Source of the DNA: Bacteroidaceae bacterium
GTDB lineage: Bacteria; Bacteroidota; Bacteroidia; Bacteroidales; Bacteroidaceae
Direction: 5' to 3'
Assembly (NCBI GenBank): GCA_017649485.1
Contig: JAGCGS010000068.1
Span: 1-64,000, forward strand
DNA length: 64,000 nucleotides
Below the pieces are notes generated by a model that saw only the letters and a list, made by a program, of their open reading frames with translations, did not search any database and had not been told where the DNA came from. This document shows, in pieces, positions 1 to 64,000 of this stretch; position 1 is the stretch's first letter, and each line of letters begins with the position of its first letter. Made by a program: the position numbers and the translations under genes.

Positions 1-225
1 GCAAGGGCGGAATCGGCTTCACTGACCAGGACGCACCGTAATTGTATCAAATCAATAAAATGAAAACTTGACGGTTCGTATATCTCGTTTAATGTACTAA
101 CCTTAACTTCAGACCGCCGGCTGCCACACACAAAAAAACATCAGCGACAAACCGGACGATGCCTGTCCTCTGTCCATCAATATCTCATAGAACTCATTTA
201 CCCCCAAAAAGAGGGAAAGCGGTTA
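1..225. other. Left-edge region without a supported gene
   Basis: No convincing coding region or RNA gene is visible here. An open frame on the + strand runs from the edge to a TAA at 39-41 and could be the last 12 codons of a gene, but so short a piece has no support. If the two leftward promoters at 226-381 are real, this stretch is instead the transcribed leader of a unit lying left of the window. Confidence 0.4.
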
Positions 226-257
226 CAAAAGTACAACAAATAATCGAAACCACCAAG
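226..257 (-). promoter_or_regulatory. Leftward promoter, downstream copy of a tandem pair
   Basis: Read on the minus strand this is CTTG-N20-TACTTTTG, matching the Bacteroidota consensus TTTG-N19-21-TAnnTTTG. The bases just after the -7 box (TAACCGCTTTC) resemble those after the promoter 124 bp upstream (CAGCCGCTTTC), so the two are diverged copies. No gene follows inside the window on this strand. Confidence 0.55.
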
Positions 258-349
258 AAAAAAATCAGAAAATTTTTCGATTATTTTCCTTATATCCTTT
301 TGTTACCATTTCTCTCAAGGAGCACTGCTCTCTTTTACGAAAGCGGCTG

Positions 350-381
350 CAAAGGTAGATACATTTTCGGCATCTACCAAA
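350..381 (-). promoter_or_regulatory. Leftward promoter, upstream copy of a tandem pair
   Basis: Minus strand TTTG-N20-TACCTTTG, a near-perfect Bacteroidota sigma-ABfr promoter. It points left, towards the window edge, with the second copy at 226-257. Tandem strong promoters of this type are known for rRNA operons in the phylum; the downstream unit is not in the window. Confidence 0.6.
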
Positions 382-506
382 TCTTTTGCAAAAAAAATTC
401 AAAATATTTTTCACACCATATTAATATAATTAGCAAAAAACAAAGCATAACCTTAAAAGCAAACATCTTTTGATAAACGTAACAACATAACAAATACGCG
501 AGCTAA

Positions 507-538
507 TTTGGTTTTGTCTTTGTCTTGCTTTATCTTTG
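507..538 (+). promoter_or_regulatory. Promoter of the gltS-like gene
   Basis: TTTG at 507-510, then 20 bp, then TATCTTTG at 531-538. The predicted start of transcription near 545 leaves a leader of about 15 nt before the ATG at 560 and excludes the upstream TTG at 536 as start codon. Confidence 0.75.
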
Positions 539-559
539 CAAAGAAAAAAAACAAAAAAA

Positions 560-1876
560 ATGAATGAATTCACTCCTTGGACACTATTTACCGATGTAGG
601 CATCATTTCCTTATTGCTGTTACTTGGCAAGCTTATTAGGGTAAAATTCGCTTGGGCACAGCGTTATTTCATCCCTCCCAGTCTAATGGCAGGCTTCATG
701 GGCTTGACATTTGGCCCTGGAGGATTAGGTTGGCTACCCTTGTCTGGTAACATGGGAACATACGCCAGCATCCTCATCGCTTTCATCTTTGGATGTCTCC
801 CTTTTGCATCCGAAGCTAAAAGACAAGGTGCAGGCAATCGTGTTAAGCGTATGTGGATTTACTCGCAAACTGGCATGTTGTGGCAATGGGCATTCGGCGC
901 CCTAGTTGGTATCGGAATCTTAAGTGTATTTTGGCCAGTAGAATCATATTTCGGACTATCTCTGCCTAGTGGATTCTGCGGAGGCCATGGTACAGCGGCT
1001 GCTATTGGACAAGCCTTTAATAAGATGGGAGGTGAAGACATGATGACGTTGGCTATGACTTGTGCCACGGTAGGCATACTCAGCTCGGTGTTCATCGGAT
1101 TGACCTTAATCAAATGGGGGACCAAGAAAGGTCACACATCGTTTCTTACCACCTTTGAGGAACTGCCACACGAGTTACGTACCGGTCTGCTCCCCCCAGA
1201 AAAGCGTCGCAGCATGGGTGAATCTTCCACATCTGCTATCTCCATTGACAGTTTGGCTTTCAATTTATCCATCATCGCCATGGTGGCATTGGGAGGTTTT
1301 GGTATCAGCAAAGCCGTATCATTTTTCATGCCACAACTGGAGATGCCTGTTTTCAGTTGTGCTTTCGTTTTTGGTATCCTGGTGCGATTTATTTTTAAAA
1401 AGACAGGTGTTTTGCATTACACATCTCCCCGTATCATAGGGCATCTTAGCAGTGCTTTTACAGATTTCTTAGTGGCTTTTGGCATCTCTGCCATCAAATT
1501 ATCAGTGGTAATGAACTATATTGTACCATTAAGTATATTGCTAGTTAGTGGATTGACAATCACGTTGATATACGTACTGGTTGTAGGTAGATGGCTTATG
1601 AAAAAAGATTGTTGGCTAGAGAAGGCTTTGTTTACCTGGGGATGGTTTACAGGAACGGTAGCTATGGGTATTGCCATGCTCCGAGTGGCTGATCCTGAGC
1701 AAAAGAGTCATTGCATGGAGGACTATGCCCTCGCCTATCTTTTCATTGCCCCTGTGGAAATCTGCCTGATTACATTTGCCCCTGTAGCCTTCGCCAATGG
1801 CTATGGACTCCACTTCGGCCTATTGGCATTGCTTTTAGGAGCTTGCATTATGGGGTATGCCAAATGGAAGCTTTAA
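560..1876 (+). CDS. gltS: Sodium:glutamate symporter (GltS family)
   Basis: Predicted Na+-driven glutamate uptake carrier of the inner membrane, 438 residues, with about ten to twelve hydrophobic segments. Family features visible are the two inverted halves and the conserved glycine-rich stretch SGFCGGHGTAAAIG near residue 140, which corresponds to the re-entrant loop of GltS carriers (GGHGT). The ATG at 560 is chosen because the -7 promoter box overlaps the upstream TTG candidate. It is monocistronic: its own promoter lies just upstream and a strong bidirectional hairpin follows. Family assignment is confident; glutamate as the actual substrate is inferred from the family. Confidence 0.85.
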   Translation: MNEFTPWTLFTDVGIISLLLLLGKLIRVKFAWAQRYFIPPSLMAGFMGLTFGPGGLGWLPLSGNMGTYASILIAFIFGCLPFASEAKRQGAGNRVKRMWIYSQTGMLWQWAFGALVGIGILSVFWPVESYFGLSLPSGFCGGHGTAAAIGQAFNKMGGEDMMTLAMTCATVGILSSVFIGLTLIKWGTKKGHTSFLTTFEELPHELRTGLLPPEKRRSMGESSTSAISIDSLAFNLSIIAMVALGGFGISKAVSFFMPQLEMPVFSCAFVFGILVRFIFKKTGVLHYTSPRIIGHLSSAFTDFLVAFGISAIKLSVVMNYIVPLSILLVSGLTITLIYVLVVGRWLMKKDCWLEKALFTWGWFTGTVAMGIAMLRVADPEQKSHCMEDYALAYLFIAPVEICLITFAPVAFANGYGLHFGLLALLLGACIMGYAKWKL

Positions 1877-1883
1877 TAATCTT

Positions 1884-1930
1884 ACCCTACTGAGCTCCCC
1901 CTCAAAAATACAGGGGGAGCTGGAGTAGGT
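1884..1930. terminator. Bidirectional terminator between gltS and cydB
   Basis: A long inverted repeat, ACCCTACTGAGCTCCCCCT at 1884-1902 against AGGGGGAGCTGGAGTAGGT at 1912-1930, with a 9-nt A-rich loop. It sits between two convergent genes and can stop transcription from both sides. Confidence 0.75.
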
Positions 1931-1936
1931 TAGAAT

Positions 1937-3082
1937 TTAGTATGCATGTTCATCTCTTTGCAGTTCTTCAGGATTGATGGGGCGGCTATCAATTTTACGC
2001 CATGCATAGAAAATGTAAGCCAGAACGAAGGGTACTAACAAGGAGACATAGAACATGGTAGTTAGGGTGAACTCACTGCTGCAACTGTTGGCCAATGTCA
2101 GAGAACTTTGCAAGTCGGCTATACTTGGATAGTAAGCCGTATTGTTGTAGCCAGCTAAGAGCAAGAGAGCTGTAACTGTCAACACGGTGCCTGACCCTGA
2201 GAGCCAGATGCCACGGCGGAAAAAGGGTTTAACCAGTGTTAAGAAGATACCACATAATACCAACACTACGCCAACAATCAAAACAATGGTTACTAATGGC
2301 AAAGCCATGAGGTTGTGCAGGTACTTAAACGTTTCCATATACACTACCCCAGTCTCAGACTTCACAGCAAAGCCCTCCATAATGAGTAAATGCACGAGCC
2401 ATGTAAGGAAGAATGCCAAGAAAAAGATGGTATCAAAACCCAGACTTTTGCGACAACGGCGTTGCAGACTATTGTCGTCAATGTTGTTAATGAAATATAA
2501 TTCGCCCAAGATACGTGCTAAGAACAACACAGCCAAACCCAATATCACATTGAAGATATTCAGGCAAGCATCCAGACCACCAGAAGCATTGCCCCAATAA
2601 CTAATGACAGGAGCCATAGAGTTGGTGATGTTGCCCTTATCCACAAAGAAGTTTGAGCCTGTGAAGAATGTAGATACGGCTGCACCCAAGAGGATGGGAG
2701 CCAGTACACCATTAATAATTAAGAACCAGCGGTAAGTGTTTTTGCCAAGCAGATTGCCCAGTTTTGACTGGAACTCATAACTGACGGCCTGAACCACAAA
2801 AGTAAACAGTATCAGCATCCAAACCCAATAAGCACCTCCAAAACTTGTACTGTAGAACAATGGAAATGATGCGAAGAATGCTCCACCGAACGTAACGAGT
2901 GTGGTAAAAGTAAACTCCCACTTGCGTCCTGTTGAATTAATCATCATCTGTCGCTGTGTCTCATCTTTTGGAAGATTGAGCAGCAAAGAGTTGCCTCCCT
3001 GCACGAAAAGTAGGAAGACGAGGAGGCCGCCGAGCAATGATACAACGAACCACCAATATTGTTGTAAGAATTCGTAACTCAT
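1937..3082 (-). CDS. cydB: Cytochrome bd ubiquinol oxidase subunit II (CydB)
   Basis: Second subunit of the cytochrome bd quinol:oxygen oxidoreductase, an inner-membrane enzyme that reduces O2 at very low concentration and lets anaerobes such as Bacteroides survive and use trace oxygen. 381 residues with eight or nine hydrophobic segments. The N-terminus MSYEFLQQYWWFVVSLLGGL is typical of Bacteroidota CydB. An upstream in-frame TTG at 3091 is rejected in favour of the ATG at 3082. The gene lies 30 nt downstream of cydA in the order DUF4492-cydA-cydB and ends at a strong terminator. Confidence 0.95.
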   Translation of the reverse strand: MSYEFLQQYWWFVVSLLGGLLVFLLFVQGGNSLLLNLPKDETQRQMMINSTGRKWEFTFTTLVTFGGAFFASFPLFYSTSFGGAYWVWMLILFTFVVQAVSYEFQSKLGNLLGKNTYRWFLIINGVLAPILLGAAVSTFFTGSNFFVDKGNITNSMAPVISYWGNASGGLDACLNIFNVILGLAVLFLARILGELYFINNIDDNSLQRRCRKSLGFDTIFFLAFFLTWLVHLLIMEGFAVKSETGVVYMETFKYLHNLMALPLVTIVLIVGVVLVLCGIFLTLVKPFFRRGIWLSGSGTVLTVTALLLLAGYNNTAYYPSIADLQSSLTLANSCSSEFTLTTMFYVSLLVPFVLAYIFYAWRKIDSRPINPEELQRDEHAY

Positions 3083-3112
3083 AGTATTCAAATAATTATT
3101 TACAATAAACGA

Positions 3113-4672
3113 TTAAGCTACCTCTTCTAAATCTGGTCCTTTCTTGATGGCCTTCAGCATAATACCGATTTCTGCTATCAGCAGGATGGTAAAGAGAGCC
3201 AGGAAGATGAAGAAAGTGAGCTGAACACTGCCGGTAGTGACTTGAGATATAGCCACATTCGTAGGCATCATGTCTTGAATTACCCACGGCTGACGCCCGA
3301 CTTCAGCCACAGCCCAACCAGCCTGTCCTGCCAAATAGCCCAATGGGATGGTGAGGATAGCCACCCAATGCAGCCATTTCATCTGGGAAACATCTTTCTT
3401 ATAAACCAGATAGAGTACCAGCATGAAGAACACGATGAAATAGCCGCCCAACATCACCATGATGCGGAACATATAGAACGTCAAAGCCACAGGAGGAACC
3501 ACATCGTTCACTTCTTTGATATGCCCATAGCCAAAGTAAGGCATGTTTTCACGTAATACACCAGCCTGTACTTTTGCCTCTGGCTCATTACCCTCAGCAC
3601 GTGCCTGGCGATAAGCTGCAAAAGCAGCAATGGCCAGCTTTCCCCTGTTAATCTTCTCTTGAACAGACAAAGCCGTTGTGCCATCCTTCAACTGATAACC
3701 GCCTTCCAATAAGTCATTGATACCTGGCACAAAAGAATTGATGTCTCGATCTGCCAACAATGAAAGCATATAAGGTATCTTAATTTCAAACAGATAAGGT
3801 TCAACACCATCTTGTGGCGTTTTTTTGGCAGGGTTTAATAAAGCAATGGCAGTAAGACCCGCTCCACTCTCACCTTGATACAGACCTTCCATAGCCGCCA
3901 GTTTCATGGGCTGATACTGAGCTACCTGATGGCCAGACTCATCTCCTGTAAAAGCCACCATCAAAGAAGAGAACAGACCTACGATGGCACCCACCTTGAT
4001 GCTCTGTAAAGCGAACCTTTTCTGACGGTTTTTCAACAAATACCAGCACCCGACACCTACAACAAAGATGGCACCTAACACCCAGCCAGACAATACAGTA
4101 TGAAAGAATTTGGATACAGCAAATGGTGAGAGAGCCACTTCCGAAAAGCTGATCATCTCATTACGGGCTGTATCTGGATTGAACTCCATACCTACAGGAT
4201 GTTGCATCCACGAGTTAGCCACCAAAATCCACCAAGCAGAAATGGTGGCACCGGCACCAGTGAGCCATGTAGAAGCCAAGTGGAAACCTTTGCTTACCTT
4301 CTCCCATCCAAAGAACATCACCGCCACAAAAGTACTTTCCATGAAGAAAGCCACGATGCCCTCGATGGCTAAAGGAGCACCAAAGATATCGCCCACAAAC
4401 CAACTGTAGTTACTCCAATTGGTACCAAACTCGAACTCCAGGATTAAGCCCGTGGCAACACCTACGGCAAAGTTAATGCCAAACAACTTCATCCAGAACT
4501 TAGCGGTGCGTTGCCAAAACTCATCGCCAGAACGATAGTAGAGGGTTTCCATCACCCCCATTACCACGGCCAAGCCGAGGGTTAGAGGAACGAATACCCA
4601 ATGATAGATGGCAGTCAAGGCGAATTGCGCCCTCGACCAATCAATCAATGAAGAGTCAATGTTTTCAATCAT
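3113..4672 (-). CDS. cydA: Cytochrome bd ubiquinol oxidase subunit I (CydA)
   Basis: Haem-carrying, quinol-oxidising subunit of cytochrome bd, 519 residues, polytopic inner-membrane protein. Visible signatures: the early His in IYHWVFVPLTLGLA (haem b595 ligand position), KFFHTVLSGW (haem b558 His), the Q-loop GDESGHQVAQYQPMKLAAMEG with the invariant GxxxQ.QP.K pattern, MFRIMVMLG (Met ligand region) and EVGRQPW near the C-terminus. Between the Q-loop and the next helix lies a long insert typical of Bacteroidota CydA. Spacing to DUF4492 upstream is 12 nt, so the genes are co-transcribed. Confidence 0.96.
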   Translation of the reverse strand: MIENIDSSLIDWSRAQFALTAIYHWVFVPLTLGLAVVMGVMETLYYRSGDEFWQRTAKFWMKLFGINFAVGVATGLILEFEFGTNWSNYSWFVGDIFGAPLAIEGIVAFFMESTFVAVMFFGWEKVSKGFHLASTWLTGAGATISAWWILVANSWMQHPVGMEFNPDTARNEMISFSEVALSPFAVSKFFHTVLSGWVLGAIFVVGVGCWYLLKNRQKRFALQSIKVGAIVGLFSSLMVAFTGDESGHQVAQYQPMKLAAMEGLYQGESGAGLTAIALLNPAKKTPQDGVEPYLFEIKIPYMLSLLADRDINSFVPGINDLLEGGYQLKDGTTALSVQEKINRGKLAIAAFAAYRQARAEGNEPEAKVQAGVLRENMPYFGYGHIKEVNDVVPPVALTFYMFRIMVMLGGYFIVFFMLVLYLVYKKDVSQMKWLHWVAILTIPLGYLAGQAGWAVAEVGRQPWVIQDMMPTNVAISQVTTGSVQLTFFIFLALFTILLIAEIGIMLKAIKKGPDLEEVA

Positions 4673-4684
4673 AGTTATTTTAAT

Positions 4685-4903
4685 TTAAGGTAATCTGTTA
4701 ATAATTTGTGAACTTACGTAGTCATCTTTCTGGCTCTCGTCATCCGTCACAGAATTGAGAAAGTTGGGAAAGAAGAAAATGCGGAGGATGAAGAACATGA
4801 TGAAGAGCTTGATAAGTATCAACAGCCAAAGTGTCTTACCGATAGTCATACTCTTGAATCCATCTACATAGAAACGCCATATTTTAATAACCACATTTTT
4901 CAT
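4685..4903 (-). CDS. DUF4492 small membrane protein, first gene of the cyd operon
   Basis: A 72-residue protein with one strong hydrophobic segment (TLWLLILIKLFIMFFILRIF, about residues 24-43) preceded by a basic, aromatic N-terminus. It matches the DUF4492 family, which in Bacteroidota and Campylobacterota sits directly upstream of cydA. By position and size it may be a small accessory subunit or assembly factor of cytochrome bd, like CydX/CydS elsewhere; that role is inference. No clear TAnnTTTG promoter was found upstream. Confidence 0.8.
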   Translation of the reverse strand: MKNVVIKIWRFYVDGFKSMTIGKTLWLLILIKLFIMFFILRIFFFPNFLNSVTDDESQKDDYVSSQIINRLP

Positions 4904-4970
4904 ACTCGTATTTAAAATAAATATGGTATTGACCCCACTAAGTTAAGAAGTTTTTTTTCAATAAGCAAGA

Positions 4971-5000
4971 TTTGTCGATAAAAATTGCCTGTTTGTCGAT
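4971..5000 (+). promoter_or_regulatory. Candidate LytTR operator: direct repeat TTTGTCGAT x2
   Basis: TTTGTCGAT occurs at 4971-4979 and again at 4992-5000, a 9-bp perfect direct repeat with a 12-bp spacer (21-bp period). This is the geometry known for LytTR-domain regulators such as AgrA, which bind two 9-bp direct repeats on one face of the helix. The proximal copy ends 28 bp before the TACCTTTG -7 box of the efflux operon, which itself encodes a LytTR regulator at 10881-11615. Confidence 0.6.
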
Positions 5001-5004
5001 TTTT

Positions 5005-5036
5005 GTTGTAAGGAAAACACATTCAGCATACCTTTG
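5005..5036 (+). promoter_or_regulatory. Promoter of the efflux / two-component operon
   Basis: GTTG at 5005-5008, 20 bp, TACCTTTG at 5029-5036. The start of transcription near 5043 excludes the long in-frame upstream extension of the TolC-like gene and fixes the ATG at 5074. Confidence 0.75.
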
Positions 5037-5073
5037 CAGCAAAAAAATAACGAAAACAAAAGATTTCAGAGAT

Positions 5074-6483
5074 ATGAAGACAAAAAGATTATTAGGATTA
5101 CTGATTCTCGGCATGGGTTGCTCAGTCAGCCTGATGGCACAGGATGGCATTGCTCCACGCCAGGAAGCTTGGTCAACAGACACAACGAGAGTAGCTACAC
5201 CTCAGCCTGACCAATGGACGTTGCAAAACTGTATTGACTATGCATTGCAACAAAACATTACAATTCAACAGAACAGACTGCAGGCTGCAAGTGCAGACAT
5301 TGATGTTCAGAACGCCAAAGCAGACTTCTTGCCAAGTGTATCTGCAAGTGTAAACCAAAACGTTAGCTATCGTCCAAACGCTCAAACCACTATGATGGTG
5401 ATGGGATCTGAGGTTAAGACCTCGAATAACAAAACCTCCTACAACGGCAGCTATGGATTAAGTGCTAACTGGACAGTTTTCAATGGGAAAAGAATAAACA
5501 CGCTGAAGCAGCAAAAATTGAACAGCGAAGCAGCAGATTTGGACGTAGCGCAGAGTGAGAATAACATCATTCAGCAGATTACCCAGATTTATATTCAAAT
5601 TCTGTATGCTGCAGAGTCCATCAAGGTGAATGAAGCAAATTTAGCTGTCAGTGAAGCCAACGCTGATCGTGGCAAACAATTGTTTGAAGCTGGTAGTTCA
5701 TCAAAAGCCGACTATGCACAGTTAGAGTCACAGGTTAGTCAAGACAGGTATCAGCTAGTGAATTCTCAGGCACAGCTACAGAATTACAAATTACAGCTGA
5801 AGCAACTGTTAGAGATTGAGGGTGAGGAGGAGATGAACCTCTACTTGCCATCATTGAGTGACGAAGATGTACTGATACCACTGCCATCAAAGACCGATGT
5901 GTATAACGCAGCTTTGGCTATCCGTCCAGAGATTCAATCCAGCAAATTGGATGTAGAGGCTGCAGACCTAAGCATCAAGGTAGCAAAAGCAGGTTACCTG
6001 CCTACTGTCAGCCTGAATGGTCAGATCAACAGTAACAATATGAACGGTTCCGGTAAGGGCTTTGGTACACAAATCTCCGACAACTGGAGCAACTCCATCG
6101 GCGTTTCCGTTAGCATTCCAATCTACGACAAACGTCAGACAAAAAGTCAGGTGCAAAAAGCACGCATCCAGAAGCAAAATTCAGAACTGAGTCTGCAGAG
6201 TCAGCAGAAGACATTATATAGCAACATTGAAGGTCTGTGGCTCGACGCCAACACAGCACAACAACAATATATCGCAGCTAAGGATCAACTGAACAGTGCA
6301 CAGACAAGTTTCGACTTGGTACAGGAACAGTTTAACCTGGGCATGAAGAATACTGTGGAATTGTTGCGTGAACAGACTACCCTGTTAAGTGCACAGAATT
6401 CATTGCTGCAAGCTAAGTATATGGCCATTATGAACCAGCAGTTGCTGAGGTTCTATGGTGGAGAGTCAATAATTATTGATTGA
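5074..6483 (+). CDS. TolC-family outer membrane efflux protein
   Basis: Outer-membrane channel component of a tripartite efflux pump, 469 residues. N-terminal signal peptide MKTKRLLGLLILGMGCSVSLMA, cleaved about residue 22, then two copies of the outer membrane efflux repeat (about 45-250 and 260-460) with the typical long amphipathic helices rich in Q, A and N, such as LQNCIDYALQQNITIQQNRL at the start of the first repeat. The start is set by the promoter -7 box at 5029-5036. It is the first gene of the operon TolC-adaptor-ABC ATPase-permease-LytS-LytTR, so the pump is probably controlled by the operon's own sensor. Substrate unknown. Confidence 0.9.
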   Translation: MKTKRLLGLLILGMGCSVSLMAQDGIAPRQEAWSTDTTRVATPQPDQWTLQNCIDYALQQNITIQQNRLQAASADIDVQNAKADFLPSVSASVNQNVSYRPNAQTTMMVMGSEVKTSNNKTSYNGSYGLSANWTVFNGKRINTLKQQKLNSEAADLDVAQSENNIIQQITQIYIQILYAAESIKVNEANLAVSEANADRGKQLFEAGSSSKADYAQLESQVSQDRYQLVNSQAQLQNYKLQLKQLLEIEGEEEMNLYLPSLSDEDVLIPLPSKTDVYNAALAIRPEIQSSKLDVEAADLSIKVAKAGYLPTVSLNGQINSNNMNGSGKGFGTQISDNWSNSIGVSVSIPIYDKRQTKSQVQKARIQKQNSELSLQSQQKTLYSNIEGLWLDANTAQQQYIAAKDQLNSAQTSFDLVQEQFNLGMKNTVELLREQTTLLSAQNSLLQAKYMAIMNQQLLRFYGGESIIID

Positions 6484-6539
6484 ACATTGATTATAGAATC
6501 ATTGAAGATTAAGAATATAAAAGTAAAAAATATACCATT

Positions 6540-7724
6540 ATGAAAAAGAAAACAATTATTTGGGCAGTAGTAGCTGTTGTGGCATTACTAATTATCGGTT
6601 CCTGGCTCTTTGGCGGGAAGTCTGAGACAATGAAAATGCACGTGGTAACAGCTCCGGCAACCAGGGGAAATGTTTCTGAGTCAATTAGTGCTACAGGCAC
6701 CATTGAGCCAGTAACCCAGGTAGAAGTAGGTACACAGGTTAGTGGCATCATTGACCGTATCTATGTAGATTATAACTCAGTGGTAAAGAAGGGCGAGCTG
6801 ATAGCCGAAATGGACAAAGTTACCTTGTTGAGCGACCTAAACTCTTCACAGGCTAATTACAACGGTTCAAAAGCAAACTATGAGTATCAGGAAAAACTCT
6901 ATAACCGCAACAAATTATTGCATGACAAGCAGTTGATAAGCGATCAGGAGTATGACCAGAGCTTATATAATTACGAAAATGCTAAAGCTCAGTTCGCACA
7001 AAGCACAGCTAATCTGGCAAAGGCTCAGCGCAACCTTTCATACGCTACCATCTACTCACCTATCGATGGTGTGGTAATCAATAAGGCTGTGGAAGAGGGT
7101 CAGACTGTGGCAGCTGGTTTCAACACTCCTACCCTATTTAACATCGCTGCCGACCTGACTCAGATGCGTGTGATTGCCGATGTGGATGAAGCTGATATAG
7201 GTGGTATCATGGAAGGTCTCCGTGCGACTTTCACCGTGGATGCTTATCCAGATGAGACTTTTGAAGGTACTGTAGTACAGGTTCGTTTAGGAGAGAAGAG
7301 TGGTACTACTACCAGCAGCTCAGTGGTTACTTACGAGGTTGTCATCAATGCGCCAAACAATGACTTGAAACTGAAGCCAAGGCTGACAGCTACCGTTACC
7401 ATCTATAAGCAGGAAAAGAGCAACGTAATAGTAGTTCCAAGCCGAGCACTACGCTTCACACCAACTCCAGCGATGGGTGCAACCCAGATTAATGATGTTG
7501 ATGCTCCTCAGAAAGTATGGACCAAGGAAGGTAACGTATATACTGCACATGCGGTAAAAGTTGGTCTTACCGGCAACAGTATGACAGAGGTAGAAGGTAT
7601 CAGCGAAGGCACAGAGATAGTGGTTGATGCCACTTCAACATTCCGTGAGAATGGCATGATGAATCGTATGGGTCCTGGCGGTGGTCCTGGCGGTCCTGGC
7701 GGAGGCCCTGGCGGTCCTATGTAA
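6540..7724 (+). CDS. Efflux periplasmic adaptor (HlyD/MacA-type membrane fusion protein)
   Basis: Periplasmic adaptor linking the inner-membrane MacB-like transporter to the TolC-like channel, 394 residues. It has one N-terminal anchor segment (IIWAVVAVVALLIIGSWLFG, residues 5-24), a lipoyl/barrel-sandwich domain split around a coiled-coil hairpin (about 75-175, YNGSKANYEYQEKLYNRNK region), the conserved second lipoyl half (TIYSPIDGVVINKAVEEGQTV), then a beta-barrel domain. The C-terminus is an unusual Gly/Pro/Met tail (MNRMGPGGGPGGPGGGPGGPM) not part of the core family. The gap to the upstream gene is 56 nt. Confidence 0.9.
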   Translation: MKKKTIIWAVVAVVALLIIGSWLFGGKSETMKMHVVTAPATRGNVSESISATGTIEPVTQVEVGTQVSGIIDRIYVDYNSVVKKGELIAEMDKVTLLSDLNSSQANYNGSKANYEYQEKLYNRNKLLHDKQLISDQEYDQSLYNYENAKAQFAQSTANLAKAQRNLSYATIYSPIDGVVINKAVEEGQTVAAGFNTPTLFNIAADLTQMRVIADVDEADIGGIMEGLRATFTVDAYPDETFEGTVVQVRLGEKSGTTTSSSVVTYEVVINAPNNDLKLKPRLTATVTIYKQEKSNVIVVPSRALRFTPTPAMGATQINDVDAPQKVWTKEGNVYTAHAVKVGLTGNSMTEVEGISEGTEIVVDATSTFRENGMMNRMGPGGGPGGPGGGPGGPM

Positions 7725-7749
7725 TGCATTGACCTTTGAGCTTCGCTCC

Positions 7750-7785
7750 ATTGAAGATTGAAAATTGAAAATTGAAGATTGAGAA
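7750..7785 (+). repeat. A/T-rich spacer repeat of ATTGAA/GATTGAA units
   Basis: The gap before the ATPase gene consists of ATTGAAGATTGAAAATTGAA-type units. The same spacer family reappears inside the ccsA coding region at 31944-31971, and related runs occur before 6540 and 60971. Confidence 0.6.
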
Positions 7786-7787
7786 TT

Positions 7788-8534
7788 ATGGCAAAACCAG
7801 TAATAGAATTACAGAATGTAAAACGCAAGTTCATTGTGGGTGATGAAGTGGTGAAAGCCTTACGAGGTGTAAGCTTCACCATCAACGAAGGTGAATTTGT
7901 AACTATCATGGGATCGTCAGGTTCAGGTAAGTCAACTTTACTGAATACATTAGGTTGTCTCGACACCCCAACCAGTGGCGAGTACATCCTCGACGGAACA
8001 CCTGTGAGAATGATGTCAAGAAACCAACGTGCCATTCTGCGCAACCGCAAGATTGGGTTTGTATTCCAAAACTACAACCTGCTTGCCAAGACTACAGCAG
8101 TGGAAAATGTTGAGTTGCCTTTGATGTACAACGCATCTGTATCAGCCTCAGAACGTCGCCGTCGTGCCATCGAGGCATTGAAGGCAGTGGGTTTGGGAGA
8201 CCGTCTGGAGCATAAGTCAAACCAGATGTCTGGCGGTCAGATGCAACGTGTAGCCATTGCACGTGCCCTGGTTAACAATCCTGCCGTGATATTAGCCGAC
8301 GAAGCAACAGGTAACCTGGATACACGTACTTCTTTTGAAATTTTGGTTCTCTTCCAGAAGCTACATGCCGAAGGACGCACCATTATCTTTGTGACTCATA
8401 ACCCTGAGATTGCACAATATAGCAGTCGTACCATTACCCTGCGAGACGGCAAGATCAAGGATGATGTTTTGAACAACAATATTTTAAATGCTGCTGAAAC
8501 ATTGGCTTCATTGCCAATTCCAGAAGAGGTATAA
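7788..8534 (+). CDS. ABC transporter ATP-binding protein (MacB/LolD type)
   Basis: Cytoplasmic ATPase subunit of the efflux pump, 248 residues. Walker [10 protein letters not shown] near residue 43, Q-loop in [10 protein letters not shown], signature [15 protein letters not shown], Walker [13 protein letters not shown], and H-loop FVTHN. The sequence pattern belongs to the LolD/MacB/FtsE group that works with FtsX-fold permeases. The ATG at 7788 is used; an in-frame TTG nine bases upstream lies in the repetitive spacer. The permease follows 11 nt downstream. In some species ATPase and permease are one MacB chain; here they are split. Confidence 0.93.
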
Positions 8535-8545
8535 AAATAAGTATT

Positions 8546-9766
8546 ATGAACTACGCAAATCTTTTCAAGATAGCCCTAAAGGCAATCTACAATAACAAGA
8601 CTCGCTCGCTGCTTACCATGCTGGGTATCATCATCGGTATTGCATCTGTGATTGCTATGTTGGGGTTCGGCCAGGGCACACAGGAGCAGATCACTAGCCA
8701 GATTTCCTCTATGGGTTCCAACATGATTATGATCAACCCGGGAGGAGAGCGCAGAGCCGGACAGCGTATGGATGCCAGTTCCATGCAGACACTGAAGATG
8801 GAAGATTATGAGTCTATCCGTAACGAGTGCGCACATGTAACTTATGTTAGTCCAAGTGTATCCAGTTCAGGTCAATTAGTGGCAGGCAACAACAACTACC
8901 CTTCTTCGGTAACAGGTTGTAGTGCTGACTACCTTTTCATTCGCCAGTTGGAAATGGCCGAGGGTAATATGTTCTCTGAACAAGATGTTAAGACATCTGC
9001 CAAGGTAGTAGTATTGGGTAAGACCATTGTGGATAACCTCTTTCCAAATGAGAATCCTATTGGTAAGACCATTCGTGTGAACCAGATTCCTTTCAGGGTT
9101 GTAGGTGTATTGGAAAGCAAAGGTACCAACTCAATGGGTATGGACCAAGATGAAATCGTGTTGGCTCCATTCACTACCGTGATGAAGCGCATGCTCTCCC
9201 AGAGTCATCTGCAAGGCATTCAGTGTAGCGCGACCAGCGAGGGTGAAACCCAGTTGGCCATGAATGAGATTGAGGATGTGTTGCGTCGCAACCATCGTCT
9301 GAAGGATGGTGATGAAAACAACTTTACGTTGAACTCTATGGAGGAGATCATGAGCACTATCTCTACCGTTACAGGTCTGATGACCATGCTGCTGGCAGCA
9401 ATCGCAGGTATCTCACTCGTAGTAGGTGGTATTGGTATCATGAACATCATGTATGTATCAGTAACCGAGCGTACCAAAGAAATTGGCTTGCGAATGTCAG
9501 TAGGAGCACGAGGCATAGATATTCTAAGTCAGTTCCTGATAGAAGCAGTGATGATCTGCCTCACCGGAGGATTGATTGGTATCATCTGCGGATATGGTTT
9601 AGGAGCTTTGGTAGAAATGTTCACTGATCAGGTTCAAGTATCCATTTCAGGAGGTTCTGTAACTTTAGCATTCGGCGTTTGCGTGCTGATTGGCATGTTC
9701 TTTGGTTGGTATCCAGCCAAGAAAGCTGCAAACTTAGACCCGATTGAGGCATTGAGATATGAATAA
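8546..9766 (+). CDS. MacB-like ABC permease (FtsX fold)
   Basis: Inner-membrane permease of the efflux system, 406 residues. One transmembrane segment near the N-terminus (SLLTMLGIIIGIASVIAMLG, about 21-40) is followed by a large periplasmic MacB core domain (about 45-280) and three C-terminal segments (FtsX domain, about 285-400) with the conserved VTERTKEIGLRMSVGAR motif. Substrate is not visible; MacAB-type pumps export macrolides, peptides, haem precursors or glycolipids in other bacteria. Together with the upstream three genes it forms a mechanotransmission-type pump. Confidence 0.92.
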   Translation: MNYANLFKIALKAIYNNKTRSLLTMLGIIIGIASVIAMLGFGQGTQEQITSQISSMGSNMIMINPGGERRAGQRMDASSMQTLKMEDYESIRNECAHVTYVSPSVSSSGQLVAGNNNYPSSVTGCSADYLFIRQLEMAEGNMFSEQDVKTSAKVVVLGKTIVDNLFPNENPIGKTIRVNQIPFRVVGVLESKGTNSMGMDQDEIVLAPFTTVMKRMLSQSHLQGIQCSATSEGETQLAMNEIEDVLRRNHRLKDGDENNFTLNSMEEIMSTISTVTGLMTMLLAAIAGISLVVGGIGIMNIMYVSVTERTKEIGLRMSVGARGIDILSQFLIEAVMICLTGGLIGIICGYGLGALVEMFTDQVQVSISGGSVTLAFGVCVLIGMFFGWYPAKKAANLDPIEALRYE

Positions 9767-9781
9767 TTATTATTAACTTTG
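9752..9781 (+). promoter_or_regulatory. Possible internal promoter for the kinase/regulator pair
   Basis: ATTG-N19-TAACTTTG spans the end of the permease gene. The -7 box ends at 9781 and the kinase ATG is at 9790, so a transcript from here would have almost no leader. It would uncouple basal sensor expression from the operon promoter. Confidence 0.45.
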
Positions 9782-9789
9782 CCAGCACT

Positions 9790-10869
9790 ATGCCAGACAT
9801 ACAAGTTAATAAGAAACTGATTATACACATAGTGGTATGGGGCATCATTGCGATGTTCCCATACCTTATGTTATTACGTGGAGGTGTCAATTTCCCATTC
9901 TCCAACTACCTTTTTTACGGAGGTTTCTGGTATGGTGTATGGATCCTGGTGTTCTACATGAACTACCTCTGGTTGGTACCTAAGTACCTACTCAGACATC
10001 ACACATTATTATACTTATTACTGAACATTATTGTTATCTTTGGCTTCTCTTTCACCTATCAACTGTGGGGTGAACACATGTTCCGCTATTATGTTGAGCA
10101 TATGCCTATGGAGGTAAACGACTTCCCGCAGGATTGGGGAAGGGAATTCAGACCCCCATTCTTGGTGATTGTTGTCCGAGACTCCTTCCCTCTGATTATT
10201 ATTACCATCATTGCCACGATGATTAGGTTAAGCGAGGAATGGCGCAAGTCAGAAACTTCACGAAAAGAAGCCGAGAAGGCTTTGGCAGAGGCCGAGTTAC
10301 AAAACCTGCGCAGTCAGCTGAATCCTCACTTCCTGCTCAACACCCTCAACAACATCTATGCCCTGATAGCTTTCGACACTGACAAGGCACAAGAATCTGT
10401 GCAGGAATTAAGTAAACTGTTGCGCCATGTGCTCTACGAAAACAAAGACCAATTCACTACGCTAAGCAAAGAGATTGAGTTCATCCGTAGTTATATCGAA
10501 CTGATGCGCATTCGACTCAGTAGCATTGTAACGGTGGAAACAACCTATGACCTCGACCTCAATAGCAAGACGCCTATTGCTCCTCTTATCTTCATCTCTT
10601 TGGTTGAGAATGCCTTCAAGCACGGTATCTCGCCCACAGAACCCAGCTTCATCAAGATTCTTTTCAGTGAAGAACAAGGGGTGGTACGTTGCCTTATCCA
10701 AAACAGCAACCATCGAAAGGTGGGCTATGACAAAAGCGGAAGTGGCATTGGCTTGGAACAGGTGAAAAAACGTCTCGATCTTTCTTATCCAGGTAAATAC
10801 AGTTGGAACTATGGGTTGAGCAACGATGGAAAAGAATACTCGTCTTCCTTGGAAATCCACACTATATAA
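9790..10869 (+). CDS. LytS/YehU-type sensor histidine kinase
   Basis: Membrane histidine kinase of the His_kinase/HATPase type paired with LytTR regulators, 359 residues. About four hydrophobic segments in residues 10-145 form the sensor, followed by a short coiled coil (WRKSETSRKEAEKALAEAEL) and the phosphoacceptor motif LNPHFLLNTLNNIYAL with His180. The N box LVENAFKHGI and the G box SGIGLEQVKKRL complete the ATP-binding domain. The response regulator follows 11 nt downstream. It presumably senses membrane or envelope stress and controls the upstream efflux genes; the signal is unknown. Confidence 0.9.
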   Translation: MPDIQVNKKLIIHIVVWGIIAMFPYLMLLRGGVNFPFSNYLFYGGFWYGVWILVFYMNYLWLVPKYLLRHHTLLYLLLNIIVIFGFSFTYQLWGEHMFRYYVEHMPMEVNDFPQDWGREFRPPFLVIVVRDSFPLIIITIIATMIRLSEEWRKSETSRKEAEKALAEAELQNLRSQLNPHFLLNTLNNIYALIAFDTDKAQESVQELSKLLRHVLYENKDQFTTLSKEIEFIRSYIELMRIRLSSIVTVETTYDLDLNSKTPIAPLIFISLVENAFKHGISPTEPSFIKILFSEEQGVVRCLIQNSNHRKVGYDKSGSGIGLEQVKKRLDLSYPGKYSWNYGLSNDGKEYSSSLEIHTI

Positions 10870-10880
10870 TATTAGGTGTT

Positions 10881-11615
10881 ATGGAAAAGATACGTTGTGC
10901 AGTGGTAGATGATGAGCCTTTGGCTTTAGGACTAATGGCAAGTTATGTCAAGAAGACTCCCTTTTTGGAACTGGTGGGAGCATATAGCAGTGCCGTGAAA
11001 GCTATGCAGGAAATGCACGACCATCCTGTTGACCTAATCTTTCTGGATATCCAGATGCCAGAGCTGAATGGACTGGATTATTCTCGTATGATTCCTACCC
11101 AAACACGTGTAGTGTTTACCACTGCCTTTAACCAGTATGCCTTGGATGGCTACAAGGTTAATGCCCTCGACTACCTGCTCAAACCCATTTCCTACCCCGA
11201 TTTCCTGCAAGCCGCAAACAAGGCACAAGAGTGGTTCAAGCTTTTGCAACAGGGACAACAGGCGCAACAGAAGCATACCAACGAGGAGGAAACCATTGAT
11301 AGTATCTTTGTCAAGAGCGAGTACAAACTCATCAAAATAGATCTGAAAGACATCCTATACATCGAGGGATTGAAAGATTATGTAAAAATATACCAAGAAG
11401 ATTCTACCAAGCCCATCATGACACTGATGAGCATGAAATCCCTTGAAGAAATGCTCCCTGCCAGCAAATTCATGCGTGTGCATCGCTCCTATATTGTTCA
11501 AAAAGACAAAATTAGGATAATAGAGCACAACCGTATCGTGTTCGGGAACACCTATATCCCCATAGGCGACAACTACAAGCAAACTTTCCAAGACTTCATC
11601 GATAAACGCAGTTAA
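10881..11615 (+). CDS. LytTR-family response regulator
   Basis: Cytoplasmic transcription regulator, 244 residues. Receiver domain 1-120 with VVDDEPLALG, phosphoacceptor Asp56 in LIFLDIQMPELNG and the conserved Lys in DYLLKPISYPDF. LytTR DNA-binding domain about 140-240 with FMRVHRSYIV. The ATG at 10881 follows the kinase by 11 nt; longer in-frame starts would overlap the kinase. Its likely operator is the 21-bp-period repeat at 4971-5000 in front of the operon, giving autoregulation; that is inferred from geometry. Confidence 0.92.
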   Translation: MEKIRCAVVDDEPLALGLMASYVKKTPFLELVGAYSSAVKAMQEMHDHPVDLIFLDIQMPELNGLDYSRMIPTQTRVVFTTAFNQYALDGYKVNALDYLLKPISYPDFLQAANKAQEWFKLLQQGQQAQQKHTNEEETIDSIFVKSEYKLIKIDLKDILYIEGLKDYVKIYQEDSTKPIMTLMSMKSLEEMLPASKFMRVHRSYIVQKDKIRIIEHNRIVFGNTYIPIGDNYKQTFQDFIDKRS

Positions 11616-11637
11616 GCAAAAAAAAACTTCTTTTTCT

Positions 11638-11668
11638 TTTGTGGTTTGCTACAAAAGACATATCTTTG
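11638..11668 (+). promoter_or_regulatory. Promoter of the acyl-CoA synthetase gene
   Basis: TTTG at 11638-11641, 19 bp, TATCTTTG at 11661-11668, with transcription expected near 11675 and the ATG at 11701. Confidence 0.75.
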
Positions 11669-11700
11669 CACAAAATAACTGAATTTGTGCAATTGTTGAC

Positions 11701-13359
11701 ATGGAACAAAGTTTTTTGCAGTTAATTGAGAAATCGATTAAAAAGAACTGGGACTTAGATGCCCTGACTGATTATAATGGTGCGACCCTCCAATACAAGG
11801 ATGTGGCGCGCAAGATTGAAAAGGTACATATCTTCTTAGAGGAGGCAGGTGTGAAGAAAGGCGACAAGATTGCTATTTGCGGACGCAACTCCTCACACTG
11901 GGGAGTTACATTCCTGGGTATTCTTTCGTATGGTGCTATCGCGGTACCTATCCTTCATGAGTTCAAAGCTGACAACATCCACCACATCGTGAACCATTCC
12001 GATGCACGTATGTTGTATGTTGGTGACAGGGTGTGGGAAGAAATAAACGAACAGGAAATGCCTCGACTTGAGGGTATCATGCTGATGACAGACTTCTCTG
12101 TCTTGGTAGCACGAAACAAGAAACTGCTCCATGCCCGTGAACACCTCAACGAAATCTTTGGTAAGAAATACCCCAAAAACTTCCGTCCAGAGCATGTGCA
12201 ATATTATAAGGAGCAGAGTCCCGATGAATTGGCCATAATCAACTATACATCAGGAACTACCAGCTCTTCTAAAGGCGTGATGATTCCTTATCGTGCCTTG
12301 TGGTCTAACATGGCATTTGCACAAAGTGTACTTGACCTCTTCCCTGGCGACAAGGTGGTAAGCATCCTTCCTATGGCCCACACTTTTGGCATGTCATTCG
12401 AATTCTTGTATGAGTTTGTGGTGGGATGCCATGTTTATTTCCTCACACGAGTACCTTCTCCAAAGATTATCGCTCAGGCTTTTGCCGACGTTAAGCCTCG
12501 TATCATCATTGCCGTACCTTTGGTAGTGGAGAAAATCATCAAGAAGAAGGTATTACCACAGTTGGAAAAGAACATTTGGGCACAATTGATGTTGAACCTG
12601 CCTGTGCTGAGCGACATCGTGAAGAAACGCATCTGTGACCAGGTAACAGCTGGCTTTGGTGGCAACTTCATTGAGGTTATTATGGGTGGAGCACCACTTA
12701 ATAAAGAAGTAGAATCATTCCTCCGTTCCATCAACTTCCGCTATACTGTGGGCTATGGTATGACTGAATGTGCTCCTATCATCTCGTACGAAGGATGGGA
12801 AAAATTCAAGACTTACTCTTGTGGCAAAGCAGCTCCACGCATGGAGATAAAGATAGATTCTCCTGACCCACAAAATGTTCCTGGTGAAATCATGGTAAAG
12901 GGAACGAACGTGATGCTGGGCTATTATAAGAACCCGGAAGCTACCAAAGAAGCGTTAACAAGTGATGGCTGGTTGCATACTGGCGACCTGGGTGTGTTAG
13001 ATGCTGAAGGCAACCTCACCATTCGTGGACGCTCAAAGAATATGATTTTGGGTGCTGGTGGGCAGAACATCTACCCAGAGGAAATTGAAGGTCAGTTGAA
13101 CAGTATGCCTTATGTAGCTGAAAGCATTGTGATTCAGCAGGACGATAAGTTGGTAGGTTTGGTATATCCCGATTTCGATTTGGCTAACAAGGAGGGTATC
13201 GTGAATGGCAAGATGGCAACAGTTATGGAGGAGAACCGTGTTTTGTTGAACCAGAAGCTCCCTGGCTATTGCCAAATTAACAAGATTAAGATTTTCTACG
13301 AGGAATTCGAGAAGACTCCGAAGAAGTCTATCAAGCGATATCTGTATCAGAACGCATAA
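11701..13359 (+). CDS. AMP-dependent acyl-CoA synthetase / acyl-activating enzyme
   Basis: Adenylate-forming enzyme of the long-chain fatty acid CoA ligase type, 552 residues, which activates a carboxylic acid with ATP and transfers it to CoA (or a carrier). Motifs: P-loop YTSGTTSSSKGVMI near 182-195, YGMTECAPIIS (A5), DGWLHTGDLGVLD (A7), RGRSKNMILGAGGQNIYPEEIE (A8), and the C-terminal catalytic Lys in KTPKKSIKRYLY. It is monocistronic, between its own promoter and a hairpin terminator. The exact acid substrate cannot be read; long-chain or branched fatty acids are likely. Confidence 0.88.
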   Translation: MEQSFLQLIEKSIKKNWDLDALTDYNGATLQYKDVARKIEKVHIFLEEAGVKKGDKIAICGRNSSHWGVTFLGILSYGAIAVPILHEFKADNIHHIVNHSDARMLYVGDRVWEEINEQEMPRLEGIMLMTDFSVLVARNKKLLHAREHLNEIFGKKYPKNFRPEHVQYYKEQSPDELAIINYTSGTTSSSKGVMIPYRALWSNMAFAQSVLDLFPGDKVVSILPMAHTFGMSFEFLYEFVVGCHVYFLTRVPSPKIIAQAFADVKPRIIIAVPLVVEKIIKKKVLPQLEKNIWAQLMLNLPVLSDIVKKRICDQVTAGFGGNFIEVIMGGAPLNKEVESFLRSINFRYTVGYGMTECAPIISYEGWEKFKTYSCGKAAPRMEIKIDSPDPQNVPGEIMVKGTNVMLGYYKNPEATKEALTSDGWLHTGDLGVLDAEGNLTIRGRSKNMILGAGGQNIYPEEIEGQLNSMPYVAESIVIQQDDKLVGLVYPDFDLANKEGIVNGKMATVMEENRVLLNQKLPGYCQINKIKIFYEEFEKTPKKSIKRYLYQNA

Positions 13360-13378
13360 TTAAGACTCCAAATTAAAC

Positions 13379-13425
13379 ATGAACCCCAAAAGTTAAACAA
13401 TTGCTTTTGGGGTTCATTCATTTTA
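13379..13425 (+). terminator. Intrinsic terminator of the acyl-CoA synthetase gene
   Basis: Stem GAACCCCAAAAG (13381-13392) pairs with CTTTTGGGGTTC (13404-13415), followed by a T-rich run. Confidence 0.75.
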
Positions 13426-13481
13426 AAGTCATTAAAATAATAAAGTTAGATTAACTTCTATGTTTAAGTTAAATTATTTGG

Positions 13482-13489
13482 TATATTTG
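13482..13489 (+). promoter_or_regulatory. -7 box (TATATTTG) before the lipoprotein pyrophosphatase gene
   Basis: TATATTTGC fits the -7 consensus; the -33 region is weak (TTTA). If used, it removes the upstream ATG at 13460 from the transcript and leaves the ATGs at 13514, 13535 and 13541. Confidence 0.5.
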
Positions 13490-13540
13490 CACCCAAGGAA
13501 TTCAAATGGAAAGATGAGACAAGTTGAGAAGGAGATGGCT

Positions 13541-14674
13541 ATGGAAAACAATAATAACCATATTAGATTATCAAAACTGTGGATGCTTGCAACGATGACT
13601 ATAGCGTTATGCTTTGGTTCTTGTAGCAAGGATGATGATGGCGTGCTGCCACAACCAGAACAGGGAGCTGAGTTCAGAACACTGTTACAATCGATGGATT
13701 GGGGTACAGACACGTGCTTCGTCTATGGACACAAGATACCCGACGTGGATGCCGTGTGCTCGTCATTGGCTTATGCCAAGCTGATGCGCACGTTGGGCTA
13801 CAACTGCAAGGCAAAGGTGTCGAGCCCCATTAACCGCGAGACAGCTTACATCGCCCGTGTGTTCGGCATAGCCCTGCCTGAGCTGAAAACCAGCGTGGCA
13901 CCACAGACACGCCTCATCCTGACGGATCATACCGACTATATTCAGAGTGTGGGTGGTAGCCGCGAGGCTGTCATCCTGCAAATAATCGACCATCACACAG
14001 AGGGCGACATCAAGGACAGCACCATCCCATTCGTGCGCCGTGAAATGGTTGGCTCAACCAACTCTATCGTCTATGAGATGTACAACGAACTGGGTGTGGA
14101 CATCGACGACGAGACCGCCCGCATCTTACTGGCAGGCATCATCAGCGACACGCGCTACCTGACAAAATCCGCCACACAGCCCATCGACTCTTTAGCGATA
14201 CTTAAGTTGTCCAGTCAACTGGTCATCAGCACTGACTCTATTGCCAAACTGAACCAAGCTATGGCCGAATCAGCCACTGACTACAATGGCATGACCGATT
14301 CTGAGATATTTTTCTCCGACTATAAAGAATACGACCTCAACGGCACCTTCCTCGGTTTCGGCTGTCTCAGCTGCAAGCAAGACGAGATGGAGCCCTTCAT
14401 CGACCGCATGCTGGCCATTATGCCCGATTTGATGCAACTTGAAGGATGCCAGATAATGGTAGCAATGATTGACAATCTCGTGGAAAGCACGGGCGCAGAC
14501 CCCACCAAGCCCTCTTACGAACATGATGGCATGTATTTCCTCTATTGTGGTGAAGGCTCCAAGGACGTGGCAGAAGCCCTCTTCGGACCGTCGCTGCGTG
14601 AAGGTGTCTGCTATGACGCCAAAGGCATGTCACGTAAGCAGATAGTACCAATCATCGCCGACATGCTGAAATAG
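13541..14674 (+). CDS. Lipoprotein with family II inorganic pyrophosphatase (DHH/DHHA2) domains
   Basis: 377 residues. The N-terminus has a lipoprotein signal: a hydrophobic run ending in ALCFGSC, with Cys28 as the lipidation site followed by an acidic stretch. The rest matches manganese-dependent family II pyrophosphatases (PpaC): GHKIPDVDAV (His and two Asp metal ligands), ILTDHTD, the DHH motif IIDHHTEGD, EMVGSTNSIVYEMY, AGIISDT, and C-terminal SRKQIVPIIADML (Arg/Lys substrate site). All metal ligands appear present, so the enzyme should be active, but PpaC is normally cytosolic; a lipidated form would act in the periplasm or on the surface. RBS AAGGAG six bases upstream favours the ATG at 13541. 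Confidence 0.8.
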   Translation: MENNNNHIRLSKLWMLATMTIALCFGSCSKDDDGVLPQPEQGAEFRTLLQSMDWGTDTCFVYGHKIPDVDAVCSSLAYAKLMRTLGYNCKAKVSSPINRETAYIARVFGIALPELKTSVAPQTRLILTDHTDYIQSVGGSREAVILQIIDHHTEGDIKDSTIPFVRREMVGSTNSIVYEMYNELGVDIDDETARILLAGIISDTRYLTKSATQPIDSLAILKLSSQLVISTDSIAKLNQAMAESATDYNGMTDSEIFFSDYKEYDLNGTFLGFGCLSCKQDEMEPFIDRMLAIMPDLMQLEGCQIMVAMIDNLVESTGADPTKPSYEHDGMYFLYCGEGSKDVAEALFGPSLREGVCYDAKGMSRKQIVPIIADMLK

Positions 14675-14749
14675 GCAAAGCTGTCAACAATCTAACTGCT
14701 TTTAACTTTGCCAAAAAAAGGAGTGTAAGGATTCCTATGGCAAAAGAAC

Positions 14750-15997
14750 TTAATCTCTCCGGAAGATGTCTCTGGTATAGACCTTATCCGCCACATCGTC
14801 AAGACATGGATCATAGCGGTTGGCAATGATGGCTTGACTCTCTCGCTTGAACTCATCTAAGTCGTTCACCACCCGACTTCCAAAGAATGTGGTGCCATTG
14901 GGAAGTGTGGGTTCATACACAATCACTACGGCACCCTTTGCCTTGATGCGTTTCATGATACCCTGTATGCTACTGTGACGGAAATTATCACTATTGCTCT
15001 TCATCGTTAGGCGATATACCCCTATCACACAATGTCTTTCCTCTGTAGGATTATACACACCTCTGTTATAATAATCGTAATAGCCTGCCATGTGGAGCAC
15101 CCGATCGGCAATGAAATCCTTACGGGTGCGGTTGCTATCCACAATCGCCTGAATAAGTGTCTGAGGTACATCGGAATAGTTAGCCAATAACTGCTTGGTA
15201 TCTTTTGGTAAACAGTAGCCTCCGTAGCCAAACGATGGGTTGTTATATTGCTTACCAATGCGAGGATCCAGGCATACGCCATCGATGATTGACTGGGTGT
15301 TCAAGCCTTTCATCTCCGCATAAGTATCCAGTTCGTTGAAGAAGCTTACTCGCAAAGCAAGGTAAGTATTGGCAAACAACTTCACGGCTTCTGCTTCAGT
15401 AAAGCCCATAAACAAGGTGGGCACATCCTGCTTCAAAGCACCCTCTTGCAGTAAGTCGGCAAAGGTATGGGCAGCTTTTACCAAACGCTCATCTTGCAGG
15501 TCAGTACCCACAATAATACGACTGGGATAGAGGTTGTCATAGAGAGCCCTACTCTCTCGCAGGAATTCAGGTGAAAAAAGGATATTCTGACTACCTGTAC
15601 GTTTGCGGATGCCCTCAGTAAAGCCCACGGGAATAGTAGATTTGATAACCATGATGGCATGTGGGTTCACCTTCATTACCAACTCTATAACTGCCTCTAC
15701 GGCACTGGTGTCGAAGAAATTCTTCATACTGTCATAGTTGGTGGGAGCGGCAATCACCACAAAGTCGGCATCCCTGTAAGCCTGCTCTGCGTCAAGGGTA
15801 GCTGTCAGTCGCAAAGGTTTAGTGGCAAGATATTCCTCAATCTCCCTATCAACGATGGGAGATTTCTTTTGGTTAATCAGCTCCACCTTTTCCGGCACTA
15901 TATCTACTGCCTTTACCTCATGGTGCTGACTCAACAAAGTTGCAATGCTCAGGCCTACATAACCTGTGCCTGCAACCGCTATTATTACATCTTTCAT
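14750..15997 (-). CDS. ugd: UDP-glucose 6-dehydrogenase
   Basis: NAD-dependent four-electron oxidation of UDP-glucose to UDP-glucuronate (or a related nucleotide sugar), feeding capsule or polysaccharide synthesis; 415 residues, cytosolic. N-terminal Rossmann motif AGTGYVGLS, central helix and catalytic Cys in [11 protein letters not shown], Lys in the [10 protein letters not shown]-like [14 protein letters not shown], and the UDP-binding C-terminal domain. It is somewhat short and typical of the Bacteroidota/Gram-positive CapL-like group. A TATCTTTG box lies just upstream. It is convergent with the pyrophosphatase gene; no other polysaccharide genes adjoin it. Confidence 0.93.
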
Positions 15998-16020
15998 ATT
16001 TCAGTCGTTTTTATCGGATG

Positions 16021-16028
16021 CAAAGATA
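16021..16028 (-). promoter_or_regulatory. -7 box of ugd
   Basis: TATCTTTG on the minus strand, 24 bp upstream of the ugd ATG. No good -33 element at the expected distance. Confidence 0.5.
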
Positions 16029-16080
16029 GTGATAATATTTGGGAAAAGCATAGCAAGCATGAAGGAAGTTTGGTATTTGC

Positions 16081-16115
16081 AAAGTGCCGGCTTGGAATAA
16101 CCAAACCGGCACTTT
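16081..16115. terminator. Hairpin terminator after the OmpA-family gene
   Basis: Stem AAAGTGCCGG (16081-16090) with CCGGCACTTT (16106-16115). It lies downstream of the minus-strand OmpA gene and its arms are A/T-flanked on both sides. Confidence 0.7.
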
Positions 16116-16146
16116 AGTTATGCTAAACTCTGAGAGAGGTGAATTG

Positions 16147-17457
16147 TCACTTCTTGATGAACTCAACACGACGATTCTTAGCTCGCCCTTCTTCTGAGCC
16201 ATTATCAGCAACAGGTTCATGAGAACCTTTGCCTACTGCCCGGAGATTGAAAGGATCTACTCCCTCTCCCTCGAGAGCCTTCACCACTGCCTCAGCACGA
16301 CTTTGACTCAATGGGTCATTGATATTGTCAGAGCCTTGATTGTCAGTATGTCCTTGTACCTCAAAGCGAGCTGTCGGGTTCTTCTTCATATACTCAGCCA
16401 CCTTCGTGATTTCCTCCATTGATTCTGGTTTCAAGGTTGCCTTACCAGTCTCAAACAGAATGTTGTTGGTGACAAACTTACCTGTTTCAGCAATAGCCTT
16501 CTCAACGGCAGAAGAATAGTCAGTAGCATTGCGCTCATAGAGTTCCACTGCACCCTTTGCCATCACTACATTAGTAACATATACGCCCTTATTGCTGTCA
16601 GAACTTCCTTCCATCCACCAAGAGCGAGGTTGTTTCATATTCGGGATATTCACGATGCGCTGGTAGTTGAGGTACATCTTGAAAGCGCGCTTGTTGAATG
16701 AGATGGCAATGTGGTTCCAGTCGTTCTTCTTTAATACTTTGGCGATAGAAGATCTTCCTGGTGCTCCATCAATTGTATCACCATTAGGATTATGCGCTCC
16801 CCAACCCCAATCAATACCATAATAATCTCCCTTTGGATTGTTGAGGGTATGAGTCTCCACGCTGGTACGAATGTCGAAGTCATTATTACCGTTTTCATCT
16901 GCCAAAACAATGTCAAGAGTAGCATCCCAGCCAGAGCCTTCTTGAGCGGGTTGTGAAAGCACGTCGAATTCAATGGTAAACTCTTCAGGCAGATAATTCT
17001 TCTCCTCCATCAGAGGCTTGATCTTTCCACCCTCCATCTTGATGGCATTTACGCCCTTGATATTCACAACTTCCACTTCAGAGCCACTGAGCAGATCCCA
17101 TTTGGAAGGGAACTCACCCAGTTGCTCACCCTTCAGTTCGTCATTAAAGAACACATTGCCACCTCGCTTGAAGTCGCTCTTGGCTTGGATGGCAGCGAAG
17201 TCAACAGGTTCATCACTTGCCACAGCTTCCTCTTCAGCCTCTTCCGCCTCAGCTCCATTGCTATTAGAGCCAGATTGTCCATTAAGAACTGCATCAGCAG
17301 CTTTATCCTCTTCACCAAGCACCTTATCCTCTACTTTTTGCTTAGCCTTCTCAACCACTTTCTTTCCGAGATTCCTTATGAATCCCTGAGCATCGACATC
17401 AGCTGAGTAACTCAATGCGAATGCCAACATCGTCAAAAACATCAGAAACCTTTTCAT
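16147..17457 (-). CDS. OmpA-family outer membrane/periplasmic protein
   Basis: 436 residues. Signal peptide MKRFLMFLTMLAFALSYSADVDA, an Ala/Glu-rich, low-complexity stretch (about 30-85), a middle beta-rich domain that looks like a laminin G/concanavalin-type fold (about 95-310), and a C-terminal OmpA peptidoglycan-binding domain (about 325-435) with FEVQGHTDNQGSD and LSQSRAEAV. The OmpA domain should tether the protein to peptidoglycan; the function of the middle domain is unknown. The ATG at 17457 is preferred over 17469 because it starts a cleaner signal peptide. It has its own promoter and terminator. Confidence 0.85.
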   Translation of the reverse strand: MKRFLMFLTMLAFALSYSADVDAQGFIRNLGKKVVEKAKQKVEDKVLGEEDKAADAVLNGQSGSNSNGAEAEEAEEEAVASDEPVDFAAIQAKSDFKRGGNVFFNDELKGEQLGEFPSKWDLLSGSEVEVVNIKGVNAIKMEGGKIKPLMEEKNYLPEEFTIEFDVLSQPAQEGSGWDATLDIVLADENGNNDFDIRTSVETHTLNNPKGDYYGIDWGWGAHNPNGDTIDGAPGRSSIAKVLKKNDWNHIAISFNKRAFKMYLNYQRIVNIPNMKQPRSWWMEGSSDSNKGVYVTNVVMAKGAVELYERNATDYSSAVEKAIAETGKFVTNNILFETGKATLKPESMEEITKVAEYMKKNPTARFEVQGHTDNQGSDNINDPLSQSRAEAVVKALEGEGVDPFNLRAVGKGSHEPVADNGSEEGRAKNRRVEFIKK

Positions 17458-17494
17458 AAGCCTAATCATTAAAATGAAAAATTTGTCTAATTTG

Positions 17495-17527
17495 CAAAGT
17501 TAATGGTTTTAATTATAAAATCACAAA
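17495..17527 (-). promoter_or_regulatory. Promoter of the OmpA-family gene
   Basis: Minus strand TTTG-N21-TAACTTTG, with the ATG about 38 bp downstream of the -7 box. Confidence 0.7.
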
Positions 17528-17536
17528 ATAAGCTGA

Positions 17537-18967
17537 TTATTTTTGCATAAATGTTGCGTTTTTACGATACCATAAACAGAACCATGCAAGGGCGATAAGT
17601 ATAATGGTGCATCCAATGCCATAAGAAAGCAGATGCCCCATACCAAAGGCAATGGGTGAAATCAATAGGAATGTGGAGCAAACAAAAGTCATAAACAAAG
17701 CAGGTATCAAAGTGATATAGAATGGCTTGCGTTGCTGAACCAAGTAAACAGTCAATGCCCACAAGGTGAATACAGACAAGGCTTGGTTAGCCCATCCGAA
17801 GTAGTTCCATATCACATTAAAGCCATCTTCGTCAGCAATATTGAACCACAACACCAACATAGTAACCACAAACAAAGGTATGCAAATCAGCAAACGGTTG
17901 CGGATGCTCTTCTGTTTTAAGTGGATAAAGTCGGCAATGATAAGCCTTGCACTACGCAAAGCCGTATCGCCACTGGTGATAGGAGCAGCAACCACACCTA
18001 ACAGAGCCAAGATGCCACCCAAGTATCCTAACCAGCTTTGTGAAACAATGGTTACAATCTGAGGTGCACTTGCAGTTGTTTCTGCTCCCAAATCCTGGGC
18101 ACCTCCACCAAAGAAGAAGTAGGAGGAAACTGTTGCCCAAATCAATGCCACTATGCCCTCTGTAATCATCGCTCCATAAAAAATAGGTCGCCCTAACTTC
18201 TCATGCTTCATGCATCGAGCCATCAGGGGACTCTGTGTGGCATGAAATCCACTAATGGCACCACAAGCAATCGTTATAAATAAAATAGGTATAATAGGTC
18301 CCATCTTGGGGTTCTGATTATCGATGCCTTCCCAAATCTCTGGCAATTGGGGCATCTTGATAATCAATCCCACAAACATCGCCCCAGCCATAAACAACAG
18401 GGCAAAGGCAAACAATGGGTATATCTTACCAATAATCTTGTCGATTGGCATCATAGTGGCAATGACATAATACACAAAAATGGCTACAATCCATATCACC
18501 ACATCACCAACAATGCCTCCCATAATAATGGCAGGACTATAAACAAACACTGCTCCCACCATCACCAACAATAACACCGAAAACACCAACATGATGTTTT
18601 TAGCTCGATTGCCTAAGTATTTGCCAATTATCTCTGGCAAGCCAATACCTCCATTGCGAAGCGATAGCATACCAGCCAGGTAGTCATGGGTGGCACCAGC
18701 AAAGATACAACCCAAAACAATCCACAAATAAGCCGAAGGACCAAACTTGGCACCCATAATAGCGCCAAAGATAGGACCTGTGCCGGCAATATTGAGAAAC
18801 TGAATCATGAATATCTTCCACAGAGGCAGGGGGATATAATCCACACCATCCGTCTTCGACAAGGCTGGCGTTCTACGATCATCTGGACCAAATACCCGCT
18901 CCACAAACTTTCCATAGAGCATATAGCCTAATATCAAAGTCAGGAGTGCTAAGAAAAACGTTATCAT
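17537..18967 (-). CDS. cstA: Carbon starvation protein CstA family transporter
   Basis: Polytopic inner-membrane protein of the CstA/BtsT family, 476 residues, with about 12-14 hydrophobic segments. In other bacteria these carry pyruvate or peptides. Visible family landmarks: IPLPLWKIFMIQFLNIAGTGPIFGAI near residue 50, then GCIFAGATHDYLAGMLSLRNGG, and FHATQSPLMARC. It is shorter than E. coli CstA (about 700 residues), as usual for the short form in Bacteroidota. The ATG at 18967 is preferred to the in-frame TTG at 18976. A pyruvate carrier would fit with the PFOR gene nearby, but that link is inference. Confidence 0.88.
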   Translation of the reverse strand: MITFFLALLTLILGYMLYGKFVERVFGPDDRRTPALSKTDGVDYIPLPLWKIFMIQFLNIAGTGPIFGAIMGAKFGPSAYLWIVLGCIFAGATHDYLAGMLSLRNGGIGLPEIIGKYLGNRAKNIMLVFSVLLLVMVGAVFVYSPAIIMGGIVGDVVIWIVAIFVYYVIATMMPIDKIIGKIYPLFAFALLFMAGAMFVGLIIKMPQLPEIWEGIDNQNPKMGPIIPILFITIACGAISGFHATQSPLMARCMKHEKLGRPIFYGAMITEGIVALIWATVSSYFFFGGGAQDLGAETTASAPQIVTIVSQSWLGYLGGILALLGVVAAPITSGDTALRSARLIIADFIHLKQKSIRNRLLICIPLFVVTMLVLWFNIADEDGFNVIWNYFGWANQALSVFTLWALTVYLVQQRKPFYITLIPALFMTFVCSTFLLISPIAFGMGHLLSYGIGCTIILIALAWFCLWYRKNATFMQK

Positions 18968-19071
18968 AATTAACAAATACCTATCGCTGTTTCACAAAAC
19001 GATGCAAAATTAATAGAAATTATCCGAATTATGAAACAAACTAAAAGAAAAATGTCAATTATTAAGATTTG

Positions 19072-19103
19072 CTTGCGTATCCAATGAGAATATTATACCT
19101 TTG
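19072..19103 (+). promoter_or_regulatory. Promoter of the GHL10 gene
   Basis: CTTG at 19072-19075, 20 bp, TACCTTTG at 19096-19103. The ATG is at 19108, so the predicted transcript would be leaderless or nearly so. Confidence 0.65.
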
Positions 19104-19107
19104 CAAC

Positions 19108-20574
19108 ATGAAAACAAAAACACTCATCATACTGACCTTGCTTTGTTGCCAGTTGTTGGTAGCACAAACGCCCCTTCCCAAGCACGAAGTAAGGGCAGCT
19201 TGGGTTACTGTTGTCTATGGATTGGATTGGCCTAAGGCTAAGGCTACCAATGCTGATGGCATCAGAAGGCAGCAAGCCGAACTGATAGACATCCTCGACA
19301 AGCTGAAGATGGCTAACTTTAATACCGTATTATTTCAGGCAAGAACGCGAGGAGATGTGACCTATAAGTCGGCTTACGAACCCTACAACTCCATCCTGAC
19401 AGGAAGGACAGCAGGCAACCCCGGTTATGACCCTCTGGCTTTCGTGGTGGAAGAATGTCATAAGAGAGGTATGGAGTGTCATGCTTGGATAGTAGCCATT
19501 CCCTTGGGCAACCGAACACATGTCAACTCATTGGGCAACAACTCTGTCACCAAGAAAAGGCCTTCCATTGTTTCTACCTACAAGAGAGAGTATTTCCTGA
19601 ATCCAGGGCATCCAGATACCAAGAAATACCTGATGGACATTACAAGGGAGATAGTGCAAAACTATGATGTGGATGGGGTGCACTATGATTACCTTCGATA
19701 TCCGGAGAACGCGCCACAATTCCCTGACAGAAACGAGTATCGCAAATATGGCAATGGACGCGATATTAACCAATGGCGCAGAGACAACATCTCAGAGATT
19801 GTGCGTTACATCTATCAGGGCGTGAAAGCCTTGAAGCCTTGGGTGAAGGTAAGTACCAGTCCGGTAGGCAAGTACGATGATACTACCCGCTATCCATCCA
19901 GAAGCTGGAATGCCTATGATGCGGTGAAGCAAGATGTGGTAGGTTGGTTGAGTGAAGGCATACAAGACCAGATTTACCCCATGATGTATTTCAAGGGCAA
20001 CAACTTCTATCCTTTTGCCTTGGATTGGAAAGAACAGAGTAATGGTAGGCAGGTGATCCCAGGCTTAGGCATCTACTTCCTCGACCCCAAGGAAGGCGAT
20101 TGGAGCATCAACGAAGTGGAGAGACAGATACGTTTCAGTAGGAATAATGGCTTGGCAGGGCAAGCACATTATCGAGTGAAATACCTGATGGACAATGTAC
20201 AAGGCCTGTACGATCTGCTCCAGGATGAGCTTTATACTGCTCCCGCTTTGCCTCCTGCATCTCCTTGGCTCGACAATGTGAAACCTTCTATACCCAAGGA
20301 TTTGCAAGTTCGGACAGATAATGATGGATATACTCTTTTGAAATGGGAAGCTTCTACAGACAATGATACCCAGAATGCACCCCTGTATGTGATTTACGGC
20401 TCTGATACTTATCCTGTGGATACCCAAAACCCTGCCAACATTATTGCACAAAGAGTGAAGGGGACATCCTATACTTATGCTCCTGTAACCCCTTGGAGCA
20501 GAAAAACCTATTTTGCAGTAACCGCTATAGACAGGTATGGCAATGAGAGCGAAGCTACCCAACTGCCTCAATAA
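19108..20574 (+). CDS. GHL10 family glycosyl hydrolase-like protein with Fn3 domain
   Basis: 488 residues. Signal peptide MKTKTLIILTLLCCQLLVAQ, then a TIM-barrel glycosyl-hydrolase-like 10 domain (PF02638 type, about 25-340) starting with HEVRAAWVTVVYGLDWP, with VLFQARTRGDVTYKS, AWIVAIPLGN and VDGVHYDYLRYPE, where acidic residues sit at barrel strand ends. A fibronectin type III-like domain occupies about 400-485. Proteins of this family are exported and thought to act on cell-wall glycans or polysaccharides; the substrate here is unknown. Its 3' end overlaps the convergent next gene by 7 bp. Confidence 0.88.
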   Translation: MKTKTLIILTLLCCQLLVAQTPLPKHEVRAAWVTVVYGLDWPKAKATNADGIRRQQAELIDILDKLKMANFNTVLFQARTRGDVTYKSAYEPYNSILTGRTAGNPGYDPLAFVVEECHKRGMECHAWIVAIPLGNRTHVNSLGNNSVTKKRPSIVSTYKREYFLNPGHPDTKKYLMDITREIVQNYDVDGVHYDYLRYPENAPQFPDRNEYRKYGNGRDINQWRRDNISEIVRYIYQGVKALKPWVKVSTSPVGKYDDTTRYPSRSWNAYDAVKQDVVGWLSEGIQDQIYPMMYFKGNNFYPFALDWKEQSNGRQVIPGLGIYFLDPKEGDWSINEVERQIRFSRNNGLAGQAHYRVKYLMDNVQGLYDLLQDELYTAPALPPASPWLDNVKPSIPKDLQVRTDNDGYTLLKWEASTDNDTQNAPLYVIYGSDTYPVDTQNPANIIAQRVKGTSYTYAPVTPWSRKTYFAVTAIDRYGNESEATQLPQ

Positions 20575-21743
20575 ACATCAATGTAAGCCAGATTTTGAGT
20601 GTTGGGAGTAACAGGCACCAAAGGCATAAAGCCACTATGTACCCTACCCTCGCGAATTACCAAAGGATTATTCTGCTTGCACTCCACTACGAAAGTTGCC
20701 AGTTCATCATGACTATGGAAATGCTGAACCTTAAACCTGCCATGAGCCTCTTGAGTCAGATAATTATCTTTCAGGACACGAGCCAGATAACCCATTGTGG
20801 CACGATAATTGATTTCCACACACGGATGAATACACATGCCACCAACCTCTTCGCAAATCATCATATCCACTCCCACATAAGCCCGATAGCCTGCCTGACT
20901 CAAGAAAGAACCCACCCATTGCTTGGTTTTCTGCAAATTCTCATAAGGTACATATTCACTAAGGTGGTCTTCTATCTCTTGGTTGTCAAATAAAGTATTG
21001 CCTCTATAGCTACCTCTGATATCAGTGTCAAAATATGAATAACCTATGAAAGTTGCGTGATTACTATTATCATCAACATAAAACTCCATGGCAAAATCCT
21101 GTAACTTGTTGTATATTGGCATCATGGTAACATAACCTTGGGAGTTGATAACCCTATGGCACCAGTTTCTGTCTTTTTGGGAGAAAGCAGCGCGACACCA
21201 CAACAGGCCTTTGCCACTACTCGACCAAGGTTCCTTGAACACCACACCTCCACTGTGTTTCAAAGAGTTGAAGTGCTTCTCACAATCAGTTGTCTTTATC
21301 AGGTTACGGGAAACACCACAGAACCCTGACTCGTTGCGGAACAAATCCAAAACCTGCCCTACCACCTTGCGCTGAGATAATTGACGTCTTTCATCCAGTT
21401 CAATGTCACTGGGAAGAGATGCTATATCCACCCCTGCCCTGCCCAACATATTGCGGAAAGAACGGTTCCACCCCCAAGGGCTCACCATGACAGGCTCATC
21501 TACAAAACGCAGGTCTTTGGGTGAAATAAGACTCACCTCACGATGAAAGAGCCCTTTCATCTCACTTAGGAACTCTTCATTGTATGCTCCCTCTGCCAAG
21601 ACGCGACTACCCGGTTCTGCGTACCACATAGGTAGCACAGATAAGTCTTGAATCATCTGACGCACAGAGGATGTGGGGGTATAGTTGCCGTCGCCGTTGG
21701 CCAAGGCCAAATCAGTATCCGGATTGAAAACATAAAGCACCAT
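20568..21743 (-). CDS. ATP-grasp-like protein conserved in Bacteroidales, function unknown
   Basis: 391 residues, no signal peptide, no membrane segments. N-terminal VLYVFNPDTDLALANGDGNYTPTSSVRQM resembles a nucleotide or carbamoyl-phosphate-synthase-like pre-ATP-grasp domain. The middle FKEPWSSSGKGLLW is the glycine-rich Lys-containing loop of ATP-grasp enzymes, and CIHPCVEINYRATMGYLAR carries the Glu-x-Asn metal/ATP site (cf. ExN in the family). It probably ligates a carboxylate to an amine or similar, but the substrate is not readable. ATG at 21743 chosen over TTG at 21755. It runs convergent with, and overlaps, the GHL10 gene by 7 bp. Confidence 0.7.
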   Translation of the reverse strand: MVLYVFNPDTDLALANGDGNYTPTSSVRQMIQDLSVLPMWYAEPGSRVLAEGAYNEEFLSEMKGLFHREVSLISPKDLRFVDEPVMVSPWGWNRSFRNMLGRAGVDIASLPSDIELDERRQLSQRKVVGQVLDLFRNESGFCGVSRNLIKTTDCEKHFNSLKHSGGVVFKEPWSSSGKGLLWCRAAFSQKDRNWCHRVINSQGYVTMMPIYNKLQDFAMEFYVDDNSNHATFIGYSYFDTDIRGSYRGNTLFDNQEIEDHLSEYVPYENLQKTKQWVGSFLSQAGYRAYVGVDMMICEEVGGMCIHPCVEINYRATMGYLARVLKDNYLTQEAHGRFKVQHFHSHDELATFVVECKQNNPLVIREGRVHSGFMPLVPVTPNTQNLAYIDVY

Positions 21744-21800
21744 AATAAATACCAATGTAGAATTCGGTTATAAAGATAGTTAATATTTTGCAATCACTGC

Positions 21801-21830
21801 ATTGTTTTTAGTAAAAAATAGCTATATTTG
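21801..21830 (+). promoter_or_regulatory. Promoter of nifJ
   Basis: ATTG-N18-TATATTTG, giving a leader of about 50 nt before the ATG at 21886. Confidence 0.65.
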
Positions 21831-21885
21831 CGGATTGAACTTTAAGCGCAAGTAATAACTTTTTAAATAAATTAAAACAATAATT

Positions 21886-24800
21886 ATGGCTAAAGAGAAA
21901 AAATTCATTACATGTGATGGTAACGAAGCTGCTGCTCACATTGCGTATATGTTTACAGAAGTGGCTGCTATCTATCCTATCACTCCGTCTTCTACTATGG
22001 CTGAGCATGTGGATGAGTGGGCTGCCGCAGGCAGAAAGAACATCTTCGGCGAGACCGTTAGCGTTCAGGAGATGCAGTCAGAAGGTGGTGCTGCTGGTGC
22101 CGTTCACGGTTCACTGCAGGCTGGTGCTTTGACTACTACCTTTACCGCTTCTCAGGGTCTGCTCCTGATGATTCCTAACATGTACAAGATCGCAGCTGAG
22201 AACCTCCCATGCGTATTCCATGTATCTGCTCGTACACTGGCTTCTCATGCACTCTGTATCTTTGGTGACCACCAGGATGTGATGGCTTGCCGTCAGACAG
22301 GCTTTGCTATGCTGGCAGAAGGTTCTGTACAGGAAGTAATGGACCTGGCAGGTGTAGCTCACTTGTCAGCACTGACAGCTCGTCTGCCTTTCCTGAACTT
22401 CTTCGATGGTTTCCGCACCTCTCATGAGATTCAGAAGATTGAGAAGTTGGACAATGCCGACCTGGAACCTCTGATTGACCGTGAGGCATTGGCAGAGTTC
22501 CGCCAGAAGGCATTGAATCCTATGAAGCCTGTGATGCGTGGTATGGCTGAGAATCCAGACCACTTCTTCCAGCACCGTGAGGCTTGCAACGGCTTCTATA
22601 CCAATGTGCCTGCTATCGTACAGCATTACATGGATGAGATTGGTAAGATTACTGGCCGTTCATATCATTTGTTTGACTACTATGGCGACCCAGAGGCAGA
22701 GCGAGTAATCGTGGCTATGGGTTCTGTTACCGAGTGTATCCGTGAGGTGGTTGACTACCTGCGTGCACAAGGTGAGAAGGTTGGTCTGTTGGCTGTTCAC
22801 CTGTTCAACCCATGGTCTGCTAAGGATCTGTTGGCAGCTATGCCTAAGACTGCTAAGCGCATTGCTGTTCTTGACAGGACAAAGGAACCTGGTGCAGCTG
22901 GCGATCCTCTCTACATGAATGTAAAGGATTCATTCTATGGTGCTGCTGATGCTCCTTGCATCGTGGCTGGCCGCTATGGTTTGGGCTCAAAGGATACTAC
23001 TCCTGCCCAGATGATTGCCGTATTCAAGAACCTGGCATTGCCACAGCCTAAGGATCACTTCGTGGTAGGTATCGTTGATGATGTTACCTTCACCTCTCTC
23101 CCACAGGAAGAAGAGATTGCTCTGGGTGGCGACGGCATGTTCGAAGCTAAGTTCTATGGTCTGGGTGCTGATGGTACCGTAGGTGCTAACAAGAACTCAG
23201 TGAAGATCATTGGTGACAACACCAACAAGCACTGCCAGGCATACTTCGCTTACGACTCCAAGAAGTCAGGTGGTTTCACCTGCTCACACTTGCGTTTCGG
23301 CGATACTCCAATCCGCTCAACCTACTATGTAAACACACCAAACTTCGTGGCTTGCCACGTTCAGGCATACCTGCACATGTATGATGTTACCCGCGGTCTG
23401 CGCAAGAATGGCTCATTCCTGCTGAATACCGTTTGGGATGGCGAGGAGCTGGCTGCTAACTTGCCTAACCGCGTGAAGAGATACTTCGCAAAGAACAACA
23501 TCACCGTTTATTATATCAACGCTACCAAGATAGCACAGGAGATTGGCTTGGGCAACCGTACCAACACCATTCTGCAGAGTGCATTCTTCCGTATTACTGA
23601 GGTTATTCCTATCGACTTGGCTATCGAGCAGATGAAGAAGTTCATTGTGAAGTCATACGCTAAGAAGGGCGAGGATGTGGTGAACAAGAACTATGCTGCC
23701 GTTGACCGCGGTGGTGAGTATCACACACTGAGCGTTGACCCGGCATGGGCTAACCTGCCAGACGATCCTAAGCCAGTGAACGACGACCCAGCATTCATCA
23801 ATGAGGTGGTTCGTCCTATCAATGCTCAGGATGGCGACCTGCTGCCAGTATCTGCATTCAAGGGTATTGAGGATGGTACTTGGTACAGCGGTACCGCTAA
23901 GTATGAGAAGCGTGGTGTGGCTAACTTCGTTCCAGTATGGAATCCTGAGAACTGTATCCAGTGTAACAAGTGTGCATTCGTTTGTCCTCACGCAGCTATC
24001 CGTCCATTTGTGATGAATGCTGACGAAGCTGCCGGCATTGATGCTGCCAAGATTGCTGTTCTGGCACCTGCTCAGCTCAAGGGTATGCAGTTCCGCATCC
24101 AGGTGGATGTATTGGACTGCTTGGCTTGCGGCAACTGTGCTGATGTCTGCCCAGGCAAGAAGGGTGAGAAGGCATTGAAGATGGTTCCTTTCGATCCTGA
24201 AGCTGAAAACATGAAGCAGGAAGCTGCTAACTGGGAATACTGCGTGAACAAGGTATCCAGCAAGCAGGATTTGATTGACATCAAGCAGACTCCAAAGAAC
24301 TCTCAGTTCGCTACTCCGCTGTTTGAATTCTCAGGTGCTTGCTCTGGTTGCGGTGAGACTCCTTATGTGAAGCTGATCAGCCAGTTGTTTGGCGACCGTC
24401 AGATTGTAGCTAACGCAACAGGTTGCTCATCTATCTACTCTGGTTCTGTTCCATCAACTCCTTATACCACCAACGCTGAGGGTCGTGGTCCAGCATGGGC
24501 TAACTCTCTGTTCGAGGACTTCTGCGAGTTCGGTTTGGGTATGACCTTAGCTAACGAGAAGATGCACCTGCGCCTAACTGAGACTATGCTGGCTGCTATC
24601 GCTGATGAGAACGTTCCAGCTGAAGCTAAGGATCTGTTCCAGCAGTGGGTAGATAACCAGAACGACCCAGACAAGACCAAGGCTCTCTACAAGCAGATTG
24701 TTCCAATGGTTGAAGCTAACAAGGATAAGTGCAAGTATTGCGCTGTGGTAGCTGAGTTCCAGAACTATCTGGTGAAGCGCAGTCAGTGGATCATCGGTGG

Positions 24801-25449
24801 TGACGGTGCTTCATACGACATCGGTTACGGTGGTCTCGACCACGTGATTGCATCTGGCAAGGATGTGAACATCCTCGTTATCGATACTGAGGTTTATTCT
24901 AACACTGGCGGTCAGTCATCTAAGGCTACTCCTATCGGTGCTATCGCTAAGTTTGCTGCTGCAGGTAAGCGCGTACGCAAGAAAGACCTCGGTCTGATGG
25001 CTACCACTTACGGCTATGTATATGTTGCTCAGATTGCTATGGGTGCTGACAATGCTCAGACCCTGAAGGCTCTGCGCGAGGCTGAAGCTTATCCAGGCCC
25101 ATCACTCATCATCGCTTATGCTCCATGTATCAACCATGGTCTGAAGGCTGGTATGGGTAAGAGCCAGGCTGAGGAAGCTAAGGCTGTTGAGTGCGGCTAC
25201 TGGCATCTGTGGCGTTACAACCCAGCTCTGGAAGCTGAGGGCAAGAACCCATTCACACTGGATAGCAAAGAGCCTAAGTGGGAAGGCTTCAAGGACTTCC
25301 TGAAGGGTGAGGTTCGCTATGCATCAGTGATGAAGCAGTATCCAGCAGAGGCTGACGAGCTGTTCCAGGCAGCTGAGGACAACGCTAAGTGGCGTTACAA
25401 CAGCTACAAGCGTTTGGCTCAGAACAACTGGGGTGCAGAAGTGAAGTAA
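21886..25449 (+). CDS. nifJ: Pyruvate:ferredoxin (flavodoxin) oxidoreductase
   Basis: Single-chain PFOR, 1187 residues, cytosolic. It splits pyruvate and CoA to acetyl-CoA, CO2 and reduced ferredoxin, the core step of anaerobic pyruvate use. Domain order: alpha (TPP pyrimidine) domain with YPITPSSTMAEHVDEW near residue 26; gamma domain from about 420; two 4Fe-4S motifs, CIQCNKCAFVCPH (about 689) and CLACGNCADVCPG (about 746); TPP pyrophosphate domain with ACSGCGETPY (third cluster ligands) and GGDGASYDIGYGG (about 971). Codon use is far more biased than in neighbours (GCT, GGT, AAC, AAG), a sign of very high expression. Single gene with own promoter and terminator. Confidence 0.98.
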   Translation: MAKEKKFITCDGNEAAAHIAYMFTEVAAIYPITPSSTMAEHVDEWAAAGRKNIFGETVSVQEMQSEGGAAGAVHGSLQAGALTTTFTASQGLLLMIPNMYKIAAENLPCVFHVSARTLASHALCIFGDHQDVMACRQTGFAMLAEGSVQEVMDLAGVAHLSALTARLPFLNFFDGFRTSHEIQKIEKLDNADLEPLIDREALAEFRQKALNPMKPVMRGMAENPDHFFQHREACNGFYTNVPAIVQHYMDEIGKITGRSYHLFDYYGDPEAERVIVAMGSVTECIREVVDYLRAQGEKVGLLAVHLFNPWSAKDLLAAMPKTAKRIAVLDRTKEPGAAGDPLYMNVKDSFYGAADAPCIVAGRYGLGSKDTTPAQMIAVFKNLALPQPKDHFVVGIVDDVTFTSLPQEEEIALGGDGMFEAKFYGLGADGTVGANKNSVKIIGDNTNKHCQAYFAYDSKKSGGFTCSHLRFGDTPIRSTYYVNTPNFVACHVQAYLHMYDVTRGLRKNGSFLLNTVWDGEELAANLPNRVKRYFAKNNITVYYINATKIAQEIGLGNRTNTILQSAFFRITEVIPIDLAIEQMKKFIVKSYAKKGEDVVNKNYAAVDRGGEYHTLSVDPAWANLPDDPKPVNDDPAFINEVVRPINAQDGDLLPVSAFKGIEDGTWYSGTAKYEKRGVANFVPVWNPENCIQCNKCAFVCPHAAIRPFVMNADEAAGIDAAKIAVLAPAQLKGMQFRIQVDVLDCLACGNCADVCPGKKGEKALKMVPFDPEAENMKQEAANWEYCVNKVSSKQDLIDIKQTPKNSQFATPLFEFSGACSGCGETPYVKLISQLFGDRQIVANATGCSSIYSGSVPSTPYTTNAEGRGPAWANSLFEDFCEFGLGMTLANEKMHLRLTETMLAAIADENVPAEAKDLFQQWVDNQNDPDKTKALYKQIVPMVEANKDKCKYCAVVAEFQNYLVKRSQWIIGGDGASYDIGYGGLDHVIASGKDVNILVIDTEVYSNTGGQSSKATPIGAIAKFAAAGKRVRKKDLGLMATTYGYVYVAQIAMGADNAQTLKALREAEAYPGPSLIIAYAPCINHGLKAGMGKSQAEEAKAVECGYWHLWRYNPALEAEGKNPFTLDSKEPKWEGFKDFLKGEVRYASVMKQYPAEADELFQAAEDNAKWRYNSYKRLAQNNWGAEVK

Positions 25450-25466
25450 TTAACCCTGACAATAGT

Positions 25467-25506
25467 AAAAAAAGTGGCAAGGCCTGATGGCCTCGCCACT
25501 TTTTTC
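25467..25506 (+). terminator. Intrinsic terminator of nifJ
   Basis: AAAAAGTGGCAAGGCC-TGAT-GGCCTCGCCACTTTTTT: strong stem of about 15 bp with a T tail. A related hairpin lies at 26416-26446. Confidence 0.85.
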
Positions 25507-25636
25507 ATTGCTTATCTCAGGACGGTAAGCATTCAACAAAGTACAGGTAGTAACACCTATATGCTATAACTACAGCATTGATGCCACAACCACTTGCAGG
25601 CATTTGCCTCGCTCTTCTCTCGCTCTAACAATACGT

Positions 25637-25888
25637 TTAAGCAACTGCAATACCCATTCTGTATAGGTAATCTGGAGCAAAATCTGCACCATTATACCAT
25701 TCGAGTGTCCAAAAATTCAATGCAAACTGCACAAAATTCTTATGCTCTTTTAGCGGCTCAAACATTTTACCTTTAAGCAGCGGTAAGAAATCAACACGCC
25801 TAACCTCCCCGTTACTGAAACGAAGGTCCATTGTATAATCTTTAATGTAGTTTACATCAACAATTCTTATCAAATCCAAATTGTCCAT
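25637..25888 (-). CDS. DUF2442 domain protein
   Basis: 83 residues, cytosolic. Sequence pattern IVDVNYIKDYTMDLRFSNGEVRRVDFLPLLKG...FEPLKEHKNF...TLEWYNGADFAPDYLY is that of the DUF2442 family. It lies 15 nt downstream of the DUF4160 gene and is likely co-transcribed. This pair is common in scattered bacterial genomes and behaves like a mobile two-gene unit, often suggested to be toxin-antitoxin-like; no activity is proven and I do not assign toxin or antitoxin roles. Confidence 0.8.
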   Translation of the reverse strand: MDNLDLIRIVDVNYIKDYTMDLRFSNGEVRRVDFLPLLKGKMFEPLKEHKNFVQFALNFWTLEWYNGADFAPDYLYRMGIAVA

Positions 25889-25903
25889 AATAGTCTCTCC
25901 TTA

Positions 25904-26161
25904 TTAAATCAATGGTTCAATCTTCAGAGCTTCTTCACCGCGCTGAAGCCTTAACCAATTCTCATTCAATTCAGTTTCATGATCTTCCATCCATTTGAAA
26001 ACATTCTTTAGAGCATTTTTTGGAAGCTCACCTTTTACTACACCGTCAGCGAGGTTAATGATTGCCTGATACCCACCATAACGTACATGCAGGTGCGGCG
26101 GATTATGGTCATCAGCAAACATCGCTATAATTATTCCATAAAATCTGCAAATCTCTGGCAT
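25904..26161 (-). CDS. DUF4160 domain protein
   Basis: 85 residues. MPEICRFYGIIIAMFADDHNPPHLHVRYGGYQAIINL carries the DUF4160 hallmark HNPPHxHxxYG, a His-rich motif that could bind metal or act catalytically. The start at 26161 is decided by a TTTG-N20-TATCTTTG promoter inside the longer reading frame (26187-26218), which makes the upstream in-frame ATG at 26221 untranscribed. Partner is the DUF2442 gene 15 nt downstream. Confidence 0.8.
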   Translation of the reverse strand: MPEICRFYGIIIAMFADDHNPPHLHVRYGGYQAIINLADGVVKGELPKNALKNVFKWMEDHETELNENWLRLQRGEEALKIEPLI

Positions 26162-26186
26162 ATCGAAATAACGATTATAAGCATTG

Positions 26187-26218
26187 CAAAGATAACACGT
26201 TTCCCTATTAAATGCAAA
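26187..26218 (-). promoter_or_regulatory. Promoter of the DUF4160-DUF2442 pair
   Basis: Minus strand TTTG-N20-TATCTTTG, transcription expected near 26181, 20 nt before the ATG at 26161. Confidence 0.75.
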
Positions 26219-26308
26219 CATTTAACAGAAAAAAGGTGTGGAAGATATAGAAAAGATTTAGACTTTGATTTTACCGGATTGTCGACTAATACTCACCCAC
26301 CCCTGAAT

Positions 26309-26392
26309 AAATCACTCACGCTCGGCAAGACCAAGCTTGACTCTGCACTTACTTAACCGCGTTTTTGCAGTTTAGGTAAACGTGAGCGATTT
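26309..26392. repeat. 84-bp MITE-like inverted-repeat element
   Basis: AAATCACTCACG at 26309-26320 is the imperfect inverse (11 of 12) of CGTGAGCGATTT at 26381-26392, framing an 84-bp element. Its left end ATAAATCACTCACGCTCGG matches the reverse complement of 38461-38479 at 17 of 19 positions, so it is a dispersed repeat. No coding capacity. Confidence 0.5.
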
Positions 26393-26415
26393 TAATGGAG
26401 GAAATTCATTCGTTG

Positions 26416-26446
26416 GTGGCGAGGCATAGGCTTCGCCACTGTTTTT
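26416..26446 (+). terminator. Terminator-like hairpin before the DUF5063 gene
   Basis: GTGGCGAGGC pairs with GCTTCGCCAC (one G-T pair) and is followed by TGTTTTTA. It closely resembles the nifJ terminator, although no + strand gene ends here. Between the DUF4160 promoter and the next promoter (26219-26456) I see only this hairpin and the inverted-repeat element. Confidence 0.6.
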
Positions 26447-26456
26447 ATGTTTAAGC

Positions 26457-26488
26457 TTTGGCAGTATGCAAAATAATGAGTACTTTTG
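26457..26488 (+). promoter_or_regulatory. Promoter of the DUF5063 - RNase D - rlmI operon
   Basis: TTTG-N20-TACTTTTG. Transcription near 26494 excludes the upstream in-frame start at 26458. Confidence 0.75.
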
Positions 26489-26502
26489 CAACTAAGTTAA
26501 AG

Positions 26503-27036
26503 ATGATAGCTATGCAAAGCGAAAGCAAAGTAATATTCGAGCGCAATAGTGTGGAGTTTGTGACAGTAGCAGCCCAATACTGCACCTTCTTAGAGGAGGC
26601 TCAGGGCATGGAACGTGAGGAGTTTGTGGATACTATACTGAAGATACTGCCCCTACTCTATGTCAAGGCTTTGCTATTGCCCGATTTGGAGGTGATTGAT
26701 GATGGCGAGGAACTGGAGACTTGTGTGACGGAAGAATCTTACGCCATGATGAATGCCCAGTTAGCAGATATCATGGGCAACAGGGATGATTACTTAGATG
26801 TTTTCGTGGAGGATATGAAGTATAGCGACCAACCTGTTACCCGCTATATCTCAGAAGGCTTGGCTGACATATATCAGGACATCAAGGACTTTATCTTTGT
26901 ATTTAAACAGGGTGTGAACCTCAACATGCACAATGCCTTGGCTACTTGTCAGGATAATTTCCGTCATTATTGGGGACAAAAGCTGGTGAATACTATGCGG
27001 GCATTGCATGAGGTGAGATTTATGGAAGAGAGATGA
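26503..27036 (+). CDS. DUF5063 domain protein
   Basis: 177 residues, acidic, all-helical by pattern, no signal peptide. It matches the Bacteroidota DUF5063 family (VEFVTVAAQYCTFLEEA at the start, ISEGLADIYQDIKDFI in the middle). Function unknown. It is invariably near RNase D-like and RlmI genes in Bacteroidales as far as I recall, and here its stop overlaps the next start (ATGA). Start is 26503 or 26512 (both ATG, in frame); the promoter at 26457-26488 rules out longer forms. Confidence 0.75.
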   Translation: MIAMQSESKVIFERNSVEFVTVAAQYCTFLEEAQGMEREEFVDTILKILPLLYVKALLLPDLEVIDDGEELETCVTEESYAMMNAQLADIMGNRDDYLDVFVEDMKYSDQPVTRYISEGLADIYQDIKDFIFVFKQGVNLNMHNALATCQDNFRHYWGQKLVNTMRALHEVRFMEER

Positions 27037-27671
27037 TTGTTATTAAAGACAAAATATCAAAGGAAGAGGTGAACGACATGCCCAAGGTGGTGTACCAAGG
27101 GAAGATATTCGTCGTGGACACACCAGAACAGGCCGACTTTGCCGTACGATACCTCAGACAGTTTGACCTGTTAGGCATCGACAGCGAGACACGTCCTGCA
27201 TTTAAGAAAGGTGAAGTCCACAAGGTGGCTTTGCTACAAATAGCCACTGACGAGCGCTGTTACCTGTTCCGTCTTAATAAATTTGGCATGACCTTGTCGC
27301 TTATCCAACTGATGGAGAACCCACACATCACCAAGGTGGGTCTCTCGCTGAAAGACGACTTTATGATGCTGCACCAGCGGGCAGCCTTTGAGCCTTGCGG
27401 GGTGATAGAGCTGCAATCGTATGCACATGAGTTTGGTATCAAGGACATGAGTTTGCAAAAGATTTACGCCAACCTCTTTGGGGGCAAGATATCGAAGTCG
27501 CAACGGCTAACCAACTGGGAGGCCGACGAGCTGACTATCCAACAACAGCAATATGCCTCTTTAGATGCTTGGGCATGCATCCAGATTTATCGCCGCTTAG
27601 AGGAGTTGCGTGAAAGTGGTGATTACGAGATACAAATTGTGGAAGAACCTATAGATGAACCTACTCAATAA
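27033..27671 (+). CDS. 3'-5' exonuclease, RNase D-like (DEDDy)
   Basis: 212 residues, a single DEDD exonuclease domain without the HRDC domain of full RNase D. Catalytic residues: GIDSETRP (Asp, Glu), SLKDDFMML (Asp) and QQYASLDAWA (Tyr...Asp of the DEDDy type). It likely trims 3' ends of RNA. Overlaps the DUF5063 gene by 4 nt (ATGA), so the two are translationally coupled, and rlmI follows 7 nt after its stop. Confidence 0.88.
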   Translation: MIVIKDKISKEEVNDMPKVVYQGKIFVVDTPEQADFAVRYLRQFDLLGIDSETRPAFKKGEVHKVALLQIATDERCYLFRLNKFGMTLSLIQLMENPHITKVGLSLKDDFMMLHQRAAFEPCGVIELQSYAHEFGIKDMSLQKIYANLFGGKISKSQRLTNWEADELTIQQQQYASLDAWACIQIYRRLEELRESGDYEIQIVEEPIDEPTQ

Positions 27672-27678
27672 ACCAAAT

Positions 27679-28863
27679 ATGTATAAAGTCTATCTCAAAT
27701 CAGGCAAGGAAGAATCGCTGAAGCGCTTTCATCCATGGGTATTCTCTGGTGCCATCAGTCGCGTGGAAGGCAAAGTGCAAGAAGGCGACTTGGTGGATAT
27801 CTTTACATCCCATAATGAATTTATCGCCAGGGGGCACTACCAGATTGGCAGTATCATGGTGCGTGTGCTGACGTTCGATGAACAGGAAGCCATCGACGCC
27901 TCTTTCTGGAAAAACCGTCTGCAAGAAGCTTACCTCAAGCGACAAGCCATCGGCATCGACTCCTTCCCAGGTAACAACACCTACCGATTGGTGCATGGCG
28001 AAGGCGACAATCTGCCAGGCTTGGTTATCGACATCTACAACCATACTGCCGTGATGCAGGCACACTCTGCCGGCATGCATTTCCAACGCATGGAGATTGC
28101 CAAGGCCCTGATGGAGGTGATGGAGAATCGTATAGACCATATATATTATAAGTCGGAAACCACCCTGCCTTATAAGGCGGATTTAGGACAAGAGAATGGT
28201 TTCCTGATTGGGGGAAGCAAAGACAATATCGCCACAGAGTATGGATTGATGTTCTACATCGACTGGCTGAAAGGCCAGAAGACGGGCTTCTTTGTGGATC
28301 AGCGAGAGAACCGTGCATTATTGGAAAAGTATTCCAAAGGCAGAAGCGTATTAAACATGTTCTGCTACACTGGCGGTTTCTCAGTTTATGCCATGCGTGG
28401 AGGTGCCCAGTTGGTGGATTCCGTGGATAGCTCAGCCAAAGCGATTGACTTGACAAAGAAGAATGTGGCACTGAACTTCCCAGATGATAACCGGCACCAT
28501 GCTTACGCTGAGGATGCCTTCAAGTTCCTCGATGACATGGAAAAGGACCGATACGACCTAATCATTCTCGACCCACCAGCTTTCGCCAAACATCGCGATG
28601 CCTTGCGTAATGCCTTGCAGGGCTACCGTCGCATCAACACGAAAGCATTTGAGAAGATCAGGCATGGAGGTATCCTGTTCACATTCTCCTGCTCACAGGC
28701 GGTGAATAAAGACCAATTCCGTACTTCTGTATTTACCTCAGCAGCTGCCTCTGGACGCAAAGTGAGCATCCTGCACCAGTTGACGCAACCTGCTGACCAC
28801 CCAGTAAACATTTACCATCCCGAGGGCGAATACCTCAAAGGATTGGTGCTTTATGTGGAATAA
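27679..28863 (+). CDS. rlmI: 23S rRNA m5C methyltransferase RlmI-like (class I SAM)
   Basis: 394 residues. N-terminal PUA domain (about 1-75; MYKVYLKSGKEESLKRFHPW), an EEHEE-like linker domain, and a Rossmann methyltransferase domain with LNMFCYTGGFSVYAMRGG (motif I), DLIILDPPAFAKHR (motif IV) and the cysteine of FTFSCSQAV (motif VI), as in RlmI/RlmK. It methylates a cytosine of 23S rRNA (C1962 in E. coli) or a near relative. An in-frame ATG at 27655 would overlap the RNase D gene; 27679 gives the usual N-terminus. Last gene of the operon. Confidence 0.9.
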   Translation: MYKVYLKSGKEESLKRFHPWVFSGAISRVEGKVQEGDLVDIFTSHNEFIARGHYQIGSIMVRVLTFDEQEAIDASFWKNRLQEAYLKRQAIGIDSFPGNNTYRLVHGEGDNLPGLVIDIYNHTAVMQAHSAGMHFQRMEIAKALMEVMENRIDHIYYKSETTLPYKADLGQENGFLIGGSKDNIATEYGLMFYIDWLKGQKTGFFVDQRENRALLEKYSKGRSVLNMFCYTGGFSVYAMRGGAQLVDSVDSSAKAIDLTKKNVALNFPDDNRHHAYAEDAFKFLDDMEKDRYDLIILDPPAFAKHRDALRNALQGYRRINTKAFEKIRHGGILFTFSCSQAVNKDQFRTSVFTSAAASGRKVSILHQLTQPADHPVNIYHPEGEYLKGLVLYVE

Positions 28864-28930
28864 ATGATTAAATAGTGTTAAATATTGCACTATTTAAGGC
28901 GAAAATCATGTTACATAACATAAAAACACG

Positions 28931-29012
28931 TATCTTTGCATTGTGTTTTTCATGGTATTAGATTTAAGGTTGACAAAGATTGGGTGTCTGTGATAGATAC
29001 CCTTCTTTTTTT
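28931..29012 (+). ncRNA. Candidate small RNA with own promoter and terminator
   Basis: A TATCTTTG -7 box (28931-28938) is followed by about 40 nt without an ORF, then GGGTGTCT (28982-28989) pairing with AGATACCC (28995-29002, one G-T pair) and a TTCTTTTTTTA tail. The predicted transcript of about 65-70 nt starts near 28944. The stretch TTAGATTTAAGGTTGACAAA looks like a box I recall from other Bacteroidales intergenic regions, which I cannot verify here. The -33 element is poor. Alternatively a leader/attenuator of the permease gene. Confidence 0.55.
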
Positions 29013-29048
29013 ATCCCCCCATTAACTTCGTTTTTCGATTAAAAGCAT

Positions 29049-29056
29049 TATCTTTG
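29049..29056 (+). promoter_or_regulatory. -7 box of the nucleoside permease operon
   Basis: TATCTTTG, 17 bp before the ATG at 29073. No clear TTTG at the -33 distance. Confidence 0.55.
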
Positions 29057-29072
29057 CAAAAAAAACAATACG

Positions 29073-30341
29073 ATGAATCTGAGAATACGACTTATCATTA
29101 TGAACTTCCTGCAGTTTGCCGTGTGGGGAGCTTATCTGACCTCTATGGGCAGTTATCTGGCCAGTGCAGGCCAAGGCGCTCATATTGGAGCATTCTATGC
29201 GATGCAAGGTATTACAAGTATCTTCATGCCAGCCTTGATAGGCATTGTGGCTGACCGATGGATACCAGCACAGAAGATGATGGGCATTTGTCACCTCATC
29301 TCCAGTACCTTTATGCTGGCTCTGGCTTATTATGCCTTCCAAACTGGCACACATGCCAACTTTGGTATCTTGATTGGTCTGTTTACCGTTGGCATCGGTT
29401 TCTATATGCCTTCGTTGTCATTGTCATACGCTGTAGCATATAATGCTTTGGAGAAAGAAGGCATGGACACCATCACAGCCTTCCCTCCTATTCGCATTTT
29501 CGGAACCATCGGCTTTATTTGCACCATGCTGTTAGTAGATGCTTTGGGCTACCAAACCACCTATATGCAGTTTGTTGTGTCTGGCGTATTAGGCATCCTC
29601 TTGGGTTTCTACTCCATGACTTTACCGGCATGCCCCATCAATACGAGTTCAGAGAAGAAGACATTGGTCGATGCTTTAGGTCTCAGGGCATTCAGCTTGT
29701 TCAAGGATCGCACCATGGCTACCTTCTTCATCTTCTCAATGCTCTTAGGTGTGGCACTGCAGCTGAGCAACAGCTATGCCAATCCGTTCATTACGAGTTT
29801 CCAAGACAATCCTGAGTTTGCCAACACCTTTGGCGCCAACCATGCCAACGCACTGATATCACTTTCTCAGTGTTCTGAAACCCTATGTATTTTGCTGATT
29901 CCTTATTTCCTGAAGCGATTAGGCATCAAGAAGGTGATGCTCATGGCTATGATGGCTTGGGTATTCCGCTTCGGCCTGTTTGGAGCCGGTAACCCTGGCG
30001 GAGGCGTATGGATGTTCATTCTCTCCATGATTGTATATGGTGTGGCGTTCGACTTCTTCAACGTGTCAGGCTCTTTGTTTGTGAACAAGGCCACCGACAC
30101 CAGTATGCGTAGCAGTGCACAAGGTCTGTTTATGCTGATGACCAACGGTATTGGTGCTACATTGGGAACTTTAGGCGCACAGAACATTGTGAATTATTAT
30201 ACGGAGAATGTGGATGGTAAGATGATAGGCGACTGGAGTAGTGCTTGGTATATCTTTGCTGCTTACTCGTTGGTTATCGCTATCTTGTTCGCTATCTTCT
30301 TCAAGTATGATTTCAAACCAGAAGGAAAGAAAACGGAGTAA
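29073..30341 (+). CDS. Nucleoside permease, MFS (NupG/XapB family)
   Basis: Twelve-segment inner-membrane carrier, 422 residues, of the nucleoside:H+ symporter family. Recognisable N-terminus RIRLIIMNFLQFAVWGAYLTSMGSYL (split here as read), the loop GIVADRWIPAQKMMG after segment 2, and the long hydrophilic loop around NTSSEKKTLVDALGLRAF in the middle. It takes up nucleosides by proton symport. It is followed 8 nt later by the bifunctional nuclease gene, and then rsmE, in one operon. Confidence 0.9.
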   Translation: MNLRIRLIIMNFLQFAVWGAYLTSMGSYLASAGQGAHIGAFYAMQGITSIFMPALIGIVADRWIPAQKMMGICHLISSTFMLALAYYAFQTGTHANFGILIGLFTVGIGFYMPSLSLSYAVAYNALEKEGMDTITAFPPIRIFGTIGFICTMLLVDALGYQTTYMQFVVSGVLGILLGFYSMTLPACPINTSSEKKTLVDALGLRAFSLFKDRTMATFFIFSMLLGVALQLSNSYANPFITSFQDNPEFANTFGANHANALISLSQCSETLCILLIPYFLKRLGIKKVMLMAMMAWVFRFGLFGAGNPGGGVWMFILSMIVYGVAFDFFNVSGSLFVNKATDTSMRSSAQGLFMLMTNGIGATLGTLGAQNIVNYYTENVDGKMIGDWSSAWYIFAAYSLVIAILFAIFFKYDFKPEGKKTE

Positions 30342-30349
30342 CCTGCCAA

Positions 30350-30937
30350 ATGAGAAAAAACGAGAAAATACAGTTACTGTTAGATGGTATCAACTCATCG
30401 GGTGCTGACCCCAACACCTGCAGAGTAACGTTGCATGCCATCGGTACTGACGATATCCTAAGCATCACCATCGGCGCTTTTGAGGGGCGTGCCATCTATA
30501 TGGGCGCAAAAGGCATCCAGCAAAACCGTCCCATGACACACGACTTGTTTTCTGCCGTCTTGGGAGCCATGTCTGTGAAGCTTTGGCGCATGGTGATTTA
30601 CAGGGTAGAGAACGGTGTGTTTTACTCGTATCTGTATTTCCAGAAAGACTTTAGCGTAATGCGTGTGGATGCCCGTACCAGCGACGCCTTGGCTTTGGCT
30701 GTTCGCATGAGTGCACCTATCTTCACTTATAAGGAGTTGTTGGAGAATGCGTTGATTGGCAAGGATTGCTTCATCAGGGTGGAAGACGACCTGAATGAGT
30801 TCAAAGACATTGAGGTAATAACACCTGGCATCGACTCACTAAAGAAAGAGCTTGACGAGGCTATTGCCAAGGAGAACTATGAGAAGGCAGCCAAGTTGAG
30901 AGACCAATTGAAAGAATTGGGATACGATAAGCCATAA
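30350..30937 (+). CDS. Bifunctional nuclease domain protein with UVR motif
   Basis: 195 residues. BFN domain (DUF151) about 15-140, with the SITIGAFEGRAIYMG and VDARTSDALALAVRMSAPIF hallmarks, then a C-terminal UvrB/UvrC motif (LKKELDEAIAKENYEKAAKLRDQL). DUF151 proteins have DNase/RNase activity in some reports; the UVR motif mediates protein contact. In Bacteroidota this fusion is common. It sits between a nucleoside permease and rsmE with gaps of 8 and 4 nt. Confidence 0.87.
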   Translation: MRKNEKIQLLLDGINSSGADPNTCRVTLHAIGTDDILSITIGAFEGRAIYMGAKGIQQNRPMTHDLFSAVLGAMSVKLWRMVIYRVENGVFYSYLYFQKDFSVMRVDARTSDALALAVRMSAPIFTYKELLENALIGKDCFIRVEDDLNEFKDIEVITPGIDSLKKELDEAIAKENYEKAAKLRDQLKELGYDKP

Positions 30938-30941
30938 AATC

Positions 30942-31643
30942 ATGCACGTTTTCTATACACCAGACATTGAACGTTCGCAGGAACTGCCTGAGGAAGAGGC
31001 TGCTCATGCCGTACGTGTGTTACGACTACAACCTGGCGACAAGGTAATGCTTACCGACGGCAAAGGTTGTTTCTATCAGGCAGAGATTAGCATAGCCGAC
31101 AAGAAACGATGTTTGGTGAATGTTTTGGAAAAGCAGCCACAAGCTCCTTTATGGAAGAACCACATCCACTTGGCTGTAGCACCTACGAAGAATATGGATC
31201 GCATGGAGTGGCTCGCCGAGAAAGCCACAGAGATAGGTCTGGATGAAATCACATTCCTCGATTGCCGCTACTCAGAGCGTAAGGTCATCAAGACAGAACG
31301 TATTGAGAAGATTCTGGTGTCAGCCATCAAGCAGTCGCTGAAAGCCAAACTCCCCCTCTTGCATGGTATGACAGATTTTAGCAAGTTTGTCAATCAGCCT
31401 TTTAGCGGACAGAAGTTCATTGCCCATTGCTACAAGAATGAACGCCAGGAGTTAAAAGACATACTCCATCCTGGTGAGGATGCAGTGGTGCTGATAGGTC
31501 CCGAAGGCGACTTCAGCGAGGAGGAAGTAAGTCTGGCTTTGTCAAAAGGTTTTGTTCCCATCAGCTTAGGACCCTCACGCCTGCGCACGGAAACAGCAGC
31601 ACTGGTTGCGACACACATCATCAACCTCGCTAATCAACTATAG
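30942..31643 (+). CDS. rsmE: 16S rRNA m3U1498 methyltransferase
   Basis: 233 residues. N-terminal PUA-like domain (1-70) and a SPOUT trefoil-knot domain with LAVAPTKNMDRMEWLAEKATEIG, VVLIGPEGDFSEEEV and the knot LGPSRLRTETAALVA. It methylates N3 of U1498 in 16S rRNA using S-adenosylmethionine. Last gene of the operon; its 3' end overlaps the 3' end of the convergent ccsA gene by 10 bp. Confidence 0.94.
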   Translation: MHVFYTPDIERSQELPEEEAAHAVRVLRLQPGDKVMLTDGKGCFYQAEISIADKKRCLVNVLEKQPQAPLWKNHIHLAVAPTKNMDRMEWLAEKATEIGLDEITFLDCRYSERKVIKTERIEKILVSAIKQSLKAKLPLLHGMTDFSKFVNQPFSGQKFIAHCYKNERQELKDILHPGEDAVVLIGPEGDFSEEEVSLALSKGFVPISLGPSRLRTETAALVATHIINLANQL

Positions 31644-32470
31644 GTGTGAACTGAAGCTCCTTGCGCAGAAGGCAAGAAATTGATGCCCCACCAACACATT
31701 TGCAGCAGCACGAAGGCTATGAGCAACATCCATAATGCCACCTTCACGTTGTGCTTAGGCATAAGGCGATAATGTATATATGCCAAGTAAGAAAACCAAG
31801 TAATGGCAGCCCAAGTCTCTTTGGGATCCCAAGCCCAATAATGTCCCCACGCCTCTTTAGCCCACAAGGCACCAAACAACATGCCGAAGGTCATGAAAGA
31901 CAAGCCAACATAAACGAGATTGTCGCAAATGTCCAGTTCAACCGATTGAAGATTGAAGATTGAAGATTGAAGATTAGTAGATTTAACTATTCTTCCATGT
32001 TCTATCTTCCACTGACTGAAGAAAAGCAGGTAGAAGGCCATTACAGTGGCAGCTCCCAGCAGGGCATAGGCAAACATATACACGATGACATGGGGAGCAA
32101 ACCAGGGACTTTGCAAGGCGGGCATCAGAGTTTTATTATGTATCTCCGGCTTAAACAGATTCACGCAGATAAACACCACTGCCATCATGGTTGAGAAACT
32201 CAATATCCACTTGTACTTCCAACGGCTATAGACGATGATACCAGCCAACGGTAGGAAGAAACTGTACCAAAGGCGTGTCTCCCCCATCGTTCTCAACGGA
32301 GGACGCTCCAACGACACCCACATGCCCATGATGAACAAGAAGAATACCAACAAGCCAGCCAAGGTAGTAACATACGCCACCTTCGTCTTGTCTTTCCAAG
32401 CTGCCCAAGCTCCTATCATCCATAACCCTACGGCCACAAGAGCGAACCATATGAAACTACTCCACGTCAT
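31634..32470 (-). CDS. ccsA: Cytochrome c biogenesis protein CcsA/ResC-like
   Basis: Inner-membrane haem-handling subunit of system II cytochrome c assembly, 278 residues, with about eight hydrophobic segments. The tryptophan-rich WWD-type motif EAWGHYWAWDPKETWA is visible near residue 215, with conserved His residues before and after. The start at 32470 is decided by the strong RBS AAAGGAGG seven bases upstream. It overlaps the resB stop by 4 nt (ATGA). Residues around KSTNLQSSIFNLQS are encoded by four copies of a 7-bp spacer-type repeat. Confidence 0.88.
   Translation of the reverse strand: MTWSSFIWFALVAVGLWMIGAWAAWKDKTKVAYVTTLAGLLVFFLFIMGMWVSLERPPLRTMGETRLWYSFFLPLAGIIVYSRWKYKWILSFSTMMAVVFICVNLFKPEIHNKTLMPALQSPWFAPHVIVYMFAYALLGAATVMAFYLLFFSQWKIEHGRIVKSTNLQSSIFNLQSVELDICDNLVYVGLSFMTFGMLFGALWAKEAWGHYWAWDPKETWAAITWFSYLAYIHYRLMPKHNVKVALWMLLIAFVLLQMCWWGINFLPSAQGASVHTYS
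31944..31971. repeat. GATTGAA x4 repeat inside ccsA
   Basis: Four perfect 7-bp units in the ccsA coding strand's complement, encoding part of SSIFNLQS in a cytoplasmic loop. The same unit type fills the intergenic spacer at 7750-7785. Confidence 0.75.
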
Positions 32471-33693
32471 TCTTTCCTCCTTTGAGCTGTAAATAGTAAC
32501 AACACAGCTCCTGCCAACATCAAATAAATACCCGCATACACATACGGCAACCAAGGGTCACGCACCAGCTCCAACACACTGATATCACTCCACTTGCCCC
32601 GAGCGGTATCATAGCTTAACTGATAAATCTTCCAACCGCCGATGCTATAGGGCTGGTTCACTAAAATATCAGCCTCCTCCTGTTTACCGCTTTCTGTCAT
32701 AATCTCCACTTTCGACAGATAACGCTGCGGTTCACGCTCAGCCATCATGATATATTGGTGTTGCGTCACCTTCAGTAATTGATAGGGATACAGAAAGCTG
32801 CCCGCAGTCACCCAGCCTTCTTCTGTCCTATCACCTTCTGGAGCAATAGCCTTCAGATGTATAGCCGTCACAGCACCAGACTCATGCCACTCCTCGTAAT
32901 AAGTGGAATCTCCTGCTGCCACAGGCTGTGCCTCATCTATCACCTCGTCCACCTCAATGTGCCAACCCTGCAGACTGCCTCCATCAAAGGAAGCATTTAT
33001 CAGCAGTGTTTCAGGGTTGCCTTCAGGCAACACCACTCCACTTACCTCATCATAACACATCAGTTTAGGAGGATATTCATCGATGGTAAAATCCTTTAGC
33101 TGCACAGCTATGTTCAACTCCTTCATCATGCCAGTAGTCATGTCAACCACTCGTTTTTCTGGAGTTTCCTTATTAACTACCATTTGTAGGCGTTGCATAT
33201 CCGCACTGCCCAAGGTAGCTGTTAATAAAGTAATAAGCAGACCTATATGACTAACCAGCGAAGGCATCTTTCTCCAATTGAATTGTGTCAGCTGTTTCAG
33301 GGTAACCTGCGAAAGAATGATAGCCACATAGACATAAAGTAGCACGAAAGGCCAGAATGAGAGCATACGGGTAATGCCAAGCCAATCGGCAGCCGGTTGT
33401 CCGTCAGGCACCTGACGAGTCAATCCCATTACGATGGTCAAAGCCGACACCAGTATCAATGCAGGTACAGCACATTTATAAGTAGCGAGAAAACGCACGG
33501 CATAGACCTTATTCCTCAGTACGAACATCGTCGATGCCATCAAGATGAAACACACCAGTACTATGATATTGACAGGCCAAGCTAATAGACCCCACTCCAC
33601 TGCACCCATACTGAATTGCAGCACCAAGCCAATGGCCATCAGTCCAATACCGATGGCAAAGCCTTCCTTCATACTCCACGGTTTATCCCACAT
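32467..33693 (-). CDS. Cytochrome c biogenesis protein ResB/Ccs1-like
   Basis: System II cytochrome c synthase partner, 408 residues. About five hydrophobic segments (four in residues 10-160, one at 380-400) around a large periplasmic domain (about 165-370), with KMPSLVSHIGLLITLLTATLG and GGWKIYQLSYD in the ResB pattern. The start at 33693 is fixed by a promoter whose -7 box overlaps the upstream TTG. ccsA is translationally coupled. In Bacteroides these genes usually follow nrfHA (nitrite reductase); no cytochrome c gene lies in this window. Confidence 0.85.
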   Translation of the reverse strand: MWDKPWSMKEGFAIGIGLMAIGLVLQFSMGAVEWGLLAWPVNIIVLVCFILMASTMFVLRNKVYAVRFLATYKCAVPALILVSALTIVMGLTRQVPDGQPAADWLGITRMLSFWPFVLLYVYVAIILSQVTLKQLTQFNWRKMPSLVSHIGLLITLLTATLGSADMQRLQMVVNKETPEKRVVDMTTGMMKELNIAVQLKDFTIDEYPPKLMCYDEVSGVVLPEGNPETLLINASFDGGSLQGWHIEVDEVIDEAQPVAAGDSTYYEEWHESGAVTAIHLKAIAPEGDRTEEGWVTAGSFLYPYQLLKVTQHQYIMMAEREPQRYLSKVEIMTESGKQEEADILVNQPYSIGGWKIYQLSYDTARGKWSDISVLELVRDPWLPYVYAGIYLMLAGAVLLLFTAQRRKE

Positions 33694-33720
33694 GCTTGTC
33701 TTTTTACCTGAATTCCTCGG

Positions 33721-33752
33721 CAAATATCCGAATTCTTATTGACATAAACAAA
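33721..33752 (-). promoter_or_regulatory. Promoter of resB-ccsA
   Basis: Minus strand TTTG-N20-GATATTTG (one mismatch in the -7 box), expected start near 33715. Confidence 0.6.
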
Positions 33753-33813
33753 TATGGTTGTTCAAAATACCTATAAATGGGTATAGGGTGCATGTAATAT
33801 CAAAATCTTTTTT

Positions 33814-33821
33814 TACCTTTG
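33814..33821 (+). promoter_or_regulatory. -7 box of the thioredoxin-like gene
   Basis: TACCTTTG, 17 bp before the ATG at 33839; no clear -33. It excludes the upstream in-frame ATG at 33758. Confidence 0.55.
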
Positions 33822-33838
33822 CAAAAAAAAGAGGAAAT

Positions 33839-34333
33839 ATGAAAAGATTGATTTTGATGGCAGTAATGGCCATGATGGTAGTACTGGCAAGTGCCCAGAC
33901 CACAAAGAAAGTTTACGACGAGGAGATTAATCCCAATGTCCTGATTGAGCAGGCAGTGACTAAGACTAAAGCCAATGGCAAGTTTGTCATGTGTCAAGTA
34001 GGTGGCAACTGGTGCCCTTGGTGCCTTAAGTTTGCTGCTTTCATCACTGCAGATAGTGAAATCAGTCAGCTTATTGCCGACAATTTCGAATACATCCATG
34101 TAAACTATGACCCTCGCAGGTCTGGTGGCGAGGAGAAGACACGCCAGGCAACCCAGATGCTGCAACGCCTCAGCAACCCCGAACGCTTTGGCTTCCCCGT
34201 GTTTGTGGTCCTGAACAGCGAGGGCAAGGTCATCCACATCCAAGACTCCAGCTTCTTGGAAGAAGGCGATGGCTATAACAAAGAAAAAGTAATGAGATTC
34301 TTTAAGAACTGGACTCCAGAAGTGGTGAAGTAA
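33839..34333 (+). CDS. Exported thioredoxin-like protein (WCPWC)
   Basis: 164 residues. Signal peptide MKRLILMAVMAMMVVLASAQ, then a thioredoxin fold with the redox motif GGNWCPWCLKF (three-residue-spaced cysteines CPWC, about residues 58-61) and the cis-Pro region FGFPVFVVLNSEGKV. Periplasmic disulfide exchange is likely. It lies divergently next to the cytochrome c biogenesis genes, where a thiol reductant for apocytochrome haem-binding cysteines is needed, so a link is plausible but inferred. Confidence 0.85.
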   Translation: MKRLILMAVMAMMVVLASAQTTKKVYDEEINPNVLIEQAVTKTKANGKFVMCQVGGNWCPWCLKFAAFITADSEISQLIADNFEYIHVNYDPRRSGGEEKTRQATQMLQRLSNPERFGFPVFVVLNSEGKVIHIQDSSFLEEGDGYNKEKVMRFFKNWTPEVVK

Positions 34334-34389
34334 AGCCTCCTACAAGATATACTATATTCTGTTTTGTGGTGACACAATAGTTACCACCA

Positions 34390-34476
34390 TTTGTCGAAAT
34401 ATCTCCTATCCCTCGTCGCAATATCTCCCGTAGGGGTATAGGAGATATTCCTTTCACTCATAGGAGATATTGCGAC
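34390..34476. repeat. Degenerate 22-bp repeat array, units in both orientations
   Basis: GTCGAAATATCTCC (34393) and GTCGCAATATCTCC (34415) are 22 bp apart; TAGGAGATAT recurs at 34439 and 34461, again 22 bp apart and in the opposite orientation. GGAGATATTGCGAC at 34463-34476 is the exact inverse of 34415-34428. A weaker copy, GGAGGCATT, lies two periods on at 34507. Confidence 0.65.
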
Positions 34477-34587
34477 AACCCATAGCAAAGCCTCCGACAA
34501 GTGATGGGAGGCATTCCTATGATTTATGCCCAAATACCCATAGCTTTAGCACTAACAAACCATAGGGTTACAACCTGCTAACCTATG

Positions 34588-34735
34588 CATTGGTAATAGC
34601 TATGCCCACCTATTACTAATAGCTCATGCCACCTATTAGTAATTGCTCAGCCGACATATTACTAATCTCTCTGCCCTCACATTAGTATATTGCAAGCCAT
34701 CAACATACTAATGTCTCGCCCCTCAGCATACTATG
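34588..34735. repeat. Degenerate 23-bp tandem repeat array
   Basis: Cores CATTGGTAAT, TATTACTAAT, TATTAGTAAT, TATTACTAAT, CATTAGTATA, CATACTAAT and CATACTATG end at 34597, 34620, 34643, 34666, 34689, 34712 and 34735: a strict 23-bp period over seven units. Spacers share a GCC. The core alternates between a word and its near-inverse. 23 is not a multiple of three and no ORF follows it. Confidence 0.7.
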
Positions 34736-34759
34736 TTGTAAAAAAACGATGCATTTATG

Positions 34760-34789
34760 CTTGCTATTGAAAAACATTTATTATTTTTG
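34760..34789 (+). promoter_or_regulatory. Promoter of the BspA-like gene
   Basis: CTTG (34760-34763), 18 bp, TATTTTTG (34782-34789). The start of transcription near 34795 gives a 255-nt leader, the longest in the window. Confidence 0.6.
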
Positions 34790-34857
34790 CAGTTGAAGGA
34801 GCTGTAGTTCCTTCACGACATAGTTGATTATTATAAGAAGCGTTATGCTTATCTTGT

Positions 34858-34972
34858 AACTTGGGAACGTAGGAACTTTTCGATGAGCAAAGATAGCATG
34901 ATGGTTCTCACGCTTAGCGTGGGCTGCTATCATTGCATCTGCTCATAAAGGTTTTCCTACGACCTCCAAGTT
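34858..34972 (+). ncRNA. Structured leader RNA: five nested helices
   Basis: Complementary pairs nest in order: AACTTGG/CCAAGTT (34858/34966), CGTAGGAA/TTCCTACG (34868/34954), TGAGCA/TGCTCA (34884/34940), GATAGCA/TGCTATC (34892/34925), CTCACGC/GCGTGGG (34907/34917). This makes one long interrupted hairpin of 115 nt in the 5' leader of the BspA-like gene, ending about 77 nt before its ATG. It matches no riboswitch class I recognise. Confidence 0.6.
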
Positions 34973-35049
34973 AGAATGTGGTGCATACAGTGCCACGCTT
35001 CTATTTTGTTAACCAATAATCCATTTGGTACTGATGGCAATACGAAGCC

Positions 35050-38000
35050 ATGAAAAAGCTTTTAATTAACTCGGTTTATTCTTTGTGTGTCTGTTGTATG
35101 GCAATCTTGATGCCATTCGGCTTAACAGCTTGCAGCAATGATGAGTTTGCTGACTATAAGAAAGATGGAGACCTCAAGTCATTTACCTCTTTCACAGCTA
35201 CCCTTGACGATGTAGCAGGAACACGAGCATATTTGGATGCTGAGGCGTCCAATGGTATTAGACGAGCTCATTGGGAGACAGGTGATGTTATTTCTGTGTA
35301 TAGCGATACCGATAAGACACTGAGGGAGTTTGTGCTGACAGAACTCAATGAGAGTGGCGTTGGTACGTTCACGGGCAAGGGGATTACAGGCAATCAGTTC
35401 TATGCTGTATTTGCGCCAAACAAGGATGTCGAAGTTGATGCAGATGACCCTAATGTGGTTCACATTAAAGGTGCTGCTTCCAATATAGTTGCCGACCAAG
35501 GCACTGTTGCCAACTTTACTGCGCCTATGGTGGCAACCTCAACAGGCAGCTCGTTTTCATTCCAGCAGATAACAGGTCTTGTAAAGATAACTGTGGGTAA
35601 TGTCCATCAGGTTGATGATCTCTTTTTCAGAGGCAGTAATCTTGAACCGATAGGTGAGGATTACTTGGTAGATATGTCGGATAATAAGCCCGTATTAAAG
35701 CTTGATGAAGGAGCCAATTCAGTAGGTTTTGGTCAAATCATCAAGAATTTGGATGACAATTTTGTGGATGTTTATTACATCCTGCCTCCAATGGTGTTTG
35801 AGAACGGCTTCTTGCTTACTATCAGTGGTGTTTACAAGGACGGCAATGGCTTCGAGATTGACAAGAGCTATGATTCCCGCTTTGAGGTCAAGGCCGGCAG
35901 CATCTCTTCGTTCTCAATGGTGGATGTAAGTGCTGAGTTAGAGGCACAGGGTAGTGATGAAATCATTGTCTTTGGCGACCCAGTTGTTAAGCAGATTTGT
36001 GTGGAGAATTGGGATACTAATGGGGATGGCGAGCTGAGCTATAAAGAAGTTGCTGCAGTGACAGACATCGGTCAGTTATTTAGAGAAAATACCGATATTG
36101 AGTCTTTCGATGAGTTCCAGTATTTCACAGGTGTGACATCAATTGGTGAATGGGCTTTTGCAAATTGTAGTAGCCTAACCAACATAATGTTACCTGAGAG
36201 TGTGGCATCAATTAGTGATTGGTCTTTTGTAAGTTGCGTTAGCTTAACAAGCTTTATGATACCTATCAACGTGACCTCCATAGGCAATCATGCTATTCAG
36301 AATTGCAGTAACTTGACAAGCATTGTGATACCAAAGAATGTGGCATCCATCGGAGATTATGCTTTTGCTACTAACCGTAACTTGACCAACATTATAGTTG
36401 ATAAGAATAACAGTTATTATGATTCTAGGAATGACTGTAATGCAATAATAGAGACAAAGAGTAATACTTTAGTTACTGGATGCGTTTCTACAGTCATCCC
36501 TAACAGCGTAACATCCATTGGTAATTATGCCTTTTATTGTTGCAAAGGTTTGTTAAGCTTTCTGATACCAGAGAATGTGACATCAATTGGTGAATGGGCT
36601 TTTACACTTTGTAGTAACCTGACCAGTATAGAGATACCGAACAGCGTGACAACTATTGGCAATAATGCTTTTACAAGATGCAGTAGCCTAACCAGCCTTG
36701 AGATACCAGAGGGTGTGACCTCAATTGGTGTTTCTGCTTTTTCTAGCTGCATTAACCTAACAAGTGTTAAGATACTCGAAAGTGTAACTTCAATTGGTGC
36801 TTCTGCTTTTTCTGGTTGCAATAGTTTGACCAGCATTCTGTTACCAGAAAGTTTAACATCAATTAACCCTAGTACTTTTAGTGACTGTAGCAGCCTAACC
36901 AGCATTGTGATACCAGAGGGTGTGACATCAATTGGTCAATGGGCTTTTCAACGTTGCAGTAGTCTAACCAGCTTCACGTGCTTGGCTACTTCTCCGCCAA
37001 CAATAGATAGAAATGTGTTTAATGGAGTGACTAGCCCCATTTATGTCCCGGCCATCTCAGTAGAAGCCTATAAGGCAGCTGATGGATGGAGTAACTATGC
37101 ATCCCAAATAAAGGCAATCCCTCTAGATGGAAACATTGTTTTTGCAGACAATAATGTGAAAGCTATTTGCGTGGAGAATTGGGATACTAATGGGGATGGC
37201 GAATTGAGCTATGCAGAGGCTGCTGCAGTGACGGACATCGGTCAGTTATTTAGAGAAAATACCGATATTGAGTCTTTCGATGAGTTCCAGTATTTCACAG
37301 GTGTGACATCAATTGGTTTTGGTGCTTTTGATGCTTGCAGCAGCTTGGCGAGTATTGTGATACCCGAGGGTGTTACATCAATTGGCATATATGCTTTTAG
37401 AGGTTGTAGCAGCCTGATTAGCATTGGGATACCTGATGGTGTTACATCTATTGGTATTGGTTCTTTTGATGGTTGCAGCAGCTTGACCAGCATAGTAATA
37501 CCCGAGGGTGTGACGTCTATTGGTTCTAGTACTTTTATTCGTTGCAGCAGCCTGACCAGTATTAAGATACCCGAGGGTGTGACAGCAATTGGTAGTTATG
37601 CTTTTAATGGTTGCAGCAGCCTGACGATCATTGAGTTACCAGAGGGTGTGACATCTATTGACAAATTTGCTTTTTGGGGTTGCAGTAGCCTGACCGATTT
37701 TAAGATACCCGAGGGTGTTACATCAATTGGAGATCATGCTTTTTCTACTTGTAGCAGCCTGACTAACATTAAGATACCCGAGAGTGTTACTTACATTGGC
37801 ATTCTAACTTTTATGGGATGTAGCAGCCTGACCAGCATTGAGATACCTGAGAGGGTGACATCAATTGGTGATGGTGCTTTTGAAAGTTGCAGCAAATTGA
37901 CCAGCATTGAAATACCTGAAGGTGTTACATCTATTGGTGAACGAGCGTTTTATAATTGCAAGAGTTTGACTAGTTTTTCATGCTTGGCTACAACTCCGCC

Positions 38001-38130
38001 GACATTAGGTAGTTATGTATTTAATGGAGTGACTAGCCCCATTTATGTCCCAGCCGTTTCTGTAGATGCCTATAAGGCAGCTGATGGATGGAGGGACTAT
38101 GCTGACCGAATCCAGGCAATACCTGAATAA
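35050..38130 (+). CDS. BspA-type leucine-rich repeat surface lipoprotein with two EF-hand-like modules
   Basis: 1026 residues. Lipoprotein signal with Cys28 in FGLTACSND. Residues about 45-300 form a beta-rich domain resembling the fimbrillin/Mfa-like N-terminal domain (FTATLDDVAGTRAYLD, AHWETGDVISVYS). Two large modules follow, about 310-685 and 700-1025. Each opens with ICVENWDTNGDGELSY, a dockerin/EF-hand-like Ca2+ loop, then runs through many LRR_5 (BspA) repeats of about 23 residues (SLTSIEIPEGVTSIGDGAF), and closes with TSPIYVPA.SV.AYKAADGW. Such proteins mediate adhesion to host or other cells. The two modules are near-identical in places at DNA level. Confidence 0.9.
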   Translation: MKKLLINSVYSLCVCCMAILMPFGLTACSNDEFADYKKDGDLKSFTSFTATLDDVAGTRAYLDAEASNGIRRAHWETGDVISVYSDTDKTLREFVLTELNESGVGTFTGKGITGNQFYAVFAPNKDVEVDADDPNVVHIKGAASNIVADQGTVANFTAPMVATSTGSSFSFQQITGLVKITVGNVHQVDDLFFRGSNLEPIGEDYLVDMSDNKPVLKLDEGANSVGFGQIIKNLDDNFVDVYYILPPMVFENGFLLTISGVYKDGNGFEIDKSYDSRFEVKAGSISSFSMVDVSAELEAQGSDEIIVFGDPVVKQICVENWDTNGDGELSYKEVAAVTDIGQLFRENTDIESFDEFQYFTGVTSIGEWAFANCSSLTNIMLPESVASISDWSFVSCVSLTSFMIPINVTSIGNHAIQNCSNLTSIVIPKNVASIGDYAFATNRNLTNIIVDKNNSYYDSRNDCNAIIETKSNTLVTGCVSTVIPNSVTSIGNYAFYCCKGLLSFLIPENVTSIGEWAFTLCSNLTSIEIPNSVTTIGNNAFTRCSSLTSLEIPEGVTSIGVSAFSSCINLTSVKILESVTSIGASAFSGCNSLTSILLPESLTSINPSTFSDCSSLTSIVIPEGVTSIGQWAFQRCSSLTSFTCLATSPPTIDRNVFNGVTSPIYVPAISVEAYKAADGWSNYASQIKAIPLDGNIVFADNNVKAICVENWDTNGDGELSYAEAAAVTDIGQLFRENTDIESFDEFQYFTGVTSIGFGAFDACSSLASIVIPEGVTSIGIYAFRGCSSLISIGIPDGVTSIGIGSFDGCSSLTSIVIPEGVTSIGSSTFIRCSSLTSIKIPEGVTAIGSYAFNGCSSLTIIELPEGVTSIDKFAFWGCSSLTDFKIPEGVTSIGDHAFSTCSSLTNIKIPESVTYIGILTFMGCSSLTSIEIPERVTSIGDGAFESCSKLTSIEIPEGVTSIGERAFYNCKSLTSFSCLATTPPTLGSYVFNGVTSPIYVPAVSVDAYKAADGWRDYADRIQAIPE
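36001..36137 (+). repeat. EF-hand module, copy 1 of an internal duplication
   Basis: This stretch (from GTGGAGAATTGGGATACTAA) recurs at 37171-37307 with only a handful of differences, mostly in one short segment. A second duplicated block links 36975-37092 with 37980-38095. The arrangement implies duplication of a module of about 1.0-1.2 kb. Confidence 0.85.
37171..37307 (+). repeat. EF-hand module, copy 2 of the internal duplication
   Basis: Partner of 36001-36137, near-identical from the DTNGDGEL calcium-loop codons to the first LRR unit. Confidence 0.85.
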
Positions 38131-38160
38131 CAACTTGCTCGGTCAGATTCGTTAGCGTAG

Positions 38161-38180
38161 CAATGGGGCTTGCCCCATTG
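38161..38180 (+). terminator. Hairpin after the BspA-like gene
   Basis: CAATGGGGC/GCCCCATTG, 9 bp stem with a 2-nt loop, 31 bp after the stop codon. The T tract is weak, so terminator function is tentative. Confidence 0.45.
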
Positions 38181-38206
38181 TTGTAGTGACTTCACCATTG
38201 ACCTCA

Positions 38207-38433
38207 CAAGGGGTCAAGACCCCTTGCTATCCTTTTTGGGCTTCGGGCTGAAAGGTCGCTTACCGTCAGCTGATGCCTTGTCAGGTGCCGCCTAATGAGT
38301 TGCCAACCAGAAGTTGGAGGGGATTTGTAATCCCCGACTGAGGAGTTGCCTGCTCGTTGTTGGAGGGGATTTGCAATCCCCATGTCGGATTATAAATCCG
38401 ACAATTCCATCCAGACGGATTGCAATTCCGTCT
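38207..38433. repeat. Cluster of five short palindromes
   Basis: Perfect hairpins CAAGGGGTC/GACCCCTTG (38207), GGGGATT/AATCCCC twice (38319 and 38365), GTCGGATT/AATCCGAC (38384) and AGACGGA/TCCGTCT (38413). They look like REP-type palindromes known from Prevotella and related genomes. No gene lies in 38131-38772. Confidence 0.7.
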
Positions 38434-38487
38434 GAACGGGTCGAGCATGCTTGAACTATGCCGAGCGTTAGCGATTTATCCAAATCC

Positions 38488-38566
38488 GTCTGAACATGTT
38501 GCTCTGTCTGAACGTGTTGACTAGACAGAACGTGTTACCCCGTCTGATGGTTTAACCTGACTGATG
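38488..38566. repeat. Degenerate 18-bp tandem repeats
   Basis: GTCTGAAC/GACAGAAC/GTCTGATG words begin at 38488, 38506, 38524 and 38542, exactly 18 bp apart, with a further GACTGATG at 38559. An outlying GTCTGAAC is at 38430, separated by the dispersed repeat CCGAGCGTTAGCGATTTAT (38461-38479). Confidence 0.6.
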
Positions 38567-38629
38567 AATTGCCTGCTTTCTTACTTTGGGGTAGCAATGA
38601 CTATCTAACTATTCTCGGTCCTGATTGAC

Positions 38630-38682
38630 CTCCGACCTCAAGCTCGTTCAGCTCCGACCTGAGCACCGCTGAGCTCCGACCT
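38630..38682. repeat. 22-bp tandem repeat, three units
   Basis: CTCCGACCT at 38630, 38652 and 38674, a strict 22-bp period with partly conserved spacers (AGC.C....GAG). Confidence 0.65.
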
Positions 38683-38713
38683 GAGTGTGTGAAAGGATGT
38701 TGCATTAATAATA

Positions 38714-38745
38714 GGGGAGGCTACCTTGATGAAGGAGCCTCCCCA
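38714..38745 (-). terminator. Terminator of the GH3 gene
   Basis: AGGGGAGGCT (38714-38723) pairs with AGCCTCCCC (38737-38745), lying just downstream of the minus-strand GH3 stop. Confidence 0.7.
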
Positions 38746-38772
38746 TGAATTATGCCTTAAATAAAAAACTTA

Positions 38773-41103
38773 TTACTTATAAGCTGCTACGCGAGCATCG
38801 TTGATAACGCCGCTCCAGTTCATACCGAAAGCGTAGTCATAGATGTTGCCATCGGCATCTTTGTAGCAAACCATGTCGCGAGGAACGTCCTCGTTCTGCT
38901 GCTCAACCGTCTTCATATCAGCAGGCATCTGCATTGGCAGCAAGCCTGAAGGCTCGTTCTTGCCACTGATGATGTCGAAGATAGCCTGGTTCTGTACACC
39001 AAATGAAATCAGTATAGCATCAGCCTTGCCTTCGAACTCAGCAGGAACCACAGGCTTGCCTGTATTCAGCACCACGATAACAGGCTTGTTGCCCATCTGA
39101 CGCTTGGTGTCGAGGATAATCTTCAGGTCATCCTTATTGCTGGTCTTCACGGTCTTACCCTTGTATGTACGGTTGGTAAACTTCTCCAATGGGTCACCAC
39201 CTGCGATAGAGGTAGCACGAGCGAAAGAAGCGGTATAGTCGTTATACTGCAAGCTGATAGGCACATAACCATTGCCACCACGCTTTACATCATCTGTGCT
39301 ATAACCCACGCCACTGTTAGGTGACTGAATGAACGCAATGGCAAAGTCTGCCTGAGCAGGACTCTCAACCACATCGAAATACTTCTTAACGAGGTCGAGG
39401 TTCACTGGGTCAACCCACTTGTCCTCGCCAGTCATACCGAAGAAACCTTGGCTCTGTGTCATGTGACGCTTTGGAATATAGACTTTCTTCTTGCTATCTG
39501 ACTGAGGCAGGGCTTTGTTGTGGTTCTTCAGCATAACCACAGACTTGAGCTGAGCCTCATAGCCAGCCTGCATGAACTCGCTCTTGCCCAAAGTAGCAGT
39601 AGATTCTTCTGGGTCAAGATATGGGTTCTCGAACAGACCTGTACGGAACACATTCAGCAAAAGACGATAAGCTGACTTCTGGAAACGAGCATCCGCGCTT
39701 TCCTTGCCAAAGTCTCTCACCCACATTTGGTAAGCCTCGAGTACAGGGCCTTTGTCGTTATTACCACCAAACTGGTCAACGCCAGCCTTCAGAATCTCGT
39801 AGTGACGCTCTGCCACGCTCAGGTTCTCAACACCCCAGCACTTGCCATCGAAAGCTTCAACAGCCTTGTTGTCGGCAGTAATCATCCAGTCGGTACAAAC
39901 CACACCGTCGAAGTTGTTCTCAGTACGCAACTGATCCTCAATCATCCACTTGCTATAGCTACCGCCACGGTTGTCGCCACTTGGATCCTGGTTCCACAGA
40001 ATACTATAGATAGGCATCACAGCAGAAGCCATGCCTGTGCCATCTTCCAGCTTGAAGGCACCCTCTGTGAATGATACTTTATGCTCATTCAGGTTCTGAC
40101 CTGGATAAACAGCATACTTGCCATAGTTGTAGTGAGAGTCGCGACCTGCTTCCTGAGCACCATAACCATACCAGTGCTTCACCATGGCATTCACACTTTG
40201 ATAACCCCAAGCACCATCGATGCGGTAGCCCTCTGGAGAGGTCTGGAAACCATCGCAGTAAGCACGGGCCAAGTCAGTAGCCAACTTGGTGCCTTCGCCA
40301 TAAGTTCCACTGAAACGGCTCCAACGAGGATCAGTAGCCAAGTCAACCTGTGGAGAAAGGGCAGTAGCGATACCCAAAGCGCGATATTCCTCAGCGGCGA
40401 TGTAGCCAAACTTCTTCATCAAGACTGGATCGAATGTTGCAGCCATACCCAATGAAGAAGGCCACAGGGAAATCTGGCCACCTGCACCATAGTTATACTC
40501 AGCATCTGATGAAGTCTCATGACGAGGGTCAGAGCTGTTGTTGGCAGGGATACCATGATTCAAGCCCTCAACGAAAGCCTGCACGTTGTTGTTCCACTCA
40601 GCTGCTATGGCTGGACTTTCTACACGAGTTACCAGCACAGCACGCAGGTTGTCTTCCTGCAGGAACTTTTTCTGAGCATCAGACAAGTCAGAAGCTTTTG
40701 CACCACTCTCGGCATAAGGCTTACCGTTATAGGTAACACCTCCGCCTCTGCCACCCATAGAAGCAGCAGGGATTGACTGGTGAGCACTGTAGAGCATCAA
40801 GCCAGCAATCTCTTCTGTTGACAGTTGAGATGCCAGATTGGTGGCTCTTGTCTTTGGGTCTAAACGCCAATCCTCATAAGGATCGAGCACGCCATTGCGA
40901 TTCAAGTCCTTGAAAGCATAGCCTTTGTCGGTGAGCAATGTTACACCAGAGGCAGGAGAATAGCCAAGGGTTTGTCCACCCTTCTGAATGACCAGATTGT
41001 AAGAGCCTTTTTGCTCTTCAGTCCACTTCTTACCATCACAGCTGCTCAAGATGAGGCATGAGCAAGTTGCAACAGCGAACAGCATTGAAAACAGTTTTTT
41101 CAT
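38773..41103 (-). CDS. Glycoside hydrolase family 3 lipoprotein (beta-glucosidase/beta-xylosidase type)
   Basis: 776 residues. Lipoprotein signal with Cys22 (LILSSCDGKK), a short N-terminal EF-hand-like element DLNRNGVLDPYEDW, a GH3 N-terminal TIM barrel with the nucleophile in GVVCTDWM (the family's SDW motif), then the GH3 C-terminal sandwich domain (KSVVMLKNHNKALP onward, ending about 770). It cleaves beta-linked glucosides or xylosides from the non-reducing end, probably in the periplasm or on the surface. The ATG at 41103 gives the lipoprotein signal; the longer form does not. No SusCD genes adjoin it, so it is not part of an obvious polysaccharide locus. Confidence 0.9.
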   Translation of the reverse strand: MKKLFSMLFAVATCSCLILSSCDGKKWTEEQKGSYNLVIQKGGQTLGYSPASGVTLLTDKGYAFKDLNRNGVLDPYEDWRLDPKTRATNLASQLSTEEIAGLMLYSAHQSIPAASMGGRGGGVTYNGKPYAESGAKASDLSDAQKKFLQEDNLRAVLVTRVESPAIAAEWNNNVQAFVEGLNHGIPANNSSDPRHETSSDAEYNYGAGGQISLWPSSLGMAATFDPVLMKKFGYIAAEEYRALGIATALSPQVDLATDPRWSRFSGTYGEGTKLATDLARAYCDGFQTSPEGYRIDGAWGYQSVNAMVKHWYGYGAQEAGRDSHYNYGKYAVYPGQNLNEHKVSFTEGAFKLEDGTGMASAVMPIYSILWNQDPSGDNRGGSYSKWMIEDQLRTENNFDGVVCTDWMITADNKAVEAFDGKCWGVENLSVAERHYEILKAGVDQFGGNNDKGPVLEAYQMWVRDFGKESADARFQKSAYRLLLNVFRTGLFENPYLDPEESTATLGKSEFMQAGYEAQLKSVVMLKNHNKALPQSDSKKKVYIPKRHMTQSQGFFGMTGEDKWVDPVNLDLVKKYFDVVESPAQADFAIAFIQSPNSGVGYSTDDVKRGGNGYVPISLQYNDYTASFARATSIAGGDPLEKFTNRTYKGKTVKTSNKDDLKIILDTKRQMGNKPVIVVLNTGKPVVPAEFEGKADAILISFGVQNQAIFDIISGKNEPSGLLPMQMPADMKTVEQQNEDVPRDMVCYKDADGNIYDYAFGMNWSGVINDARVAAYK

Positions 41104-41137
41104 TCTTATTTGTTTTTTTAGTAAGTATATTTGTTGG

Positions 41138-41145
41138 CAAAGATA
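41138..41145 (-). promoter_or_regulatory. -7 box of the GH3 gene
   Basis: Minus strand TATCTTTG, 35 bp before the ATG; -33 not clear. Confidence 0.5.
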
Positions 41146-41179
41146 CAACTTTATTTTTAATTAAAGCTAACAATGGGCT

Positions 41180-41926
41180 TCATTTCTCCAACGATCTCTC
41201 ACTTAAAAACTGGTTAAACGCATCTTTGTATCCTTCGCTTACGGGAATATAGGTGTTCTTATCCATAACTATGCGACCACGCTCTATCTGTTGAATCTTT
41301 TGCAGATTTACGATATAGGAGCGATGTACACGCATAAAATCTTTGGGCAGACGTTCTTCTAATTTCTTCATACTCAGTAGAGCGATCACAGGCTTTGCTT
41401 CTCCGTCAAGGAAGATGCGGAGATACTCACTCATGGCTTCCACATAACGAATGTGAGGGATGTCGATGCGTACCATCCGATAATCCGACTTGACGAATAG
41501 CACATCATTTTCTTCTTTGGCTACTTGGGCAGTTGCCGAAGGTTGCCCTATAGGCTCCTGCCTGTGCGTGAGTTGGTACATGCGAAGAACCTTGTTGGCA
41601 GCTCGTTGGAAATCGTCGAGTCCGAAAGGCTTGAGCAAGTAATCTACGGCATCCACCTTATACCCCTCAATGGCATATTCCGAATAGGCGGTGGTGAATA
41701 CCACAAGCGGTGGGTTCAAGAACGATTTCACAAAGTCCAAGCCGTTGAGGTCTGGCATGTTGATATCTATGAAAATAGCATCAATCTGTTTATCTGCTAA
41801 TATCTTAGAGGCGTTAAGTGCACTCATGCAAGAGTCTTCCAACTTCAGGAAAGGAATCTTGCTGATGTATGTCTTCAGCTGTTCCAAAGCTAAGGGTTCG
41901 TCATCTATTGCCAAGCATCGTATCAT
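41180..41926 (-). CDS. LytTR-family response regulator (second pair)
   Basis: 248 residues. Receiver domain with AIDDEPLALEQL, phosphoacceptor Asp54 (IFIDINMPDLNG) and Lys in DYLLKPFGLDDF; LytTR domain about 140-245 with FMRVHRSYIVNLQKI. It overlaps the kinase gene by 26 nt, so translation is coupled. Similar in plan to the regulator at 10881-11615, but the DNA-binding halves differ, consistent with a different operator. The probable target is the lipoprotein gene just upstream of the kinase (direct repeat at 45116-45147). Confidence 0.92.
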   Translation of the reverse strand: MIRCLAIDDEPLALEQLKTYISKIPFLKLEDSCMSALNASKILADKQIDAIFIDINMPDLNGLDFVKSFLNPPLVVFTTAYSEYAIEGYKVDAVDYLLKPFGLDDFQRAANKVLRMYQLTHRQEPIGQPSATAQVAKEENDVLFVKSDYRMVRIDIPHIRYVEAMSEYLRIFLDGEAKPVIALLSMKKLEERLPKDFMRVHRSYIVNLQKIQQIERGRIVMDKNTYIPVSEGYKDAFNQFLSERSLEK

Positions 41927-43121
41927 TTTTCACAGGTATTTTTAGTGTAACTTCATATCTGTTATCATGCGCTAATGTCATGAAGAAGTAGTCTTTGCCG
42001 TAAATAAGTTGCAGGCGTTTTTTCACATTATCTAATCCGATTCCGCTATATGGGTCTTTGATGCCTTTACGCCCTTCTATGGGATTCATGCTGTTTTCGC
42101 AGTGGAAATGAAGATAGTCATCCTGTAATTGCATCTCTACATGAACAAACGATTCCTGCTCATAGCTTACCCCATGTTTGAAGGCATTCTCAATAAAAGG
42201 AATGAAAAGTAAAGGGGGTACTTCAACGCCTGGTACATCTTCAGGCATCGCTACCTCTACAGTTACCCTGTCGGTATATCTCAATCGCATCAAAGCAATG
42301 TATTGCTTGAGAAAGTCTATTTCCTTGCTCAGCAGGATGGTAGGCCTGGAACTATCGTACAACACATAGCGCATCAATTTGGATAATTCGATAATGGTAG
42401 ATTTTGCTTTATCGGGATCTATATCCACCAGCGCATGGATATTATTGAGCGTGTTCATGAAGAAGTGAGGGTTGATTTGATACTTCAGATACTCCAACTC
42501 TTGTTGCAACTTCTGACGCTCTAATTCCTTAAGTTCATCTTCCCTTCTGCGTTGTTTGAAATAGAGCATGATACCTAAATTAACTCCCATCATCAGCAAT
42601 GCTACGAATATCTTCGACAGTTTATCTTGTATCAACATAGGAGGTTCTCCGTCACGCAGCATTTCGCGAGGTTCGTCAAAGCCATTAGGCTTCTCAGGAG
42701 GGATATTGCTGAAGTTAGGTACCTCTCCTTGTACCAATGGAGGTGCAGGAGCTCTTCTCCCATCTCTCATTTCCATCTGCTCTGGAGGTGGTGGCCCTTG
42801 TCTGTCAGGACGTTGGTTCCATACATAGATGGCGAAGAGGAGCAACGCACAGCCAGCTATGCTCAGATAGGTGAGTTTTTTGTTTTCGTGTACAATCAGA
42901 GGTGCAATGAGCCAATCATGAATGATAAATAGAATAAGGAAAGGCAAGTATTCTTTCCATGTCCTCAGCACTTCTGCCCAATTAAAATTGGCATCAGGCA
43001 GTCCGTTGGTACGGTAATATGCACCAAGTAAAGGAAGAGCAAACACCAGAGCCCAAAGCACCGCATAGCTTAGTTTCTCTTCAAGAATCAGCTTGTCTAT
43101 TTTGGAAAAGAGTCTTATCAT
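41901..43121 (-). CDS. LytS-type sensor histidine kinase (second pair)
   Basis: 406 residues. About three hydrophobic segments in residues 20-105, a Pro/Met-rich extracytoplasmic loop (about 104-165, PPPPEQMEMRDGRRAPAPP), another segment at 170-188, a short coiled coil, phosphoacceptor QINPHFFMNTLNNIHAL with His219, N box FIENAFKHGV and G box SGIGLDNVKKRL. The Pro/Met-rich loop is not usual for the family and may be the sensing part. ATG at 43121 is preferred over GTG at 43133. Confidence 0.88.
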   Translation of the reverse strand: MIRLFSKIDKLILEEKLSYAVLWALVFALPLLGAYYRTNGLPDANFNWAEVLRTWKEYLPFLILFIIHDWLIAPLIVHENKKLTYLSIAGCALLLFAIYVWNQRPDRQGPPPPEQMEMRDGRRAPAPPLVQGEVPNFSNIPPEKPNGFDEPREMLRDGEPPMLIQDKLSKIFVALLMMGVNLGIMLYFKQRRREDELKELERQKLQQELEYLKYQINPHFFMNTLNNIHALVDIDPDKAKSTIIELSKLMRYVLYDSSRPTILLSKEIDFLKQYIALMRLRYTDRVTVEVAMPEDVPGVEVPPLLFIPFIENAFKHGVSYEQESFVHVEMQLQDDYLHFHCENSMNPIEGRKGIKDPYSGIGLDNVKKRLQLIYGKDYFFMTLAHDNRYEVTLKIPVKNDTMLGNR

Positions 43122-43141
43122 CTCACTATTCACGCTGTAAA

Positions 43142-43193
43142 AATAAGCAGTTGGCAGCTAATTTCCAAAAGAAATGCCACCAAACTGCTTATT
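43142..43193 (-). terminator. Hairpin between the beta-helix lipoprotein gene and the kinase gene
   Basis: AATAAGCAGTT...AACTGCTTATT with inner GGCAGC/GCCACC pairing, placed between two genes of the same direction. It would end the lipoprotein transcript or let only part of it continue into the kinase. Confidence 0.65.
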
Positions 43194-43202
43194 GTATTTG
43201 GT

Positions 43203-45050
43203 TTAAGGGCGTCCACCCATGTTTCTTCCACCAGCAGTTGCTTGTGCTGTAACACTGCCCAACTGGCTACCCATTTGGCTGACAGTGGGACTGATGTACA
43301 GCCCGTGCCAATTGTCGCCATTGACGCTTGATCCAGAATAAACGGTATAGCTGGTTCCGTTCTTGAAGTTGGGTGATGATACCAGGAACAAGCCGCTCTG
43401 GTAGCTGCGCTTGAGGGTGAAACTCATGATGGCATTATTGCCCTCGGCAATGGTCAGCGTTGTGCCTGCCGAAACGCTGGCTTGGAAAGCGGTTGACATC
43501 TGACTGCTGCTGGATGCAGGGTAGGAGGCGTTGCTGCCACCCACTCCGATGACCGTACCGCCACTGATGTATAGGTTTTTACCTTCGGCAGCATCGATGG
43601 CACATTCAGCACCCGATGAGCCCAAAGCCACAATGACACCACCTTTTATATAAAGGTCTCCGTTGCTGTCGATGGCATCGTTGTTTGTAGCAAAAGCATA
43701 GATATAGCCATCGCTGATGGTCATGTCGCCTGCCGAATTGATACAGTCGTCGTAGGTAGAAATCTCAATCTCACCCCCATTGATGTTCATTACACCCTTG
43801 GCTTCCAAGCCCTCACTGCCTTCGCCTCCAGTGGCTTTAATCTTGATGGTACCACCATTGACGGTTACATTTGTATCGCTCTTGATACCTTTGGCTTTTG
43901 AGTCAAGGTCGCTGTTGTAAGTGTAAGTCTGGCCAGTGGTAATGACCTGTATGTCACCATCGTTGATGATGATGTCACCATCAGTATTAATGCCTTTGCC
44001 ACCAGCACCTGTGCTCTTGATGTTCAGCTGTCCGCCATCCATCTGGAAATAGCCGTCGGCTTTGATGCCGGCTGCTCCTGACACATCGTTCTCATCTTCG
44101 TCATATTCAGCATCGCCCGAGGTGATGATGGTGGTGCGTCCGCCTGTCACTAACACATAGCCATCAGTGCTGATACCCTTTTTAGCAGTGCCGCTCACCT
44201 CGATATTCAGTACGCCACCACAGATAGCCACATAGTCGTTGGTCTTAACGCCATGCCCCTTGGAAGCTGCAACATAGATGTTGGTGCCTGCGCGGAAGCG
44301 GATGTAGTCATCGCTTACAATGCCATTTTTCTTGTTGCCTTTCACTTCCAGCAAACCCTTGCCGTTGAATATCAGCTGACCTTCGCTGAAGAGGGTACCT
44401 TTCTCATCCTCTCCCTCCGGTGTGTTGTAGCTACTGCCATCAGTCAGACTGTTGCTGGTGCCATCAGCCAAGGTAACAAACGCGCGCTTGCCGCTTTGGA
44501 TGTTGATGGGTGCGCCTGAGGTATTGGTAAGTGTCACACCATTCAGAATAAGCTGGAACTTCTTTTCGCTGTATATTTTGAAATACCCATTGGAACTGCT
44601 GCCTTTCAGCTCATAACTCACCTCTTTGATGGTAGAATTGATGATGACTCCTGCACCGTCAACTGTCGCTTCCACACCATCGGGCAGGCTACTCAGCGTA
44701 GCTTTGTCGTCAGCATATACAATACTTACTGTCTTTGAAAAAGAGGAATGTTCCACATAGTCCTCGTAGCTTTCGTCGTTCTCGTCAGTAGGGATTGTCT
44801 CGTTGTCGCTGGTAAGTGCTTCGCTGTTCAGACTGATGTCGAAGTCCTGCAAGTCACTGCCACTGGTGTCAGATGCGTCCATACCACCTGGCATCATTCC
44901 ACCAGGTCCCATGCCACTTGGCATCTGTCCGTTGTTACCCATCATGTCTGTCATTGAGGGATAACCGCTGTTGTCGTCTTCTACTGAGCAGCAGGTAGCT
45001 ACTATGGCTACCACTGCCATCAATGCTAAATAAAATAATCTGTTTCTCAT
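43203..45050 (-). CDS. Cthe_2159-like carbohydrate-binding beta-helix lipoprotein
   Basis: 615 residues. Lipoprotein signal (VAIVATCCS, Cys20/21), a Gly/Pro/Met-rich stretch (MPSGMGPGGMMPGGM, about 43-58), an acidic linker, then a right-handed beta-helix domain (about 110-560) of the DUF4353/Cthe_2159 type, seen as repeats such as GIKADGYFQMDGGQLNIKSTG and GIKSDTNVTVNGGTIKIKATG. The Clostridium thermocellum member binds cellulose and pectin-like polymers and Ca2+. Surface binding of plant or host glycans is plausible here. It lies upstream of the second LytS/LytTR pair and has the candidate LytTR operator in its promoter. Confidence 0.85.
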   Translation of the reverse strand: MRNRLFYLALMAVVAIVATCCSVEDDNSGYPSMTDMMGNNGQMPSGMGPGGMMPGGMDASDTSGSDLQDFDISLNSEALTSDNETIPTDENDESYEDYVEHSSFSKTVSIVYADDKATLSSLPDGVEATVDGAGVIINSTIKEVSYELKGSSSNGYFKIYSEKKFQLILNGVTLTNTSGAPINIQSGKRAFVTLADGTSNSLTDGSSYNTPEGEDEKGTLFSEGQLIFNGKGLLEVKGNKKNGIVSDDYIRFRAGTNIYVAASKGHGVKTNDYVAICGGVLNIEVSGTAKKGISTDGYVLVTGGRTTIITSGDAEYDEDENDVSGAAGIKADGYFQMDGGQLNIKSTGAGGKGINTDGDIIINDGDIQVITTGQTYTYNSDLDSKAKGIKSDTNVTVNGGTIKIKATGGEGSEGLEAKGVMNINGGEIEISTYDDCINSAGDMTISDGYIYAFATNNDAIDSNGDLYIKGGVIVALGSSGAECAIDAAEGKNLYISGGTVIGVGGSNASYPASSSSQMSTAFQASVSAGTTLTIAEGNNAIMSFTLKRSYQSGLFLVSSPNFKNGTSYTVYSGSSVNGDNWHGLYISPTVSQMGSQLGSVTAQATAGGRNMGGRP

Positions 45051-45079
45051 AACATCTTAACCTTTAAAAATCATCGCAG

Positions 45080-45087
45080 CAAAGGTA
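45080..45087 (-). promoter_or_regulatory. -7 box of the beta-helix lipoprotein gene
   Basis: Minus strand TACCTTTG (followed by C), same as the efflux operon promoter. The -33 position reads TTTT, a weak element that would fit a promoter needing an activator. Confidence 0.6.
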
Positions 45088-45115
45088 AGATGTAAATTCT
45101 TTCTGAGAAAATCTG

Positions 45116-45147
45116 TTCAGTGAATGCCTTAATTTCTTCAGTGAATG
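45116..45147 (-). promoter_or_regulatory. Candidate LytTR operator: direct repeat CATTCACTGAA x2
   Basis: On the minus strand CATTCACTGAA occurs twice (45147-45137 and 45126-45116), 11 bp each, 21-bp period. Exactly 28 bp separate the proximal copy from the -7 box, identical to the arrangement before the efflux operon. Confidence 0.6.
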
Positions 45148-45148
45148 T

Positions 45149-45880
45149 TTAATTTTTAATAGGTAGCTTTACCCATAGCCACCTTGGAATGAGTCTCCAG
45201 AAAAACACCAATAACCGATATCGCCAATCTATGATTCTGACACTGCTTTTATGATATATAGATTTGATAATCTTGCGAGAAACGTTCTCTTTATTCATCA
45301 ACAAAGGATAGCTTTTCCCATCATTTAATAGGTCGGTTTTTACAAACCCTGGACGTATGTCAGTAAAAAAGATGTCGAGGTGGCGTATGTGGGCCAACTG
45401 ACTCAAAGCCTCAATATAAGTATTTTGAAAAGCTTTGGTGGCTGAGTAGGAGGGTGCCATACCCAAACCTTTTACACCAGCTATGCTGCTGATAACGGCT
45501 ATATGTCCCTTGCCACCATGCGAGGCAAACCAATTGAAAGCAGTGTCCACCATGCGAGTGAATCCCATGCCGTTGGTTGCCACTGTACGTAATTCGATTT
45601 CACTGTCCAGGTTAGGGTTCTGCTTACCGATACCCGATGCTAAGAAAAACAGATCCATCCCACCATTGTCAGCTATGAGCTTTTCCAACAGTTGGGGCGC
45701 ATCTTCATCCATCACATCTATTGATGACGTTACCACTTGTTGAGGATTCAATGCCTGAAGCTCATGTAAAGCATCTTTTCGTCTGGCTCCGATGCCAATC
45801 TGCCATCCGTCGGCTAATAATAATTTGCTGACTTCCTTTCCCATGCCTGAAGAGGCTCCAATAATAATAGCCCTTTTCAT
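45149..45880 (-). CDS. Short-chain dehydrogenase/reductase
   Basis: 243 residues, cytosolic with a hydrophobic C-terminal end (YRLLVFFWRLIPRWLWVKLP) that may dip into the membrane. Rossmann motif GASSGMGKE (8-16), NAG-like ASGIG, Ser in ISSIAGVKG and the catalytic YSATK. NAD(P)H-dependent oxidoreductase of unknown substrate. Its stop lies 1 bp from the candidate LytTR repeat, so that repeat is in the gap before the next gene. Confidence 0.88.
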   Translation of the reverse strand: MKRAIIIGASSGMGKEVSKLLLADGWQIGIGARRKDALHELQALNPQQVVTSSIDVMDEDAPQLLEKLIADNGGMDLFFLASGIGKQNPNLDSEIELRTVATNGMGFTRMVDTAFNWFASHGGKGHIAVISSIAGVKGLGMAPSYSATKAFQNTYIEALSQLAHIRHLDIFFTDIRPGFVKTDLLNDGKSYPLLMNKENVSRKIIKSIYHKSSVRIIDWRYRLLVFFWRLIPRWLWVKLPIKN

Positions 45881-45900
45881 ATATTTTCTATTTTTGAATG

Positions 45901-45928
45901 CAAAATTATAAAATAATTATTACCTTTG
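45901..45928. promoter_or_regulatory. Divergent -7 boxes for the SDR and nitroreductase genes
   Basis: TAATTTTG on the minus strand (45908-45901) and TACCTTTG on the plus strand (45921-45928), 12 bp apart and facing away from each other. Neither has a clear -33 element. Confidence 0.5.
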
Positions 45929-45967
45929 CAGCGAAAAGGAAATGTTTAACTAATTTTTTATACGCAA

Positions 45968-46624
45968 ATGAAAGTATTGAAAAAACTATTAATTGTTGTT
46001 GGTGTAGTATCATTGACAAGCTGCAATCAGCAACCTAATGTTGCTCCACAAGAGCCAGTTGATTCTTCAGCTATTGTAATAGAGAATATCATGACTCGTG
46101 TCAGTGTTCGTCAGTTTACATCAGAGCCAATTGCTAAAACAGATTTACAGGTTATTCTCAAAGCTGGCCTTCAGGCTCCCAGCGCAATGAATGCACAAGA
46201 TTGGCAGGTTCGTATCGTAACTAATCAAGAAATGCTGAACACCTTGTCTGGCTTTATGTTAAAGACAGAGATGGGCAAAGGTATGGCTGAACGTCTGGGT
46301 GGCAAAAATGCTTTTGCCAATGCGCCCGCTGTGGCTTTTGTCGCAGCTGAGACAGGAGATAAAGCTACTGCTTATAACCGTGAGGATACAGCCTTGTTAA
46401 GTGAAAACATTCTGCTTACTGCTCATGCTTTGGGTTTGGGCGCAACATATCAGGCAGCTCCCGCTCGTATGATTAATGATAGTGCAGAAGCCAAAGACTA
46501 TCTTAAGGCAGCCTTTGGTTTTCCTGATAATGCTGAGTTGATTAATATTATTATTATGGGACATCCTGCAGAGAACCCTGCAGTTAAGGACCGTGACCAG
46601 AGTAAGGGACGGATTATTGAGTAA
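45968..46624 (+). CDS. Nitroreductase-family lipoprotein
   Basis: 218 residues. Lipoprotein signal MKVLKKLLIVVGVVSLTSC (Cys19), then a nitroreductase-like FMN domain with TRVSVRQFTSEPI (FMN phosphate Arg/Ser), APSAMNAQDWQ, and LSENILLTAHALGLGATY. These enzymes reduce nitro compounds or quinones with NAD(P)H in the cytosol; a lipidated, exported copy is unusual because the cofactor donor would be missing outside. Terminator follows. Confidence 0.85.
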   Translation: MKVLKKLLIVVGVVSLTSCNQQPNVAPQEPVDSSAIVIENIMTRVSVRQFTSEPIAKTDLQVILKAGLQAPSAMNAQDWQVRIVTNQEMLNTLSGFMLKTEMGKGMAERLGGKNAFANAPAVAFVAAETGDKATAYNREDTALLSENILLTAHALGLGATYQAAPARMINDSAEAKDYLKAAFGFPDNAELINIIIMGHPAENPAVKDRDQSKGRIIE

Positions 46625-46628
46625 ATTT

Positions 46629-46673
46629 AAACGTTGGGTAGTGATTTTTATATATTTACTACCCATCGTTTTT
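46629..46673 (+). terminator. Terminator of the nitroreductase gene
   Basis: AAACGTTGGGTAGT pairs with ACTACCCATCGTTT, followed by a T run; isolates the T6SS operon from upstream transcription. Confidence 0.8.
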
Positions 46674-46733
46674 TTATATTTAGCCACTGTATTTATCAAA
46701 AACGCACAAACACATTATTTTTTTTAATAAATT

Positions 46734-46765
46734 CTTGCAGGTTTTCGACTTTTATTATAACTTTG
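46734..46765 (+). promoter_or_regulatory. Promoter of the T6SS operon
   Basis: CTTG-N20-TAACTTTG. The start near 46772 leaves a 36-nt leader that holds a 13-codon ORF (ATG 46774, TGA 46813-46815) overlapping the tssH ATG at 46808. The palindrome TTTGTACAAA sits at the end of the -7 box. Confidence 0.65.
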
Positions 46766-46807
46766 TACAAATTATGTCTACGTACAAATATATGAAAAAC
46801 ATACAAT

Positions 46808-49036
46808 ATGAATGAGAAGCTGAAAACCATAGCAAATTCTTATGCTGAAGAGTATTGCAGCGACGCTATTTATCCTGCACACTTGTTTAAGGCAATCCTT
46901 CATCAAGAGATTGGTTTAGTGCACTTTATCGAGAAAGACCTCGATAAAGATTACTACTATCTGCAAGATTGGGCGGATGTGCAAATGCAAATGGCACCAA
47001 GGGCAGTGCGACCGATGCGTGACCTTGAATACAGTGCAGATTCCCAAGCTGTACTGGATGAATCTGAAAATTATATGGTGAAGTTTGGACTGGATGAATG
47101 TTCAGACGTTTGCGTTTTAGCCTCTTTGGTTACCCCAGGCGTGGGTTTCTCTTTTGATCAGCTCAAGACATTGCCACTTACTCCGTCAGACATCAGTGCT
47201 AAGATGGGAGGTGGCGTGAATGTGGAGGCACCTTATATGGAAGGTGCAGAACTGACAAAGAGAACAGGTTCTCCTTCTGGCAGAAATGCCGTTGCCAAGT
47301 ATTGTGTTGACAAAACGGCCGTGGCTCGTTCTGGTAATCTTGATCAGGTGATTGGTTTTGAGAAAGAAATTTCCATTATTTATGAAATTTTGGGTCGTAA
47401 GACCAAGGCTAATTTACTAATTACAGGTGAGGCTGGCGTTGGTAAGACCTCATTAGTGAACGGCTTTATTCAAGAGTTGGCGGCAGATCGTGTGCCTGGA
47501 TTCCTCAGTGATGCTATAGCCTATGAGTTGGATTTGGCTGCTTTGGGAGGTGATGCTCAATACAAAGGTGAGGTGGAAGATCGTTTCAAGAGCGTGATAA
47601 CAGAAATTGAGAATCTTCCGAATGCAGTGTTGATTGTAGAAACGATTGACAAGCTTTTTGATAAGCAAGGCTCTTTGTTTGGATGTTCTACACTTTTGAA
47701 AAATGAATTAAACAAAGGACGTTTACAATTGCTTTGCACCGCCAGCATAGATGGCTATACCAAAAATATAGAGACCGATAAAGAAATGGTTTCTAATTTG
47801 GAGAAGATTACAGTAGAAGAGCCTACGGCTGATCAGACAATGGAGATTCTGAAGGGTATAATGCCATCATACGAAGAGTATCATGGTTTGACCTTAGACG
47901 AGTCGGTTATGACTGAATCCATCCGTTTGGCTAAACGTTATCTGACAGATAAGTCTCTGCCTGCATCTGCTATTGACTTGATTGATAGAACTATGGCACA
48001 TGTGAAGGTGGAAAATGACTTGGGTGATGAAGAACAGATGCATACAGAGCTGAAGACTGATGACCTAAGTGCTGTGGTAGCTAAGCAAACAGGTATTCCT
48101 TTGGGTAAGGTACAGACTCAAGAGCGCGACCGCTTGATGGGTGGTGAGGAAGCGTTAAAGAAACGTGTCGTTGGACAGGATCATGCTGTGAAAAAGGTGC
48201 TTGATGCTGTGTATGAGGCTCGTTCAGGATTGAATAAGAAAGGTCAGCCTATGGGATCATTCTTCTTCCTCGGCCCTACAGGAACTGGTAAGACAGAACT
48301 TTCTAAGGCACTGGCAGAGTTCCTGTTCGGAGATGAAAGTGCCCTGTTGCGTTTCGATATGTCTGAGTTTAAGGAGGAACATTCTGTAGCTCTGCTATAC
48401 GGAGCGCCTCCGGGTTATGTGGGCTATGAAGAAGGAGGTTTGCTTGTGAACAAGATTCGCCAAACTCCGTACTCAGTAGTGCTATTTGATGAGATTGAGA
48501 AGGCGCACAAATCGGTGTTCGACCTCTTCCTCCAAATATTAGATGAAGGTAAGTTGCACGATCGTTTAGGACGTGTGGGGGATTTCTCTAATGCATTGAT
48601 CTTGTTTACATCAAACATCGGAGCACAGACTATTGTGGAGAAATTTAATAGTGGTGTGATACCTGAGAACAATGAGTTGATGGATATTATGCAGGGCTAC
48701 TTCCGTCCTGAGTTCCTGGCTCGTCTAACAGAAATAGTACCATTCTCACCAATTACTGATAAGACGGTAACTGCTATTTTCGATATCCACTTGAAGGGAT
48801 TGCTGAAGCTGTTGTCTGAACAGGATATCACTTTGGAACTTACACCCGAGGCTCGTGAAACAATCGCTTTGCGAGGTTACAATCAACAATATGGTGCACG
48901 TCCTATTTTGGGTATTATTCGTAAAGAACTTCGTCATCCGATATCGAAGATGATGATTGCGGGGAAGATTAAATCTGGCGATCATATCGTGGTTTCTATT
49001 GATCAAGAAGGAAATCCAATAATTGAAGTGAAATAA
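46808..49036 (+). CDS. tssH: T6SS AAA+ ATPase TssH/ClpV
   Basis: Hexameric unfoldase that disassembles the contracted TssBC sheath, 742 residues. N-domain about 1-150; AAA+ D1 with Walker A TGEAGVGKT (about 206) but a degenerate Walker B, VLIVETIDKLF, in place of the usual hhhhDE; D2 with GPTGTGKT (about 490), pore loop GAPPGYVGYEEGG and intact Walker B VVLFDEIE. It lacks the ClpB-type coiled-coil middle domain and is shorter than proteobacterial ClpV (about 870), closer to ClpA in size. D1 probably binds but does not hydrolyse ATP well. It heads an operon with tssB and tssC, which supports ClpV rather than ClpA/ClpC. Confidence 0.9.
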   Translation: MNEKLKTIANSYAEEYCSDAIYPAHLFKAILHQEIGLVHFIEKDLDKDYYYLQDWADVQMQMAPRAVRPMRDLEYSADSQAVLDESENYMVKFGLDECSDVCVLASLVTPGVGFSFDQLKTLPLTPSDISAKMGGGVNVEAPYMEGAELTKRTGSPSGRNAVAKYCVDKTAVARSGNLDQVIGFEKEISIIYEILGRKTKANLLITGEAGVGKTSLVNGFIQELAADRVPGFLSDAIAYELDLAALGGDAQYKGEVEDRFKSVITEIENLPNAVLIVETIDKLFDKQGSLFGCSTLLKNELNKGRLQLLCTASIDGYTKNIETDKEMVSNLEKITVEEPTADQTMEILKGIMPSYEEYHGLTLDESVMTESIRLAKRYLTDKSLPASAIDLIDRTMAHVKVENDLGDEEQMHTELKTDDLSAVVAKQTGIPLGKVQTQERDRLMGGEEALKKRVVGQDHAVKKVLDAVYEARSGLNKKGQPMGSFFFLGPTGTGKTELSKALAEFLFGDESALLRFDMSEFKEEHSVALLYGAPPGYVGYEEGGLLVNKIRQTPYSVVLFDEIEKAHKSVFDLFLQILDEGKLHDRLGRVGDFSNALILFTSNIGAQTIVEKFNSGVIPENNELMDIMQGYFRPEFLARLTEIVPFSPITDKTVTAIFDIHLKGLLKLLSEQDITLELTPEARETIALRGYNQQYGARPILGIIRKELRHPISKMMIAGKIKSGDHIVVSIDQEGNPIIEVK

Positions 49037-49061
49037 TTACTAATAAATAAAAATTACTACT

Positions 49062-49529
49062 ATGGCAATGAAAGAAAATTTTATCTCCATGGCTCCAGAT
49101 GAGGAGTCCAGTGCAAAAGTCAGTCTGATTGATCAGAACAAGACGCTCATGATGGACCAGTACACTACTGATGTTGAGTCTGGTGCACCTGAATTAGTGG
49201 AAGATATTCAAAACATCAATGACGCATTCGAGCATTTCAAGCCGAAAGTGAACGTAACCTTTACAGATGAAGAGGGTGGTGCAGTTGAAGAAACTCTACG
49301 TTTCGGTGAGTTGCGAGATTTTGAGGCACAAGGTGGCAAAGGCCGTTTGGTAGAGAATAGCCCATTCTTGAGTGGTGTTAAAATGAAGATTGAAACTAAT
49401 GCAAAAATCCGTAAGAGCATAGAACAAAACCGTAAACTTCGTGACATCCTTAAGGAGGCAGGTTCTCGTGAAGAGTTGAAAGCTATGCTACAGTCTATGC
49501 TGGCTGAGTTAGAGGAAGCTAATAAGTAA
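49062..49529 (+). CDS. tssB: T6SS sheath small subunit TssB
   Basis: 155 residues. Matches the Bacteroidota (subtype iii) TssB family: FEHFKPKVNVTFTDEEGGAVEETLRFGELRDFEAQGG (read in parts) resembles the VipA pattern, with a helical C-terminus (IRKSIEQNRKLRDILKEAG). With TssC it builds the contractile sheath. It lies 25 nt after tssH and 18 nt before tssC. Confidence 0.92.
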   Translation: MAMKENFISMAPDEESSAKVSLIDQNKTLMMDQYTTDVESGAPELVEDIQNINDAFEHFKPKVNVTFTDEEGGAVEETLRFGELRDFEAQGGKGRLVENSPFLSGVKMKIETNAKIRKSIEQNRKLRDILKEAGSREELKAMLQSMLAELEEANK

Positions 49530-49547
49530 TTAAAAAATAATATAACT

Positions 49548-50915
49548 ATGGCAGATACTGAAATGCAGAAAGCACAGGTGGCCGGGCAGGCTGCAGGTGA
49601 GCTTCAAGAAAAAGCTGGACAGAAAGATGTATCCAAAATGCTGTCGGCATTTGGTGGTTTTAATGCAATTCGTGGCTTTATGCCTGACGCTGACAATATG
49701 AACCCAGCCAAGAAGGCGGCTAAAAACGTGTTCTTGTCTGACAAGAGGTTCAAAGGCAAACGTGAGGATTTGGCTCGTGAAATCTCCAGATGGCTTGAAC
49801 TTTTGGACACGGACATTGATACCGCTACAGGTTTTGCTGATGCCTGCAAGCAAGATGAGCAGAAATATACTGGCGTACTAAAGCAAGGTATTACCGACGC
49901 ACTCTATGCAACACAGGGTTTGGAACGTTCATATCGTGAACTTGACTCATTCTTTAAGACATGTGGTACCGATAAAGTTAAAAATTTGCGTGTTATCAAT
50001 GTACTGAAAGATGACATAGCCGATCCGGACTCTGGCTTTGCTCAGGAAGTGGAAGGGTTACTTCGCAATGGTTTTGACCGTCTGAGTTTGAAAGATGCTT
50101 ATAGCTTGGTGTGCGTACCAGGTGATGTGTTCAAAGACAAAGTAACCTTGTTGCAATGGGCTAAGATGGCGTTTAAGTACAAAGTGATGTTAGTAACTGA
50201 CCATGCTGACGAGTATTCATTTGATGACCTGAAAGACAACACTGAAGGTTATCGCGATAGCGATCAGGAACTAATGAACGTAGTGATGTGCGCAAACTGG
50301 ATTGTAGGTCGTGAGGCAGAAAAGATGTCGGCTGACGAAGAGGATGCCAAGGCTTTCTACATCGCTCCTGCAGCAGCTCTTTGTGGTAAGTTGTACGACG
50401 AGACAGCTAACATGGCTCAAGGCGCTGGTGGTAAGAAGTATGGTACATTGGATGGCGTGAAAGGTGTGAAACTAGATTTGCTGAAGTCGGAGATTGCTTC
50501 CCTGATGGATAACCAGGTGATTCCGATGGTATATAGTGAAGGTCGAGTAATGGCATTCAACAACACTACTTTATATAATGGTGACCTTGATGCTATGAAG
50601 GAATATCCTATCGTACGTGTGTTCGACTGGGTTAAGAAGGTACTGATGAACTTTGTGCATGAAGTGGCATTGGAGAACTGGGATCCTTACAATTCTCCAA
50701 AGAACCTGAAAGCAAAGATTCAGGAGTTCCTTAACATGTACAAGGGTTATGGAAATTTATTCCAAAATTACGAAATTGGCGAACCACGTCAGGATCCTGT
50801 TACTAAGCAAATTACTTGCGATATTACACTTACTCCATTCTATGCAGCAAAGAATTTCGTAATCAAGGTAGCTGCTGACAAGAAGGACAAAGAGGCAGCT
50901 TTAGCAAGTGCATAA
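49548..50915 (+). CDS. tssC: T6SS sheath large subunit TssC
   Basis: 455 residues, DUF5458-type TssC of Bacteroidota. Conserved stretches: KKAAKNVFLSDKRFKGKRE near the N-terminus, ENWDPYNSPKNLKAKIQEFL and a C-terminal ITLTPFYAAKNFVIKV corresponding to the sheath-handshake strands. Forms heterodimers with TssB that polymerise around the Hcp tube. Gap of 52 nt to the first hcp gene. Confidence 0.93.
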   Translation: MADTEMQKAQVAGQAAGELQEKAGQKDVSKMLSAFGGFNAIRGFMPDADNMNPAKKAAKNVFLSDKRFKGKREDLAREISRWLELLDTDIDTATGFADACKQDEQKYTGVLKQGITDALYATQGLERSYRELDSFFKTCGTDKVKNLRVINVLKDDIADPDSGFAQEVEGLLRNGFDRLSLKDAYSLVCVPGDVFKDKVTLLQWAKMAFKYKVMLVTDHADEYSFDDLKDNTEGYRDSDQELMNVVMCANWIVGREAEKMSADEEDAKAFYIAPAAALCGKLYDETANMAQGAGGKKYGTLDGVKGVKLDLLKSEIASLMDNQVIPMVYSEGRVMAFNNTTLYNGDLDAMKEYPIVRVFDWVKKVLMNFVHEVALENWDPYNSPKNLKAKIQEFLNMYKGYGNLFQNYEIGEPRQDPVTKQITCDITLTPFYAAKNFVIKVAADKKDKEAALASA

Positions 50916-50967
50916 AAATTAGAGATAAATCAAACAATTAGTATTAACCTTATTAAAAAAAAAGATT

Positions 50968-51360
50968 ATGGCAAAAACACCAGTATCAATGAAAGTTGAC
51001 GGTTATAAAGACCGTGAAGTAATGATGGTATGTTACGAGTTTGAGCAGGAAACCGATGTTGAGGGTCAGATGAGTGGTATCCCTCGTGGCGGTAAAATTG
51101 TTGTTCGTGTAAAAGCTTTGAATGATGGTACTCCCGACCTGATGGCTTGGATGACGGAGCGCAATCTTGCGAAGGATGGTTCAATTGAGTTCTTGGAGAC
51201 TAAGACTGGTAAGGCAATGAAGACTATCAAATTTACTAAAGGTTATTGTGTAAACTTTGAGGAGAAGTGGGAAGACAAGATGGGTCACTTCGAAGAGATC
51301 GTCATCACCTGCCAGAATATTGAAGTTGGTTCTGTTAAGTTTGAGAATGAATGGGCTTAA
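50968..51360 (+). CDS. tssD: T6SS tube protein TssD/Hcp, copy 1
   Basis: 130 residues, Bacteroidota TssD fold: DREVMMVCYEFEQETDVEGQ, then SGIPRGGKIVVRVKAL and the end SVKFENEWA. It stacks as hexameric rings in the inner tube. Very similar in plan to the next gene, sharing SGIPRGG and the C-terminal FEN-W end. Separated from copy 2 by 63 nt without a terminator. Confidence 0.92.
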   Translation: MAKTPVSMKVDGYKDREVMMVCYEFEQETDVEGQMSGIPRGGKIVVRVKALNDGTPDLMAWMTERNLAKDGSIEFLETKTGKAMKTIKFTKGYCVNFEEKWEDKMGHFEEIVITCQNIEVGSVKFENEWA

Positions 51361-51423
51361 TCTCTTTTAGGATTACATTGTTTAATGATTGTTTAATTAT
51401 AAAGAAAAGAAAGGAAATATAAT

Positions 51424-51822
51424 ATGGCAGAGAATGTAACACCTGTAACCCTCGAGGTTAAGGACTTTGCACCCCGTGAGGTAATTTTAGTTGATTACAA
51501 GTTCAATCAGGCAACTGATCGCGAAGGACAGATTTCTGGTATTCCCCGTGGCGGTAGAATAAACATCCGTGTGAAGGCTCTTAATGATGGTAATGCTCAA
51601 CTCCTTGGATGGATGCTTGAACCGACTGGCCCACGTGATTTCACCGTTAAGTTCCAAAATACCATAGACGGAAAGGATATGAAGCAGCTCAAGGGTACGG
51701 GTTGCTATTGCGTAAAGTATAAGGAATATTGGGCAGATGGCGAGGAACATTACGAGGATATTGAAATTGTTTGCCAGAAGTTGGAGAACGGTCCAGTTTC
51801 ATTTGAGAATCCTTGGAAGTAA
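51424..51822 (+). CDS. tssD: T6SS tube protein TssD/Hcp, copy 2
   Basis: 132 residues, paralogue of the preceding gene: APREVILVDYKFNQATDREGQ, SGIPRGGRINIRVKAL, SFENPWK. The two could form mixed tubes or carry different cargo. A strong terminator follows, so these sheath and tube genes can be made in larger amounts than the genes further down. Confidence 0.92.
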   Translation: MAENVTPVTLEVKDFAPREVILVDYKFNQATDREGQISGIPRGGRINIRVKALNDGNAQLLGWMLEPTGPRDFTVKFQNTIDGKDMKQLKGTGCYCVKYKEYWADGEEHYEDIEIVCQKLENGPVSFENPWK

Positions 51823-51833
51823 TTTTTATGCAT

Positions 51834-51888
51834 AGGTGTTGTCAATTGGCTCAACCTGTAAAGCTTGAACCAATTGGCACACCTTTTT
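51834..51888 (+). terminator. Strong hairpin terminator inside the T6SS operon
   Basis: AGGTGT..CAATTGG.TCAA pairs with TTGA.CCAATTG..ACACCT, followed by TTTTTAT. It lies between the second and third hcp genes; no promoter with a good -7 box was seen after it, so read-through probably feeds the downstream genes. Confidence 0.75.
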
Positions 51889-51919
51889 ATATTAAACCAC
51901 ATCTGAATACGATATTGTT

Positions 51920-52339
51920 ATGGCTTTGACTGCAAAATTACAATTTGGAGACAATAAGAGTGGCCGATACCCAAGTGAGTATCTAGTAGCTGATTGTCAT
52001 TGCCATTTTGTTAGAGGTTACAATCATGCACAACCTGATTCTGACGCCCGTTGCGAAAGGGTGGATTTAACAGTGGTGGCTCCTAATAAAGAGAATCTTG
52101 CTCTCTATGATTGGTTCATTACTAATAGTGTCCAGTCAGGACGTATTGTGTTTGAAACTGTCAGTGTTGACAATAATGCATCTGATAGCAAAATCATAAC
52201 ATTCGATGATGCCTATTGCTATTCTTTAGCTGAGAACTATAAGATAGACATAGCAGAGCAAAGGCTTCTTAATCTTTCATTTGTTGCAGACAAAATTACT
52301 ATCAGTGGAATCCAATTTGATAATATTTTTTTTAGTTAA
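51920..52339 (+). CDS. tssD: Divergent Hcp/TssD-like protein
   Basis: 139 residues. Hcp-like pattern YLVADCHCHFVRGYNHAQ...VDLTVVAPNKENLALYDWFITN...SGRIVFE...DKITISGIQFDNIF, but with the usual GRPSGIPRGG loop replaced by DSDARCE. It lies 18 nt before vgrG. It is probably a specialised ring, for example the tube-spike junction or a cargo Hcp, rather than a bulk tube subunit; that role is inference. Confidence 0.8.
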   Translation: MALTAKLQFGDNKSGRYPSEYLVADCHCHFVRGYNHAQPDSDARCERVDLTVVAPNKENLALYDWFITNSVQSGRIVFETVSVDNNASDSKIITFDDAYCYSLAENYKIDIAEQRLLNLSFVADKITISGIQFDNIFFS

Positions 52340-52357
52340 ATAAAGGTTGAGAAATCT

Positions 52358-55300
52358 ATGAAAACAGTAATATACATCGGTGACTATACTCAAGATTTTA
52401 GGTCTATTCCCCGTGAGAAATATCTTACTGTACAGCAATATGCATATAATTGCATGAGAAGTCGTAATGATGCAGGCTTCCCTTACGGTCCGGTACTTAC
52501 CACTATTATGGATTTCACTATACGCCTTCAGCTTCCTGAAGATAGTAAAGAGTTTCACAAACGAATGCATGATAATAATCCTTATTCGTATTCATTTATT
52601 TGTGATCCAGAATTCATCACTTCTGGTAAGAAGATCATGAAAGACTTTATGTCAGCCATGATTGTGGTTGGCCATATTGTTGATGTGGAAGAAACTATGG
52701 ATGCGAAGCCTGATGTTGATGGTTTCTCCAAACAAATAGAGGTTCATATAAAGCTATTAGTCAGTGAAATAACATATATCGGTAAAAATCAGTCTAAGAA
52801 ATTGATACTCAAGCAGGATGCTCCAGAACCAGAGGATAAGGATCCTGATTCTGACAATCCTGAACCTACTCCCCCCGAAACAGTTGATTCTTTTTCTAAA
52901 TATGCCCTTTTTATAGGGAAATCTGCTCCTGCAGAAGAAATCGATGGAGGTATTACCCATTCAGTTAGCCAATCATTTACCAAGGATAGCCACACTGTAA
53001 ACGCATTATTGAAATCGTTGACCTACCACAAAAAAATATTTCAACCTAACGAGATAAAAGCTATATTGTCATTGACGTGGGATGCTAGTACACCTCCTTC
53101 CTTTAAAACCTTGACAGATATTTTTATGTACAAGAGAGCCGAGTTGAAGGTTGTGGATAATGCAACAAAGCTTGATCAGATAATAGCTAAAAATTATTTC
53201 GTTTATCAGATGAAGCCTAATTTTAAAAGAACTGGTAATGGTTCTTCTATAGATGTAGAGCTCCATTTATTCAGTCTTGACAAACTAACAACACTTGATA
53301 AATTCAGTAAGGCTCATACTGCACAGAAACTTGGTAAAGAAATTTTCACTCCAGAACTTCAGAGTTTCAATGTGGGAGGTATGGCTCTGCAGGGTTATAC
53401 TCAAGACATGCAGTTCCTTGGCATCTCTGGCGATGAAATGCGCATACCTTATGCCGTACAATATGACGAATCCTTCTATGCATTCTTACAACGTATAACG
53501 CAACGTTATGGTGAATTCCTTTATTTTGAGAATGGGAAACTTCGCATAGGTATGAAGCCTTCGGAATCAAATTACTGGATTGATTCTACAAAAAAACAGA
53601 CTAAAGATTGGGCAGCAAGTGCCGATTTAAAAAATCGATATTATGAAAGTTTACTTCCCAATGTTTTGGAGGTACAAGAAGAATATTCGTCTTATTTAGA
53701 TCGGAAGAATAAAGATTCAAAGATATATCTTAATACAATTGATAGTTCTACATTAAGTATTAAGGATTTAATTGGAAGTGTTATTGTTAAGTCTGAGAGT
53801 AATTATTATAACCCAGACATGGTTTCTGCAGATGAGAATTTGGATTCTATAAAGAAAAATGACTATACATCTATTTCAGCCAAGTATCAATACTATGAAA
53901 AATTTATATTTGAAGAGGTCTTTAATGCACTTAAAGGGACTTCGCTGGCTGGCATATTATCAAACCTTGTAGTTGCTGAAGGCTTGCGAGTAGCTAAAAA
54001 TGCTCTTGCTGCTAGGAATGATAATGATTTATACAATAAAATTAATTTTGAAGTCCTTTATAGTGATAATGATTATGATTTTTCAGATCAGAAGGATGGA
54101 GATAAATTAGCACAGTTCAGCTCGATCAAGGACAATACAGCTTTTTCTACAAAGTTAGCCAATGGGATTGTGAACTTTTCTTCGAGGTTTTACTCCATTA
54201 TCAGGAACATGGAGAATGATGTAGCTAATAAAGCTGTCTTTTTGGAATTTGGAGAACATACACAACCTTTTGCTTTAGGTGACAAGATACATGTGGATGG
54301 CATTGATTATGTTATTATCGAGATTGAGGGCAAAGCAGAAAAGGAAGAAGATGTTTTTAGTGATACACAGAAAGTAGTAGCAATACCTTATTACAAACCT
54401 GATATTCTTGTTCCTCCTGCCCTTCCTATTCCAAGAATACGCGAGGCTAAACCACAAACAGCTTTTATCACTGTGAGTGCATTTGAACCGCAAAAGATTG
54501 GGCGAGTACGTTTCCGTTATCCTTGGCAAGGTGGAAAAGAGCCAGCATCTCCTTGGGTCCGTGTAGCCTTACCTTTTACTACAAACGGTGGTGGTGTTAA
54601 TTTTAGACCAGAGATAGGCGATGAGGCAATGATTGACTATGAAGGTGGTAATATTGATAAACCCTTTGTTGCTGGTTTCATGGCATCGCCTTATCTTAAG
54701 CAAACGTGGGGTAGTACAACCTTGCCTGATAGAGGAATGATGTCGAAGAATGGTCATTCGGTTTCTTTTGCAGATGGACTTGATGGTATGAATTTCTTTT
54801 GGGGATGGCTACCTATACTTGGTACACTTAAGGGATTCATACCAACAGCTGAATGGCCAGATTCGTTGAAAGAGAAAGATAACCAAAAGATTGTTGACTT
54901 GGTGGGTGGAACTACCATTACCGATCGCTATGGATTGTATAAGATCAGTGGATCGTCTGATGGTAGAAATATAACACTTCAGTCTCCTATGGGCGATATA
55001 TCCGTCAATGCTTTCACTGGTATCAAAATTGAGGCACCAAATGGTGACATTAGTATTAATGGTAAAAATGTTTCCATTAAGGCTTGTGATAAAATAACTT
55101 TAGAGTCAGGAAGCAATCTTAAAAATAGATTTGTAGATAGTGACTTCCTGAAGAATCTTGGAATGGGGCTTTTAAATGGTGTATCCAAAGTAGTGGAAAA
55201 AGCGCTTGACCTTTCATTCCTACGGACTGTGATGGAGGTTTTTTTACGTCCTATTGATGGTACATTGAAGATAAAATCAACTACTTTTACAATGATAGAG

Positions 55301-56482
55301 GCTGGCCCTGGAAAAGTTGAAGTACCAAGAGGTAGCTATAATAGGGATCCTAAGGATTATTTGTCAGATGATGAACTTAATGACAAAACCAACTTGTTCA
55401 AGAAGATTAAGAACACGCTGGCTGTTGTGGATCAAACTGCTAATACTTTGGTCAACAAGTTTGTTGAAGTAAATAACGCATATTGCACAGCACTCACTGG
55501 CTTTAAAGGTTTCTTGATAAATAATGATGCTGGAGGCACCATCATCTCGTTTAATGAAATTAAGACGAAAGCGCAAGGTAACCATGCGAATGATTCTAGT
55601 ACTTTATCCATAGGCGACAACGACATTCATGCTGATGCTGCAGTGTTGGCTGATCCGCCAGTATTACCTGAAGAACAGCCAGAGCCCAAGCGTGATGACT
55701 TTGGAGCAGGTTTGGTCGGAGATCTGGATTATCAGATTGCAAGACTCCATTGGAATGAAGCCCGTGAAGCCAGACCTCATTTGGTGGAACAGCGAGATGC
55801 TGAAATTGCGCAAAAGACCCAGAAAAAGAATCTGGCAAAAGAAAAAGCCACAGCTTTGTTGCGCGCTATGAATGATTTGTATCTGACTGCCAATAATTGG
55901 CGGCATTATGACGTGGTTTTTCCAGAAGGGGTTGCTGAAAATAATGTGTTTAAGGCTGATGTCATCGATAAGTTAACGCAAGAAGCGGAACTGACAAATA
56001 GTCCATTGAAGATAGCTGACGCGCTGGCTCTTAATTTGTCCGGCGACGTAAGAGTATGGGATTTGGGCATTGAAGAAGAAAAGATTATATTAAAGCGTAA
56101 GATGGTGGTGAAGATGCTGGCATTGCAAGATATGCAAAATGTCTTTAAGGTAAAAGCGGGCTTGCAGATAGCTGATGCTGACATATCAGATGCGGGTAAA
56201 TGGGCTAAATTTGTAGATGGCATCTATGCTGATGACACCACTGGTACTAAGGTGAAAGAATGGTTCTATGAACATTATGCTAAGCCTTTTGTGGATATAG
56301 CTGATGCGTTCTATAGAAACAAAATGTGGGGACCTAAAGTGAAAGGACAGATTCTTTTCTCCGACAATGCAACTAAAACTGTGTCTTTCTCTCGTAATGG
56401 TATGAATGATGCGAATAATGTGGGATCTATCTCCACACGATTTGAAGCTGAAATTAAGCGAATATTAGGAGACATCAAATAA
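52358..56482 (+). CDS. tssI: T6SS spike protein VgrG/TssI with Hcp-like N-terminal domain and long C-terminal extension
   Basis: 1374 residues, twice the usual 600-700 of Bacteroidota VgrG. Layout: 1-150 a domain whose pattern (YLTVQQYAYNCMRSRNDAG, MDFTIRLQLPED, KQIEVHIKLLVSEITYIG) resembles Hcp; 155-180 an acidic Pro-rich linker; 185-700 gp27-like; 715-775 gp5 OB fold with GRVRFRYPWQGG and GDEAMIDYEGGNIDKPFVAGFM; 865-905 beta-helix with SPMGDISVNAFTGIKIEAP; then about 470 residues of unknown function, in part helical (KKNLAKEKATALLRAMNDLY). No signal peptide. The stop overlaps the start of the next gene by one base, coupling it to the spike-extension protein. The C-terminal part could be an effector or a cargo platform. 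Confidence 0.88.
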   Translation: MKTVIYIGDYTQDFRSIPREKYLTVQQYAYNCMRSRNDAGFPYGPVLTTIMDFTIRLQLPEDSKEFHKRMHDNNPYSYSFICDPEFITSGKKIMKDFMSAMIVVGHIVDVEETMDAKPDVDGFSKQIEVHIKLLVSEITYIGKNQSKKLILKQDAPEPEDKDPDSDNPEPTPPETVDSFSKYALFIGKSAPAEEIDGGITHSVSQSFTKDSHTVNALLKSLTYHKKIFQPNEIKAILSLTWDASTPPSFKTLTDIFMYKRAELKVVDNATKLDQIIAKNYFVYQMKPNFKRTGNGSSIDVELHLFSLDKLTTLDKFSKAHTAQKLGKEIFTPELQSFNVGGMALQGYTQDMQFLGISGDEMRIPYAVQYDESFYAFLQRITQRYGEFLYFENGKLRIGMKPSESNYWIDSTKKQTKDWAASADLKNRYYESLLPNVLEVQEEYSSYLDRKNKDSKIYLNTIDSSTLSIKDLIGSVIVKSESNYYNPDMVSADENLDSIKKNDYTSISAKYQYYEKFIFEEVFNALKGTSLAGILSNLVVAEGLRVAKNALAARNDNDLYNKINFEVLYSDNDYDFSDQKDGDKLAQFSSIKDNTAFSTKLANGIVNFSSRFYSIIRNMENDVANKAVFLEFGEHTQPFALGDKIHVDGIDYVIIEIEGKAEKEEDVFSDTQKVVAIPYYKPDILVPPALPIPRIREAKPQTAFITVSAFEPQKIGRVRFRYPWQGGKEPASPWVRVALPFTTNGGGVNFRPEIGDEAMIDYEGGNIDKPFVAGFMASPYLKQTWGSTTLPDRGMMSKNGHSVSFADGLDGMNFFWGWLPILGTLKGFIPTAEWPDSLKEKDNQKIVDLVGGTTITDRYGLYKISGSSDGRNITLQSPMGDISVNAFTGIKIEAPNGDISINGKNVSIKACDKITLESGSNLKNRFVDSDFLKNLGMGLLNGVSKVVEKALDLSFLRTVMEVFLRPIDGTLKIKSTTFTMIEAGPGKVEVPRGSYNRDPKDYLSDDELNDKTNLFKKIKNTLAVVDQTANTLVNKFVEVNNAYCTALTGFKGFLINNDAGGTIISFNEIKTKAQGNHANDSSTLSIGDNDIHADAAVLADPPVLPEEQPEPKRDDFGAGLVGDLDYQIARLHWNEAREARPHLVEQRDAEIAQKTQKKNLAKEKATALLRAMNDLYLTANNWRHYDVVFPEGVAENNVFKADVIDKLTQEAELTNSPLKIADALALNLSGDVRVWDLGIEEEKIILKRKMVVKMLALQDMQNVFKVKAGLQIADADISDAGKWAKFVDGIYADDTTGTKVKEWFYEHYAKPFVDIADAFYRNKMWGPKVKGQILFSDNATKTVSFSRNGMNDANNVGSISTRFEAEIKRILGDIK

Positions 56483-58452
56483 TGGCAACAGATTTGACTA
56501 AATGGGCTGGAGCGCTGAGTAAGCTACAGGCCAGCGTAACGAAGGATTTGGCTGAAATTCGCAAACAGAAAGCGGAGATTCAGCAACTGAAAGACGAGAT
56601 TTATTCCCGTCTCTCCGAGACTTTATACATACATAACGATAAGCGTATCATTCTTTCTGCCCCAGAAGTGATTATTGGTAATGTTGATGCTAACGGTATG
56701 TTGTATGGGGATACGGGCACAGTGGTTATCCGTGGTGGATCTGTAAATTTGGAAGGCTCTGGTGATAGGGGAAGCGTAAATACAAAGGCTTCACTGATTT
56801 CTCAGAAAGCTGTTGACCCTGGAGCCGATGGCGTGCAAGAGGCTGTGTTGGCTAATTCCATGATTATCAACCAAGCCAAGAATATTGTCATTCAAAGTAA
56901 TGAGTCTGAAGGCTATTTTTCTCAGTTGCCTGTCACAGCAGGAGCAACAGGTGTGCGTATTCATGCGGATGAAAATCTGGAGATTGACGTCACCAAATCA
57001 GTAGAAGTGAGAGGTAAGGCTATTGAAGAACAACTGAAGGCGTTGAATAAAGATAAGACCGCCCTTACATTGGATGGGACAAAGCGCATTGCGAGTGTAA
57101 CTGCTCTTACAACAGAAATGGAAGCATTCCTGGCTGCTGCTGATTTGTTGAATGACAATGAGTTGCTGACGCGTACCAATGTGTTGGATCTGGATGCAGC
57201 ACAAGATAAGTTTGAGGCAATGGTACCTTCGTTGCATAATGCTTTGGAAGGTTGTATCAATACTCTCTCAACCTTGGCTGAAACCAATCGCCGTATTAAA
57301 GCGTTAGAGGCTGAACAGAAAAAACTGAACTCTGCTAAGTCTAAATTCACTAAAGAAACTATCAATACCCATTTGGTTTTGCGTGCAGAACGCATGGATA
57401 TTGAATCGGTTGATGGTGACGGAAATATTCGCGACACGAAAGAGGCTATAATTAACGTACAAACAGGCAAGGTGAGAATCAATACACGTAAGGCAGATGG
57501 TTCACTTATTGATGATAGTAGTGTAATGATTGCCACTAAGGATATGTCGATTGATTTGACTAATCCTAAGTTGGATGACAAAGGTAATGGTGACTTGCCA
57601 ACGGTGGGTAATTTCCAAGTAAAAGCAAAGAGTATGTCTTTTGGTGCAGTTGATAAAACCACTAAAGACGGTAAAATAGAGGAAAAGGAGCAGACCAAAG
57701 GTAGTTCTTTCTTTGTAAGAACTGAGAATATGGGATTTGTTTCTTCAGATGTGAAAGAAAAGAAAAGTACAGGCTCTTTTTTGGTGGGAGCGGAAAAGAC
57801 GAGTATCGGCTCTTCTGACAAAGACGGTAATGCGTCTGGATCATTCAACGTGCTGGCGAAAGAGATGGCGATGGCTTCCATAGATAAAGACCAAAATGCT
57901 ACAGGCTCTTTGAATGTCAAGGTTGAGAAGATGGGTGTTGCTGCTGTGGATAAGGGCGGCAAGGCTTTAGGTCAGATTGTCTTGAATGGTAAAGATGTGT
58001 TTGTGAAATCGATGGATGTTGATGATAAAGGAAAGGATAAAAACTTGGCTGCTGGTGGCAATATGGTAATGGTGGCAGAGAAGATGTTCGTTGGTCGCAC
58101 AGCCAAGAAGAATACTGCCAAGCAAGTGCAGATATCGGCAGAAAAAACCGGCATCCATGGCACCTCCACTACTGAAGTGCAACAGGGTGAAGGAAAGGCA
58201 ATCGTTCAGTTGGATGGTGGAAACCTTTCCGTTTCTGGTTCAAAAACGCAGATCTATGGTGCAACTACTGTAAACGCGAAGGCAGATTTTAAGGCTGATG
58301 TGAAAGCTCCGAAGCTAACGGCGGATAATCTGGAAGCCAAGACTTCATTCAAGAGTTCTAACATCAGTGATGGAATCCCAATTCCAGGTGCACCTTCTAC
58401 GGCCAGCCTGAGTGCAAAGCTGAAGGAGGCTGATGCCCCAGAACCTAAATGA
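56482..58452 (+). CDS. Beta-helical T6SS spike-extension protein (unrecognised family)
   Basis: 656 residues, no signal peptide. Residues 15-45 form a coiled coil (LAEIRKQKAEIQQLKDEIY); 50-190 read like the beta-helix tail of VgrG (ILSAPEVIIGNVDANG, IVIQSNESEG, IHADENLEIDVTKSVEVRG); 190-300 are helical; about 395-560 hold repeats of roughly 22 residues starting GSF.V.AE.M..AS.DKDGNA; the C-terminus returns to beta-helix (LSVSGSKTQIYGATTVNAKADF). It starts on the last base of vgrG and precedes the PAAR-like tip gene. The likely role is a needle segment between VgrG and the DUF4280 tip. No family name is recognised with confidence. Confidence 0.7.
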   Translation: MATDLTKWAGALSKLQASVTKDLAEIRKQKAEIQQLKDEIYSRLSETLYIHNDKRIILSAPEVIIGNVDANGMLYGDTGTVVIRGGSVNLEGSGDRGSVNTKASLISQKAVDPGADGVQEAVLANSMIINQAKNIVIQSNESEGYFSQLPVTAGATGVRIHADENLEIDVTKSVEVRGKAIEEQLKALNKDKTALTLDGTKRIASVTALTTEMEAFLAAADLLNDNELLTRTNVLDLDAAQDKFEAMVPSLHNALEGCINTLSTLAETNRRIKALEAEQKKLNSAKSKFTKETINTHLVLRAERMDIESVDGDGNIRDTKEAIINVQTGKVRINTRKADGSLIDDSSVMIATKDMSIDLTNPKLDDKGNGDLPTVGNFQVKAKSMSFGAVDKTTKDGKIEEKEQTKGSSFFVRTENMGFVSSDVKEKKSTGSFLVGAEKTSIGSSDKDGNASGSFNVLAKEMAMASIDKDQNATGSLNVKVEKMGVAAVDKGGKALGQIVLNGKDVFVKSMDVDDKGKDKNLAAGGNMVMVAEKMFVGRTAKKNTAKQVQISAEKTGIHGTSTTEVQQGEGKAIVQLDGGNLSVSGSKTQIYGATTVNAKADFKADVKAPKLTADNLEAKTSFKSSNISDGIPIPGAPSTASLSAKLKEADAPEPK

Positions 58453-58479
58453 AATTGACAATTTTAATTAAACATTGAT

Positions 58480-58866
58480 ATGGGAAAGTTTGTATGTATG
58501 GGTGCAATGCTGCAATGCAGCTTCGGAATGGCTCCATCGTCATTGATGGTGATGATTCCTTTGCGTCCGAAAGCTCAGAATATGTTGATGGCTACAGTGA
58601 TGGACTTTGCTCCTATGACGAACATATTACCCTTTGGCATGTGTCAGTCGATGGCTAATCCTCAGGTGGCGGCAGCTACCTCGGCAGCGATGGGTGTGCT
58701 AACGCCTATGCCCTGCATACCTGCTATTACGGCTCCGTGGATGCCACCCAGCAAAGTATTGGTGATGAACCAGCCTGCCTTGTTGGACAATGGCAAATGT
58801 ATGTGCATGTGGGGTGGCCAGATCTCTATCACTAACCCAGGTAACATGATGGCTGAAGGGAAATGA
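58480..58866 (+). CDS. DUF4280 PAAR-like spike tip protein
   Basis: 128 residues. The N-terminus MGKFVCMGAMLQCSFGMAPSSL and later CMCMWGGQISITNPGN match the DUF4280 (PAAR-like) family, which caps contractile injection spikes and can bind effectors or a metal through its Cys/Met-rich loops. Ordinary PAAR proteins are about 90-100 residues. It lies between the beta-helical spike protein and the PEGA protein, overlapping the latter by 4 nt (ATGA). Confidence 0.88.
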   Translation: MGKFVCMGAMLQCSFGMAPSSLMVMIPLRPKAQNMLMATVMDFAPMTNILPFGMCQSMANPQVAAATSAAMGVLTPMPCIPAITAPWMPPSKVLVMNQPALLDNGKCMCMWGGQISITNPGNMMAEGK

Positions 58867-60230
58867 GGTGCCTTACCGTCATACTGTTTTCACTGCTGTT
58901 GCTACCAATACAGGCGCAACAGATAAAGGTGATCGATTTCCACAAATTGAAAAAAGGTCCCTTGAATATGTTGCATGTGGTGACAGAAAAGCGGCAAGCC
59001 ACTCTTGATTTGGTGACAACGGAAAAAGGATTTACCTTCTTGGCTAATGGTGTGACTGAATTGCAAGTTGAAGAAGGTGAAAAAGGCATTACCCTTAAGG
59101 TGCCTCACAAGACAACATTCTTTCTGATTAAGCACGATGAATTTGGCCAACTTTATTGGAAAGTGCCAGGCAGAAAAGGATTGAGGAAGAAAAAACGTTA
59201 TGAAGCACAACTGCTGACAAACAGTCGTGAGAAAGATTATAAGCTGCAAAGCCAGTGGGTGGTCTTTGAAATATTACCTGAAAATGCGATTGTGTATGTC
59301 GATAGTACTCAAACTGCTACTCGTAATGGAAGGGTACAACTGGAGCTTGCATTGGGTAAGCATCCTTATACGGTGTTATCGCCTTTCCACGAACAACAGG
59401 ATGGTGTGCTGGAGGTTAAAGAGGAAGAAAAGCTAACTGTGAGTGTGTCTTTACAGCCTATCTATGCTTACCTGACAGTAAAGACCCCGCAAGAGGGTGG
59501 AGAGATTTTGATTGACGGCATGACCATCGGTTTTACGGAAGCTACTAGTGGAAGGTTAGCTGAAGGTATCCACCAACTAAGGGTAATGAAAGATGATGTT
59601 TGCTGGTATGAGGCAGATATTGAGATGGGGAAAGCCGAAAAAAAAACCTTGGAACTATCTACTGACGACCTCTATCCACGATGGCGTAAGAAAACATTGA
59701 ATTATGCTCTGACTGATGGATTTTCGTCAAGAACCATTGAAGACAGATCTGTTGCGGGACAGGTGGCAGATAGTGCTGTTATTGGGGATGTTAAGACTGC
59801 TTTGGTTACAATAACTGCTCCTAACGAATCTACAGAGATATGGATTAATAGGGAACTGTTAGGTACCGGCCAATGGGAAGGTAAGTTGACAAAAGGCTTC
59901 TATGCAGTGACTACCCGGGCTGAGGGCATAGAGTCTGTTCCTCATTATTTGTGGATTGAAGATGAGTCTCCTCAGCAGTTGGATTTATCCTCTACAATGG
60001 CTGATTATGGTTATTTAAGTATTCACTGCAACGAGGTGGATGCAGACATATATATTAATGGTGCTGCAAGCGGGCGCACCCCCTCTATGACTGGGAAACT
60101 TTTGGCAGGTAAAACCTATAGTGTGAGATTGACCAAGCCTGGTTTTAAGGATGTTTCTAAGCAGGTGAAGGTGATAGGTAATACACTGACGGATGTTAAA
60201 TTGAAATTGAAGAAAAATAAAAAAAGATAA
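58863..60230 (+). CDS. Exported PEGA-repeat protein in the T6SS operon
   Basis: 455 residues. Signal peptide MRCLTVILFSLLLLPIQAQQ, a first beta-rich region (21-130), then PEGA-like domains at about 130-195 (ENAIVYVDSTQ), 198-270 (GGEILIDGMTIGFTEATSG), 310-375 (STEIWINRELLGTGQW) and 380-450 (DADIYINGAASGRTPSMTG). PEGA domains are small surface-layer-like folds. Being exported while its neighbours are cytosolic, it may form an envelope collar or anchor for the apparatus, in place of TssL/TssM/TssJ, which subtype iii lacks; this is inference. Confidence 0.75.
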   Translation: MRCLTVILFSLLLLPIQAQQIKVIDFHKLKKGPLNMLHVVTEKRQATLDLVTTEKGFTFLANGVTELQVEEGEKGITLKVPHKTTFFLIKHDEFGQLYWKVPGRKGLRKKKRYEAQLLTNSREKDYKLQSQWVVFEILPENAIVYVDSTQTATRNGRVQLELALGKHPYTVLSPFHEQQDGVLEVKEEEKLTVSVSLQPIYAYLTVKTPQEGGEILIDGMTIGFTEATSGRLAEGIHQLRVMKDDVCWYEADIEMGKAEKKTLELSTDDLYPRWRKKTLNYALTDGFSSRTIEDRSVAGQVADSAVIGDVKTALVTITAPNESTEIWINRELLGTGQWEGKLTKGFYAVTTRAEGIESVPHYLWIEDESPQQLDLSSTMADYGYLSIHCNEVDADIYINGAASGRTPSMTGKLLAGKTYSVRLTKPGFKDVSKQVKVIGNTLTDVKLKLKKNKKR

Positions 60231-60235
60231 TTGTT

Positions 60236-60940
60236 ATGAGAAAGGCTGTAGTAACGCTTATTGGTGAGATGAAAAACAAAATGGGTGGTTATGCCGTACT
60301 GCTACAGTACAGGTATATGAACTTGTGTATCAAGGCGGAACCAGCCTCTTTGCTTTCTTTGGAGGTGGTTGATGGCGAGGAAGAAAAGCATATCTTTGAA
60401 GAAACGGCATTTGCCATGCTGATAAATGATTTTCAGTTTGAAATAGTTCCGAAGGAGAATGAACTGCTTTTCCCAATATGCAGGGCTTTGATGAAAACTC
60501 ATCCTGAATTTAAGCAGGAAGTATTAACTGCTGAAAAAGAAGACAGACTGAATATAGATGATGAGGAAGAGAAACACATCATTGTTACAATGCCCGAAGT
60601 AGATAAGAACCGTCGTGACTTGTTAATGAATGCCGTATCCACTTTGTACGACGAATGTGGGGTACAACTTGACAAGGCGAAAGGGGATTATACCAATAGG
60701 TTACTCTCGAAGATGGCAGGAGAGAGCCCTAATGATATTGATGAAGCAAAGAATAGTTTGGAAGATGCTTACAACCAACATAAAGACATTATCAAAACCT
60801 ATCGGGAGAATAAGGAAAATGAGATTGAGGAGGCTTACCAAAAATGGCTGACGAAACAAGAGGCGAAAGAGCAAGAGCAGCAGGAGAAAGATGAGGCAAT
60901 GGGAGAGAAAGCTGCCAAGTCGTTGAATTTTGATAATTGA
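60236..60940 (+). CDS. T6SS operon protein with ribosome-recycling-factor-like helical region
   Basis: 234 residues, cytosolic, strongly acidic and helical in the second half. Residues about 115-205 (IIVTMPEVDKNRRDLLMNAV onward, to ENKENEIEEAYQK) follow the pattern of the C-terminal half of ribosome recycling factor (I.V.LP.LTEERRK.L ... KE.E). The N-terminal 110 residues (MRKAVVTLIGEMKNKMGGYA) are unrecognised and beta/alpha mixed. It ends in NFDN. It lies just upstream of the E1-like gene and may be its substrate or a baseplate factor; neither is shown. Confidence 0.5.
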   Translation: MRKAVVTLIGEMKNKMGGYAVLLQYRYMNLCIKAEPASLLSLEVVDGEEEKHIFEETAFAMLINDFQFEIVPKENELLFPICRALMKTHPEFKQEVLTAEKEDRLNIDDEEEKHIIVTMPEVDKNRRDLLMNAVSTLYDECGVQLDKAKGDYTNRLLSKMAGESPNDIDEAKNSLEDAYNQHKDIIKTYRENKENEIEEAYQKWLTKQEAKEQEQQEKDEAMGEKAAKSLNFDN

Positions 60941-60970
60941 TGTGGAGTTAAGAATTGAGAGTAATTGTCA

Positions 60971-62095
60971 ATGGTTAATGGTCAATGGTCATTTGAGCGA
61001 AGTACCAGAGTTATGGTGGTAGGATGCGGAGCCTTAGGAAACGAGGTGTTGAAGAACTTAACGCTGATGGGAGTACAACATATCGTGGCTGTGGATTTTG
61101 ACCATGTGGAGATTGGCAACCTGACACGTTCAGTACTGTTCAGAAAAGGTGATGCGTTGGCTGGACGATATAAGACTGATGTTATTGCGGAAAGGCTTAG
61201 GGAACTGAATCCGCAAATAGATATAAAGCCCATTATAGGTAATATTGCATACGATGTGGGCTTGGGATTGGTGAGGCAGATGGATGTCGTTATTGGTTGT
61301 GTAGATAGCCAATGGGCACGTTTCTGTATCAACCGCCTTTGCATGAGGGCAGGAGTACCTTGGGTAGATGGTGGTATAAGTGAGTTGGAAGGTACTGCCA
61401 GGGTGTTTGTACCTGGAGTGAACTGTTATGCATGCAATATGGGGTCTGAAGGTTTGAAAGATTTAAAGCGGAGGATGCCTTGCTCGGGCATAATTCGAAG
61501 ACATGAGGAAGCTGGTTCTGTGCCAACTACTTCCCTGATTGCCTCTATAATTGGAGCTGTGCAGGTGCAGGAAGCTTTGAAATTGGTACAGGCTGAAGCG
61601 TTGGCTGATGGTAGTATAGAATCACTATGTGGCAAGATGTTTTATTATGAAGGAGAACATCTGACGAATAGATTAGTAGAATTTAAGGCATGGGATGAAG
61701 ACTGTGCTGAGCATGAACGTTGGGAACCAGTTGTGCAAACAGGGGTACATCTATCCATGACAGTGTCTGAGGCGTTGTCAATTTTACGTAACGAACTGGC
61801 TGCTCAAGAAGTAGAGATAAGCTTACGTAATGATTGTTTTGTGGATTTTGTGATGGAACGTGCTACCGATAGTCAATGGGAAGTGATGTTGCCTGGTAGA
61901 GCTGTTGAAGATTTTGTGATGCAGCATGAAAGATTAGGAGGAATCCCACTAAGTGGACTGTATCAACATGAGCTCAGACGCATTGGCAATAGATTCCCTT
62001 ATCAGGATCTGACGCTAAAGGCTTTAGGCTTACCTGGACAAGATGTTCTCTGCGTGATGGCTGATGGTACAGAACGATTTGTAGAAATGAAATGA
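60971..62095 (+). CDS. E1-like ubiquitin-activating enzyme homologue (UBA3/MoeB/ThiF superfamily) in the T6SS operon
   Basis: 374 residues, cytosolic. Adenylation domain: VVGCGALGNEVLKNL (nucleotide loop, 16-30), DFDHVEIGNLTRSVLF, and DVVIGCVDSQWARFCIN. DGGISELEGTARVFVPG and CYAC (Cys152/Cys155) follow as in eukaryotic E1s, with a second likely Zn pair CAEH (Cys245/His248). Cys171 in MPCSGII is at the catalytic-cysteine place. Residues about 258-374, ending TLKALGLPGQDVLCVMADG, resemble the ubiquitin-fold domain of UBA3-type E1s, which recruits E2; MoeB and ThiF lack it. No E2, JAB protease or Gly-Gly-ending partner is seen in the window. ATG 60971 preferred to TTG 60965. The stop overlaps the next start (ATGA). 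Confidence 0.85.
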   Translation: MVNGQWSFERSTRVMVVGCGALGNEVLKNLTLMGVQHIVAVDFDHVEIGNLTRSVLFRKGDALAGRYKTDVIAERLRELNPQIDIKPIIGNIAYDVGLGLVRQMDVVIGCVDSQWARFCINRLCMRAGVPWVDGGISELEGTARVFVPGVNCYACNMGSEGLKDLKRRMPCSGIIRRHEEAGSVPTTSLIASIIGAVQVQEALKLVQAEALADGSIESLCGKMFYYEGEHLTNRLVEFKAWDEDCAEHERWEPVVQTGVHLSMTVSEALSILRNELAAQEVEISLRNDCFVDFVMERATDSQWEVMLPGRAVEDFVMQHERLGGIPLSGLYQHELRRIGNRFPYQDLTLKALGLPGQDVLCVMADGTERFVEMK

Positions 62096-62880
62096 ATATT
62101 GATAATAACATATCGCATATCAGGGCAGAGGTACTGTTAAATCGCCTTTTTCCAGAGTTTGAACAACAATGGAGGGTGCGTAACTTGGGCTCTTTCTATC
62201 GCAACTATACCCAAGATATTTTGTTTCTGGATGAAGAAACAAAAGAATTGGAAATGAGTCGTAACGGCTTATTAAACCTGCTGCCAGAAGGACTTTATAA
62301 TAGTCAGGAAGAACTGAAGGGTGAGGATATGCGCGAGAAATTCAAGGAGTTGGAAGAACGCATCAAACTCCTTAGAGAGGCGTTTATGCCGATAGATACC
62401 TATTGGTTTAAACAAAGCCTTTTGGTTGAACGACAGGTGTGTGAGTTGTTGGAAGATAAGTTGGACTATGTGTTGCGCACCTATTTTGATTTTGATATGA
62501 GCCAAGAGAAAGACCCGTTGGTAAAAGAAGTGGCTGTTATGTTGCCATTCATAAGTTGCAAACGAGGTGACTTTGGTTTCGTGCGACAGTTGTTAGAGAC
62601 CTTACTGCATTGTCAGGTGATTATGGATACGTGTAGATATAGTCATACCGACAATACTGTCAGGTGGCTGCCAATGGTGCGATATGATTTGGTGCTGCCT
62701 GGGCTATCAGCTGAGGAGTATAAGAAGAAGAATGAGGCATTGGAATCGTTGAGGGAGTTTATTATTGAGTGGTTCATTCCCATGGAAGTGGAGTGTGTTA
62801 TATTGGTGAAGGAGTTTGGAGTTCCCCAGCAAACCGACTCACGATTGGTGTTGGACTATAATACAGAGACAAAATATTAG
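62092..62880 (+). CDS. Candidate T6SS baseplate wedge protein (TssF/TssG-like position)
   Basis: 262 residues, no signal peptide. N-terminus: EVLLNRLFPEFEQQWRVRNL, then SRNGLLNLLPEGLYNSQEEL, then a helical segment (REKFKELEERIKLLREAF); the second half is VRQLLETLLHCQVIMDT and a mixed end. The pattern of a short beta start, a LLPEGL segment and a following helical arm recalls phage/T6SS wedge proteins, and it lies directly before tssK, where TssF/TssG belong. Identity is not proven from sequence. Translationally coupled to the E1-like gene by ATGA overlap. Confidence 0.5.
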   Translation: MNIDNNISHIRAEVLLNRLFPEFEQQWRVRNLGSFYRNYTQDILFLDEETKELEMSRNGLLNLLPEGLYNSQEELKGEDMREKFKELEERIKLLREAFMPIDTYWFKQSLLVERQVCELLEDKLDYVLRTYFDFDMSQEKDPLVKEVAVMLPFISCKRGDFGFVRQLLETLLHCQVIMDTCRYSHTDNTVRWLPMVRYDLVLPGLSAEEYKKKNEALESLREFIIEWFIPMEVECVILVKEFGVPQQTDSRLVLDYNTETKY

Positions 62881-62916
62881 TTAATAGTTACTAGCTACGG
62901 GTTAGGAAGAGATAAT

Positions 62917-64000
62917 ATGGATATAAATTCAAGAATTAATTGGAAGCCGGGAATGGAGATTACCGCTAAAACTATGCGAGGCATGGCCATTGCAGATGAC
63001 ATGAGGCATCGTATAGCTTTGCGGGCGGCCATTGGTGCAGTACGCATGGGCAGGCTGCCTGATATGCCATTCAATTGCAATGGCGTATTTGTTAAGAACC
63101 ATTTTGAGGCCGACCATTTTAGGTGCATGGCCTTGCTTCCCTCTGGCAGGATAGTAGATGCTGAAGAAGACATCAACGTAGATATTCCGATGCTGTTTGG
63201 TGACCGCTATTACTTGACAGTGGGTATAGTTGATGAGCAACGTGAGTATGAGAGCGAGGGAATTCCCTATGTGACATCTCGCTATAGATACGGTATCCAT
63301 TCTCAAGAAGAGATAGAGCAAGGTGACTTACTGCCTCTGGTGCGCTTCAAGGCTAAAGATGGGTTGCTTAGCATGGAAACCGACTTTATGCCACCGTGTT
63401 TAGTGTTGGACTCAGATGATCGTTTTAGGATTTATGCCGATAAATATACAGCTCACATCGACAGGTTGGCACATCATCCTAACCTTGAAGAAGGAGAAGG
63501 AAAGCGTACCTTGCTACATTATCTGTTCCTTTTGAAAGGCTATGATATGCGTGGCAGTGTGCAAGGTTTTGTAACCTTGATGCATGAGATTGCACAAGCT
63601 ATCGCCTACTATATTTTGTCGAAACATCAAGAGAATCCGGTAGATGTTCCACAAGTCTCTTATGTCGATATCCAACTGTGGTTGCAATGGCTTGATGATT
63701 ATTTCTCGGGAACAGCCACTTTGCTTGATGGAGTAGTGTTGGTTGATAACACCATCGATTATGAGGCATTGCTGGCACAGGCAAAAGCTGAGCTTTATAG
63801 CCGCTTGCATCCTGAATTGATAGAGAAGCTAATAGCTGATATGAGGGAGGAACTGAAGGCAGAAGTGAAGCGTAAGTCAGATGAGATAACCATTTTCATC
63901 AACGAAACACTCAGAAATGAATTGGAGAAGCATTTGACAGATCTTTTGCAGGATAAAGCTCAACAGATGAATAACGAACTGAATGAACATGTTATACAGA
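62917..64000 (+). CDS. tssK: T6SS baseplate protein TssK (partial, cut by window edge)
   Basis: The first 361 codons are present; no stop before the edge. The start MDINSRINWKPGMEITAKTM shows the TssK pattern I-W-x-x-GM at the N-terminus. Further marks are GDRYYLTVGIVDEQREYES (shoulder domain) and LSMETDFMPPCLVL (the xFIPP-like motif of TssK). TssK links the baseplate to the membrane-side complex. RBS-like AGGAAGAG lies 8 bp upstream of the ATG. A helical Glu/Lys-rich segment is near the cut. Other subtype iii genes (TssE, TssF, TssN-TssR) are probably beyond the edge. Confidence 0.85.
   Translation, partial: MDINSRINWKPGMEITAKTMRGMAIADDMRHRIALRAAIGAVRMGRLPDMPFNCNGVFVKNHFEADHFRCMALLPSGRIVDAEEDINVDIPMLFGDRYYLTVGIVDEQREYESEGIPYVTSRYRYGIHSQEEIEQGDLLPLVRFKAKDGLLSMETDFMPPCLVLDSDDRFRIYADKYTAHIDRLAHHPNLEEGEGKRTLLHYLFLLKGYDMRGSVQGFVTLMHEIAQAIAYYILSKHQENPVDVPQVSYVDIQLWLQWLDDYFSGTATLLDGVVLVDNTIDYEALLAQAKAELYSRLHPELIEKLIADMREELKAEVKRKSDEITIFINETLRNELEKHLTDLLQDKAQQMNNELNEHVIQ

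Follow-up and report, generated by a model that had tools for sequence, protein, structure and literature searches.

A putative ubiquitin-like tagging cascade encoded within a distinct type VI secretion operon of Bacteroidales

Introduction

Bacterial sets of E1, E2 and RING proteins with YukD-like ubiquitin-like proteins (Ubls) are said to have been described by Burroughs, Iyer and Aravind in 2011. The locus analyzed here resembles these sets in having a separate E1 with a C-terminal extension, an E2, a prokaryotic RING protein and a candidate YukD-like Ubl, and some of its RING and Ubl members match the Prok-RING and YukD models. It would differ from the 2011 sets by its location inside a type VI secretion system (T6SS) baseplate operon across the Bacteroidales. 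Bacterial E1-E2-Ubl chemistry is also common to the CBASS Cap2 and Bil/Bub systems. In contrast to these, E1 and E2 are encoded here by separate genes and not by a Cap2-type E2-E1 fusion, a RING protein is present, no JAB was found among the scanned operon proteins, and the context is a T6SS.

According to a recent study (PMC10781749), T6SSiii is the sole T6SS type found in Bacteroidota, with a membrane complex, whole or in part, in all systems. The locus shares the sheath, tube, spike and baseplate core with the T6SSiii loci GA1-GA3 (Coyne 2016; Bongiovanni 2024), and its sheath protein matched the Bacteroidota TssC model. Unlike T6SSiii, it has no detectable TssN, which is one of the membrane proteins of that system, its TssC scores 333 bits versus about 750, and it carries genes for E1, E2, Ubl and RING proteins. 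As regards TssN, the loci presented here do not fit the published view. According to a review (PMC10433429), T6SS assembly is known to be controlled by FHA domains and phosphorylation, the assembly of TssK depends on control by PpkA and Fha, and more post-translational systems can be expected. With the proteobacterial PpkA-PppA-Fha1 pathway, as described there, the locus would share a post-translational control at the membrane-baseplate step and an FHA module, which is a functional analogy only; the modifier would be a protein instead of a phosphate, and no kinase match occurs on the same contig.

An E1-E2-Ubl-RING set inside a T6SS was not described in the accessible portions of the literature searched (including PMC10781749, PMC3482391 and PMC7159879), and earlier notice is possible. 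Neither "ubiquitin" nor "ThiF" occurs in the main texts of Coyne 2016 and Coyne 2021, and the set was not described in the available parts of Zhang 2012, Iyer 2006, a 2020 conflict-system survey and a 2024 review. Bacterial E1-E2-RING-Ubl sets as such are already known; their placement inside a T6SS may be new.

Results

The E1-like gene and its T6SS gene run

The gene under study had been predicted from the window (the whole stretch of 64,000 nucleotides that was analyzed, from a Bacteroidaceae bacterium) to encode an E1-like enzyme of UBA3-type layout. It is an open reading frame for 374 amino acids with an ATG at 60971 and a stop codon at 62093-62095; a mechanical alternative start, TTG at 60965, lies six bases upstream. 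The ThiF family match in a Pfam scan of the window gene (E = 1.6e-48) and full-length orthologues with 39-56% identity in five further genomes from the family sample indicate that the reading frame is not due to chance and that the predicted gene is real. All E1 motifs listed in the original prediction were located, namely GCGALG, D42-F-D44..E47..N50-L51..R53, C152-x2-C155, Cys171 and C245-x2-H248. The stretch TLKALGLPGQDVLCVMADG is likewise present, and the true protein end reads ...TERFVEMK. Coupling to the following gene was also seen, as the ATG of orf262 at 62092 forms an ATGA overlap with the E1 gene. UBA3-type E1 enzymes are heterodimers with an inactive APPBP1-like partner. A second E1-like gene was not seen in the T6SS gene run, and the window genome contained one other, weak E1-like match (E = 1.4e-8).

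The E1 gene is part of a run of 21 co-directional genes (Table 1), which extends from the ClpV-like gene at 46808 to the end of the gene for an 822-residue membrane protein at 71707 and thus 7.7 kb past the window end. Intergenic gaps are at most 97 bp within the run and at most 36 bp from the E1 to the RING gene. The region to the right of the window was taken from positions 60,001-100,000 of contig C10 (140,518 bp, with the same coordinates as the window). Genes for sheath, tube, spike, baseplate and ClpV are all present; the T6SS label is based on the matches of TssC, the VgrG OB domain and gp25/TssE and on the weak TssK match (E-values in Table 1). The names TssF, TssB, Hcp and ClpV were assigned by position and sequence, with ClpV, TssB and the three Hcp proteins outside the curated-library scan. 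No TssG match was found for orf262 in Pfam, and its designation as TssG equivalent is a positional guess. Pfam scans of the operon proteins gave no match to TssO, TssP, TssQ or TssR. The orf234 gene goes with VgrG/orf656 and not with E1.

Table 1. Features of the T6SS gene run. Counts of relatives refer to the best 80 of at least 545 loci.
Feature	Position	Strand	Evidence and remarks
ClpV/TssH-like ATPase, first gene of run	46808-49036	+	ORF; matches in other loci with purpose-built profiles
TssB-like sheath protein	49062-49529	+	named by position and sequence; between ClpV and TssC; matched in other loci
TssC sheath protein	49548-50915	+	Pfam PF17541, E = 2.5e-99
Three Hcp-like genes	50968-51360, 51424-51822, 51920-52339	+	named by position and sequence; present in relatives
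VgrG-like spike, 1374 aa	52358-56482	+	Pfam Phage_base_V (OB domain), 1.5e-14
DUF4280 protein, PAAR-like	58480-58866	+	Pfam DUF4280, 6.6e-33; NCBIfam IglG, 7e-11, under that model's cut-off
PEGA-domain protein, signal-peptide-like start	58863-60230	+	Pfam PEGA, 5.8e-26; 63/80 relatives
orf234	60236-60940	+	paralogue in second VgrG cluster; variable position, 54/80 relatives
E1-like enzyme	60971-62095	+	Pfam ThiF, 1.6e-48; adenylation domain ~10-250; presumed Zn ligands C152, C155, C245, H248
E1-like enzyme, further parts	60971-62095	+	Cys171 in catalytic position; ~115-residue C-terminal domain
orf262, TssG-position baseplate candidate	62092-62880	+	ATGA overlap with E1; 80/80 relatives
TssK-like baseplate protein	62917-64119 (window ends 64000)	+	NCBIfam TIGR03353, E = 7e-4, under cut-off; 79/80 relatives
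TssE	64127-64582	+	GPW_gp25, 2.7e-8
TssF-like	64584-66296	+	named by position and sequence
Ubl, 105 residues	66301-66618	+	Rad60-SLD, 0.016, under cut-off
E2-like, 191 residues	66642-67217	+	UQ_con, 6.3e-4, under cut-off
orf386, putative envelope protein	67201-68361	+	position in run
orf292, putative envelope protein	68346-69224	+	position in run
RING-FHA, 822-residue membrane protein	69239-71707	+	zf-RING_2, 9.8e-4, under cut-off

Ubl, E2 and RING proteins

A search to the right of the window for an E2, a JAB protease and small proteins ending in Gly-Gly had been proposed, and it was successful in part. The gene run also encodes an E2 and a small Gly-ending protein, both located beyond the window at a distance of 4.2-5.2 kb from the E1 gene on its right side; the end of the Ubl (...DPFPG) is Pro-Gly and not Gly-Gly, and a JAB was not found. 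The window genome (82.6% complete) had no Prok-JAB match above cut-off, and the 16 scanned proteins of the 21-gene run included no cyclase, E2-E1 fusion or JAB. Since no deconjugase was found, reversibility of tagging is unsupported. The 191-residue protein contains the E2-like stretch YP...PP.F.F.T...HPNI...GRVC, and the 822-residue protein the RING pattern C-x2-C-x13-C-x-H-x2-H-x2-C-x7-C-x6-C.

The key residues of these proteins were invariant in the rows obtained from the best 80 of at least 545 loci: H111-P-N-I114 and Cys125 of the E2 in 73/73 rows, Gly105 of the Ubl in 74/74, and the RING ligands C446, C449, C463, H465, H468, C471, C479 and C486 in 68/68, with own copies counted. The Ubl of one locus, L105, has two residues beyond the glycine. 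Pfam searches at E ≤ 0.1 were carried out member by member on subsets of the 73 E2, 74 Ubl, 68 RING and 81 E1 rows. UQ_con was matched by 22 of 23 E2 members, with the own copy under the curated cut-off, and both Prok-RING_1 and zf-RING_2 by 17/17 RING members. Among the Ubl members, 13/15 matched Rad60-SLD, 7/15 ubiquitin and 4/15 YukD. A ThiF-type adenylation domain was found in 24/24 E1 members. An FHA domain was matched in 6/17 RING-FHA members at this threshold, and not in the window genome's own copy. Pfam matches to the Ubl fold were weak, and HHalign comparison with a ubiquitin sequence gave a probability of 49% over 19 columns. Low E-values of the Ubl against solved structures were summed over polyubiquitin repeats, with each 19-residue stretch non-significant alone; designed ubiquitin variants gave 0.0019 over 32 positions. 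The best solved structure for the E2 profile was E2-25K with a non-significant E-value of 0.06.

The RING-FHA protein starts with a signal containing Cys29, which was found in 66/67 rows (from the best 80 of at least 545 loci), followed by 367 residues presumed to be periplasmic and seven hydrophobic segments. From the alternation of these segments, RING and FHA are predicted to lie on the cytoplasmic side. Four basic residues occur in the first 20 positions of the RING loop, five and four in the next two cytoplasmic loops, and one in each of three periplasmic loops. Two counts are contrary to the rule: one basic residue at the start of the FHA tail (first 20 positions) and three at the end of the periplasmic region (last 20 positions).

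Conservation of the locus

The E1 alignment was used to scan one genome per species, which gave at least 593 pattern matches, at least 545 of them encoding a relative (tblastn, E ≤ 1e-3). The best 80 of these loci were kept; the remaining 465 may include plain ThiF-family proteins. Because the loci were selected by E1 only, linkage to a T6SS was not built in. Among the best 80 of at least 545 loci, tblastn recovered orf262 in 80, TssK in 79, TssE in 76, TssF in 75, Ubl in 73, E2 in 72, orf386 in 70, RING-FHA in 69 and orf292 in 68. The order E1-orf262-TssK-TssE-TssF-Ubl-E2-orf386-orf292-RING was uninterrupted, as far as the DNA reaches, in 79 of these 80, and 68 contained all ten genes in order. 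In the exception, L105, the Ubl, E2 and RING genes lie upstream of E1, and orf386 and orf292 were without match. The seven loci without Ubl and the eight without E2 had less than 4.6 kb of DNA to the right of E1; the E2 was present in 72/72 loci whose DNA reached far enough. The proposed association of the E1 with the T6SS is stable, and, as had been supposed, the gene does not look like a passenger. The locus also occurs in records whose titles name a strain (Xylanibacter ruminicola D31d, Bacteroides mediterraneensis An793, Millionella massiliensis Marseille-P3215T, Mediterranea massiliensis Marseille-P2645T, Parabacteroides distasonis An863 and Prevotella sp. ne3005), which makes a binning artefact unlikely and means that its function should be testable.

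Pairwise distances of E1 among the best 80 of at least 545 loci were correlated with those of TssF (r = 0.89), TssK (0.88), PEGA (0.87), E2 (0.85), RING-FHA (0.78), Ubl (0.67), VgrG (0.62) and Hcp2 (0.38). All 14 proteins, including Hcp2 and VgrG, passed the shuffled-label control (0/200 each), so the distance correlations show shared descent of the loci and not function. Genetic linkage says nothing of what is tagged.

Relationship of the E1 to ThiF and MoeB

Cys171 and the presumed zinc ligands C152, C155, C245 and H248 were invariant in 81/81 E1 rows (best 80 of at least 545 loci, own copy counted). When 15 picked E1s were placed in a tree together with 10 ThiF-family paralogues, the E1 clade was split from the paralogues with a support of 1.000. 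The aligned column of Cys171 contained this residue in 15/15 E1s versus 0/10 paralogues. The same numbers were obtained for His248, where the paralogues are gapped; the first three Zn-type cysteines were kept in 7/10 of them. Cys171 is the presumed catalytic residue. That the protein differs from plain MoeB/ThiF, as originally predicted, was supported by its separate clade, about 115 extra C-terminal residues and Cys171, and the lack of conservation of the cysteine that would have spoken against the prediction did not occur. Against solved structures, the E1 profile gave somewhat better scores with UBA2 (2.5e-26) and with UBA7/UBA6 (7e-30 to 3e-27, as the sum of two halves) than with MccB and MoeB (~1e-23), ThiF (2.4e-21) and UBA3 itself (1e-21).

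The C-terminal ~115 residues may form a UBA3-type ubiquitin-fold domain, for which the word "apparent" of the original prediction is of suitable strength. When 24 rows were compared by HHalign with the UBA3 domain, the score was 15.0 and not significant, as 6/100 shuffles scored higher. With 82 rows, the result was at most suggestive, in that the score of 18.4 exceeded all 60 shuffles (p = 0.009), at a probability of 4.5% over 33 columns; from this alignment L079, L081, L099 and L102 had been excluded beforehand, and five E1s of other lineages were added. Four of four E1 C-terminal segments had no Pfam match at E-values up to 10.

Co-occurrence with the T6SS and other lineages

In a family sample of 201 genomes, E1-type matches at E ≤ 1e-20 were found in 15, six of them full-length and nine partial ThiF-like. 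The E2 occurred in exactly the six genomes with a full-length E1; the chance of this is 1e-11 under an assumption of independence, which does not hold. TssC was present in 16 and TssN above cut-off in five of the 201 genomes. All six E1 genomes possessed TssC and lacked TssN, and all five TssN genomes had no E1 and a TssC scoring 745-759 bits against PF17541, versus 333 bits in the window genome, which had no TssN match. E1 and TssN never occurred together in the 16 family genomes with TssC, a pattern that is not significant (chance 0.058). Five family genomes (G013, G041, G098, G168 and G196) have TssC without E1 and TssN; loci were viewed for G013, G196 and one 11-kb contig of G098. In a phylum sample of 296 genomes, 18 had TssC, 16 of these with TssN above cut-off and two, the window genome (G000) and G223, without. 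TssN above cut-off occurred in 17 genomes of this sample altogether, and E1 at E ≤ 1e-40 in four. When compared with TssN by HHalign, the RING-FHA protein was the best of ten proteins; the match (15.7%, 41 columns, 12% identity, a hydrophobic stretch) was unconvincing, and the protein was rejected as a TssN equivalent.

Three of the four E1 genomes of the phylum sample (G264, G358 and G380) had no PF17541 match. In G264 and G358, the genes for E1, Ubl and E2, in this order, are followed by those for a secreted protein and for a membrane protein that is related to RING-FHA. A PAAR-like gene is adjacent (by eye), and sheath and baseplate profiles gave no match within 40 kb. The membrane protein keeps 3/8 RING ligands in a region that is U-box-like by eye, which suggests that a RING is not required in every relative. 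G380 has a Ubl, an E1 and a small RING-like protein; an E2 match was not found in 32 kb. Judged from these sequences, the Ubl module is also found independently of a T6SS, and a canonical RING need not belong to it. A second lineage with a T6SS (G113 and G122, with G033 partly in view) has the order Ubl-E2-three genes-RING-FHA-E1-orf262-TssK-TssE-TssF. The key residues of E1, E2 and Ubl are kept in G113, G122, G264 and G358, and the RING ligands in G113 and G122. In G013 and G196, purpose-built profiles detected the orf262/TssK/TssE/TssF core, TssE only at about 5e-5, whereas the Ubl set is absent locally and no E2 was found genome-wide at E ≤ 1e-10; the set is thus not indispensable to the wider group.

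Discussion

The preferred reading, to which we assign a probability of roughly 0.6, is that the gene encodes the E1 of a ubiquitin-like cascade built into a distinct Bacteroidales T6SS and that tagging serves as an assembly or firing switch. The E1 would adenylate the 105-residue Ubl at its C-terminal glycine and take the Ubl on Cys171, from where it would be passed to Cys125 of the E2. The RING of the multi-pass RING-FHA protein, presumably on the cytoplasmic side, would then bring the charged E2 to its substrates at the membrane-baseplate junction. We infer that parts of the T6SS are modified by the cascade, the likeliest substrates being the baseplate and membrane-complex proteins TssK, TssF, orf262 and orf386/orf292. 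Tagging would act in analogy to the threonine phosphorylation of other T6SSs by PpkA-PppA-Fha. A regulatory role is preferred because kinases, PP2C phosphatases and FHA proteins surround related T6SS cores: in G122, genes for a glucosaminidase, a Ser/Thr kinase and a PP2C phosphatase come after the Ubl set and core, and in G013, which has no Ubl set at this locus, kinases, PP2C, FHA and FHA-trypsin proteins are encoded around the core. A whole-genome search of the window genome gave three kinase matches, none of them on contig C10. In this view, Ubl tagging appears to accompany phosphorylation control or to replace it, and Bacteroidales T6SSs may be controlled by tagging of their own parts.

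If this is true, bacterial tagging by separate E1, E2 and RING proteins is not confined to phage defence or scattered operons. Gut and rumen Bacteroidales would then possess a secretion machine with ubiquitin-like conjugation as a stable component, T6SSs would have a new mode of control, and the system would offer a tractable bacterial model of RING-driven tagging that controls a large assembly. A more far-reaching version, which we propose tentatively and at somewhat less than even odds, is at least one further Bacteroidota T6SS type with the tagging cascade as a core part, in which RING-FHA is a lipoprotein that serves as membrane anchor and, together with E1 and E2, tags baseplate proteins to license docking or firing. 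A contractile weapon would then be regulated by true ubiquitin-like conjugation, and a complete E1-E2-RING pathway would be in use outside defence. This would change the view of TssN-type T6SSiii as the sole type in the phylum, as given in PMC10781749.

That the E1 performs sulfur-carrier or cofactor chemistry as a ThiF/MoeB-type enzyme, with coincidental operon neighbours, is most improbable: its closest NCBIfam models are ThiF and MoeB, but both matches are far under the cut-offs, and the separate clade (1.000), the ~115 extra C-terminal residues, Cys171 in 15/15 picked E1s versus 0/10 paralogues and the E2 in 72/72 loci with enough DNA (best 80 of at least 545) all contradict such a role. 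An anti-phage module of Bil/CBASS type, carried as a passenger within the T6SS locus, would have the same chemistry as the known defence E1-E2 systems (Bil and Bub, in the available descriptions). It is nevertheless highly improbable in view of the fixed baseplate-operon order that includes the E2 in 71 loci (best 80 of at least 545) and of the 16 scanned operon proteins without cyclase, E2-E1 fusion or JAB. The E2 also had no match at E ≤ 0.01 in 50,697 phage and 72,556 plasmid records, from which it follows only that the E2 is not frequent in such records.

Two further explanations keep the set within the T6SS, and both are unlikely. The Ubl and the E2-like protein might be a non-covalent baseplate or membrane scaffold, with catalysis vestigial or limited to the E1. 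This would accord with the proposal, in PMC10781749, that TssN of T6SSiii docks to the baseplate via a ubiquitin-like domain, with the lack of a TssN match in the window genome and with the RING region stripped of most ligands in G264 and G358. However, a pure scaffold would not need the E1 cysteine, the E2 cysteine and HPNI motif, the RING ligands and the terminal Ubl glycine, all invariant in the T6SS loci, and the TssN profile match to RING-FHA was unconvincing. Alternatively, the Ubl might be conjugated to Hcp, VgrG, PAAR or effectors for loading or delivery and thereby enter target cells. In the window, the E1 gene does have the VgrG/PAAR/PEGA block on one side and the baseplate block on the other, and its distance correlation with PEGA (0.87) is as strong as that with TssK, but the correlations with VgrG (0.62) and Hcp2 (0.38) are lower than those with TssK and TssF. 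The VgrG/orf234/PAAR block is variable or not adjacent in relatives, whereas Ubl, E2 and RING are grouped with TssK, TssE, TssF and the putative envelope proteins in an order fixed in 79/80 loci (best 80 of at least 545 for both).

The E1-Ubl correlation (0.67) is close to that of E1 with VgrG (0.62), and these proteins differ in rate and sampling. The mean pairwise distance of the Ubl, 0.24, was the lowest of 15 proteins, which were compared over partly different loci; the value was 0.26 for Hcp2 and about 0.42 for the E1.

E1-Ubl-E2 genes in other genomes

Three genomes of the phylum sample carry E1 without a PF17541 match. Two of them, G358 and G264 (L118-L121), share the order E1-Ubl-E2-(secreted)-membrane protein of putative ubiquitin-like conjugation genes, and no sheath or baseplate profile matched in 40 kb at this cluster. 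The membrane protein keeps three of eight ligands in its RING region, which by eye looks U-box-like. The cluster also has an ion-channel-like gene, as judged by eye. Its neighbours are a gene that, likewise by eye, resembles PAAR, and long ORFs encoding 2887 and 1766 residues. In the third genome, G380, the Ubl, ending in ...TAGSIHR, precedes E1 and a small RING-like protein, and no E2 match was obtained within 32 kb at this locus.

The T6SS-like loci of two family genomes, G013 (L106-L107) and G196 (L111-L112), contain neither E1/E2 nor TssN, a membrane protein of known Bacteroidota T6SSiii. According to Pfam, the G013 locus encodes Ser/Thr kinases, PP2C, FHA and an FHA-trypsin protein.

Other genes on the contig

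Against ribosome recycling factor, orf234 gave a weak match (1.3e-5, below the cut-off). Elsewhere on C10, small genes lying side by side at 76174-76816 look by eye like a nucleotidyltransferase-HEPN toxin-antitoxin pair. In the second VgrG cluster of the contig, the first ~150 VgrG residues form a separate ORF, and genome G034 has this split too.

Features of the window contig (C10) and of the G380 locus
Feature	Location	Strand	Remark
1026-residue repeat protein	window 35050-38130		BspA-like leucine-rich repeats, by eye
orf234	window 60236-60940	plus	
Adjacent small gene pair	C10 76174-76816 (L003 16174-16816)	minus	by eye
Second Hcp3-VgrG-orf656-orf234 cluster	C10 ~79.7-87.7 kb (L003 end + L004)	minus	same genome as window
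Ubl - E1 - small RING-like protein	L122 (G380) 17812-20137
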